From positions 1 through 36,587 of the IMG/VR virus record IMGVR_UViG_3300032607_000731: a stretch of 36,587 bases of DNA; one strand, 5' to 3'. Positions 1 to 36,587 of the stretch are shown here, piece after piece. Source of the stretch: a virus. A model generated the notes under the pieces. That model made no database searches and was not told the origin of the DNA. It worked only from the letters and a program-made list of their open reading frames with translations. Each line of letters starts with the position of its first letter. Position 1 is the first letter of the stretch. The position numbers and the translations under genes are program-made.

Positions 1-64
1 CAGTTGGTAGAGTCCAGGATTGTGATTCCTGTTGTCGTGGGTTCGAGCCCCATCAGCCACCCCA
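1..64 (+). tRNA. tRNA-His (anticodon GTG), 5' end cut off by the window
   Basis: The segment reads through the D-loop (CAGTTGGTAGAG), an anticodon loop TTGTGAT with GTG, the T-loop GTTCGAGCC, a 3' acceptor strand CAGCCAC, discriminator C and an encoded CCA ending at 64. A C discriminator is the hallmark of bacterial tRNA-His, whose extra G(-1) pairs with it. About 13 bases of the 5' acceptor and D-stem lie before the window. The integrase gene starts its 3' end 88 bases downstream and faces the tRNA, so this is very likely the attB-side of the prophage junction, with the tRNA 3' half restored by the phage att core. Confidence 0.95.
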
Positions 65-86
65 GATAAAGCCTTACGGCACATGC

Positions 87-127
87 AAAGCCTGCTACTT
101 AATTGATAGCAGGCTTTTGTTTTTTTG
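87..127 (+). terminator. Rho-independent terminator after tRNA-His
   Basis: A perfect 11-bp stem (87-97 AAAGCCTGCTA with 107-117 TAGCAGGCTTT, 9-base loop) is followed by TGTTTTTTT. It would end tRNA transcription before the integrase. The inner part GCTAC-TTAATTGA-TAGC resembles short stem-loops that I recall as frequent in Comamonadaceae genomes (recollection, not checked). A related GCTACT palindrome occurs inside the PrimPol-helicase gene at 13442. Confidence 0.85.
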
Positions 128-151
128 CTCCAAAATTCCCAATTTGGGAAT

Positions 152-1174
152 TCAAAGGGTTTTCCGGTTGATCACCTTGCTGCTGTCGTAAATGCGCGCC
201 GTGGTTCCCGGGTCGGCGTGGATCTCCGGCAAATTGCCAAACTTGGCCTTGAACTGCGTGACGTAGTACGACCGCAGATCGTGGAATGTGAAGTTCTCCT
301 CCAGCTTTTTCGCCGCGCGCGCAGCGCTCTTGAGCCTGGCAAACCCCAGCTTGAACGACTGCGCCGTGTACGCATTGCCTTTGGCGTTGGGAAACACCCA
401 GCCGTACCGGTCATCCCTGGCCAGCAGGCGCATGCGGCGCATCAGGTCGATCAGCAGGCCGTCCATGGCGATGACCTCGATCACCTCCTTGTCGCGCTGC
501 TTGCTGCGCACGATACGGATCACGTCTTCGCCCACCTGGGGCCAGGTCAGTTCCCGGAATTCGATACCGCGGTTGCCGGCGATGCTGGCGAATTCAGCCA
601 TGCCGGCCAGGACCGGTGACTGGCCTTTGCCAGCCCACGCCCATTCAAGGAAAGTCGCAAGGTTGGCGGGTGTGGGCGCATTCTTGCGCGGACGCTCCTT
701 GTTGCGGCGGATCTGCTTGCAAGGATTGACGTCGAGCTCGCCGCGTTCGGTGGCCACATTGAGCAGGTTGGACAGCAGGGCGAATTCTCGATTTGCACGG
801 ACTGGCGCGCTGGCGCGTTCCACACGCAGGTAGCGGGCGATGTGCGCAGGCTTGATTGAGCCGGGCGCCATCTTGCCCAGTACCTTGAGCAGCTCCTTGC
901 TGCACTGGATGTAGTCGTCCCTTGTGCCTTGCGCGAGGTCGAGCCAGCCGGGCGTGGCCTGGTACAGCCTCCACAACTCGTTCAAGGTGTTGCGGTCGCT
1001 GTTGTCGCCATTCATGTCCAGGACGGTCCGGATGGCTTTGGTCTTGTCGGTGCCTAGCCCGATGGGCTTGCCGCCGATGGGGTGGTAGCGGTAGGTAAAA
1101 CCGTTCTTGCGCGGGCGCGCTTCCATGCGCGGCAGCAGGCCGTCGGCGCTCTTTCTGTCGCGCGGCCGGTTCAT
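152..1174 (-). CDS. int: Tyrosine recombinase (phage integrase)
   Basis: This 340-residue protein is the usual length for a tyrosine-family integrase, which carries out site-specific strand exchange between attP and attB. Residues 1-60 look like an arm-type DNA-binding segment and about 65-160 like a SAM-like core-binding domain. The catalytic domain follows, with likely residues R202 (GNRGIEF), K225 (SKQRDK), H298 and R301 (FHDLR), H319 and nucleophile Y329 (TTARIYD). The start ATG at 1174 overlaps the stop of the DUF4224 gene in an ATGA, so translation is probably coupled. The gene is the last of the leftward early operon and ends next to tRNA-His. The combination of motifs, position and orientation makes the call firm; which tRNA it uses is inferred from adjacency. 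Confidence 0.95.
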   Translation of the reverse strand: MNRPRDRKSADGLLPRMEARPRKNGFTYRYHPIGGKPIGLGTDKTKAIRTVLDMNGDNSDRNTLNELWRLYQATPGWLDLAQGTRDDYIQCSKELLKVLGKMAPGSIKPAHIARYLRVERASAPVRANREFALLSNLLNVATERGELDVNPCKQIRRNKERPRKNAPTPANLATFLEWAWAGKGQSPVLAGMAEFASIAGNRGIEFRELTWPQVGEDVIRIVRSKQRDKEVIEVIAMDGLLIDLMRRMRLLARDDRYGWVFPNAKGNAYTAQSFKLGFARLKSAARAAKKLEENFTFHDLRSYYVTQFKAKFGNLPEIHADPGTTARIYDSSKVINRKTL

Positions 1175-1389
1175 GCTGGTACACCCCAGTTGGGTTCGCT
1201 GCCGGTGGTTGTCGCTTTTGCGCCACTGGTCACCTCGTCATAGTGGCGACGGTTCACCAGGGGTCGGCCGTTGGGCTTTTGCCGTACGTACAGCCCCATG
1301 CGCTTGAGGTGCCTGACTTTGGCGGCATTCTGGGTCTGGCCTGTGCAGATGTTGTCAATTTCGGTGTCGGTGAGGTCGGCGTTGCTCAT
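1171..1389 (-). CDS. DUF4224 domain protein, possible recombination directionality factor
   Basis: This 72-residue protein fits the DUF4224 family: a conserved N-terminal stretch (LTDTEIDNICTG), a middle QNAAKVRHLKRMGL and a RPLVNRRHYDEV ending. The pattern is a small winged-helix-like fold often encoded directly before phage integrases. In this position an excisionase or integrase-regulating role is plausible, but that comes from context and not from a sequence signature. Its ATG overlaps the preceding gene's stop and its own stop overlaps the integrase start, both as 4-base ATGA overlaps, so it should be made together with the integrase. Confidence 0.75.
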   Translation of the reverse strand: MSNADLTDTEIDNICTGQTQNAAKVRHLKRMGLYVRQKPNGRPLVNRRHYDEVTSGAKATTTGSEPNWGVPA

Positions 1390-1793
1390 TGTTTTTTCTC
1401 CTTAGGCAGCGGTGCCCAGCCGTGCCAGAACGTATCGCCGCGAATGTAATTTCCGTATGCAGCCACTCCACCAGCGCCGAGCAGCTGCACCTTCACCCCG
1501 GCGGGGCAATCGCGCATCGGGCGCCAGAAGTAGTCAGGGTCCACGGCTACGGTCTGGTCGCGGTTTGTTTTCGTGGGCGGCGCGGTATCGCGCGGGGCAA
1601 CCGGTACCAGCTTCAAGTACCGGCGCAGCACCTGGTTCTCGTCGGCGGCTTCGCGGGCAAAGCGCTCCAGCGTCTTGCGGTCCCAAGTGGTGAAATCGGT
1701 GCGGTTGGGTGCTTGCCCCGCGCTGAACGGAACGCAGCCATACTCGGTGCATTGGGCGACGGTGTCGCAGGTGTTGCAGGTGTTGCAGATCAT
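1386..1793 (-). CDS. Small Cys-rich N-terminus protein with DUF551-like C-terminus
   Basis: The 135-residue reading starts at ATG 1793, chosen because it forms an ATGA overlap with the helicase stop; a longer frame upstream is only antisense-like sequence over the helicase gene. The N-terminus has a run of cysteines (MICNTCNTCDTVAQC, four Cys in 15 residues), which could bind a metal. A helical middle follows, then a C-terminal segment with PDYFWRPMRDCPAGVKVQLL and WHGWAPLPK, which resembles the DUF551-type pattern seen in many phage accessory proteins (tryptophan near the start, W-x-PLP near the end). No biochemical role is known to me. It sits between the SNF2 helicase and the integration genes. 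Confidence 0.7.
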   Translation of the reverse strand: MICNTCNTCDTVAQCTEYGCVPFSAGQAPNRTDFTTWDRKTLERFAREAADENQVLRRYLKLVPVAPRDTAPPTKTNRDQTVAVDPDYFWRPMRDCPAGVKVQLLGAGGVAAYGNYIRGDTFWHGWAPLPKEKKQ

Positions 1794-3166
1794 TTGATTC
1801 CCTTGCGTTTCATGGCGTCGAGCAGGATGTCCTGCACTTCGCGTTTGGTGTTGCAGCGCTCGATGACCATTTCGTCCACCGTGTCGCGCGCAATGATGTT
1901 GTGGACAAAGACCGGGCGGTCGTGGCCGGCTTGCATCTGGCGGGTGGGGCCGATGCGCTCCAGAATCTGCATGCGCTCTTCCAGGTTCCACCAGTGGCTG
2001 TAATAAACGATGGTGTTGCCGCCGTCTTGCAGGTTCAGGCCGTGGCCAGCAGACGCAGGATGAGCAAAAAGTACAGGAATGCGGCCAGCATTCCAATCGC
2101 GGATAGTGGCTGGATCCGCGTCAAGCTGGCGGCCTTGGGGGAATGCTTTGAGGAGGCGCGCGAGGTCGCTCTTGAAATGGTACGCAACGAGTACTGGCGC
2201 ACCCGCCGCTTCCTCAACAATCGACTCCAGGGCTTGTGTTTTCGCGTCATGCAATTCTTTCCATTCGGTGTTCGATTCGCCCACGTACGCCGCGCCATTG
2301 GCAATTTGCAGGCACTTGACGGTGCGAGCTGCCGCGCCAAAAGCCTCAACGGCGTGCACATCGATCTGCGTGAACATCTCCTTTTCCATCTCGGCGTAGT
2401 GCTTGCGCGCCTTCATGGGCAGGTCCACAAAGATGTTGTTGACGATGGGCTCCCTGAGGTCGAACCAGTCCTTGGCGTCCACCGTCAGGCACAGGTCGCG
2501 CAGCTTGTCCTGGATCTCGGCCTGCGCGTGGGCCAGCGGTTTGATGCCGTAGCCGTCAGGGCTGGTGGTGAACCAGCGCTGGGTGAAGGCCGTGAAGGTG
2601 CGGCCCAGGCGCTGACCGGCGTCCAGAAACCACGCCTGCCCCCACAAGTCCACCAGGCCGTTCGGGCTGGGTGTGCCGGTCAGCTGGATGAACCGCTTGA
2701 TCTTGGTGTGGCTAACCCGGCCCAGCGCCTGGGCGCGCTTGCCGCCCTGGCGAAGCCGAAAGCCCTTGAGCTTGGTGGACTCGTCCGAGACCACCGTGCG
2801 GTAGGGCCAGCGCTCGCCCCAATAGGCCACCAGCCATTCGAGGTTCTCGTAGTTCATGCTGTGGATGGGCGCGCCGATGCGCAGGGCCGCGCGCCGGGTG
2901 GCTTCGTCGCCCACGATGGGCATGACGGACAGGCTTGATAGGTGTTCCCACTTGCGTGTCTCCTCGGGCCAGGTGCTCAGGGCCACGCGCTTGGGGGCCA
3001 GCACCAGGATGGGCGCGTCCTCGACCATGAGCAGCGCGTCCAGCGCGTTGAGTGTGCTGGTCGTCTTGCCCATGCCCATGCCGGCCCAGATGGCGCAGCG
3101 CGGCACGTCCAGGATGTGGTCCCGAATGAGGGTCTGGTACGGGCGGGGGGTGAACACGCGGCTCAT
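1790..3166 (-). CDS. SNF2-family DEAD/DEAH-box helicase
   Basis: This 458-residue protein carries the motor motifs of phage SNF2-type (superfamily 2) helicases: Walker A GMGMGKT (K34), motif Ia LAPKRV, a DEAH-type box as SDES (D128, E129), motif III LTGTPSPNG (about 163-170), motif V GLNLQDGG and motif VI around ERIGPTRQMQAG near residue 410. It is short, close to the minimal motor, as is usual for phage members. It is expected to hydrolyse ATP to translocate on or remodel DNA during replication or recombination. Its start overlaps the VRR-NUC stop by 4 bases. VRR-NUC plus SNF2 is a common phage pair, which suggests the two act on the same substrate, for example branched DNA; that last point is inference. 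Confidence 0.93.
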   Translation of the reverse strand: MSRVFTPRPYQTLIRDHILDVPRCAIWAGMGMGKTTSTLNALDALLMVEDAPILVLAPKRVALSTWPEETRKWEHLSSLSVMPIVGDEATRRAALRIGAPIHSMNYENLEWLVAYWGERWPYRTVVSDESTKLKGFRLRQGGKRAQALGRVSHTKIKRFIQLTGTPSPNGLVDLWGQAWFLDAGQRLGRTFTAFTQRWFTTSPDGYGIKPLAHAQAEIQDKLRDLCLTVDAKDWFDLREPIVNNIFVDLPMKARKHYAEMEKEMFTQIDVHAVEAFGAAARTVKCLQIANGAAYVGESNTEWKELHDAKTQALESIVEEAAGAPVLVAYHFKSDLARLLKAFPQGRQLDADPATIRDWNAGRIPVLFAHPASAGHGLNLQDGGNTIVYYSHWWNLEERMQILERIGPTRQMQAGHDRPVFVHNIIARDTVDEMVIERCNTKREVQDILLDAMKRKGIK

Positions 3167-3429
3167 GACAGCAGTTCCTCCACGCCTTCGATGGAATCGA
3201 TGACCTCCACCAACTCGCCCAGCCTGCGCATGCGGTTGTGCTCGCGCACCTGGTGCGGCTCGGCCTTCTTGCCAGTAGCCTTGAGCTCGACCCAGACGGG
3301 CGGCCGGTCGGGCAGCATCACGCGGCGGTCAGGGGCGCCGACGTGGCCAATCCACTTCGCCTTGCGGATGACCCCGCCCAGCGCCTTCACCCGCTTGACC
3401 AGGTGGGCTTCGATATCTCGCTCAAGCAT
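3163..3429 (-). CDS. VRR-NUC domain nuclease
   Basis: The 88-residue protein is a stand-alone VRR-NUC domain of the PD-(D/E)xK superfamily. The pattern is clear: N-terminal E-x2-IEAHLVKRVKALGG, then a core GAPDRRVMLPD, the catalytic E-x-K in WVELKATGK, and the helix EPHQVREHNRMRRLG. Family members are structure-selective nucleases that may resolve Holliday junctions or cut flaps. The gene overlaps the upstream zinc-ribbon gene by 8 bases and the downstream helicase start by 4 bases, so it is made in stoichiometry with both. The fold assignment is confident; the substrate is inferred from family knowledge. Confidence 0.9.
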   Translation of the reverse strand: MLERDIEAHLVKRVKALGGVIRKAKWIGHVGAPDRRVMLPDRPPVWVELKATGKKAEPHQVREHNRMRRLGELVEVIDSIEGVEELLS

Positions 3430-3736
3430 TACGGCCCCTTTTCGCTGCCAGGTAGATGGCCGATTTGGTGAGGTTGAAGCGGGCCGCCAGCAGGGTCCAG
3501 CCCTTCGGCAGTTCTCGGGCGATTTGCCGGTCGCGCTTGAAGGTGGCGATTCGCTTGGCCGTGGTCTGGGCCAGCACCATCAGGCGCGCCTTGACGGTGC
3601 CGTAGGCCGCTGACGGAATTTCGAGGGTCGTGAACTTGTGCAGGTTCATGCACTCGCGCCGCCGGCGCGAGGTGTGAAAGTCCGATGGGCGGGTGTCGAG
3701 TACGCGGGAAGGTGTCCCGCAGCGGGGGCAGTTCAT
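3422..3736 (-). CDS. NrdR-like zinc-ribbon protein with C-terminal HTH-like region
   Basis: The first 40 of 104 residues imitate the N-terminal zinc ribbon of the ribonucleotide-reductase repressor NrdR: MNCPRCGTPSRVLDTRPS, then RRRRECMNLHKFTTLE. NrdR normally has C-x2-C and a second C-x2-C pair. Here the second pair is C-x3-H (C29 and H33), so metal binding would need a histidine or be lost. No ATP-cone follows, so this is not a NrdR. Residues 60-104 are basic and helical, with GWTLLAARFNLTKSAIYLAAKR reminiscent of a helix-turn-helix. It could be a small DNA-binding regulator or a recombination accessory factor. It is translationally coupled to its neighbours on both sides. Confidence 0.75.
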   Translation of the reverse strand: MNCPRCGTPSRVLDTRPSDFHTSRRRRECMNLHKFTTLEIPSAAYGTVKARLMVLAQTTAKRIATFKRDRQIARELPKGWTLLAARFNLTKSAIYLAAKRGRNA

Positions 3737-3909
3737 GCCAGCACCAGGACGGCTGCGGCGGCGCTGGTCACCAGCACGGCGCCAACATACAAAGCGATGC
3801 TGCGCACAGAAACGCGGGTGCTGGCCATCGGCACGATACGGCAGGCGCTGCTGCGGTTGAAAGGGCCGAAGGCCTCTTCCACGGTTCGGGGGAATTTGCG
3901 GGTGTGCAT
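3733..3909 (-). CDS. Small single-pass membrane protein (58 aa)
   Basis: A short frame begins MHTRKFPRTVEEAFGPF and ends in a hydrophobic helix (SIALYVGAVLVTS and AAAAVLVLA, roughly residues 37-58). The RKFPRT-x2-EAFGP opening matches my memory of a widespread family of tiny phage proteins in beta- and gammaproteobacteria, whose function is unknown. Support for coding comes from its exact fit: the stop overlaps the zinc-ribbon start as ATGA, the start lies 3 bases after the DNA polymerase stop, and together they close an otherwise empty 175-base gap in a packed operon. Confidence 0.75.
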   Translation of the reverse strand: MHTRKFPRTVEEAFGPFNRSSACRIVPMASTRVSVRSIALYVGAVLVTSAAAAVLVLA

Positions 3910-3912
3910 GGT

Positions 3913-6018
3913 CTAGTCTTTTTTGTAGCGGTCGGTTTCAAAACCTGCGGCGGCCAGCGGCATGTCCAGCGCCCAGGGGGGATTGGCGGCCAGCAGGCCG
4001 GAGAGGTGATCGGCGTTGAATGCGTCGGTGTCGGGCGCTTCGCAGATCACCTCGTCATGCACGGTCAGCACGATCTGGTAACCGGCGGCCTCGATCAGCG
4101 GCATGTTGTGGGTCATGACGTCGCGCGCCACGGCCTGGCAGACGTTTTCAAAAATCTTGCCGCCGTAGGTGTTGAGCCGGCACCATTTGCGGGTGTACTG
4201 GTTCATGCCCATATAAGTGATCGCGCCATCGACCACCTGGGGCGACGGGTAGCACAGCGCGCGGCCCGAGGGCAGGCCGATGCGCAGCCAACTGGCGTCG
4301 CGGCGAATCTTCAAGCGGCGGCAGGTCAGGGTGTTGCCAGGGTTTTCGATGGCCTCAATCGCGGCGTCCTTGAGCTCGCCCCAGTGCGATGAGATGGCGC
4401 TGTGCGCTTGGCGCCAAGCCAGCTTGAACGACTCGCACACCAGCCAGGCCTGATCGCTTAGCCCGAAGTCTTGTGGCGGGTTGCGGCCCTTGTCGCGGTG
4501 CCACTGCAGCATGATGTGGGCTTGGCCAAGTGTCTCGGGCGGAATGGTGCGGATGGCCAGACGCCCGAGGTCTTCGAGGTCAATGCCGTACGCCGCGGCG
4601 AACGTGACAAATGCGCCGACGCCGCCCTCGTAGCCCAGCGCCAGCTCCATGACCTTGCCGATTTGCCGCTGGTGTTTGTCCACGTCTTCGGGCCGGATGC
4701 CAAAAGCCTTGGCGTACGCCAGCTTGTACAGGTCGGGCCCCATGCCCAGGTCGAAGGCGCGAAAGGCCTGCAGCTTCCACTCTTCGCTGGCCAGCCAGGC
4801 CTGGTCGCGGCCCTCGATGTTGGACAAGTCGGCCACCACCAGCTTCTTGCCCCGAGGCGCGACGATGCAGCTGCGGATGGCTGAGCTGGTGAGCTCCATC
4901 ACGTTGTCTACGATCAGGTCTGCGCAGCCGGCCTTGAGCGCTTCGATGCCGGCATCGATCGCCGACTGCTTGAGCGTGGGCCGGGGCAGGTTCTGCGGCT
5001 GGAATAAGCGCCCGGCCCAGCGACCGGTGCGGGCCGCGCCGTTGAACTGGAGCGTGCCGCGCAGGCGGCAGTCAGCGCTGGTGCCCTTGAGCAGCGTCTT
5101 GTATTTGCTGGTGCTGGTGGTGCTGGCCTGCAGGCGAATCGACAGCAGCTCCTTGAGCTCGGGCGGAATGTCCGGATCCTGCAGCCGGCGCTCGAGCGTG
5201 GCCATCTGCAGATCGGGCAGGTCGATGCCGTAGCTTTCCAGCACGTGCATCAGCATCTTGTCGCGCTGCGTTGTGCTGGCCAGCAGGCCTTCGGTCATCG
5301 ACGCGGTGCGCGCGGCCAGGTCCACCTGGGCCGTGGCCACGGCGTCGATGGCGCTGCGCACCAGGTCCATGTCGATGGCCACGCCCCGGTCGTTGATCTT
5401 CTGGTCCAGGTGCCACAGCGCCAGCTCGCTGTTTTTGTAATTCCACTCGGGCAGGCGCTTGTGCACCGCGCGCATGGCGTCGATGTCGAGCGCTGCGTAT
5501 TCGACGAACCGGGCCCACTCGACGGGATGCGTCTCGCGGGTAGCCCGGGCAATCTTGCTGGTGGCCGGGCGTGGTTTGCAGAACAGCTGAATCAGCTGCC
5601 TGCCGGCCTTGTCCTTGGCCATGTCGGTGGGCACCTTCAGGATTTCGCACAGCACGCCCAGCCCGCCGGGCAGGCCGTGGCTGAGCGCCTGGACCATCGT
5701 GTCGCGCCAGCGGCGGGTCTGGCGGGCCGCGACCTGGTGGAAAGTCCAGCCTGCAGGACCACAGGCCGTGCCGGTGCGCAGCACCGTGCGGTCGAAGTGG
5801 CTGTTGTGCGCCCAGATCTCGGTGTCGGGATCGCCCAGAGCAACGCTCAGATCTTGGGGCCAGCCAGACAACCTGGTGCAATCCCACACGTTGACCGGGC
5901 CGTCATCGAGCGCCCAGGCAAAAAGCATGACCTCCGCGCCGGCGGCGTAGACGTGGGTGCCGTGGGTGATGGGCACTTCACAATAGGTTTCGAGGTCGAG
6001 CCAGAGTTTTTTGGACAT
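3913..6018 (-). CDS. Family A DNA polymerase with 3'-5' exonuclease domain
   Basis: This 701-residue protein copies the phage genome. The ATG at 6018 is chosen because the exonuclease begins at once (MSKKLWLDLET); a TTG 36 bases upstream would add unrelated residues. The DnaQ-like exonuclease motifs are D8/E10 (WLDLETY), WAHNSHFD near 69-76 and YAALDIDA near 174-181. The polymerase domain has motif A with D397 (VVADLSNIEGRD), motif B with K455 (KVMELALGYEGG) and motif C HDE at 654-656 (LTVHDEVICEA). There is no 5'-3' exonuclease, as expected for a phage enzyme. It has the form found next to DUF2815 and DUF2800 genes in many unrelated phages. The spacing to the next gene upstream (84 bases) contains a hairpin that may limit its transcription. 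Confidence 0.96.
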   Translation of the reverse strand: MSKKLWLDLETYCEVPITHGTHVYAAGAEVMLFAWALDDGPVNVWDCTRLSGWPQDLSVALGDPDTEIWAHNSHFDRTVLRTGTACGPAGWTFHQVAARQTRRWRDTMVQALSHGLPGGLGVLCEILKVPTDMAKDKAGRQLIQLFCKPRPATSKIARATRETHPVEWARFVEYAALDIDAMRAVHKRLPEWNYKNSELALWHLDQKINDRGVAIDMDLVRSAIDAVATAQVDLAARTASMTEGLLASTTQRDKMLMHVLESYGIDLPDLQMATLERRLQDPDIPPELKELLSIRLQASTTSTSKYKTLLKGTSADCRLRGTLQFNGAARTGRWAGRLFQPQNLPRPTLKQSAIDAGIEALKAGCADLIVDNVMELTSSAIRSCIVAPRGKKLVVADLSNIEGRDQAWLASEEWKLQAFRAFDLGMGPDLYKLAYAKAFGIRPEDVDKHQRQIGKVMELALGYEGGVGAFVTFAAAYGIDLEDLGRLAIRTIPPETLGQAHIMLQWHRDKGRNPPQDFGLSDQAWLVCESFKLAWRQAHSAISSHWGELKDAAIEAIENPGNTLTCRRLKIRRDASWLRIGLPSGRALCYPSPQVVDGAITYMGMNQYTRKWCRLNTYGGKIFENVCQAVARDVMTHNMPLIEAAGYQIVLTVHDEVICEAPDTDAFNADHLSGLLAANPPWALDMPLAAAGFETDRYKKD

Positions 6019-6072
6019 TTTGGTTTTCAGTTCTTTTTGAAAGGCGTCCGGCAATTGAGCAGGGCGCCTTGC

Positions 6073-6097
6073 GAAAAGCAGGGGCCTTAAGCCCCTG
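6073..6097 (-). terminator. Hairpin, possible intra-operon terminator or attenuator
   Basis: On the minus strand, CAGGGGC-TTAAG-GCCCCTG forms a perfect 7-bp stem (6079-6097) followed by CTTTTC. The T tract is short, so termination would be partial at best. It lies between the 55-residue gene and the polymerase gene, where it could lower polymerase expression relative to the abundant ssDNA-binding protein upstream. That role is inferred from position only. Confidence 0.45.
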
Positions 6098-6101
6098 GGG
6101 G

Positions 6102-6269
6102 TTACGCGTCGGGCTTTGCCTCGGTGTGCAGCGCTGCGGCCTTCAGCATCACGCTCGACAGCTGCAGCGCGGGGCCAGGCTCTTCGCCCCGGACCACGCC
6201 ATCCATATAAATCTGGATGTCCACCTTGCCGTCGGGCGCGTCAACCAGGGTGAGTGCGATAGCTGCCAT
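6102..6269 (-). CDS. Small conserved-position protein (55 aa), unknown function
   Basis: The frame reads from ATG 6269 to TAA 6102 (MAAIALTLVDAPDGKVDIQI, ending HTEAKPDA). Its ATG overlaps the DUF2815 stop in ATGA, which is the main evidence that it is translated. It begins with a beta-strand-rich half (VDAPDGKVDIQIYMDGVV) and ends in a helix (ALQLSSVMLKAAALHTEA). I recognise no family. It could be a small partner of the DUF2815 or polymerase product. Confidence 0.65.
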   Translation of the reverse strand: MAAIALTLVDAPDGKVDIQIYMDGVVRGEEPGPALQLSSVMLKAAALHTEAKPDA

Positions 6270-6817
6270 CAGGCGAGGTCGTCAGCGGTGGCGCCAGCGG
6301 ACACGTCGTCGAAGTCGTCTTCAGAAGCGACGCCGCCACCGGTGAAGCTGTCGCCGTCCTTGAAGAACTGCACACCCATCAGCGTGGCGTTGATGCGCTT
6401 GCCGTAGTTGTTGTCCTGCGCCCAGAGCTCGACCACGGCGTGGACGTAGCAGCCGGCATACGGCTTGCCGTCGGCCTCGACCAGCGGGCTCTTGTCCTGC
6501 GCCACCACGGTGGGGCGCGTCGGGTTGCGCGCCGAGATGTACAGGTTGCCGGGAAAGCCGTCGTAGCTCGCCTTGAGGTCGCCGTTGTGCAGGGCGGTCT
6601 TGTCGGCGGCGCGCATCTGCTTGAGCATGGCGTCGGCCTTGGCGCCCCACTTTTCCTTGGCCACGGCCTCGATGGCGGCATTGATGGCCCCGACTTGCGC
6701 GTCGGCCGGGTCGATGAGCAGGGATGCGGAAAAGGCGGGCTTGCCCTCGCCGTTGACGGTCTTGGCTTCGAACAGGGTGGGGAAGGCCAGGCGGACGTTG
6801 GAGAGTTTGAGTTTCAT
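6269..6817 (-). CDS. DUF2815 family single-stranded-DNA-binding protein
   Basis: The 182-residue protein matches DUF2815: MKLKLSNVRLAFPTLFEAK at the start, KPAFSASLLIDPADAQ, PGNLYISARNPTRPTVV, YAGCYVHAVVELWAQDN and a late INATLMGVQFFKDGDSF. The family is regarded as an OB-fold ssDNA-binding protein comparable to T7 gp2.5. It ends in a low-complexity acidic tail containing DDFDDVS (167-173), as many SSBs end in acidic peptides that recruit partners. Nearly the same peptide appears in the DUF2800 protein and in the PrimPol-helicase of this phage. The gene is 15 bases downstream of DUF2800 and overlaps the next gene. Confidence 0.9.
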   Translation of the reverse strand: MKLKLSNVRLAFPTLFEAKTVNGEGKPAFSASLLIDPADAQVGAINAAIEAVAKEKWGAKADAMLKQMRAADKTALHNGDLKASYDGFPGNLYISARNPTRPTVVAQDKSPLVEADGKPYAGCYVHAVVELWAQDNNYGKRINATLMGVQFFKDGDSFTGGGVASEDDFDDVSAGATADDLA

Positions 6818-6832
6818 GGGGTTCTTTCAGGG

Positions 6833-7999
6833 TTACAGGGGGGTTGCGGAAACAGGGGATGCGGTTATGTCGTCGAAATCGGACAGCACCGCGGACATGA
6901 CCAGCGCAGTGCGTTTGTCGGACTCGGGCGCCACGGAGGGCTTGCCTTCGGCCTGGGTGATGAGGGCCTGCAGCTTGGGCCACTGGCGCGGGCCGATGAT
7001 CTCGGCCTTTGCCAGCTTGTCGGCGCTGGTCGGGCTGATGACGCTGTAGTCGTACATGTCTTCGTGCTTGATGCGCATGGCCTTGAGCGTGGCTTCGGCT
7101 TCCTCTTTGGAAGTCCAGGCGCGGTTGCCCTTCTTGCCCTGCACCACCTTCCACCCGGGCACGGCAACCCCAGCGAACAGGCGGGACTCGACCTCGGCGC
7201 GGATGGCCTTGAGCCAGCCCTCGATCAGGTCGGCCTTGCCCATGGCGATGGCCAGCTGGTCGGGCTCGGCGTCGGGCTTGATGGTGTCGAACGCTTCCAT
7301 CACCTCGTCGCGAATGGCCGGGCAGGTGGCCTTGGCCTTGCAGAACTTGCAGCCCCCGGGCGTGGGGTTCAGGAAGGCGTTGGGTTCGCGGGTAAAGTTC
7401 GCGGCTTCCAGCACCTCCTCGGCGAAGTCCTCCAGGTCGGTCACGGTCTGCACCCATTCGGACACGGCGCCCAGGCGCGGCTGGTGGATCACCAGGCGCA
7501 CGGTCTGGAAGTCCTGCGCCAGCGAGAACTCGCGGTAAGCGGCCAGCGCGTAGATTTGCAGCTGCGGGTTGTCATCGGCCTCGACCACCAGGCCGCGCCC
7601 GTACTTCAGGTCCACCACGATCAGCTCATCGGGCGTCAGGATCACCACGTCGGCGGTGCCGTGGGCGCCAGCCTCGCCGGTGATGTCGGTGATCGGCAGG
7701 CGCTGCTCGACCAGCAGCTGGCCCTGCGTGTTGGCCACGACATTGCGCACATAGTCCAGGTAGTCCTGCACGGCCAGCACCATCTCGGCGTTGACCGGAA
7801 AGCCTTTGGTCATAACGTGACCCGCATAGTCTTTGGCGTCGGTGCCTTCCTCCAGGCACCAAGCGGCCAGCTCGTGGGCGTCGGTGCCTTCGTCGGCGAA
7901 CTTGCTGCTGGTGTCAGGCAAGTCCTTGCACAGCGCTACGCTGCCCGGGCAGCGCATCCAACGCACGGCGCTGGAGGGGGAGAGTTGTGCGTGTGCCAT
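6833..7999 (-). CDS. DUF2800 family RecB/Cas4-like nuclease with Fe-S-type cysteines
   Basis: This 388-residue protein belongs to DUF2800, a phage PD-(D/E)xK exonuclease family related to RecB and Cas4. The nuclease core has GTADVVIL (D117), D-x-K in VVDLKYGRG (D130, K132) and a Q motif [12 protein letters not shown]. Cys17 (MRCPGS) and Cys217, Cys220 and Cys226 ([12 protein letters not shown]) are placed as the four ligands of an iron-sulfur cluster in Cas4/AddB-type nucleases. It probably resects DNA for recombination-dependent replication. The C-terminus has a flexible tail with SDFDDIT (373-379), a peptide shared with two other replication proteins. The start ATG at 7999 overlaps the upstream stop by one base (TAATG). 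Confidence 0.9.
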
Positions 8000-8478
8000 T
8001 ACAGAGCCGCCAGAAATTCAACGTACTGCTCGACCTTCAGCTCAGGGCCTTTCTTGACGCCGAACTTGGCCAGCGTGGCCAGGACGTGGTCGCGGTTGAC
8101 CTTGACGCCGTCGGTGATGGCCTTGGACACCTGGGCGTAGGTGATGGGCTCGGCCGCCTCAGAAGGGGATGCCGCAGCAACTTCGGCTGGCGCAGTCTCC
8201 ACTGCCGGGGCGGGTGTAACCGTCACGGGAGCAGGCGGGGTAGCTACAGGCTTTTTTGCTTCTGCCTTGTCGAGCACAGGCAGGGCCACTTCGGCCTTGG
8301 CCAGCGGAATGGTGATGTTGCCGGCCGTGGTCTTGGTGACCGTGCCGTTTTCCACACCTTGGGCGATGTTCTTGCCCTGAGTGGCCAGCTTGGTCCAGGC
8401 CGCGATGAGCGCGTTCAGCGCGGTGGTGTTGTCGGTGATCGCAGCGGTTTGCGCGGCGAGGGCTTGTTCAAGGGACAT
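7999..8478 (-). CDS. Phage protein with Pro/Ala-rich linker, unknown function
   Basis: The 159-residue protein has a helical N-terminus ([20 protein letters not shown]), a long proline- and alanine-rich linker (about 78-110) and a compact helical C-terminal domain ([30 protein letters not shown], ending [10 protein letters not shown]). The C-terminal pattern recurs, from memory, at the ends of several phage early proteins, but I know of no function. Placed just before the DUF2800 nuclease and joined by TAATG, it may be a partner or loading factor. The linker suggests two domains that act apart. Confidence 0.75.
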
Positions 8479-8482
8479 GGTT

Positions 8483-8869
8483 TTACTCCGGAGTTACGAG
8501 GGATTGCAGGGCGGTGAAGGGTTTGGCCAGGTCCTGCATGACCTGGTCAAATTTGGAAATGCGTTCAAGCTGCTTGCGCAGGACTTCGGGGCTGTCGATG
8601 TCGAAAGAGCTAAGGACATCGAGCAGCGCGCGGCTGGTGGGGAAGTCAGACCTCAGCTGCAGGGCCTTGCGGACGTCCTCGGGTTCGGAATCCGTAAATT
8701 CCTCCAGAACAGCCAGCAGCGGGCGGTTTTGTTCCTGTTCGTCGAGCAGGTTGGCGAAGCGGGCGGCCAGTTCGGTTTCCGCCTCGGTGCTGGTCAGCGG
8801 GTCGCGGGTGTTCTCGACGTGGCGCAGCAGTTCCTCATCGTTGAGGCGCAAAAGGGGGTGTGCGGGCAT
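8483..8869 (-). CDS. Small helical acidic phage protein, unknown function
   Basis: The start ATG at 8869 (MPAHPLLRLNDEELLRHVEN) is preferred over an upstream extension because a GGAAA precedes it and the added residues look like shadow sequence. The 128 residues are rich in Leu, Glu and Asp and predicted helical throughout, with no recognisable domain. It is the first sizeable gene of the leftward operon, 4 bases before the next gene. First genes of such operons are often host-takeover or regulatory proteins; nothing in the sequence proves that here. Confidence 0.75.
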   Translation of the reverse strand: MPAHPLLRLNDEELLRHVENTRDPLTSTEAETELAARFANLLDEQEQNRPLLAVLEEFTDSEPEDVRKALQLRSDFPTSRALLDVLSSFDIDSPEVLRKQLERISKFDQVMQDLAKPFTALQSLVTPE

Positions 8870-8888
8870 GCTCTGATTTCCGGTTGGG

Positions 8889-8978
8889 TTAGAAAGGACG
8901 CCAGACCAGCAGGTCCAGCGAGACGACAAGGGCGGCAAAGGCGTAGACCGTTGCGAGGGCGTAGTTGCGAAGGCTCAT
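8889..8978 (-). CDS. Possible 29-aa single-pass membrane peptide
   Basis: The frame from ATG 8978 to TAA 8889 encodes MSLRNYALATVYAFAALVVS and then LDLLVWRPF, essentially one hydrophobic helix with a basic start. It is the first frame after the predicted leftward promoter and 19 bases before the next gene. No clear ribosome binding site precedes it, so it may instead be leader sequence. Confidence 0.4.
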   Translation of the reverse strand: MSLRNYALATVYAFAALVVSLDLLVWRPF

Positions 8979-9009
8979 GCGGTTTGGTGTTTAGTTGCGA
9001 GTTGAGTTA

Positions 9010-9038
9010 ACTTTAGCATCGCTAAATCAATTAATCAA
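9010..9038 (-). promoter_or_regulatory. Predicted leftward early promoter (PL-like)
   Basis: On the minus strand TTGATT (9038-9033) and TAAAGT (9015-9010) are separated by 17 bases, each matching four of six consensus bases. The surrounding sequence is AT-rich, unlike the coding DNA. One palindromic operator covers the spacer and -10 (9012-9026) and a second abuts the -35 (9037-9051), the arrangement expected for a repressed promoter. It would drive the whole 8978-152 operon. Confidence 0.6.
9012..9026. promoter_or_regulatory. Operator, TTTAGC-ATC-GCTAAA
   Basis: A perfect 6-3-6 palindrome. The same half-sites occur at 9037 and three times between the repressor and cro-like genes, so this is probably a binding site for the S24 repressor and/or the Cro-like protein. 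It covers the predicted -10 of the leftward promoter. Confidence 0.75.
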
Positions 9039-9051
9039 TAGCAATGCTAAA
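9037..9051. promoter_or_regulatory. Operator, AATAGC-AAT-GCTAAA
   Basis: A near-perfect palindrome centred 25 bp from the neighbouring operator at 9012. The same 25-bp spacing separates two of the operators at the repressor-cro switch. A lone half-site GCTAAA follows at 9058-9063 and may be a weak third site. Confidence 0.7.
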
Positions 9052-9111
9052 TATTTTGCTAAATATTTTCACGACCCCCAAAATCTAACCCAACCTGTAA
9101 CAGCCCGGCGT

Positions 9112-9137
9112 AAAAAAACCGCCTCGGTGGGCGGTTT
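9112..9137 (-). terminator. Rho-independent terminator 2 after the toxin-antitoxin genes
   Basis: On the minus strand AACCGCC and GGCGGTT pair around CACCGA and run into seven T residues. With the adjacent terminator at 9147 it insulates the leftward promoter region from transcripts of the toxin-antitoxin operon. Confidence 0.85.
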
Positions 9138-9146
9138 GACAGGCGT

Positions 9147-9170
9147 AAAAAAGCCCGCTCGGGGCGGGCT
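9147..9170 (-). terminator. Rho-independent terminator 1 after the toxin-antitoxin genes
   Basis: On the minus strand AGCCCGC-CCCGA-GCGGGCT is followed by a run of T residues. It lies 23 bases past the antitoxin stop codon. Confidence 0.88.
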
Positions 9171-9192
9171 GGTGTTTAGGGCTGGTGCGTTG

Positions 9193-9528
9193 TCAGGCTA
9201 CTTTTTTCCACTCTTCGATTTGGTGCTCGACCTCGCCCGCTTTGACCTCATGGTGCTGCAAAACCTCCTTGAGACCCTCCGGTGCAAAGCGCTGCAAGAT
9301 GTCGCGCATCAATGGCTGATAGCCAATGCCGTGGTGCGCGGCGATCAGCTTGTAGGCGTCGATCAATTGCTTTGGCAGGCGGATCGAGATGGCCTGCAGT
9401 CCCAGGCTTGCGTCAATCGCGGCCTCAAGGTCTTTTGCGGCGGGTCTTGCATTCACCTCGCTTGTGCCAAGCTGGCCGGACTCCCAAGCCTCTTCGGTAC
9501 TTTCAATTTTTGCGCGGTCGTTCATCAT
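9193..9528 (-). CDS. BrnA/CopG-like ribbon-helix-helix antitoxin
   Basis: The 111-residue start at ATG 9528 is set by a good AAGGAG five bases before it; a longer frame would run back into the toxin gene. The acidic N-terminus (residues 1-50) is typical of an antitoxin tail that wraps its toxin. The core GLQAISIRLPKQLIDAYKLI is a CopG/BrnA ribbon-helix-helix pattern, continued by GIGYQPLMRDILQRF. It should bind the toxin encoded 16 bases upstream and repress the shared promoter. It is transcribed leftward and ends in front of two tandem terminators, so it is a self-contained lysogeny module. Confidence 0.75.
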   Translation of the reverse strand: MMNDRAKIESTEEAWESGQLGTSEVNARPAAKDLEAAIDASLGLQAISIRLPKQLIDAYKLIAAHHGIGYQPLMRDILQRFAPEGLKEVLQHHEVKAGEVEHQIEEWKKVA

Positions 9529-9544
9529 GGTTTCTCCTTGGTTC

Positions 9545-9832
9545 TCACCGGGCTTTGCGGTCGTACAAGCCTTGGGCGGCCCTGTCGGCTTCGTAGGCTG
9601 ATCGCAGATGAAGCTGACCATCCCGGTAAATAAAAATGATTTTCAGAAGTCTGCCCTGACTGGTCGGGGCAATGAACCACAAGGTGGGTGGGTCACTTCT
9701 ATGGTCTTCACGGTCGTCCTCCAAGAAAGAGCCACACTTGTTTTCAAAGCATTGCTCAACTTCGCGCCGCGTCACGTTGTGTTTGTCAGCCAGCTTTTTT
9801 AGCGTAGCCTCAGATATACGCAGGTTGTTCAT
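9545..9832 (-). CDS. BrnT-like toxin of a type II toxin-antitoxin pair
   Basis: This 95-residue protein (ATG 9832, weak GGAA upstream; a GTG at 9841 is possible) has a helical start (ISEATLKKLADKHNVTRREV), a central CFENKCGSFLEDDREDH and a beta-rich end with PPTLWFIAPTSQGRLLKIIF and HLRSAYEAD. The pattern matches a family of small RelE/BrnT-fold toxins often misnamed ADP-ribosyl-dinitrogen-reductase hydrolase and nearly always found with a CopG antitoxin. An RNase activity is expected from the fold but is not shown here. Toxin precedes antitoxin, as in brnT-brnA. The location in the immunity region suggests prophage stabilisation or phage exclusion. Confidence 0.7.
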   Translation of the reverse strand: MNNLRISEATLKKLADKHNVTRREVEQCFENKCGSFLEDDREDHRSDPPTLWFIAPTSQGRLLKIIFIYRDGQLHLRSAYEADRAAQGLYDRKAR

Positions 9833-9939
9833 GATTTCCACAGGGAAGAGCCTTCGAGTTTATCACTTTGTATATACAAGCGCCTAGAGGGGTTTTCCCG
9901 TGTGGCAAACTCATGGCAACCCATATTAGAAAGACAACG

Positions 9940-10167
9940 ATGGGCACTTTATGCCAAGACAAATACGCAACATATGCGACCCGTCTTTTGTGGCGGATGA
10001 GGCTTCGCAAGATGGCCCTGGTCTTGACGGGTGCCACGGTTTTCACCGTCTTTTTGCTGCCAAACAGTACGCTTTTTAACCACATGATGCTGGCGCAAAT
10101 TTTTGGATGGCTTGCCCTGATATTTGCAGAACTTTGGTTTTTCTGCGTCTTGCGCCGGAAATTTTGA
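9940..10167 (+). CDS. Small two-helix membrane protein, possible exclusion factor
   Basis: The 75-residue reading from ATG 9940 (GAAAG a few bases upstream) begins MGTLCQDKYATYATRLLWRM and has two hydrophobic helices, MALVLTGATVFTVFLLP and MLAQIFGWLALIFAELWFF, then a basic end VLRRKF. An earlier ATG at 9913 would add nine residues. The two helices with short polar links look like a real membrane protein. It is the only rightward gene between the toxin and the repressor, convergent with the gene at 10217. Small membrane proteins of immunity regions often block superinfection; that is inference. Confidence 0.5.
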   Translation: MGTLCQDKYATYATRLLWRMRLRKMALVLTGATVFTVFLLPNSTLFNHMMLAQIFGWLALIFAELWFFCVLRRKF

Positions 10168-10216
10168 AACATCCGATGGCAAGGGGCAGCAGGGCCAGGC
10201 AGAGTAGGGCGGGGGG

Positions 10217-10582
10217 TCATCTCCAAAAAGACGTAACGCCAAGCATGAAGCCAAAAACAGCCCACATGATTCGATAAAGCGGTTCAGCATTCCGTTCGCG
10301 CTGGGCATCTTGTTCGTTATTCTTTTTTTCTTGCAAGTGCCAGTTATCTTTGCGCTCCCGCTCTTTATCCCTGGCCTTTTCGGCATTTTCTTCGGCCATG
10401 ATTTCTCTTACCGCTGCTGGCGAGAGAGCTCCCCAGTATTGCGAAACTGCCTCCAGGCGAGCAAGTTCTCGTCGCTGGTTATTTGCCATTGCATCAATCT
10501 CCGCGATTCTTTTGGCTTTAAAAGATTTTGCTTCTGCTATGTGTGCGAGAAAACGTTTCTCAAGATCGGTAGGTGATCTCAT
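10217..10582 (-). CDS. Coiled-coil protein with C-terminal membrane anchor
   Basis: The 121-residue protein is highly charged for its first 95 residues (many E, K and R, for example EENAEKARDKERERKDNWHL), consistent with a coiled coil, and ends in one hydrophobic helix IMWAVFGFMLGVTSFW. It lies 79 bases downstream of the repressor gene on the same strand and could be co-transcribed with it in the lysogen. That makes a superinfection-exclusion or lysogenic-conversion role plausible, as for sieB-type genes, but I recognise no named family. The A/T content is higher than that of the replication genes. Confidence 0.65.
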   Translation of the reverse strand: MRSPTDLEKRFLAHIAEAKSFKAKRIAEIDAMANNQRRELARLEAVSQYWGALSPAAVREIMAEENAEKARDKERERKDNWHLQEKKNNEQDAQRERNAEPLYRIMWAVFGFMLGVTSFWR

Positions 10583-10661
10583 GCTTGGGTATTGATCTTC
10601 TTTTTATTTGCAACGGACCGCATGGGCGTAGTTGTTCGTTGGAAGCGAAACATTGCGAGAC

Positions 10662-11360
10662 TCAACCGTCTTCCCACTTGCCCAGTACGGTGCCCAGCAC
10701 CTTGAATTTTTCGCGGATGGGTTCGTGGGACAGGTTCAGCGGCTGGAGCCACTTGCGGCCATCCTCGTTTTTGAAGACCTTGAAGGTCACCTCGTCAGAG
10801 CCTTCGAGGCAGGCCACCACGCGGTCGCCGTTGTCGGGCATGCGCTTTTCGGGGTCTACAAAAATGAAGCAGCCCTCGGGGTAGGTGCGGCCGTGGGGCG
10901 CGGTCATGGAGTCGCCGCGCACGCGCAGGGTAAAGGTGCTGCTGGTGTGGTTCACCGGGCAGTCGAACCAGCGCTCAGCCTCACCAGGTGGCAAAAGGTC
11001 TTCTGCTTTGCACCATGCGCCGGCCTGAATCCATGAGATCAACGGTACCCGGCCACGGATGTCGGGGCCGGGGGAGACGTTAGAAGCAGGGGCACTTCCA
11101 ATAATTGTTTGTATGCCGCTGGCGTCTTGCACTTCTTTAGCCAGTCTTGGGCTAATTTGCGCAATTGAACACTTCAAACCCGTGGCATAGGTTATTGCAG
11201 CCTCAAGACTCACGGGCCGATGGCCACTGCAATGCTGGCTGAGCATTGAAGCGCCGCCTGGGACTTTGAATTGCCGAGCGAATGCAGCTTTATTGCTCAC
11301 GCTTTGAAAAAGCCGCGTGAGATTGGCTGCCTCTTGTTCTTTTGTCCAGATTTCTAACAT
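10662..11360 (-). CDS. LexA/CI-type repressor with S24 self-cleaving peptidase domain
   Basis: The 232-residue protein is the likely lysogeny repressor. An N-terminal DNA-binding segment (1-75) includes KAAFARQFKVPGGASMLSQH and is followed by an S24/LexA domain. The cleavage site is Ala113-Gly114 (WIQAGAW), the nucleophile Ser151 (RGDSM) and the general base Lys194 (VTFKVF), so it should self-cleave when RecA is activated, linking induction to DNA damage. The start codon at 11358-11360 touches the operator at 11360-11374, leaving no room for a normal ribosome binding site, so the message may be leaderless as for lambda cI. Palindromes of identical type at 9012-9051 suggest that it also silences the leftward operon. 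Confidence 0.93.
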   Translation of the reverse strand: MLEIWTKEQEAANLTRLFQSVSNKAAFARQFKVPGGASMLSQHCSGHRPVSLEAAITYATGLKCSIAQISPRLAKEVQDASGIQTIIGSAPASNVSPGPDIRGRVPLISWIQAGAWCKAEDLLPPGEAERWFDCPVNHTSSTFTLRVRGDSMTAPHGRTYPEGCFIFVDPEKRMPDNGDRVVACLEGSDEVTFKVFKNEDGRKWLQPLNLSHEPIREKFKVLGTVLGKWEDG

Positions 11361-11374
11361 ATAGCAATGCTATA
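11360..11374. promoter_or_regulatory. Operator, TATAGC-AAT-GCTATA
   Basis: A perfect 6-3-6 palindrome that shares its first base with the repressor start codon. Occupation would block repressor transcription, giving negative autoregulation comparable to lambda OR3. Confidence 0.75.
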
Positions 11375-11384
11375 TAAATAAATG

Positions 11385-11399
11385 TTTAGCATGGCTACC
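11385..11399. promoter_or_regulatory. Operator, TTTAGC-ATG-GCTACC
   Basis: The left half-site is perfect and the right half has two mismatches, suggesting a weaker site. It is the middle of three operators, centred 25 bp from the first and 23 bp from the third. Confidence 0.65.
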
Positions 11400-11407
11400 A
11401 TTCAGCA

Positions 11408-11422
11408 TTTAGCTATGCTAAA
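11408..11422. promoter_or_regulatory. Operator, TTTAGC-TAT-GCTAAA
   Basis: A perfect palindrome ending 8 bases before the cro-like ATG and immediately before the SD-like AAAGGG. It probably controls the rightward promoter; no convincing -35/-10 pair could be fixed for that promoter. Confidence 0.72.
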
Positions 11423-11430
11423 TTAAAGGG

Positions 11431-11763
11431 ATGGAAACATCAAAAACCCCGTTCAAAGAAGCTTGCGACATTGTTGGCTCACAGGCTGAAATGGCAAGAA
11501 TTCTTGCCATCACACCCGGCATGGTGAGTCAGCTTGCCAACGGTCATCGGCCCGTCCCAATCGAACACTGCTTGGCAATTGAGCGGGCCGTCAGTGGGCA
11601 GATCACGCGTCAAGCACTTCGACCAAAAGACTTTCGTCGCATCTGGCCCGACTTGTCTTCCGCCGACCCCATCCTCGAAGCTCAAATAGCCGAAGCAGCC
11701 AAGGCCGGCTTGATCGAGCGCCGCGTCGGCCCGGCTGATCGCCGCATCAAGAAATCCGCCTGA
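11431..11763 (+). CDS. Cro/YdaS-like helix-turn-helix regulator
   Basis: The 110-residue protein opens the rightward operon, with AAAGGG directly before its ATG. Residues 8-60 form a YdaS/Cro-type HTH: KEACDIVGSQAEMARILAI, then TPGMVSQLANGHRPVPIEHC, and RQALRPKDFRRIWPDL. Proteins of this type serve as Cro in many proteobacterial phages. It faces the S24 repressor gene across three operators, so it most likely competes for these sites and pushes towards lytic growth. The C-terminal 35 residues are basic and helical. An antitoxin role as in the YdaS-YdaT pair is an alternative, but no YdaT-like gene follows. Confidence 0.85.
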   Translation: METSKTPFKEACDIVGSQAEMARILAITPGMVSQLANGHRPVPIEHCLAIERAVSGQITRQALRPKDFRRIWPDLSSADPILEAQIAEAAKAGLIERRVGPADRRIKKSA

Positions 11764-11812
11764 CCGCATCTCCAGCGGCAGCGCATCGAACACCAAAACC
11801 CAAGGATTTTTC

Positions 11813-12022
11813 ATGCCACTGAACCTCAAGCGGACGCAGCGCGTCGTCACATACCTAAACGACAAGGAATACATCGACCTGCTCAAGAGCGCAGCGCGCT
11901 TTGACAAGCGCCCTGGCGACTTCGTTCGGTTTGGTTTGCTGCGGGACATGTATGGCAGTTTAGGCATGGACGCCTCGCTGCACAACGAAAACGACAGTGC
12001 CGATGAGGCACAAGAGCAATGA
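11813..12022 (+). CDS. Small ribbon-helix-helix-like protein (69 aa), unknown function
   Basis: The sequence starts MPLNLKRTQRVVTYLNDKEY and continues DLLKSAARFDKRPGDFVRFG, a strand followed by two helices that would suit a ribbon-helix-helix DNA-binding fold. The C-terminal 20 residues are acidic and disordered. It comes 49 bases after the Cro-like gene and overlaps the next gene by ATGA. It may be a second early regulator; this is inferred from fold and position. Confidence 0.65.
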   Translation: MPLNLKRTQRVVTYLNDKEYIDLLKSAARFDKRPGDFVRFGLLRDMYGSLGMDASLHNENDSADEAQEQ

Positions 12023-12222
12023 ATACAGCACTTCCCGCCGACCTGCGCGCCGTCAAGGATGGCCGTCACCCGCTGACCGCCGCCGAACGCATGGCCCGGA
12101 TTCTTCGTGACAACACCAACAACCGATTCTGCACGCCGTTTTCCCGCGACCCGGCGGGCATCAACACTGTGGTGCTACAGGACAAGGACAAGACGCATTC
12201 CTTGAAAAGGGCAGCGATTTAA
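12019..12222 (+). CDS. Small basic protein (67 aa), unknown function
   Basis: The frame begins at an ATGA overlap with the previous gene, MNTALPADLRAVKDGRHPLT, and contains AAERMARILRDNTNNRFCTP. There is no recognisable domain. Translation coupling and lack of any other gene in the interval support it. It is followed directly by a strong terminator. Confidence 0.6.
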   Translation: MNTALPADLRAVKDGRHPLTAAERMARILRDNTNNRFCTPFSRDPAGINTVVLQDKDKTHSLKRAAI

Positions 12223-12253
12223 GCGACATGGGCGCGCTTTTCATTCGCCCACA

Positions 12254-12290
12254 AAAAAGCCGGTACTGCGCAAACAGCCCGGCTTTTTCT
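12254..12290 (+). terminator. Rho-independent terminator after the cro operon
   Basis: A 10-bp stem AAAAAGCCGG (12254-12263) and CCGGCTTTTT (12279-12288) with a 15-base loop has T runs on both sides, so it can act in either direction. It separates the short cro operon from the replication gene. Replication and late genes would therefore need readthrough, antitermination or a new promoter in the AT-rich stretch 12291-12350. Confidence 0.85.
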
Positions 12291-12379
12291 ATTCATAAAA
12301 AAAAAAGAAAGTCTCCTCTTATGTCTGCCTCTATTTTAACCAAAAACCTGCCTTGGCGGGGATTCACGGCAGCGCTCAA

Positions 12380-14467
12380 ATGATGTCCAAATCAAACGCC
12401 CCCGAGCTGCGTCCTTTCGACGGCTCCAAAATTCCGCAGACCCTCAAAAGCGAACGCCGATGGGCGCCGTGGAAAGCGGTCTTCAACGAAAAGCGCCAGA
12501 AGTACGACAAGATTCCGCACCAGGCGCAAGCCCCGTTTTACGGCCTGAGCACGGCCAAGCCAGAACGCTGGTACAGCTACGAGCAGGCGCTCAAGGCCTA
12601 CCAGGACAACCCGGCGCTGTTCGCCGGCGTGGGCTACGTGATGACGCGCCCGCACGGCGTGGTCGGCATTGACCTGGACAACTGCGTGCAGGACAATACC
12701 ATCGCGCCCTGGGCGCTGGAGGTGATCGAGGCGCTGGGCAGCTACACCGAGATCTCGCCCTCGGGCCATGGCCTGCGCATCCTTGCCGAGGGCGAGATTG
12801 CCAACGACTGGACCAACCACGAAACCGGCATCGAGGTCTATGGCGGCCACGAACCCCGGTTTCTGACCGTCACCGGGCAGCGCCTGAAAACCTCTGCACA
12901 CCAGGTGCTGGCCCCGGCTGCCGGCGCACTGGCCGCGCTCGATGCCCAATACGCCAGGACCAAGAGCACGGCAACCATCATCAGCCTGCACCTGCCCGAG
13001 CTGATTGATGAGTTGCTGTTGCCCGACCTGGCCAGCCTGGAGCTGCCTTACCAGGCGCGCGACTTCCTGGAGTCGGGGGAGCACCGCGGCGACCGCTCGC
13101 GCGAGCTGTTTGCCTCGGCAGTGGCTCTCTACGCGGCCGGCCTGCCCGATGACCAGGTGTTCAGCGTGCTGGCCAGCAGCCCGCACGCCTTTGACGTGGC
13201 CATGGATCACCGGCGCTACGACAGCGACCGGGCGCTGATGTACCTGTGGGTGGAGCACTGCCAGAAGGCCAAGGGCCGGGCCACCAGCAAACTGGCGACT
13301 CTGGCCGATTTCGAGGACGTCACGCCAGTGGCTGCCCAGCCCCGGGCGGTGATTGACCCGGGCGCCGCCTTTTCAATTGACGACTTCGACGACGTTTCAG
13401 GGTCAATTACGGCGATTGCGCAGGCGGGCTCTGCGCAAGATGCTACTAAATCAGTAGCGCCTAAGCCGATGCGCTTTGCTTTCAGCCAGGCGGCTGACTA
13501 TCTGAAGCGCAAACCGGTCACCTGGCTGATCAAGAAGGTGCTGCCACACGGCGATGTGGGCGCCATCTTTGGCGAGTCGGGCGCAGGCAAGAGCTTTTTT
13601 ACCCTGGACCTGGTCATGGCCATCGCGGCCGGCACGCCCTGGAAAGGGCATGACGTCAACCAGGGGACGGTGGCCTATGTCTGCGCCGAGGGCGCCGGGG
13701 GTTTCACGGTGCGCCTGCGCGCCTACGCTGAGCACCACGGCATCGACCTGGCCCTGCTGCCTATCCACATTCTGGGCGACGCGCCCAACTTTCTGGAGAA
13801 GCAGGACATCAAGGACTTGTTGGCTGCGCTGCGCATGCTGCCGGGCCTGAAGGTCATCGTGGTGGACACGCTGGCGCAGGTGACCGCTGGCGGCAACGAG
13901 AACAGCGGCGAGGACATGGGCCGGGCGCTGGCGCACTGCCGGGCCTTGTCCAAGGGCACAGGCGCCATGGTGCTGCTGGTGGCCCACAGCGGCAAGGACA
14001 GCGCCCGGGGCCTGCGCGGCTGGTCGGGCATCAAGGGCGCGCTGGACGTCGAGATCCTTGTCGAGCGCAGCGACAAGTACCGCAGCGCCACCATCACCAA
14101 GATGAAGGACGGCGACGGCGAGGGCGAGGAGTTCGCCTTCAGCCTGACAAGCGTCACCGTGGGCCAGGACGAGGACGGCGATGACGTCACCAGCTGCGTG
14201 ATCCAGCATGGTGCGAACGTGGCCAAGTCAGATCGCAAGGCTGAGCCAAAGGGTGTTTGGCAACAGGTCGTGATGCGGCAAGCGGTGAGCCTCACGGATC
14301 TGCCCGGGACTGTCACGACCGATCAACTTATCAACGCCGCGGTGGCTGATATGCCAGCGGAAGAGGGCAAGCGCGACCGCCGTCGCAATCTTGTGATGCG
14401 CGCGATGGAAGCTCTTGTTGCCGCAAACAGGCTTTCAACCACTGGCGGCGTGGTGAATGTGCTTTGA
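12380..14467 (+). CDS. PrimPol-helicase fusion (replication initiator)
   Basis: The start is placed at ATG 12380 (another ATG follows at once); upstream TTG codons add non-conserved residues, and no good ribosome binding site is visible. The 695-residue protein has an N-terminal archaeo-eukaryotic primase-polymerase domain: D98 and D100 in VGIDLDNC, then TEISPSGHGLRI (about 123-134) and IEVYGGHEPRFLTVTG. A linker follows with DFEDVT and DDFDDVS (334-340). The C-terminal RepA/RecA-like helicase domain has Walker A GESGAGKS (398-405), Walker B VIVVDTLAQ (D496) and LLVAHSGKD with H536. It should prime and unwind DNA for the phage polymerase encoded in the left operon. It takes the place of the VapE/primase genes found with this polymerase in other phages. 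Confidence 0.92.
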   Translation: MMSKSNAPELRPFDGSKIPQTLKSERRWAPWKAVFNEKRQKYDKIPHQAQAPFYGLSTAKPERWYSYEQALKAYQDNPALFAGVGYVMTRPHGVVGIDLDNCVQDNTIAPWALEVIEALGSYTEISPSGHGLRILAEGEIANDWTNHETGIEVYGGHEPRFLTVTGQRLKTSAHQVLAPAAGALAALDAQYARTKSTATIISLHLPELIDELLLPDLASLELPYQARDFLESGEHRGDRSRELFASAVALYAAGLPDDQVFSVLASSPHAFDVAMDHRRYDSDRALMYLWVEHCQKAKGRATSKLATLADFEDVTPVAAQPRAVIDPGAAFSIDDFDDVSGSITAIAQAGSAQDATKSVAPKPMRFAFSQAADYLKRKPVTWLIKKVLPHGDVGAIFGESGAGKSFFTLDLVMAIAAGTPWKGHDVNQGTVAYVCAEGAGGFTVRLRAYAEHHGIDLALLPIHILGDAPNFLEKQDIKDLLAALRMLPGLKVIVVDTLAQVTAGGNENSGEDMGRALAHCRALSKGTGAMVLLVAHSGKDSARGLRGWSGIKGALDVEILVERSDKYRSATITKMKDGDGEGEEFAFSLTSVTVGQDEDGDDVTSCVIQHGANVAKSDRKAEPKGVWQQVVMRQAVSLTDLPGTVTTDQLINAAVADMPAEEGKRDRRRNLVMRAMEALVAANRLSTTGGVVNVL
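13442..13458. repeat. GCTACT-AAATC-AGTAGC palindrome inside the PrimPol-helicase linker
   Basis: A 6-5-6 perfect palindrome of lower GC content lies in frame in the region coding DATKSVA, between the primase and helicase domains. It resembles the inner stem of the terminator at 87-127. Short GCTAC/GCTAT stem-loops are, from memory, dispersed in Comamonadaceae genomes, so this may be an element captured in a tolerant linker. Confidence 0.45.
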
Positions 14468-14495
14468 ATTGCGGGTTAAACGTGCAAATTTTTAC

Positions 14496-14592
14496 TGCCA
14501 CATCCGCCACTTCTTTACCACTTGTGGCGCTTAGTGGCACGCCAAATGCCACATCTGCCACAACACCCTTTAGGGGTGTGGCAAGTGTGGCG
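14496..14592. repeat. Cluster of GCCAC/GTGGC repeats, candidate origin or binding array
   Basis: The 205-base gap between the replication gene and the next gene holds TGCCACATCCGCCAC (14496-14510), TGCCACATCTGCCAC (14547-14561, one mismatch), GTGGCGCTTAGTGGC (14524-14538) and inverted GTGGCAAGTGTGGCG (14578-14592). A hairpin ACACCC-TTTAG-GGGTGT sits at 14563-14579. Spaced direct and inverted copies next to a primase-helicase gene suggest iterons of a replication origin or binding sites of the small HTH proteins that follow. No gene is convincing here. Confidence 0.55.
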
Positions 14593-14672
14593 CGACGAGG
14601 GCGTTGGACAAACCTGAATCCGCAAATTTCAACAAACAACCGAACCCGTAATTTTTTACTTGAATGGTGGAT

Positions 14673-14843
14673 ATGACCGATAACCTAAATCAGTCTGCAA
14701 TGAGCAAGCATTTGCCCTACGAGGCCAGGCAGGCCCTTGTACGGGCCGCGCAGACCCTTGGCACGCCCATGGCCCGGGTGAAAGCCATCGACGCGGCCAA
14801 GGCGCGCATCCGGGCACGGTTTCCACACCTGTTCAGGGCCTGA
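14673..14843 (+). CDS. Small helical basic protein (56 aa), unknown function
   Basis: The frame from ATG 14673 (GGTGG just upstream; an ATG at 14664 would add three residues) encodes MTDNLNQSAMSKHLPYEARQ and LGTPMARVKAIDAAKARIRA. It is predicted to be two or three helices and very basic at the end, suggesting nucleic-acid binding. It ends 3 bases before the next gene. No family recognised. Confidence 0.55.
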   Translation: MTDNLNQSAMSKHLPYEARQALVRAAQTLGTPMARVKAIDAAKARIRARFPHLFRA

Positions 14844-14846
14844 GCC

Positions 14847-15077
14847 GTGCAGGTGGCTGTCAATGAGATTGGTCGGCGCGTGGGGGACAGCCACCACAAC
14901 GCGAAGCTAACAAACCATGAGGTCGAGCTGCTGCTGGTCATGTACCAGGAGGGCCTGGGCTACCGCCGGCTGGCCGCCAAGTTCGAGATCAGCAAGAGCC
15001 AGGTGCGCAATATCTGCAAGGGCAGGGCGCGGTGCCAGTCGGCCAGTGACTGGCGTACGGTGCACGTAACCGGCTAG
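14847..15077 (+). CDS. Small helix-turn-helix protein (76 aa)
   Basis: The likely start is GTG 14847 (a second GTG at 14853). The central part KLTNHEVELLLVMYQEGLGY followed by RRLAAKFEISKSQVRNICKG is a clear resolvase/MerR-like HTH in which the recognition helix would be SKSQVRNICKG. Such proteins often sit just before the terminase genes in phages and may act as a late-gene regulator or terminase accessory factor. The 12-base repeat CGGTGCACGTAA overlaps the end of the gene. Confidence 0.7.
   Translation: MQVAVNEIGRRVGDSHHNAKLTNHEVELLLVMYQEGLGYRRLAAKFEISKSQVRNICKGRARCQSASDWRTVHVTG
15058..15069 (+). repeat. CGGTGCACGTAA repeat, copy 1
   Basis: First of four exact copies in the same orientation. 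It overlaps the end of the HTH gene and ends 20 bases before the small terminase ATG. Confidence 0.8.
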
Positions 15078-15089
15078 GCCCGGCCCACC

Positions 15090-15530
15090 ATGGGCTGCAT
15101 GTACCGAGACCGACAACTCCTTATCCTTGAAATTTGCGAGCGCCTGAGCGAGGGTGAGCCGCTGGCCCATATCTGCCGGGATCCGCACATGCCCGGCATC
15201 ACGGCCGTCTGGGCCTGGGCAAAGGACAACGCCGAGTTTTCCGAAAGCATCGCACGCGCACGCGAGGCGGGTTTTGACATCATCGCTGCTGACTGCCTGG
15301 AGATATCCAACACGCCGCGCATGGGCACCAAGGTCGTCAGCAAAGAGTGGGGCAAAGAGATCACCGAGGCGGACATGATCGAGCACCGCAAGCTGCAGAT
15401 CGATACGCGCCTGAAGCTGCTGGCCAAGTGGGATCCCAAGCGCTACGGCGACAAGCAGCAGGTGGAGCTCAGCGGCCAGGTGGACACGGTGGCCACCCTG
15501 ATTGCAGCGCGCAAACGCAGTGGCCGCTGA
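15090..15530 (+). CDS. terS: Terminase small subunit
   Basis: The 146-residue protein fits the small terminase family used by BPP-1-like and many other phages: an N-terminal HTH (ILEICERLSEGEPLAHICRD, then MPGITAVWAWAKDN), a helical oligomerisation region (FSESIARAREAGFDIIAADC) and a conserved end with LQIDTRLKLLAKWDPKRYGD. It recognises phage DNA and recruits the large subunit for packaging. It is directly upstream of the large terminase. The start at ATG 15090 gives a typical length; a second ATG lies three codons in. Confidence 0.88.
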   Translation: MGCMYRDRQLLILEICERLSEGEPLAHICRDPHMPGITAVWAWAKDNAEFSESIARAREAGFDIIAADCLEISNTPRMGTKVVSKEWGKEITEADMIEHRKLQIDTRLKLLAKWDPKRYGDKQQVELSGQVDTVATLIAARKRSGR

Positions 15531-15542
15531 ATGGGATCTACC

Positions 15543-15590
15543 TATCGAAAAAGTACTGGTTTTTTTACCCTCGATAACAGTAGATTATCG
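15543..15590 (+). promoter_or_regulatory. Two overlapping, mutually exclusive inverted repeats at the large terminase start
   Basis: TATCGA (15543-15548) can pair with TCGATA (15571-15576), and CGATAA (15572-15577) can pair with TTATCG (15585-15590). The two stems share 15572-15576 and cannot form together. The second stem ends on the first base of the GTG start codon of the large terminase, which has no recognisable ribosome binding site. The stretch is AT-rich against high-GC flanks and includes A5 and T7 runs. A translation or transcription switch is possible. Confidence 0.45.
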
Positions 15591-17158
15591 TGACTAAAGC
15601 TAAAAACGAGCACCCTGAATTGATGCTGGCCACGGATCTGGCCAGCTTCTACGACGACCCGCTGGGCTTCGTCATGTACGCATTCCCCTGGGACACCGAC
15701 CCTACGCTGCAGCTGGTGAAGCTGTCCAGCCCCTGGGATCTGATCTACGGCAGCGACTATGGGCCCGATGCCTGGGCCTGCGAGCTGCTGGAGAGCATTG
15801 GCCAGGACGTGTGCGACCGCAAGTTCGACGGGGTCACGGCCGTGCCGCCCATCCAATACGCAGTGAGTTCAGGACACGGCATTGGCAAGTCGGCCATGGC
15901 GGCCTGGCTGACGCTATGGATCATGTCCACCCGGCCCCACAGCAAGGGCGTGGTGACCGCCAACACCGGCGAGCAGCTCAGCTCCAAGACCTGGGCCGGC
16001 GTGAGCACCTGGCTGGCCAAGTCAATCGTGCGGCACTGGTTCACCATCACCACCGGCAAGGGGGCCATGCGCCTCATGCACAAGCAGTTCCCCGACAGCT
16101 GGCGGGTGGACGCCCAGACCAGCCGCGAGGAGAACAGCGAGTCGTTTGCCGGCCTGCACGCGGCCAGCTCCACGCCGTGGTATTTGTTCGACGAGGCCAG
16201 CGCCATCCCCAGCAAGATCTGGGAAGTGGCCGAGGGCGGCAAGACCGATGGCGAGCCGATGCACTTCTGCTTTGGCAACCCAACCCGCAATACGGGCGCG
16301 TTCGCTGAGTGCTTTGGCAAGCAGCGCCACCGCTGGAACGTGCGGATGATCGACTCGCGCAGCGTGGCCATTACCAACAAGACGCTGCTCGGCCAGTGGG
16401 TGCGCGACTACGGTGAAGACAGCGACTTCGTGAAGGTGCGCGTGCGGGGCGTGTTCCCGAATGCGTCCAGCCTGCAGTTCATCCCGCGCGAACTGGTGGA
16501 CGAGGCCATGACACGCCAGCCAGCTGCCGAGCGCTTCATCGGTCGCACCGCGGCCATCGGGGTGGACGTGGCGCGCTTTGGCGATGACCAGAGTGTGATC
16601 CGCACCCGGGTGGGGCGCGACGGCGTGGGGATTGCCGTGAAGCGCTACCGCGAGCTCGACACCATGCAGCTGGCCAGCCGGGTGGCTGAGCACATCGACT
16701 ACGTCAAGAGCATGGGCATGGTGCCGGTGGTGTTCGTCGACGGCGGCGGCGTGGGCGGTGGCGTGGTCGACCGGCTGCGCCAGCTCAACCATGACGTGGT
16801 CGAGGTCCAGTTCGGCGGCAAGGCTGACGACGCCCGCAAGTACCTCAACAAGCGGGCCGAGATGTGGGGCCGGGCCAAGGAGTGGCTGAAGATCGGCTGC
16901 CTGGCCAAGGACGAGGCGCTGGTGACCGACCTGACCAGCGTCGAGTACCAGTACACCGCCAGCGACCAGATCCAGCTCGAGAGCAAGGAGCACATGAAGC
17001 AGCGCGGCCTGGCCAGCCCAGACGATGGCGATGCGCTGGCGCTGACCTTTGCCTATCCCGTGCCGGAGTACCAGCTGCCCAAGGAGTCCGCACACGGTGC
17101 ACGTAACAGCAGCCCCAGGCGCGAGTATGACCCGTACCAATCATTGAACCAAGGCTGA
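15590..17158 (+). CDS. terL: Terminase large subunit
   Basis: The 522-residue packaging motor starts at GTG 15590 (an ATG at 15623-region is less likely because it would shorten the family N-terminus). The ATPase domain has Walker A SGHGIGKS (94-101, K100) and Walker B WYLFDEAS (D201, E202). The RNase H-fold nuclease has D326 in IGVDVARFGDD, D384 in VVFVDGGGVGG and a C-terminal DDGDALALTFAYP. It cuts concatemers and pumps DNA into the prohead with the small subunit and portal. The 3' end codes a polar tail in which the second CGGTGCACGTAA repeat is read in frame. Confidence 0.96.
   Translation: MTKAKNEHPELMLATDLASFYDDPLGFVMYAFPWDTDPTLQLVKLSSPWDLIYGSDYGPDAWACELLESIGQDVCDRKFDGVTAVPPIQYAVSSGHGIGKSAMAAWLTLWIMSTRPHSKGVVTANTGEQLSSKTWAGVSTWLAKSIVRHWFTITTGKGAMRLMHKQFPDSWRVDAQTSREENSESFAGLHAASSTPWYLFDEASAIPSKIWEVAEGGKTDGEPMHFCFGNPTRNTGAFAECFGKQRHRWNVRMIDSRSVAITNKTLLGQWVRDYGEDSDFVKVRVRGVFPNASSLQFIPRELVDEAMTRQPAAERFIGRTAAIGVDVARFGDDQSVIRTRVGRDGVGIAVKRYRELDTMQLASRVAEHIDYVKSMGMVPVVFVDGGGVGGGVVDRLRQLNHDVVEVQFGGKADDARKYLNKRAEMWGRAKEWLKIGCLAKDEALVTDLTSVEYQYTASDQIQLESKEHMKQRGLASPDDGDALALTFAYPVPEYQLPKESAHGARNSSPRREYDPYQSLNQG
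17095..17106 (+). repeat. CGGTGCACGTAA repeat, copy 2
   Basis: Exact copy inside the last codons of the large terminase, ending 55 bases before the next gene's ATG. It is translated as part of an HGARN stretch in a poorly ordered tail. Confidence 0.8.
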
Positions 17159-17161
17159 ATC

Positions 17162-17521
17162 ATGTGTGAACCTGTATCCATTGGCCTGGCGCTGGGGGCG
17201 TCTGCCAGCACTGCTGCTGCGGTGGGCACCATGGCCTACATCGGCGCGGCCGGCGTAGTGGGCCAGGCCTACAGCGCCAACCAAGCCAAGGGCGCGCAGC
17301 AAGACGCCAGCAACCAGGCCACCGCTGCGGCCAAGGTGCAGGCCGACCAGGCCGACCAGGCCAACAACCGTGCCAACGCCAAAGGCCCTGACATCGGCGC
17401 GATGGACTCGGCCAACTCCATGGCGGCCAAGGGCGGCCAGAGCGGCACGCTGCTGACCGGCGCGCTGGGCGTGGATCCCAAGAGCCTGCTGCTGGGCAAG
17501 TCCACCTTGCTGGGCGGCTAA
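17162..17521 (+). CDS. Small Ala/Gly-rich structural-type protein before the portal
   Basis: The 119-residue protein starts MCEPVSIGLALGASASTAAA, with a hydrophobic, small-residue helix (to about residue 38), a polar Gln/Ala-rich helix (residues 38-70) and a conserved-looking end GQSGTLLTGALGVD and LLLGKSTLLGG. This end pattern recurs in proteins located between large terminase and portal in BPP-1-like phages, from memory. It may be a minor virion or head-completion protein. Its beginning resembles that of the gp14-like protein at 26176, so both may insert into membranes. Confidence 0.75.
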   Translation: MCEPVSIGLALGASASTAAAVGTMAYIGAAGVVGQAYSANQAKGAQQDASNQATAAAKVQADQADQANNRANAKGPDIGAMDSANSMAAKGGQSGTLLTGALGVDPKSLLLGKSTLLGG

Positions 17522-17524
17522 GCG

Positions 17525-19201
17525 ATGGCTGAACTCGCGCCACGCGAGCGCCTGTACACCCGCTGGTCTGCGCTCAAGAGCGAACGCGCAAGCTGGTGGG
17601 GCCATTACCAGGAGCTCAGCGACTTCATCCTGCCGCGCTCGGGCCGGTTCTTTTTGCAAGACCGCAACCGGGGCAACAAGCGCCACAACAACATCTACGA
17701 CAACACCGGCACCAAGGCGCTGCGCGTGCTGGCCGCTGGCATGATGGCTGGCATGACCAGCCCGGCGCGGCCATGGTTTCGCCTGGCCACACCGGACGCG
17801 GACCTGAACAACAGCCCGGCCGTCAAGCTGTGGCTCAGCCAGGTCACGCGGTTGACGCTCGACATCTTCGCCAAGTCCAACACCTACCGCGCGCTGCACA
17901 GCATGTACGAGGAGCTGGGCACGTTCGGCACGGCGTCGAGCATCATCATGCCGGACTTCAAGAACGTCATTCACCACTATCCGCTCACCACGGGCGAATA
18001 CTGCATCGCGCAGGACTGGCGCGGCAACGTGGTCACGCTGTACCGCGAGTTCCAAAAGACGGTGGGCGAGATGGTCACCGAGTTTGGCCGCGACAAGTGC
18101 TCGACCAGCGTGCAGAACCTGTGGGACCGGGGCAGCCTGGACCAGTGGATCACCATCATCCACGCCATTGAGCCGCGCACCGACCGCGACGCCTCCAAGC
18201 GCGACAGCCTGAACATGCCGTGGAAGTCAGTCTACTTCGAGTTGAACAATGCGGACAAGGGCCGCTTCCTGAGCGAGTCGGGCTTTAAGAACCTGCCCGC
18301 AATCGCTGCGCGTTGGGCGACCAGCGGCGGCGACGTGTACGGCAACAGCCCCGGCATGGACGCGCTGGGTGACATCAAGCAGCTGCAGCACGAGCAGATG
18401 CGCAAGGCCCAGGGCATCGACTACATGACCAAGCCGCCCATCCAGGTGCCTGCCAGCATGAAGGGCCGCGACGTGGACACGCTGCCGGGCGGCATCAGCT
18501 ATGTGGACCAGGCGGGGCCGGCCGGGGGCATCCGCACCGCGTTCGATGTGCGCATTGACCTGAGCCACCTGCTGGGCGACATCCAGGACGTGCGCGAGCG
18601 CATCCGGGGCGCATTTTCTGCGGATTTGTTTTTGATGCTGGCCAACTCCACCAACAGCGCCATGACCGCCACGGAAGTGGCAGAGCGGCATGAGGAAAAG
18701 ATGCTCATGCTTGGCCCCGTGGTTGAGCGCCTGCACTCGGAAATGCTCGACCCGCTGATCGAAGCCACGTTCGAGCACGCGCTGGCCGCCGGCATCGTGC
18801 CGCCGCCGCCGCCCGAACTGCAAGGCATGGACCTGAACGTCACCTATGTCTCGATGCTGGCGCAGGCCCAGCGCGCTATTGCCACCAACGGCGTGGACCG
18901 GTTCGTCGGCAACTTGGGCCAGATCGCCAGCTTCAAGCCTGACATCTTGGACAAGTTTGATTCCGACATTTGGGCCGACAAATACAGCGACATGCTGGGC
19001 GTCGATCCCGAGTTCATCGTGCCGTCCGACAAGGTGGCCCTGATCCGCAACCAGCGCGCCAAGCAGCAGGCGCAAGCCGCGCAAGTCGCCCAGGCCGAGC
19101 AGGCTGCATCGGCTGCGCAAAAGCTGGGCACCGTCGCCACCCCGAACGGCAACGCCGGCAACGACATCATGCAAGCCTTCTCGGGCTACACCACTTCCTA
19201 A
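17525..19201 (+). CDS. Podovirus portal (head-to-tail connector) protein
   Basis: At 558 residues this is the usual size of a T7-type portal. The N-terminus ERLYTRWSALKSERASWWGH and ELSDFILPRSGRFF, the segment LRVLAAGMMAGMTSPARPWF and the central GDVYGNSPGMDALGDIKQLQ are characteristic of connector proteins of short-tailed phages. The later NSTNSAMTATEVAERHEEK precedes the stem and crown helices. The C-terminus is rich in Gln and Ala (KQQAQAAQVAQAEQAA), consistent with the barrel. Twelve copies should form the vertex through which DNA passes. It lies 3 bases after the previous gene. Confidence 0.94.
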   Translation: MAELAPRERLYTRWSALKSERASWWGHYQELSDFILPRSGRFFLQDRNRGNKRHNNIYDNTGTKALRVLAAGMMAGMTSPARPWFRLATPDADLNNSPAVKLWLSQVTRLTLDIFAKSNTYRALHSMYEELGTFGTASSIIMPDFKNVIHHYPLTTGEYCIAQDWRGNVVTLYREFQKTVGEMVTEFGRDKCSTSVQNLWDRGSLDQWITIIHAIEPRTDRDASKRDSLNMPWKSVYFELNNADKGRFLSESGFKNLPAIAARWATSGGDVYGNSPGMDALGDIKQLQHEQMRKAQGIDYMTKPPIQVPASMKGRDVDTLPGGISYVDQAGPAGGIRTAFDVRIDLSHLLGDIQDVRERIRGAFSADLFLMLANSTNSAMTATEVAERHEEKMLMLGPVVERLHSEMLDPLIEATFEHALAAGIVPPPPPELQGMDLNVTYVSMLAQAQRAIATNGVDRFVGNLGQIASFKPDILDKFDSDIWADKYSDMLGVDPEFIVPSDKVALIRNQRAKQQAQAAQVAQAEQAASAAQKLGTVATPNGNAGNDIMQAFSGYTTS

Positions 19202-19208
19202 GGCATCC

Positions 19209-19520
19209 ATGGAAAACATGAACATCAAGTCCGAGGGCGGCGAATGCTACCCGTCGGGCGACTACGACTGCAGCCCCACGATCCACTTGAGCGATGAGCA
19301 GTGTGAGGCGCTGGGCATTACCACGGCACCGGCGCCCGGCACGGTCTACATGCTCAAGGTGCGCGCCGTCGCCACCCGCGTGACGGCTGAAGCGGAGGAG
19401 GCTGACGAGGTCAAGGCAGAAGGCAATGCGCCCGACATCAGCCTGACGCTCAAGCTGACCGACATCGAGATTGCGCAGGGAGGCGGCAAGGACGCGGCCT
19501 CGATGCTGTACGGCGACTGA
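19209..19520 (+). CDS. Probable capsid staple/decoration-type protein
   Basis: The 103-residue protein contains IHLSDEQCEALGI followed by PAPGTVYMLKVRAVATRV and a late ISLTLKLTDIEIAQG. That is the pattern of small phage proteins currently named capsid staple protein in annotated genomes: a short acidic start, a YPSGDYD-like patch and a beta-rich core. The family link is by recollection. Its place between portal and scaffold genes supports a head role. Confidence 0.6.
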   Translation: MENMNIKSEGGECYPSGDYDCSPTIHLSDEQCEALGITTAPAPGTVYMLKVRAVATRVTAEAEEADEVKAEGNAPDISLTLKLTDIEIAQGGGKDAASMLYGD

Positions 19521-19521
19521 G

Positions 19522-19533
19522 CGGTGCACGTAA
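19522..19533 (+). repeat. CGGTGCACGTAA repeat, copy 3
   Basis: Exact copy in the 45-base gap between two genes, one base after the staple-type gene's stop and 32 bases before the next ATG. Together with copy 4 the identity extends to GAGCGGTGCACGTAA (15 bases). Confidence 0.8.
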
Positions 19534-19565
19534 GCCGCTGACGCGCTTTTAACCTGCAGTCCTCT

Positions 19566-19874
19566 ATGAGCCATTACGACCCTCTCGACACCGACAGCCA
19601 GGACAAGGCGCGCGTTGACTCCCGCACGCGGGACAAGCTCGCGCAGCAGACTGAGGCCGAGGATGTCAAGTGGCTCATGTCTAGCAAGCGCGGCCGGCGC
19701 ATCGTCTGGCGGGTGCTCGACCGGGCAGGTGTTTACCGCCTCTCGTTCAACACCAACTCCATGACGATGGCGTTTGCCGAAGGCGCCCGCAACGAAGGCC
19801 TGCGCATGCTGGCCACGATTCACGCAGCTTGCCCCGACATGTACGCAACGATGCAGAAAGAAGCCATCGAATGA
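19566..19874 (+). CDS. Bbp19-like phage protein
   Basis: The 102-residue protein has the pattern of the family named after BPP-1 Bbp19: VKWLMSSKRGRRIVWRVLDR, then AGVYRLSF, then MAFAEGARNEGLRMLATI and CPDMYATMQKE. It is helical and mostly charged at the start. The function is not known to me, but its constant position beside scaffold and capsid genes suggests assembly. Its stop overlaps the scaffold ATG in ATGA. Confidence 0.75.
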   Translation: MSHYDPLDTDSQDKARVDSRTRDKLAQQTEAEDVKWLMSSKRGRRIVWRVLDRAGVYRLSFNTNSMTMAFAEGARNEGLRMLATIHAACPDMYATMQKEAIE

Positions 19875-20611
19875 GATTCCGCCAATTTCGCCTGCAAAAC
19901 GCCGAGGGGGCAGAAGGCTCCACTGGCGGCGCTGCACCGACAACCCTTATGACTGACGGTGCAAATACCACACCAGCCGGCAGTTCTACCGCATCGACTG
20001 AAGCGACGGGCACGCCCGCTGCCGGCGTCGATGCAAACCAGCAGCCCTTGACCGATGCCCAAAAGGCGGATGCAGCGGCGACCAAGGAAGCAGCCGACAA
20101 GACCGCAGCCGATGAAGCCGCGGCCTTGAAAGCCGCCGAGAAGGTTGCGCCCGAGAAGTACGAGCTCAAGGCGGCCGATGGCCAGGCCCTTGATCCCGAA
20201 GCGCTCGGCGAGTTGGAGGGCATCGCCCGCGAACTCAAGCTGTCCAACGAGGAAGCGCAGAAGGTGACCGACATCGGCGCGAAGCTCGCGCAGAAGTGGG
20301 AAGCCAAGCAGGCCGACACCATCCAGAAGGCTGCGGCCGAATGGGCGGCATCGGCCACGGCGGACAAGGAATACGGCGGCGAGAAGCTGACCGAGTCCTT
20401 GGCCACTGCCAAGAAGGCGCTCGACGCCTTCGGCACGCCGGAACTGCGCTCGCTGCTGAACGACTCCCGCCTGGGCAACCACCCTGAAGTCATCCGTTTC
20501 ATGGTGCGCGCCGGCAAAGCAATCTCCGAGGACCGCATGGTCACCGGCGGCGCCGGGCCAGCCACGGCCAGCGCCAACGTCGCCAAGTCCCTCTACCCCC
20601 ATCAGTCCTAA
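19871..20611 (+). CDS. Scaffolding protein
   Basis: The ATG at 19871 overlaps the previous stop, giving 246 residues; a longer upstream frame would overlap the Bbp19-like gene and is rejected. An ATG at 19950 is possible if the first 26 residues are dispensable. The sequence is dominated by Ala, Lys, Glu and Asp with a low-complexity first third (TPAGSSTASTEATG, then AAADKTAADEAAALKAAEK) and long helices (EALGELEGIARELKLSNEEA and EKLTESLATAKKALDAFG). This is typical of an internal scaffold that is expelled when DNA enters. It lies 12 bases before the major capsid gene. Confidence 0.85.
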   Translation: MRFRQFRLQNAEGAEGSTGGAAPTTLMTDGANTTPAGSSTASTEATGTPAAGVDANQQPLTDAQKADAAATKEAADKTAADEAAALKAAEKVAPEKYELKAADGQALDPEALGELEGIARELKLSNEEAQKVTDIGAKLAQKWEAKQADTIQKAAAEWAASATADKEYGGEKLTESLATAKKALDAFGTPELRSLLNDSRLGNHPEVIRFMVRAGKAISEDRMVTGGAGPATASANVAKSLYPHQS

Positions 20612-20623
20612 AGGAAAATTACC

Positions 20624-21643
20624 ATGGCTTTACTCGCAGCTGGCGCCCTTACCCTCGCAGACTGGGCCAAGCGCCTCGACCCGGACGGCCAAGTGCCCAA
20701 GGTCGCCGAACTGCTCTCGCAGACCAACGAGATTTTGGAAGACGCCGTGTTCATGGAAGGCAACTTGCCGACCGGCCACCGCCTGACCATCCGCACCGGC
20801 TTGCCCCAAGTGTTCTACCGCATGATCAACCAGGGCGTGCCGACTTCCAAGTCCACCACCGCCCAAATTGACGAAGCCTGCGGCATTTTGGAGGCCCGCA
20901 GCCACATCGACGTCGAGCTCGCAAAGCTCAACGGCAACACGGCGGCTTTCCGCCTGTCCGAAGACCAGGCCTTCATCGAAGCGATGAACCAGACCATGGC
21001 CGGCGCCATGTTCTACGGCAACCCCGCCACCGACCCGCGCCAGTTCCTCGGCCTGCAGACCCGCTACAGTTCGCTGTCGGCGGGTAACGGCGCCAACATC
21101 CTGGACGCAGGCGGTACGGGCAGCAACAACTGCTCGATCTACCTGTGCGTGTGGGGTGACAACACCGTGTTCTGCCCGTTCCCGAAGGGCACCAAGGCCG
21201 GCCTGATGCACCAGGACCTGGGCGAAGAGTCGGTGCCGGACTCCAGCGGTAACTTCTACCAGGCCATGCGCGCGCTGTACCAGTGGAAAAACGGCGTGGC
21301 CGTCAAAGACTGGCGCTACGTGGTGCGCATTGCCAACATCAACGTCACCGACCTGGTGGGCCAGTCCGGCACGCAAGCGGCCACCGCCGCCACGCAGATC
21401 ATCAACCTGATGAGCCGCGCCCTGGACCGCGTGCCCAACCTGTCCATGGGCCGCCCAGTGTTCTACGCCAACCGCACGCTGTACTCCATGCTGCGCGTCG
21501 CTGCGCTGAACAAGTCGAATGCCGCCCTCAGCGTTGAGCAGGCCCTGACCCAGTTCGGCACGCCGTACGCGCTGACCAAGTTCCTGGGCGTTCCTCTGCG
21601 CAAGGTCGATCAATTGTTGACGACCGAAAGCCGCGTGGTCTAA
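20624..21643 (+). CDS. Major capsid protein (BPP-1 type, HK97 fold)
   Basis: The 339-residue protein, preceded by a good AAAGGAAA, matches the BPP-1-like major capsid family. Landmarks are the start MALLAAGALTLADWAKRLDP, VAELLSQTNEILEDAVFMEG, LPTGHRLTIRTGLPQVFYR, NPATDPRQFLGLQTRY, the KNGVAVKDWRYVVRIANINV segment and GRPVFYANRTLYSMLR. The pattern fits an HK97-like shell protein of short-tailed phages. A very stable UUCG-loop hairpin follows its stop codon. Confidence 0.93.
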   Translation: MALLAAGALTLADWAKRLDPDGQVPKVAELLSQTNEILEDAVFMEGNLPTGHRLTIRTGLPQVFYRMINQGVPTSKSTTAQIDEACGILEARSHIDVELAKLNGNTAAFRLSEDQAFIEAMNQTMAGAMFYGNPATDPRQFLGLQTRYSSLSAGNGANILDAGGTGSNNCSIYLCVWGDNTVFCPFPKGTKAGLMHQDLGEESVPDSSGNFYQAMRALYQWKNGVAVKDWRYVVRIANINVTDLVGQSGTQAATAATQIINLMSRALDRVPNLSMGRPVFYANRTLYSMLRVAALNKSNAALSVEQALTQFGTPYALTKFLGVPLRKVDQLLTTESRVV

Positions 21644-21651
21644 AGCAAGCC

Positions 21652-21670
21652 GGGGCTTCGGCCCCTGTTT
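21652..21670 (+). terminator. GGGGC-TTCG-GCCCC hairpin after the capsid gene
   Basis: A 5-bp GC stem closed by a UUCG tetraloop is followed by TGTTTC. It lies 8 bases past the capsid stop. It could end part of the transcripts or protect the abundant capsid message from 3' exonucleases. Confidence 0.55.
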
Positions 21671-21693
21671 CAACCCCATTTCAGGAAAACACC

Positions 21694-22185
21694 ATGATTC
21701 TCGACAACGCTCTCTTTCTTTCCGGTGCAGTGTCTGCCACTGGCGTGCTGACCGGCCAGCTGGTCACGTCCAACAGCACGCTGTCCACCAACACGATGGA
21801 CCTCGGCCCCTTGTCGCTGGGCGGCAACCAGGTCGGCGACCTCGGCGGCGGCGAGTCGCTGGAAATTGCCATCGGCATCCTGGCAGCGCCTACCGCCGCC
21901 ACGACCGTGCAGTTCCAGCTGATTCAGGCCGACGATGCGGCGCTGACCTCGAACGTCCAGGTCATCAACCAGACCGATGCTTTCCCGATTGCCTCGCTGC
22001 CCGTCGGCACGCTGGTGCCTTTGCACGTTGACCGCGCCGCGCCTTACGCGCCCAAGCGCTACATCGGCGTGCGCTACATCGGCACCGGCACCGCGATTGC
22101 CACGCTGTCGGTCACGGCTGCTGTGGTCAAGAACGTCCAGGACCTGAAGAACATGTACTTCAAGTCCGGCTACTCCATCACCTAA
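21694..22185 (+). CDS. Bbp16-family capsid cement protein
   Basis: This 163-residue protein begins MILDNALFLSGAVSATGVLT and contains NTMDLGPLSLGGNQVGDLGG, GESLEIAIGILAAPTAATTV and an end LKNMYFKSGYSIT. It matches the beta-rich cement proteins known from BPP-1 (Bbp16), which bind the outside of the shell and strengthen it against internal DNA pressure. It directly follows the major capsid gene, as in that phage. The ribosome binding site is AGGAAA. A perfect GCCAGGC/GCCTGGC hairpin (22195-22214) without a T run lies after its stop. Confidence 0.88.
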   Translation: MILDNALFLSGAVSATGVLTGQLVTSNSTLSTNTMDLGPLSLGGNQVGDLGGGESLEIAIGILAAPTAATTVQFQLIQADDAALTSNVQVINQTDAFPIASLPVGTLVPLHVDRAAPYAPKRYIGVRYIGTGTAIATLSVTAAVVKNVQDLKNMYFKSGYSIT

Positions 22186-22257
22186 AGGGCCAGCGCCAGG
22201 CTTGCGGGCCTGGCCGCGCCATCACGCCAACCCTTCCTCAATCACTGAAAGAAGACC

Positions 22258-22569
22258 ATGCCCAAATACCGCGTCAAAGAGCTCTCGCTCATCGGCAACG
22301 AACTGTTCCAGGCCGGCGCCGAAGTCGAGTACGACGGCCTGCCCGCCGAAAACCTCGAACCGCTGTGCGACGAAGGCCGCGCCAAGTACCAGGAGTACTT
22401 GCTGAGCAACGAAACCCGCGTGCGCCGGATGGTCGCGCAAAACGCCGATAGCGCCGTGGGCGACCCGGCCGCGTTTGCTGCCGGCGTCACAGGCGCCATC
22501 AAGGAGCTGATTGCCCAGGGCGTGCTCGCCTCGCCGGCCAGCGCCAAAGGCAAGCCCAGCCTGGTGTAA
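22258..22569 (+). CDS. Small head-region protein, unknown function
   Basis: The 103-residue protein starts MPKYRVKELSLIGNELFQAG and EVEYDGLPAENLEPLCDEG, a beta-hairpin-like motif that many phages encode between capsid and tail genes, where it is described only as hypothetical. A helical segment (AAFAAGVTGAIKELIAQGVL) and a small-residue end follow. It may be a virion accessory protein. A strong terminator begins 22 bases after its stop. Confidence 0.7.
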   Translation: MPKYRVKELSLIGNELFQAGAEVEYDGLPAENLEPLCDEGRAKYQEYLLSNETRVRRMVAQNADSAVGDPAAFAAGVTGAIKELIAQGVLASPASAKGKPSLV

Positions 22570-22590
22570 AGCCCCGGCTGCGCAGTGAAC

Positions 22591-22617
22591 AAGGGGCCAG
22601 CGTGCCCCTTTTCTTTT
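22591..22617 (+). terminator. Rho-independent terminator between head and tail genes
   Basis: AAGGGGC-CAGCGT-GCCCCTT (22591-22610) is followed by TTCTTTT, and the tail gene's AAGGAG begins one base later. Head genes would be expressed above tail genes if it is partial. Otherwise the tail genes need their own promoter, which I do not see in the 14 bases left. Confidence 0.7.
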
Positions 22618-22631
22618 AAGGAGAAACGATT

Positions 22632-23309
22632 TTGGCCTCTGCCGTTGACATCTGCAACCAAGCGCTCAGCCACCTGGGCGACAGCGCCACCGTGGCCAGC
22701 ATCGAGCCGCCTGAGGGCTCCGCGCAGGCCGAGCACTGCGCACGCTTTTATCCCATGGCGCTCAATGCCTTGCTGGAGATGCACCCGTGGGCCTTTGCCA
22801 CCAAGCGCAGCACCTTGGCGCGGGTAGACAACCCCAGCACCACCTGGGCCTATTGCTATGCCATGCCCAGCAACACCATCAACTTGCTCTCGGTGCTGGC
22901 ACCCGACGCGGCAGACGACTACAGCGCCAGCGTGCAAACCAGCGCGTCCGCCTATGACAGCAGCTATGCCCGCAGCGCCCAGGGCGGCGCCTACACCCCG
23001 CAGGACTTCAACCCCGAGATCGACGAGGCCGGCAACGACATCATCCTGACCAACCAGCTGGGCGCCGTGCTGCGCTACACCGCGCTGGTGACCGACACCA
23101 CCAAGTTCAGCCCGTTGTTCGTCGAGTCGCTGGGCTGGCTGCTCGCCTCCAAGCTGGCCGGACCCGTGCTCAAGGGCGAAGTCGGCATGTCAGCCGCGCA
23201 AGCCTGCACCAAAACGTTTCTCTACTGGTTCGGCAAAGCCACCGACTCGGACGCCTCGCAGCGCCGCGCCACGCCCCGGCACCAAGTCGGCTGGATGAAC
23301 GCACGATGA
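22632..23309 (+). CDS. T7 gp11-like tail tubular protein A (adaptor)
   Basis: The 225-residue protein starts at TTG 22632, eight bases after a strong AAGGAG. It opens ASAVDICNQALSHLGDSATV, with a following AEHCARFYPMALNALLEMHP and WAFATKRSTLARV. These are the standard landmarks of the adaptor that forms a dodecameric ring under the portal. A later ALVTDTTKFSPLFVESLGWL and LASKLAGPVLKGEV complete the pattern. The gene overlaps the next by four bases (ATGA), coupling adaptor and nozzle synthesis. Confidence 0.9.
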   Translation: MASAVDICNQALSHLGDSATVASIEPPEGSAQAEHCARFYPMALNALLEMHPWAFATKRSTLARVDNPSTTWAYCYAMPSNTINLLSVLAPDAADDYSASVQTSASAYDSSYARSAQGGAYTPQDFNPEIDEAGNDIILTNQLGAVLRYTALVTDTTKFSPLFVESLGWLLASKLAGPVLKGEVGMSAAQACTKTFLYWFGKATDSDASQRRATPRHQVGWMNAR

Positions 23310-25666
23310 GCACGCGCAAGCTCACCATGGCCTTTTCCGGCGGCGAAGTCACGCCCGAGTTCTGGGGCCAGATCGGCGACGCCAAGTTTCAGTCTGGCTT
23401 GGCCACCTGCCGCAACATGCTCGTGCTGCCGCACGGCCCGGTGGCCAACCGCCCCGGCTTTGCCTTTGTCCGCGCCGTCAAGCTGCCTGCCAAGCGCACG
23501 CGCCTGATTCCCTTCACCTACAGCACCACGCAGACCATGGTGCTGGAGTTTGGCGACCAGTACGTGCGCTTTCACACGCAGGGTGCCACGCTGCTCTCGG
23601 GCGGCGTGCCTTACGAGGTCGCCACGCCCTACCTGGAGGCCGACCTGTTCGACCTGCACTATGTGCAGTCGGCCGACGTGCTCACGCTGGTGCACCCCAA
23701 CTACGCCCCGCGCGAACTCAAGCGACTGGGTGCGGCCAGCTGGGCCTTGAGCCTGGTCAACTTTGCGCCGGCGCTGGCTGCGCCTGGCAACCTGCAGGTG
23801 TCGAGCAACGAGAAAGGCAAGGACTACACCTACCGCTACGTCGTCACCGCCAGCGACGCGGCAGGGGTGGGCATCGAGTCGGCCGCCTCGCTCGAATCTG
23901 TGGGCGTGTCGTCATTCGGCCTGCTCGGTGCCACCAATGACAACCCTGGCGCATTTACCTTCAGCGGGGATTTGCGCAACAACATGGCCGTGGGCACCGA
24001 CGTCAAGTTCACCGCCGTGGGCGGCATGACCGCCGTCAACGGCGTTGTGTACACCGTGGGCACGATTGCCTACACGCCCAGCACATCCAGCGTGTGGGGC
24101 ACGGCCATCACCGAGCTCACGCTCAAGCTGGCGGGAACGCCACTGGACACCACGGCGATGGGCGCCTACACCTCGGGCGGCACGCTCGAAGCACGCTATT
24201 CCGGCGTCAAGAACAACCTCTACATCACCGGCGGCAAAAACGACATCAGCTGGAATGTCGTGCCCGGCGCCGTGCGCTACGACGTCTATAAGTTCCAGGG
24301 CGGTCTGTTCGGCTACATCGGCCAGTCGGCCACCACCAGCTTCACCGACGACAACATCACGCCCAACATGGGCAAGACTCCGCGCGTCGCAGAAAACCCG
24401 TTCAGCAGCGCCGGCAACTACCCCGGCGCCGTCAGCTACTTCGAGCAGCGCCGCTGCTTTGCCGGCTCGATCAATGAGCCGCAAAACCTGCGCATGACCC
24501 GATCGGGCACCGAATCGGACTTTGCCTACTCGCTGCCGCTGCGCGACGACGACCGCATCAACGTGCGCGTGGCCGCGCGCGAAGCCAACACCATCCGCCA
24601 CATCGTGCCGCTGGCCAACCTGGTGCTGCTGACGGCCGCCGCCGAGTGGCGCGTGACCAGCGTCAACTCCGACGCCATCACGCCGAGCTCGATCAGCGTC
24701 AAGCCGCAAAGCTACATCGGCGCGAGCAACGTGCAGCCGGTGATCGTCAACAACAACATCATCTTCGTGGCCAGCCGGGGCAGCCACCTGCGCGAGATGA
24801 CTTACAGCCAGCAGGCCAACAACTTTTCGGGCGGCTACCTGAACGGCGACCTGTCCCTGCGCGCGCCGCACCTGTTTGACGGGCTGGACATCGTGGACAT
24901 GGCCTACGCCAAGGCGCCATTCCCCACTGTGTGGGCCGTCAGCACGTCAGGCAAGCTGCTGGGCCTGACCTACGTGCCCGAGCAGCAGGTGGGCGCCTGG
25001 CACCAGCACGACACCGACGGAGCTTTCGAGTCCTGCTGCGTCGTGGCAGAAGGCGCCGAAGACGTGCTCTACGCCGTGGTCCGGCGCACGATTGGCGGCG
25101 TGGCTACGCGCTACGTCGAGCGCCTGCACAGCCGGCAGTTCACCGCACCCGCCGATGCTTTCTTCGTGGACTGCGGCGCCACCTATGACGGCGCGGCCAC
25201 CACCATCGTCAGCGGCCTGAACTGGCTCGAAGGCAAGACCGTCAGCGTGCTGGGCGACGGCGCCGTGTTCCCGCAGAAGGTCGTCACGGGCGGCGCTATC
25301 ACGCTCGAGCAGGCTTGCACCAAGGTGCAGGTGGGCCTGCCCATCACCGCCGACGTGCAGACGCTGCCCCTGTCAGCCCAGATCGACGCTGCCTACGGGC
25401 AGGGCCGGCTGAAGAACCTCAACAAAGTCTGGCTGCGCGTGTACCGCTCCTCGGGCGTGTTTGCCGGGCCGTCGGTGGACCGGCTGGTGCAGTTCAAGCA
25501 GCGCACCACCGAAGCCTATGGCGCCGCGCCGGCGCTGCGCACCGACGAGCTGGAGATCACGCTGGAGCCCAGCTGGCAGTCCGGCGGCCAGATCTACGTG
25601 CGCCAGTCGGACCCGCTGCCGCTGACACTGGTGTCAATGACGGTGGAGGCCGCGCTCGGTGGCTAA
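23306..25666 (+). CDS. T7 gp12-like tail tubular protein B (nozzle)
   Basis: At 786 residues it has the size of podovirus nozzle proteins. The N-terminus TMAFSGGEVTPEFWGQ, LATCRNMLVLPHGPVANRPG and RTRLIPFTYSTTQTMVLEFG are standard for the family, followed by beta-rich segments with fibronectin-like repeats (YTYRYVVTASDAAGVGIES) and ISPSSIS-type loops. Annotations sometimes call this protein 'ubiquitin-activating E1 FCCH domain', a misleading hit. Hexamers form the tail tube end. The stop lies inside the next gene's start region (8-base overlap). Confidence 0.9.
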   Translation: MSTRKLTMAFSGGEVTPEFWGQIGDAKFQSGLATCRNMLVLPHGPVANRPGFAFVRAVKLPAKRTRLIPFTYSTTQTMVLEFGDQYVRFHTQGATLLSGGVPYEVATPYLEADLFDLHYVQSADVLTLVHPNYAPRELKRLGAASWALSLVNFAPALAAPGNLQVSSNEKGKDYTYRYVVTASDAAGVGIESAASLESVGVSSFGLLGATNDNPGAFTFSGDLRNNMAVGTDVKFTAVGGMTAVNGVVYTVGTIAYTPSTSSVWGTAITELTLKLAGTPLDTTAMGAYTSGGTLEARYSGVKNNLYITGGKNDISWNVVPGAVRYDVYKFQGGLFGYIGQSATTSFTDDNITPNMGKTPRVAENPFSSAGNYPGAVSYFEQRRCFAGSINEPQNLRMTRSGTESDFAYSLPLRDDDRINVRVAAREANTIRHIVPLANLVLLTAAAEWRVTSVNSDAITPSSISVKPQSYIGASNVQPVIVNNNIIFVASRGSHLREMTYSQQANNFSGGYLNGDLSLRAPHLFDGLDIVDMAYAKAPFPTVWAVSTSGKLLGLTYVPEQQVGAWHQHDTDGAFESCCVVAEGAEDVLYAVVRRTIGGVATRYVERLHSRQFTAPADAFFVDCGATYDGAATTIVSGLNWLEGKTVSVLGDGAVFPQKVVTGGAITLEQACTKVQVGLPITADVQTLPLSAQIDAAYGQGRLKNLNKVWLRVYRSSGVFAGPSVDRLVQFKQRTTEAYGAAPALRTDELEITLEPSWQSGGQIYVRQSDPLPLTLVSMTVEAALGG

Positions 25667-26126
25667 GGTCCGGCTGGTCATCCCTGGCGCGCATCACCTT
25701 CGCCTGATCGCGCAGCGCCTGCGCCAGGCTGACCGGCAAGAACTCGCCGCCATGCACGGCGCAGGCCTGGACCTGCTGGAATGCCTGCAAACCGCCGTCA
25801 GCGCCAGCGAAGAGGCGTTTGTCGCGCTGGCTGGCGACGAGCCCATTGCCGTGTTCGGCGTTGCGCCCGTCTGCTTGTTGGGCGGCATGGGCTGCCCGTG
25901 GCTGTTGGGCACCGATGCCATGGACAGGCGTGGGCGCGAGATCGTCACGATCAACCGCCAGCACGTGGCGCGCTGGGGCCAGCGCTACACCTGCCTGTTC
26001 AACTACGTGGACGCGCGCAACCTGCGCTCCATTGCCTGGCTGCGCCATACCGGCTTCATCGTCTGGCCGGCCGAGCCCCGCGGCCTCAACGGTGAGCCCT
26101 TCCACCGCTTCGAGCGGTGCACGTAA
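25659..26126 (+). CDS. GNAT-fold protein resembling T7 internal virion protein gp13
   Basis: The 155-residue protein starts at GTG 25659. Its core, with EEAFVALAGDEPIAVFGVAP, PWLLGTDAMDR and ARNLRSIAWLRHTGFIV, follows a GNAT acetyltransferase-like fold, also seen in T7 gp13 and DUF2833 proteins. The acetyl-CoA loop is not well conserved, so enzymatic activity is doubtful and a virion role is preferred from context. The final codons and stop (TAA at 26124-26126) lie inside CGGTGCACGTAA copy 4. Confidence 0.75.
   Translation: MAKVRLVIPGAHHLRLIAQRLRQADRQELAAMHGAGLDLLECLQTAVSASEEAFVALAGDEPIAVFGVAPVCLLGGMGCPWLLGTDAMDRRGREIVTINRQHVARWGQRYTCLFNYVDARNLRSIAWLRHTGFIVWPAEPRGLNGEPFHRFERCT
26115..26126 (+). 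repeat. CGGTGCACGTAA repeat, copy 4
   Basis: Exact copy that supplies the stop codon of the gp13-like gene and ends 49 bases before the next ATG. Upstream identity with copy 3 extends three further bases (GAG). Confidence 0.8.
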
Positions 26127-26175
26127 CCCGGAGTTGACCCCGCACAGTCAAGCCCATTCCACCACCGGGTTTGAT

Positions 26176-26745
26176 ATGTGCAATGCAGCCGCAGCCATGA
26201 CGATGCAGGGGGCAGGCGCTGCCAGCTCTGCGTTAGGGGCCTACTACGGCGCCCAGTCTCAAAAGGCCTCCCTGAATTTGTCTGCCGACATGGCCGACAT
26301 CAATGCCCGCATGAGCGAAAGCGCCGCGCAGGCCACGCTCCTGACCGGCGACCGTGAAGAAGGCAAGAGCCGCATCGCCACGGCCAACCTCAAAAGCGCC
26401 CAGCGCACCGGACTGGCCGCCAACGGCGTCGACCTGGGCGTGGGCAGTGCCAAAGACATCCTGACCACCACCGACGTGATGGGCGAGATGGACGCCAACA
26501 CCATCCATGCCAACGCCGTGCGCAGCGCCTGGGGCTACCGCACGCAGGCCGTCAACCAGAGCAACCAAGCCCTCATGGCCCGGGCCAGCGCTGGCGCCAT
26601 CAGCCCGCTGATGTCGGCCACCACTTCGCTGCTGGGCAGCGCTGGGTCGGTGGCGTCCAGCTGGTACGCCTATGGCAAGAACATGCCCGGCCAAGACCCG
26701 ACTGGGAACTTTTACCAGCGCGGTACGCGCGGATCGGGAGATTAA
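26176..26745 (+). CDS. T7 gp14-like internal virion protein
   Basis: The ATG at 26176 (189 residues) is chosen; a longer frame running back over the gp13-like gene is a shadow. The start MCNAAAAMTMQGAGAASSAL is hydrophobic and small-residue rich. A helical core RIATANLKSAQRTGLAANGV, then DLGVGSAKDILTTTDVMGEM and ALMARASAGAISPLMSATTS follow. The design matches virion core proteins of podoviruses, which are ejected first and form part of the channel across the outer membrane. It is 1 base before the transglycosylase gene. Confidence 0.82.
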   Translation: MCNAAAAMTMQGAGAASSALGAYYGAQSQKASLNLSADMADINARMSESAAQATLLTGDREEGKSRIATANLKSAQRTGLAANGVDLGVGSAKDILTTTDVMGEMDANTIHANAVRSAWGYRTQAVNQSNQALMARASAGAISPLMSATTSLLGSAGSVASSWYAYGKNMPGQDPTGNFYQRGTRGSGD

Positions 26746-26746
26746 A

Positions 26747-28909
26747 TTGCCGCGCGTTCCAACCTATGACAACTTCCAGACTCAAGTGTCTGGCCAGCCC
26801 AATGTGCAGCTGCAGGCGCCCAGCGGCCCCACGCCCGGCAGCATTGCGGCCGAGCAGGCCAGCCAGTTCGGCCAGGCCGCTACGCGCGCAGGCGATGCCG
26901 CCGGGCGCATTGCGCTCGACGTGGCAGACCAGGCCAACCAGGTGCGCGTCAACGATGCACGCAACCAGCTCGCGATTGCCCAGCAGGACCTGACGTACAA
27001 CAAGGACAGCGGCTTCCTGACCCGGAAGGGCGCCAATGCGTTTTTGGACAACGAAGGCAAGCCACTGGAAAAGCCGCTCGACCTGGACTATGGCGAAAAG
27101 CTCAAGGCCCAGATCGACGGCATCAGCGCCAACCTGGGCAACGACGCCCAGCGCAAGGCATTTGGCCAGCACGCCGGCAGCGCCGCCGCGCAGTTCCACG
27201 GCCAGCTACAAAGCCACACGCTCAAGGAGTTCGGCCAGTACAAGGATGCCACCGACGACGCCACGGCCAAGCTGGCCGGGCAGAGCGCCGGGCTGAACTG
27301 GAATAACCCCGACGCGGTGAATGCCTCGCTGGGCCAGGCCAAAGCCGCCATCCGCTCCAAAGCCGAGCGCGCCGGGCTGGTGGGCACGCCGTTCGACGAA
27401 GCCGTGCTCGCCGGTACCAGTGCCATCCATGAACGCGTGATTCAGGCGGCGCTGCAGAACCGCAACCCAGCCTATGCCGCGACCTACATGAAGGAGGCGC
27501 GCGAGAAGGGTGAGATGACCGCGAGCGACATCATGAAAGTGCAAGGCCATATCACCGAGGCCGATGCGCTCAAGCAGTCGCAGGCTGCTGTGCAGCAGCA
27601 AACGGTGGCCGCCATGCCGGCAATTGCGCCGACGGGCTTTGACCGGCTGAAGGCTGTCCGGACACAGATTGAATCGGGCAGCATGGGCGACTTTAAGCCG
27701 GATGGCACGCCGGTCACCTCATCGGCGGGGGCGAAATACAAGAACCAGGTGATGGATGCCACGGCAGCTAACCCTGGGTTCGGGATTAAGCCGGCCAACA
27801 CCAGCGGAACCCCGCAGCAGGTGGCCGCCGAATACAACCGTGTTGGTGATGAACTGCTTGAAAAGCTTGTCCAGAAATACGGGAACGCTTCGCAGGCTTT
27901 GGCGGCGTACAACGCTGGGTCTGGCCGGCTGGATCAGGCACTCAAGGATGCGGCCAAGGGGCGCAGCGGCAGCAGTGACTGGCTGAGCTACATGCCGCCA
28001 GAGACCCAGGCCTATGTAGCCAAGGCAACCAAGATTCTGGCTGGCAGCGGCCCCGTGGCTCCGCGCCCGACCGAACTCGATTTTGTCAACGGCGCGCTGG
28101 CCCGGCTTGGCCCGGATGCTTCGCCGCAGGCCGTCAAGCACACCACCGAGGCCGCGCGCACGCAGTTCGGCGTCATCAACAAGACGCTGAATGAAAAGGG
28201 CGACAACGCGCTGGCCGATGCGCAGCGCTGGGTGCTCGACAACAAGGCCACCAGCCTGGCGCAGTTGCCGCCGCCTCTCAAGGATGCCCTGATGCAGTTC
28301 GCGCCCGGCAAGATGGACGACCTGGGCAACTTCGCCAAGGCGCAGGGCAACGTGCCGACCGACTGGCCGACCTATACCGCCTTGCGCGCCCTGGCCGCCA
28401 ATGAGCCGAAGGCCTTTGCCGCGACGGATCTGCGCCAGCACTTCATGGCTTTGGCGCCCGCTGAGCGCGAAAAGCTCGTTGACCTGCAAACCAAGGCCAA
28501 GACGCCTGAGGGTCAGAACGACATCGCCACGCTTGGGCAGCAACTCGCCACGGCGCATGGCCTGCTGGGCCTGAAAAACAGCGACCACAAGAAAAAAGGC
28601 CAGTTTGACGATGCGGTCACCCAGGCGCTGGCCGCTGAAAAGCGCGACAAGGGCAAGGCGCTCACCTTCGAGGAGCGCGACCGGGTCATCAAGCGAATGA
28701 TGCTGCCGGCGCGCGACCTTGAAACCTCTTGGATTTCCGACGAAAAGCGCATCTACCAAGTTGCCGGAACGCCCGACGAAAAACAGCGGCCGCCCAACTT
28801 GGGCGACGACGACCGCAAGCTCATCACCATCGCACTCGCAGACGAAGGCGTGCAACCCACAGAACAGAACATTACTGCGCGCTTCAAGCTGCGCTACGGA
28901 ATCAAATGA
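26747..28909 (+). CDS. Internal virion protein with lytic transglycosylase domain
   Basis: The TTG at 26747 follows GGGAG by seven bases and gives 720 residues (an ATT six bases earlier is an unlikely alternative). Residues 1-290 are helical virion-core sequence (SIAAEQASQFGQAATRAGDA). At about 295-400 lies a lytic transglycosylase domain: catalytic Glu309 in RTQIESGSMGDF, then TSSAGAKYKNQVMD, and ALAAYNAGSGRLDQAL near 385-400. It should open the peptidoglycan during DNA ejection, like the T7 gp16 N-terminus. The remaining 320 residues are helical. Codon usage in 27640-27975 (the enzyme domain) differs from the flanks, suggesting a swapped domain. The stop overlaps the giant gene's start by 4 bases (ATGA). 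Confidence 0.92.
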   Translation: MPRVPTYDNFQTQVSGQPNVQLQAPSGPTPGSIAAEQASQFGQAATRAGDAAGRIALDVADQANQVRVNDARNQLAIAQQDLTYNKDSGFLTRKGANAFLDNEGKPLEKPLDLDYGEKLKAQIDGISANLGNDAQRKAFGQHAGSAAAQFHGQLQSHTLKEFGQYKDATDDATAKLAGQSAGLNWNNPDAVNASLGQAKAAIRSKAERAGLVGTPFDEAVLAGTSAIHERVIQAALQNRNPAYAATYMKEAREKGEMTASDIMKVQGHITEADALKQSQAAVQQQTVAAMPAIAPTGFDRLKAVRTQIESGSMGDFKPDGTPVTSSAGAKYKNQVMDATAANPGFGIKPANTSGTPQQVAAEYNRVGDELLEKLVQKYGNASQALAAYNAGSGRLDQALKDAAKGRSGSSDWLSYMPPETQAYVAKATKILAGSGPVAPRPTELDFVNGALARLGPDASPQAVKHTTEAARTQFGVINKTLNEKGDNALADAQRWVLDNKATSLAQLPPPLKDALMQFAPGKMDDLGNFAKAQGNVPTDWPTYTALRALAANEPKAFAATDLRQHFMALAPAEREKLVDLQTKAKTPEGQNDIATLGQQLATAHGLLGLKNSDHKKKGQFDDAVTQALAAEKRDKGKALTFEERDRVIKRMMLPARDLETSWISDEKRIYQVAGTPDEKQRPPNLGDDDRKLITIALADEGVQPTEQNITARFKLRYGIK

Positions 28910-31900
28910 CCAATCCCTTTGCCCTGTCCGAGATCGCGAGCTCCGCAACGCCTGTCGCAGATGCTGCCAACCCGTTCGCCATGCCCAACATCGAAGCTGG
29001 CCAGCGCACCGCCCTGCGCGCCAGCGTGATGGGCGCCATGGACGGCAACCCGGACAGCGCGGCCAAAGCGCTCAAGCTGTCGCGGCAAACTGGCCTGCCC
29101 TATGGCGTGGTGGGTGCCAATCTGGACGCCGTGGAGCGCGATTACACCCTGTCTGCCTACGACCGGATGATTCAGGGCGCACCCAAGACCGCGCAATTTC
29201 TGAGCGTGCCGCAAAACGCCGCGCTGGCGCACGATGACAGCGGCGTGCTCAAGGCTGTCGAGCAGGGTTTCGGCTCACTGCTCAAGTGGGCGATGGGCAA
29301 TGGTGACAACCAGGGTTTTATCGGCTCTGCAAAGGCAGCGCCGTACGTGATGGCGGGCGCCTACACCGGCGTCAAGCGCGCGGCGGTCGATCTGGTCGAG
29401 CCGTTCGCCCGTGCGGCAGTCGGCCCTGACAACCTGTTCGCCCGCTCATCGGCGCTGTACGGCGAGCAGTCTGCAGACTTTGCCGCGCAGGCCAAGCGAG
29501 TCAACCCGCCAAGCGACGGCATCGTGGCCGGCGGTTTGGACTCGGGCGGCAATTCCTTGATGCAAAACGCCAAGTACCTGCCGCTGGCCCTGCTCGGGCC
29601 GGCGGGCGCCGGCGTGGCGTTGGCAGGCATGGCGGGTGAAACCTTCGGCATGTCCTACAACAAGGCCGCCGACAAGGGCATCCCGCTGGGCACGCGCGTG
29701 CTGTACGCGGCGGCCGATGGCGTGATCGAGTGGGGCACGGAAAAGGGGCCGCTGGGCGCGCTGGTGCATGGCGTGAAGATGGGCGCGCCCTTTATGCAGA
29801 CGGTACTGAAAAACGCCTGGCAGGAAAACAAGGGCGAGCAGGTCGCCACGCTGCTGCAGGACCTCAACGAATGGGGCGTGCTCAATCCGGACAAGCCATT
29901 TTCCGACTACGTGAAGGAGCGCCCAGCCGCGGCTGCTCAGACGCTGATCGCCACGCTGGTGGGCGCCGGCGGCAATGTCGCCATCGCCGAGACAATGCAG
30001 GGCGCTACCGACCTGGTGACCGGGCGCCAGCGCAAGGCCGAATACCAGGCCCAGCGCGCCGAACAATCCGCGCAGGTGCTCGAATCCCTGCAGACCACGA
30101 TGCAAGCCAGCAAGTTGCTGGAGCGCGACCCCGACACGCTGCGCAGCTACATGCAGAGCCTGGCCGACGAGGGCGTGCCGCAGGTGTTCATTGACTCGGC
30201 CGCGCTGCGCGAGTCGGGCATTGACCTGCAGGCGCTGGCCCAGATGGTGCCCAGCATCGCCAGCCAGCTGGACCAGGTGCAGACCGGCGGCGACCTGGTG
30301 ATTCCCACCGGGGAGCTGCTGACCAACACCGTGGGTACCGAGTTCGCCCAGAGCTTGATCGAGCACGCCCGTACGGAAGAAAACGGCATGAGCCGCGCCG
30401 AGGCGAAGGTCTACATGCAGGAGCAGGGCAACGCCATCAACGCCGAGATTGAGCGCGTGATGGCCGAAAAAGACAACGACGCCGAGTTCAAGGCCGGGCG
30501 CGACACGGTGCAGGCGCAGCTCCTGACGCAATTGAACGAGGTCCAGCGCTTTACCGGCAAGGTCAATGAGCAGTACGCAACGCTGGCGGCCAACTTCTAC
30601 GCGGTGATGGCTGCGCGCACCGGCATGAGCGTGACGCAGTTTGCCGATACCTACAAGCTGGGGATTTCGGGGCAGAGTGGCACCGGGTCGGGGATGTACG
30701 ACCAGGCCGATCGCGTCCATCCTGAACTGCTGGACCTGGTAACAAAAAGCCTTGATTCCGAGGCGCATGTGCAAGGCAAGGTTTCTGTTGGCGCGGTCCG
30801 TCCTTCATTGGTGGCTTTAGTCAAGTCCGCCGGTCTTGATATTTCAGGGTTTACCCACGCGGTTGATACGTCCGCCATTCGGCACATCTGGAAAAACCAT
30901 TCAGATGAAAAGACTGAAACAGCCAGGGGCAATGTTGCGGTAACCAAGGCCGATATCGCTCGAATTCCCGAGGTCTTCAACGCACCGGATAAGGTGGTTC
31001 TTGGTCTGAAAAACAAGATCGGGCGCGAAATGATCGGCTATCTCAAGCAGATGCCAGATGGCTCGACGCTGTATTTTGAGGAAGTAAGGACGGGGAAGAA
31101 AGAACTGGCGGCGCTAAGCCTGAGGAAATACCCTGCGACGACTCCTGTAACTTCCATCGAGGAAGACCTTCGTCACATACGTTCAAAACCGACTTCGCAG
31201 GGAACTGTCAGTATATTGGACGTGCCCAAGGAAGGCAACACTTTAGAGCAGTCGGCAGCGAACGACCTGGTCGTCACCCACAACCTGACCGCCGACAACC
31301 TGATGCACGCCAAGAAGATGGGCGGCATTGCCGTGCCCAGCTTAGCCATCACCAAAAAGGACACGCCGCTGACGGGTTTCGGTGAAATCACATTGATCGG
31401 CAACAAAGAGCTTGCCGACCCCAAGGGCTACGCCGGCACCAAGGTGTTCGGCGCCGACATCTACAGCCCGCGCTACCCGAGCGTCGAGCGCCAGTTGAAC
31501 CCCAAGGCTGTTGCGGCGCTGGTCAAGGGTTTGAATGGCGTGAAAGCCAAGGTGGGACGCCTGGAGCTTGACAGCCAGGAACTGGAACGCAACGGCGAGC
31601 GCGAGCTTGGGCGCAACGTCGTTGTCATGGCCAAATTCCTGGAGGACCACAGCATTGCGCCAACGGTCGTTTCCGCCGAAACGCTCAACCCTGCGCGCGT
31701 GGCGCGCCTCAAGGCGTTCGGGCTGGGCGAGTTCATGGATGCTACCGATATTTACACACTGCTGGACAGCCAGAAGTTCATTGACGCGGCCATGGCTGAG
31801 CAGATCGACGCAATGGAGCAGGCCGGGGTCGATGCGCGCGGCCGACTGGCAAAGATGCGCACCGACGAGCCCACGCGGCGCAACTTTGCACGCGATACCG

Positions 31901-34900
31901 CGTATGCCCTCGTCGCCGACGCCAAGCAGCGCGCCAATCCCACGCCCGACAAGTACAAGACGTTTGCCGCGATTGAAGCGCAAATCAAGGACGCCGGCCT
32001 GCAAGAAGCGTTTGATGCCAGCGTCAACGATATGCTCCAGGGCATTACCCAGTCTGAGCGTATTGGGCAGGGCTTTACCAACAGCGGCAACCGCAAGTAC
32101 ATCCCGCACACGCTGGAAAATGTCGTCAACCTGCTGAAAAAAGAACTGCGCGGCGGCGAGAATTTCAACTATGGCGTCGGCTCGCTGCGCGCCAAATTCA
32201 CGCCGCAGTACAAGACCATCGACCAAATCCGCAAAGCCAAGGACAAGTTGGTCAGTGCCGAGCAGTTCGAGGCCATCAAGAAAGAGATCGACGCCGAGTT
32301 CAGCGCGCTGCAGGCAGTCACGGCAGAGGAGGGGTTAAGGGGCGTGAGCAGCGAAACGCTGGTCGCTATTCTGGAAGATGCGCCCAAAATGGGACTAGAT
32401 CGCGCCGCCAAAGAGTACTCCGTGGTGCTCAGCGACGAAGCCAAGGCGCAGGCGGTTGCCTTCCTGAACAAGTTGCGCGAGCTGCCAACTGCTTATTTTG
32501 AGGCTAAGGTGCTGCGCTCTGTCAGCCCGTCCGAGTTTCAGGGGGCAGTCGTCCCGGAGGGCACCAGTGCCGATGCGCTCAAATACCTGAAGGACAGCGG
32601 CATCACCGATATTCGGACCTATACAAAGGGCGATGAGGCCGGCCGGGCCGCCCGCATTGGCGAATTCCAACACCTGTTCTTCCAGCAATCCCGAGGCCAG
32701 ATCGCCTTTGGCGACGACATCACCAAGCAAGCCAGCATCATCTCGATGCTCAAGGGCGCTGACCTCTCGACGTTCATCCACGAAGGCGGCCACTTCTTCC
32801 TTGAAGTGCAGTCCGACCTCGCTGCCCGCATTGCCGCGCGCATCGCCCAGGGCGAAACCGTCAGCGAGGGTGAGCAGTCCATTCTGGACGACATGAACCG
32901 CACGCTCGACTGGATGGGCGTCAAGGGCACGCCCGAGACGACGGCGCTGCTCGAATGGATCACCATGCCGCTGGAGCAAAAGCGCAGCTTCCACGAAACC
33001 TGGGCGCGCGGCTTTGAGGCCTATGCGTTCGAGGGCCAGGCGCCCAGCCTGGAACTCACGCGCATGTTCCAGACCTTCCGCGCCTGGCTGGTCAACGTCT
33101 ACCGGGCGCTGACCAATGCCGACATTGCCGGCACGCTCAAGGTCGAGCTGACGGGCGAGGTGCGCGGCGTCATGGATCGGATGCTGGCGACCTCCAACCA
33201 GATCGCCGAGGCCGAAGCTGCGCGCAGCATGGGGCCGCTGTTTGCCACGCCCGAGCAGGCTGGTATGACCATGGACGAGTTCAAGGCCTACCACGACGCC
33301 GGGATGCAGGCGACGATGGACGCCACCGACGCGCTGCAGTCGCGCAGCTTGAAGGACTTGCAGTGGGCGCAAAACGCCAAGAGCCGCGCGCTCAAGGCGA
33401 TGCAGAAAAAGCACGACGCCCTGCGCCGTGAGATTGAGATGGCGGTTCGGGCCGAGGTGATGAGCGAGGACGTTTACCGCGCCTGGACCTTCCTGACGGC
33501 GCGCGGCGGCGACCGGGTGACGGGCAACAAGCCGATGGGGCGTGCGACCACGCTGAACCCGGAAGTCGATAACCTGTTTGAAGCGGTCGCCAAGCTGGGC
33601 GGCCTGAACCGCGCGGATGTGCTGGCCTCCTGGGGTATCGACGCCAAGGAAAAGATGGAGTCCGGCTTGTTTGGTGTTCCGGTGGTGCGCAAGGACGGCG
33701 GGCTGTCAATCGAGGCGATGGCCGAACGCCTGGCCGAAGAGGGCTACCTGCTGCCTGGCCGCGCCGACCAGACCGACACCGAGCAGTTCGAAGCGCTGTT
33801 TGAAGACCAGCGCCGGGGCACCGACCGCTACTCTATGCACCACGACATGCAGGCCGCCTATGGCGATGCGCCTGTGGTGGCACCCGAGTTGCCCCAGATG
33901 GGCGCGGGCAAGCTGCGCACTCAGGACCTGCGCGACATGTACGGCACCAAGGACGATGCGGTATGGCGCAAGCTCTCCGCCCTGCGCATGACCAGTGACG
34001 AGACCGGGCTGTCACCGGACGAGGTGGCACAGATATTCCACATGGATTCGGGCGACGAGCTGGTGCAGCGCCTGGCAACCGCTGAAAACCCCAAGTCGGT
34101 GATCGAAGGAATGACTGACCAGCGCATGCTGGAGCAGTATGGTGACCTCGCCACCCCCGACGGAATCGAGCGCGCCGCTGACATGGCCGTGCACAACGAA
34201 GCCCGGGCGCGCTTTGTCGCCACCGAGCTGAAGGCGCTGCAGCAGGCCATGAGCGCGCGCGAGAAGCTGCCCGGCCGCAAGAACACGGTGGACGTGCTGG
34301 CAAAGGCGGCCAAGGAATACGCTGGCGCCATCATCGCCCGGCTCAAGGTGCGCGACATCCGGCCCGGCCAGTACGCCGCTGCCGAGGTGCGCGCGGCCCG
34401 GGCTGCGGCCAAGGCGACCGGCGACCTGGCCAAGCAGGCTGAGCACAAGCGCAACCAGCTGATCAACTTGGAGGCGACCAAGGCGGCGTATGCGGCGCAG
34501 GAGGAGGTCAAGGCGCTGCAAAAGTATTTCCGCAAGTTCGACAAGACCGTCAACGGGGTGGACGCCGGCGCGCTCGACCAGATCGCGCAGTTGCTCGAGC
34601 GCTTTGACTTTCGCGCCGTCAGCCTCAAGAAGCTGGACAAGCGCAAGAGCCTGGCCGCGTGGGTGGCTGAGCAGGAAGCCGCCGGCAACCCGCCGGACAT
34701 CCCGCAGGCGCTGCTAGACGCCGCCGGTCTGACCTCGTTCAAGGACATGACGGTCGAGGAACTGCGCGGCCTGGGCGAGACCATCAAGCAGATCGAGCAC
34801 TTGGGCCGGCTAAAAAACAAGCTGCTGCTGGCGCGCGATAAGCGGGCGTTCGATGCCATCGCAGCGGAAATGGCTGCGTCGATCATCGCCAACGGCGGCA

Positions 34901-36587
34901 CGGCCCGGCCGGTCGAACTTGAAGGCCCGTCCAAACTCAAGGAAACCTGGGATGGCTTCACCGCGTCGCACCGAAAGCTGTCCAGCCTGATCCGCCAGAT
35001 GGACGGCGGCAACGACTCTGGCCCGGTGTACCAGTACCTGGGCCGCACGATGAACGAGCGCGGCACCATGGAAGACGTGGCGGTCGAGCAGGCCACGGTG
35101 GCGCTTGATGCGCTCTATGCGCCGATGCTCAAGCTGCGCGGCGGCGTGTCCGGCTGGCGCTCCAAGGTGTTCATCCCGGCCATCAATGCCAGCTTGACGC
35201 GCGGCGGGCGCCTGGCCATCGCGCTGAACTGGGGCAACGAGGCCAACCGCCAGCGCGTGCTTGATGGCGACAAGTGGAGTGAGGCGCAGGTGAAAGCCGT
35301 CATCGCCACGCTCAGCCCGGCAGAACTGGCGTTTGTCAATGGCATTCACGAGTACCTCGATTCCTTCTGGCCCGACATCGCCGCCAAGGAGCAGCGCTTG
35401 AGCGGCAGCGTCCCGGAAAAGGTCGAGGCATTGCCCTGGACCGCGACCGCCTCCGATGGCTCGACGGTCCCGATGCGCGGGGGGTATTACCCGATCAAGT
35501 ACGACACCGACCGCTCGGACCGTGCCAGCCAGCAGGAAGCGGCACAAGAGGCCAAGGAAATGATGCAGGGCGTCACCACGCGCGCCACCACGCGCCGGGG
35601 CCATACCAAGGAGCGGGTACAGGAAGTCAAGCGCGCCATCCGCAAGGACTTGAACGTCATCACCCAGCACGTCGCGCAGGTCACACATGACCTGGCCTGG
35701 CATGAGTGGCTGATCGACACCAACAAGCTCTTGTCAGACGAGGGTATCGTGGACGCCATCCGCGACCACTACGGCCCCAAGGTGCTCAAGACGATGCGCG
35801 ACGGCGTGATGGGCATCGCCGGCGGCGACATTGCCGCGCAGACCGACATCGACAAGATCATGCTCGGGCTGCGCTCGAACGTCACCCGGGCCACCATGGG
35901 CGCCAGCTTGACCACGGCCTTCCTGCAGCCGTTCGGCCTGACGCAGTCGATGTACCGCATCGGCACTAAACACGTGCTGCGCGGCGCGGCGCGCTGGGCA
36001 GGCGATGCGCTGAAAATGGAAAACACCGTCGCCTTCATCGGCGAGAAGTCCGACTTCATGCGCCTGCGCAGCAAGACCTTCAACAAAGAATTGCGCGAGA
36101 TTCGCGGCTCGGTCAGCGGCGGCAAGAGCAAAACCATGCAGGCTATTGATTCGGGCTTGTTTGCGGTCATGCAGAAAATGCAGATGGTCGCCGACGTGCC
36201 GACCTGGCTGGGACAGTACGAAAAATCCCTGTCTGCCGGGCTGGACGAGGACGCAGCCATCGCCATGGCCGACCGTGCGGTAACCGAGTCGCAAGGCGGC
36301 GGCCACACCAAAGACCTGGCCGAGGTGCAGCGCAAGCACCCGATGCTGACGCAGTTCTACAGTTATTTCAGTGTCACGCTGAACCTGACGGCCGAAGCGA
36401 CGGCGGCCACCGACTTCAAGAACCCGCGTGCGGTGGCCGGCTGGCTGGGCGACATGAGTCTGCTGGTCTTGATTCCGGCGCTCCTGCCTTCGCTCTTGAT
36501 GTACGCGCTCAAGGGTGGCGGTGGTGGCGATGAGCCTGCAGACTGGGTCAAGCGCCTGGGCCAGTGGCAATTGGGCTACCTGATGGG
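28906..36587 (+). CDS. Giant polyvalent virion protein (at least 2560 aa), 3' end outside the window
   Basis: The frame stays open from ATG 28906 to the last base, so the product exceeds 2560 residues. It is probably packaged and ejected with the DNA, like DarB- and MuF-type polyvalent proteins. Residues 1-600 are helical structural sequence (start MTNPFALSEIASSATPVADA). Residues about 645-745 resemble a PBECR (barnase/EndoU/colicin E5-RelE-like) nuclease: H660 and H665 in RHIWKNH, TKADIARIPEVFNAPDKV, then STLYFEEVRTGKKELAALSL. A conserved region follows (LVVTHNLTADNLMHAKKMGG, PLTGFGEITLIG). Zinc metallopeptidase motif HEGGH is at 1292-1296. The far C-terminal part includes GGYYPIKYDTDRSD and a hydrophobic segment SLLVLIPALLPSLLMYALK near 2525. 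Domain names rest on pattern recall. Confidence 0.9.
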   Translation, partial: MTNPFALSEIASSATPVADAANPFAMPNIEAGQRTALRASVMGAMDGNPDSAAKALKLSRQTGLPYGVVGANLDAVERDYTLSAYDRMIQGAPKTAQFLSVPQNAALAHDDSGVLKAVEQGFGSLLKWAMGNGDNQGFIGSAKAAPYVMAGAYTGVKRAAVDLVEPFARAAVGPDNLFARSSALYGEQSADFAAQAKRVNPPSDGIVAGGLDSGGNSLMQNAKYLPLALLGPAGAGVALAGMAGETFGMSYNKAADKGIPLGTRVLYAAADGVIEWGTEKGPLGALVHGVKMGAPFMQTVLKNAWQENKGEQVATLLQDLNEWGVLNPDKPFSDYVKERPAAAAQTLIATLVGAGGNVAIAETMQGATDLVTGRQRKAEYQAQRAEQSAQVLESLQTTMQASKLLERDPDTLRSYMQSLADEGVPQVFIDSAALRESGIDLQALAQMVPSIASQLDQVQTGGDLVIPTGELLTNTVGTEFAQSLIEHARTEENGMSRAEAKVYMQEQGNAINAEIERVMAEKDNDAEFKAGRDTVQAQLLTQLNEVQRFTGKVNEQYATLAANFYAVMAARTGMSVTQFADTYKLGISGQSGTGSGMYDQADRVHPELLDLVTKSLDSEAHVQGKVSVGAVRPSLVALVKSAGLDISGFTHAVDTSAIRHIWKNHSDEKTETARGNVAVTKADIARIPEVFNAPDKVVLGLKNKIGREMIGYLKQMPDGSTLYFEEVRTGKKELAALSLRKYPATTPVTSIEEDLRHIRSKPTSQGTVSILDVPKEGNTLEQSAANDLVVTHNLTADNLMHAKKMGGIAVPSLAITKKDTPLTGFGEITLIGNKELADPKGYAGTKVFGADIYSPRYPSVERQLNPKAVAALVKGLNGVKAKVGRLELDSQELERNGERELGRNVVVMAKFLEDHSIAPTVVSAETLNPARVARLKAFGLGEFMDATDIYTLLDSQKFIDAAMAEQIDAMEQAGVDARGRLAKMRTDEPTRRNFARDTAYALVADAKQRANPTPDKYKTFAAIEAQIKDAGLQEAFDASVNDMLQGITQSERIGQGFTNSGNRKYIPHTLENVVNLLKKELRGGENFNYGVGSLRAKFTPQYKTIDQIRKAKDKLVSAEQFEAIKKEIDAEFSALQAVTAEEGLRGVSSETLVAILEDAPKMGLDRAAKEYSVVLSDEAKAQAVAFLNKLRELPTAYFEAKVLRSVSPSEFQGAVVPEGTSADALKYLKDSGITDIRTYTKGDEAGRAARIGEFQHLFFQQSRGQIAFGDDITKQASIISMLKGADLSTFIHEGGHFFLEVQSDLAARIAARIAQGETVSEGEQSILDDMNRTLDWMGVKGTPETTALLEWITMPLEQKRSFHETWARGFEAYAFEGQAPSLELTRMFQTFRAWLVNVYRALTNADIAGTLKVELTGEVRGVMDRMLATSNQIAEAEAARSMGPLFATPEQAGMTMDEFKAYHDAGMQATMDATDALQSRSLKDLQWAQNAKSRALKAMQKKHDALRREIEMAVRAEVMSEDVYRAWTFLTARGGDRVTGNKPMGRATTLNPEVDNLFEAVAKLGGLNRADVLASWGIDAKEKMESGLFGVPVVRKDGGLSIEAMAERLAEEGYLLPGRADQTDTEQFEALFEDQRRGTDRYSMHHDMQAAYGDAPVVAPELPQMGAGKLRTQDLRDMYGTKDDAVWRKLSALRMTSDETGLSPDEVAQIFHMDSGDELVQRLATAENPKSVIEGMTDQRMLEQYGDLATPDGIERAADMAVHNEARARFVATELKALQQAMSAREKLPGRKNTVDVLAKAAKEYAGAIIARLKVRDIRPGQYAAAEVRAARAAAKATGDLAKQAEHKRNQLINLEATKAAYAAQEEVKALQKYFRKFDKTVNGVDAGALDQIAQLLERFDFRAVSLKKLDKRKSLAAWVAEQEAAGNPPDIPQALLDAAGLTSFKDMTVEELRGLGETIKQIEHLGRLKNKLLLARDKRAFDAIAAEMAASIIANGGTARPVELEGPSKLKETWDGFTASHRKLSSLIRQMDGGNDSGPVYQYLGRTMNERGTMEDVAVEQATVALDALYAPMLKLRGGVSGWRSKVFIPAINASLTRGGRLAIALNWGNEANRQRVLDGDKWSEAQVKAVIATLSPAELAFVNGIHEYLDSFWPDIAAKEQRLSGSVPEKVEALPWTATASDGSTVPMRGGYYPIKYDTDRSDRASQQEAAQEAKEMMQGVTTRATTRRGHTKERVQEVKRAIRKDLNVITQHVAQVTHDLAWHEWLIDTNKLLSDEGIVDAIRDHYGPKVLKTMRDGVMGIAGGDIAAQTDIDKIMLGLRSNVTRATMGASLTTAFLQPFGLTQSMYRIGTKHVLRGAARWAGDALKMENTVAFIGEKSDFMRLRSKTFNKELREIRGSVSGGKSKTMQAIDSGLFAVMQKMQMVADVPTWLGQYEKSLSAGLDEDAAIAMADRAVTESQGGGHTKDLAEVQRKHPMLTQFYSYFSVTLNLTAEATAATDFKNPRAVAGWLGDMSLLVLIPALLPSLLMYALKGGGGGDEPADWVKRLGQWQLGYLM

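Follow-up and report, generated by a model that had tools for sequence, protein, structure and literature searches.

Lineage-specific boxes with constant spacing to a -10 element as probable late promoters of BPP-1-like temperate podoviruses, with a small HTH protein as their candidate activator

The window analyzed here is the whole 36,587-nt stretch of viral DNA from IMG/VR record IMGVR_UViG_3300032607_000731. It carries four exact copies of the 12-mer CGGTGCACGTAA, beginning at 15058, 17095, 19522, and 26115, all on the + strand and none on the - strand, as a sequence-only reading of this DNA had reported. Copy 1 overlaps the last codons of a short ORF encoding a helix-turn-helix (HTH) protein, copy 2 lies within the terminase large subunit ORF (15590-17158), copy 3 begins 2 nt past the stop of ORF 19209-19520, and copy 4 supplies the TAA stop of ORF 25659-26126; copies 3 and 4 have 15 bases in common, GAGCGGTGCACGTAA. 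No other 12-mer reaches four copies in the window, its expected count from 100 dinucleotide shuffles is 0.00, and the near-matches at 1870 and 26953 are at chance level. The earlier estimate of rarity was right in kind. Frequent occurrence in host DNA, which that reading had named as evidence against a function, was not what we found: across 60 genomes of one host family the 12-mer is rare, averaging ~0.6 copies per genome, about the same as a reversed-word control, and in most genomes it is absent or single. The features of the region are collected in Table 1.

Table 1. Proposed late-promoter parts and associated genes in the window; -10 elements and transcription starts (+1) are predictions.
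Feature	Position	Strand	Remarks
HTH protein, proposed late activator	14847..15077	+	76 aa; Hin/resolvase-type HTH, Gly-Arg-Arg N-terminal arm
Box 1 (CGGTGCACGTAAC)	15058..15070	+	putative late promoter upstream of terS; box columns 0-11 = 15059-15070
-10 element CACCAT, promoter 1	15086..15091	+	fixed 16-nt gap rule; predicted +1 ~15098-15099
Terminase small subunit (terS)	15099..15530	+	PHROG 1482; start re-assigned to ATG 15099, predicted leaderless
Box 2	17095..17107	+	in 3' end of terminase large subunit gene; precedes pre-portal gene (17162)
-10 element GAGTAT, promoter 2	17123..17128	+	predicted +1 ~17135; overlaps codons of conserved EYDPY tail
Box 3	19522..19534	+	precedes Bbp19-like gene (ATG 19566)
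-10 element TAACCT, promoter 3	19550..19555	+	predicted +1 ~19562, 4 nt ahead of ATG
Box 4	26115..26127	+	stop of ORF 25659-26126; precedes gp14-like internal virion protein (ATG 26176)
-10 element CACAGT, promoter 4	26143..26148	+	predicted +1 ~26155; leader ~21 nt

Homologs of the HTH gene are found just upstream of terS/terL in ~60 loci, and nearly all of the sufficiently long loci found with a closer HTH alignment (A3) share terminase and portal neighbors; a second type of phage with the HTH gene was not found among the A3 loci. The protein matches Pfam HTH_38 and Sigma70_r4 below cut-off. Its AlphaFold model contains helices at residues 20-31, 36-43, and 47-54, and its best structural matches include Hin and Tn3 resolvase (1ijw, 5cy1, 1gdt) with Z scores of at most 5.7, a level of resemblance typical of small HTH domains in general; a Foldseek search returned no significant match. 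PHROG 6156, "endonuclease", matches 33 of 39 family members and probably explains the RefSeq name of the Bordetella phage BPP-1 homolog Bbp27. PHROG 836, "late transcriptional activator", and NF005385 gave weak, partial matches far below cut-off in eight and four of the 39 members, respectively. A sigma factor with regions 2 and 4 was rejected as an identity, the 73-residue model being a single three-helix HTH and the Sigma70_r4 match below cut-off, as was a serine recombinase or HNH endonuclease, the 76-aa ORF consisting of the HTH only, with no catalytic domain.

A near-identity DNA search of GenBank phages gave weak matches only, and relatives were therefore sought by protein search. BPP-1-like temperate podoviruses carry boxes at the same four junctions (the fourth defined in relatives by the ends of tailB and ivp155), with a sequence that is lineage-specific, including GGTGCACGTAA, GGTGCGCGTGA, GGTGTACCTAT, GGTACCCGTAT, and others. 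Thus the conservation at related junctions on which the sequence-only reading had staked its case is present for the junctions, but the word itself differs. The GTGCAC palindrome that it had noted at the center of the repeat is replaced by GTGTAC, GTGCGC, GTACCC, or TTGCCT in other lineages, and this lack of conservation rules it out as a functional core. BPP-1 itself has an HTH protein, Bbp27, that is 48% identical and in the same place; its box, GGTGCCCGTGCC, recurs in four exact copies, all of them accompanied by a -10-like element. Its box sequence is different, and its last box precedes bbp9-mtd-avd-brt rather than a gp14-like gene, so that one BPP-1 promoter precedes the diversity-generating retroelement. 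In more distant relatives that lack the HTH gene, no comparable set of boxes was seen at the junctions; these searches also found no box in the HTH-gene phages L106, L112, L120, and Caulobacter phage Jess A (L110/L111).

For promoter analysis, 124 dereplicated boxes were aligned, the sites having been selected by box recurrence and not by the -10. On its downstream side the box is separated by an invariant 16 nt from a sigma70-type -10 element, Y-A-N-N-N-T, with A at column 28 in 120 and T at column 32 in 122 of the 124 sites. These correspond to the A (-11) and T (-7) that are conserved in sigma70 promoters, for which the start is expected 6-8 nt past the -10. When BPP-1 and sites found with a -10 pattern are left out, 108 of the remaining 112 sites have A-N3-T at the fixed offset, with 29 at the next-best offset and an average of 3 at the others. 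At sites located at the end of terL, the -10 letters overlap the codons of the conserved EYDPY tail, a caveat on -10 conservation there. All 13 held-out loci yielded a shared box plus -10, with scores of 1-5 versus a shuffled 99th percentile of 1, at least two of the 13 scoring not above that percentile. The best match to a TTGACA -35 at 16-18 bp was 1-3 of six letters in all 124 sites, and the TG of an extended -10 occurs in only six. The box occupies -39 to -28, in place of the -35, and this arrangement, with no usable -35 or extended -10, is as expected of an activator-dependent promoter.

Leaderless genes are signaled by a TANNNT placed ~10-12 nt before the start codon (PMC3160421), and this configuration is found at the terS and Bbp19 sites. 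All 31 pre-Bbp19 sites have the -10, and all have an ATG or GTG from -2 to +4 of the predicted +1; at terS sites an ATG or GTG lies at 0 to +4 in 25 of 26. In the window, the probable terS start was moved to ATG 15099 because the previously assumed start at 15090 would fall within the -10 element and because terS of the relatives begins at the equivalent ATG. The spacing of 20-55 nt between each repeat and the next start, as first described, otherwise holds. The identification of the four repeat copies as putative late promoters, with the box as their upstream half, is strongly supported. Two of the roles originally suggested, a late-gene activator site and an internal promoter element, are those favored by the evidence.

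The recognition helix of the HTH protein co-varies with the box (Mantel r = 0.39, or 0.32 once portal distance is removed; p = 0.0005). On the portal tree there are seven independent helix/box switches (sign test p = 0.016). Switch pairs are L007/L008, L062/L063, and L071/L075, and helix and box have switched even where the portals of two phages are 98.5% identical. Among training genomes, box position 5 is G in 9/9 with Asp50 in the recognition helix (p = 1.6e-6). In held-out genomes, with residues and bases read by eye, G was present in 3/3 with Asp versus 0/10 without (p = 0.0035), and the rule thus held; the pattern had first been spotted in the training data, ahead of the making of the held-out set, and was formally tested only afterwards. 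A second rule, Ser at the helix start with A at box position 5 (20/25 versus 0/17 in training), was rejected after held-out exceptions in L149, L151, and L154. The box is tracked equally well by the N-terminal half of the HTH protein and by its recognition helix, which makes single-residue assignments uncertain. Given the co-variation of helix and box, the HTH protein is very probably the box reader, and its initial nomination as candidate binder is backed by the same pattern.

We propose that a 12-bp asymmetric box at -39 to -28 would replace the -35 element of each late promoter, placed exactly 16 bp upstream of the -10, and that the HTH protein would bind it, probably as a monomer, and activate transcription. 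The promoters would fire late, from start sites that are predicted here. Transcripts of terS and the Bbp19-like gene would begin at the start codon or only a few bases away from it and would thus be leaderless. The HTH protein and all its boxes change together, so that each lineage has a specificity of its own. We regard this reading, of late promoters with the box at -39 to -28, a fixed -10, and the HTH protein as activator, as quite probable; that the protein activates rather than represses is inferred from promoter architecture. No T7-like phage RNA polymerase was found in 30 scanned ORFs of the window, which is incomplete at its right end; the large replication ORFs encode a DNA polymerase, primase/helicase, helicase, and exonuclease.

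It is unlikely, in our estimation, that the box is instead a repressor operator, with the HTH protein sitting over the -35 of host-readable promoters and silencing them until late. A site overlapping the -35 sterically suits repression, HTH proteins this small are often repressors, and box-HTH co-variation is silent on the sign of regulation; yet promoters with no usable -35 or extended -10 should be weak unaided, and a blocking protein needs no invariant 16-bp gap, which is nevertheless seen in 124 sites. A fixed box-to--10 gap is also the hallmark of sigma recognition, and further early regulators are present, such as the YdaS/Cro-like ORF at 11431-11763. The box could then be a -35 recognized directly by an alternative sigma of the host or by some other phage factor, such as a Cro-like protein, with the HTH gene a mere neighbor. 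We consider this marginally less likely still than repression, because on seven independent branches the box switches in step with the HTH helix, and a shared host sigma would not allow box differences among related phages or switches in near-identical backgrounds.

That the boxes lie at module junctions, the first of them near the terminase genes, would also suit another role in RNA or DNA, such as a processing site, a recombination linker, or a packaging or uptake word. Such roles appear very improbable given the invariant -10 spacing, the start codons at +1, and a box sequence that differs between lineages in step with a DNA-binding protein. The RNA-processing site proposed at the outset is at odds with a box located upstream of the predicted start, and so absent from RNA made there, and the recombination linker with a box sequence that varies by lineage while its place and -10 spacing stay constant. 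Scarcely credible is chance repetition in a GC-rich genome: the word is only 12 nt long and many 11-mers reach four copies, but none of 100 dinucleotide shuffles did so for the 12-mer, and relatives carry other words at the same junctions. The comparison of held-out loci with shuffled junctions also speaks against chance, which the conserved place already refutes.

The activator reading has several partial precedents. P2 Ogr and T4 MotA each serve several promoters that carry an activator box but lack a good -35. In the case of MotA the box takes over from the -35, at a set distance from the -10, but MotA requires AsiA and is unrelated to the HTH protein, whereas Ogr is a zinc-finger protein with a site near -55. 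Hin and Tn3/gamma-delta resolvase have the same three-helix HTH after a Gly-Arg arm, and a single Hin domain reads a half-site of ~12 bp, matching the box size; the HTH protein, in contrast, has no recombinase domain and its sites are putative promoters. Phage HNH/homing endonucleases share only the HTH part, the nuclease domain being missing here. Protein C of phage Mu is one small phage activator that works with host RNA polymerase at several distinct late promoters whose -10/-35 elements are poor, although C belongs to a family other than the 70-90 aa Hin/resolvase-type HTH. It activates Plys, PI, PP, and Pmom and binds upstream of the -35, whereas here the box overlaps the -35 with an invariant 16-bp gap (PMC4461284 for Mu). 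The staphylococcal RinA/Ltr and TP901-1 Alt late activators rely on a series of three or four repeats ahead of a single promoter, at -107 to -42 in Phi13 and -76 to -32 for Alt (PMC13123087), unlike the one box overlapping the -35 at each of four promoters here. Comparison of the HTH protein with the RinA/ArpU/Ltr families gave no specific family match.

No description of Bbp27, Rauchvirus promoters, or BPP-1 late transcription was found in the open-access literature searched, and late gene control in BPP-1-like phages, including the model phage for diversity-generating retroelements, is apparently undescribed there. The present analysis gives exact predicted promoter positions for the whole clade, corrects start codons, and names a candidate activator for a protein annotated as a hypothetical protein or endonuclease. 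A broader generalization, to which we give slightly less than even credence, is that a one-domain 70-90 aa Hin-like protein could be an exchangeable -35-region reader for host RNA polymerase across a temperate podovirus clade, with many mutually exclusive box specificities, driving leaderless late mRNAs and the BPP-1 diversity-generating retroelement cassette. The protein-box pairs, including those in which near-identical phages differ in the pair, would form a natural specificity series of a minimal activator, allowing direct tests of HTH-DNA recognition rules and of orthogonal activator-promoter pairs. The leaderless late mRNAs, if confirmed, would be unusual for highly expressed proteobacterial phage genes.

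The four exact copies of a 12-mer, CGGTGCACGTAA, that the sequence-only reading had reported on a single strand of the window were confirmed, with zero expected by chance in shuffles, and no other 12-mer has four copies in the 36,587 bases of this IMG/VR virus record. By gene content the window comes from a temperate podovirus. Its left part holds, on the minus strand, genes for an integrase, a CI-like repressor, a DNA polymerase and a helicase, and its right part, on the plus strand, those for primase/helicase, terminase, head and tail; it codes for Bbp16-like and Bbp19-like proteins. The protein at the Cro position (11431-11763) has a strong match to YdaS (Pfam, 66 bits). The expectation that the word would be scarce in host DNA also held: of 60 genomes in the family of Janthinobacterium sp. 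CG3, the host of a related prophage, 26 contained the exact 12-mer, with 36 matches altogether (about 0.6 per genome); this family may not be that of the window's host.

Relatives were retrieved via terminase and portal similarity. The prediction that the repeat would be conserved at the same junctions in related phages was upheld for its position, and for the word itself in close relatives only. The close relatives (L005, L028, L029 and L037) carry the identical word at identical junctions, whereas more distant relatives carry a different word, also in three or four copies, at matching junctions: the HTH gene end or before terS, the terL end, before Bbp19, and where the tail/ivp gene ends, ahead of the gp14-like gene. 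Alternative lineage words include GGTGCGCGTAA, GGTGTACCTAT, GGTACCCGTAT, AGTTGCCTTAC, GGTGTCCATAA, CGACGTACATA and GGTGTACAAGC. Since the position of this box is conserved and its sequence varies, the box appears to be a target with a lineage-specific reader. One relative, L036, has two boxes before terS, at 6734 (HTH gene end) and 7209 (just before terS), making five candidate promoters in total. Limnohabitans phage DC33 (PQ492659), with three GGTACCCGTAT boxes in its late region, is assigned to Inoviridae in the taxonomy line of its record, although that late region is of the BPP-1-like podovirus type.

Sites were gathered by box and location, regardless of downstream sequence, and 124 of them with mutual likeness below 72% were aligned on the box. 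After an invariant gap of 16 nt follows Y-A-N-N-N-T (A in 120/124, T in 122/124, with little information between). When BPP-1 and sites located using the -10 pattern were omitted, A-N3-T stood at the expected offset in 108 of 112 sites, against 29 at the runner-up offset and a mean of 3 at the remaining offsets. From its sequence, this is a predicted sigma70 -10 element, placing the box at -39 to -28. The box takes the -35 position, where only 1-3 of the 6 letters of TTGACA are matched; extended -10 motifs are rare, and the predicted start is frequently C-A. A start codon lies at -2 to +4 of the predicted start in 31/31 Bbp19 promoters and 25/26 terS promoters, and a start codon near +1 downstream of a -10 element is a known pattern of leaderless genes (PMC3160421). 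The combined box and -10 score was 21.9-25.0 for the four window sites, at most 10.3 elsewhere on both strands, and up to 12.6 in block shuffles. These four sites are, by sequence, almost certainly promoters. The longest-ORF start of terS, 15090, falls within the predicted -10 element, and the likely start is the ATG at 15099, a pitfall for automatic annotation of leaderless phage genes.

Predicted promoter elements and a CI-like repressor gene (window coordinates unless an accession is given)
Feature	Position	Strand	Remark
-10 element CACCAT	15086-15091	+	16-nt gap rule from box
-10 element GAGTAT	17123-17128	+	16-nt gap rule from box
-10 element TAACCT	19550-19555	+	16-nt gap rule from box
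-10 element CACAGT	26143-26148	+	16-nt gap rule from box
Fourth BPP-1 box and -10 TAGCCT	NC_005357 6185	minus	bbp10/bbp9 gap
CI-like repressor	10662-11360		adjoins YdaS-family Cro-position ORF 11431-11763

The shared box and -10 rule was found in 13/13 previously unused loci, with the new words GGTACCCCTG, GGTACACGTACC, CGTCCGCGTGGG and AGTACCCGTAA among them; scores were 1-5 against a shuffled-junction 99th percentile of 1, the lowest-scoring loci being marginal.

In about 60 loci, the terminase genes are directly preceded by a gene for a small HTH protein (14847-15077 in the window, Bbp27 in BPP-1). When this protein served as the search seed, almost nothing but the terminase-adjacent neighbourhood was recovered. 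Portal-bearing distant relatives without the gene had no comparable box set at the junctions, and box searches found no box in some HTH-bearing phages, e.g., Caulobacter phage Jess A. The AlphaFold model (mean pLDDT 80.5) is a three-helix HTH whose ends are flexible. Among its structural neighbours, at Z 4.8-5.5, are Hin, the Tn3 and gamma-delta resolvases and Tc3; because the fold is common, this likeness supports DNA binding only. Among 42 genomes, recognition-helix distance correlates with box distance after portal distance is removed (partial Mantel 0.32, p = 0.0005). The protein's N-terminal half tracks the box too. Wherever alignment helix position 50 is Asp, box position 5 is G (9/9 genomes, p = 1.6e-6); in held-out loci G was present in 3/3 with Asp50 and 0/10 without Asp. 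Asp50 changed at least seven times on the portal tree, the box base changing in the same direction in a mean of 6.6 of 7 independent pairs and never in the opposite one (sign test, p = 0.016). The portals of phages L007 and L008 are 98.5% identical, yet helix and box differ, the latter in every copy; L062/L063 and L071/L075 show the same helix and box difference at about 90% portal identity. The sequence evidence makes the HTH protein very probably the reader of the box.

The protein would be produced at the close of early expression, bind each box as a monomer and recruit host RNA polymerase to the four -10 elements; its predicted role is very probably activation rather than repression. Similarly, one small activator serves several late promoters in Mu (PMC4461284), and staphylococcal and lactococcal phages encode late activators adjoining terS (PMC13123087). 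As far as our searches could tell, the combination of one box per promoter overlapping the -35 position, an invariant 16-bp gap, a Hin-type mini-protein as predicted reader, widely diverged specificity and predicted leaderless starts seems to be a new variant.

BPP-1 (NC_005357) carries the box GGTGCCCGTGCC ahead of terS/bbp26, behind terL, ahead of bbp19 and in the bbp10-bbp9 gap. The last precedes bbp9, mtd, avd and brt and is therefore a predicted promoter for the tropism-switching (diversity-generating retroelement) cassette. The spacer and start of this promoter fall within a strong terminator-like hairpin (-30 kcal/mol, z -4.8), so that the full hairpin may form only in read-through RNA and not in RNA begun there. 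A 2619-codon frame in the window (28729-36585), comparable to giant bbp10, is open past the right end; the record is therefore incomplete, and an extra late promoter beyond, as in BPP-1, would escape view. Bbp27, annotated as 'endonuclease', is an HTH protein only. The annotated start of Bbp26 (TerS; 16176-16760) lies upstream of the predicted promoter, and translation probably begins at the ATG some 40 nt past the box at 16200.
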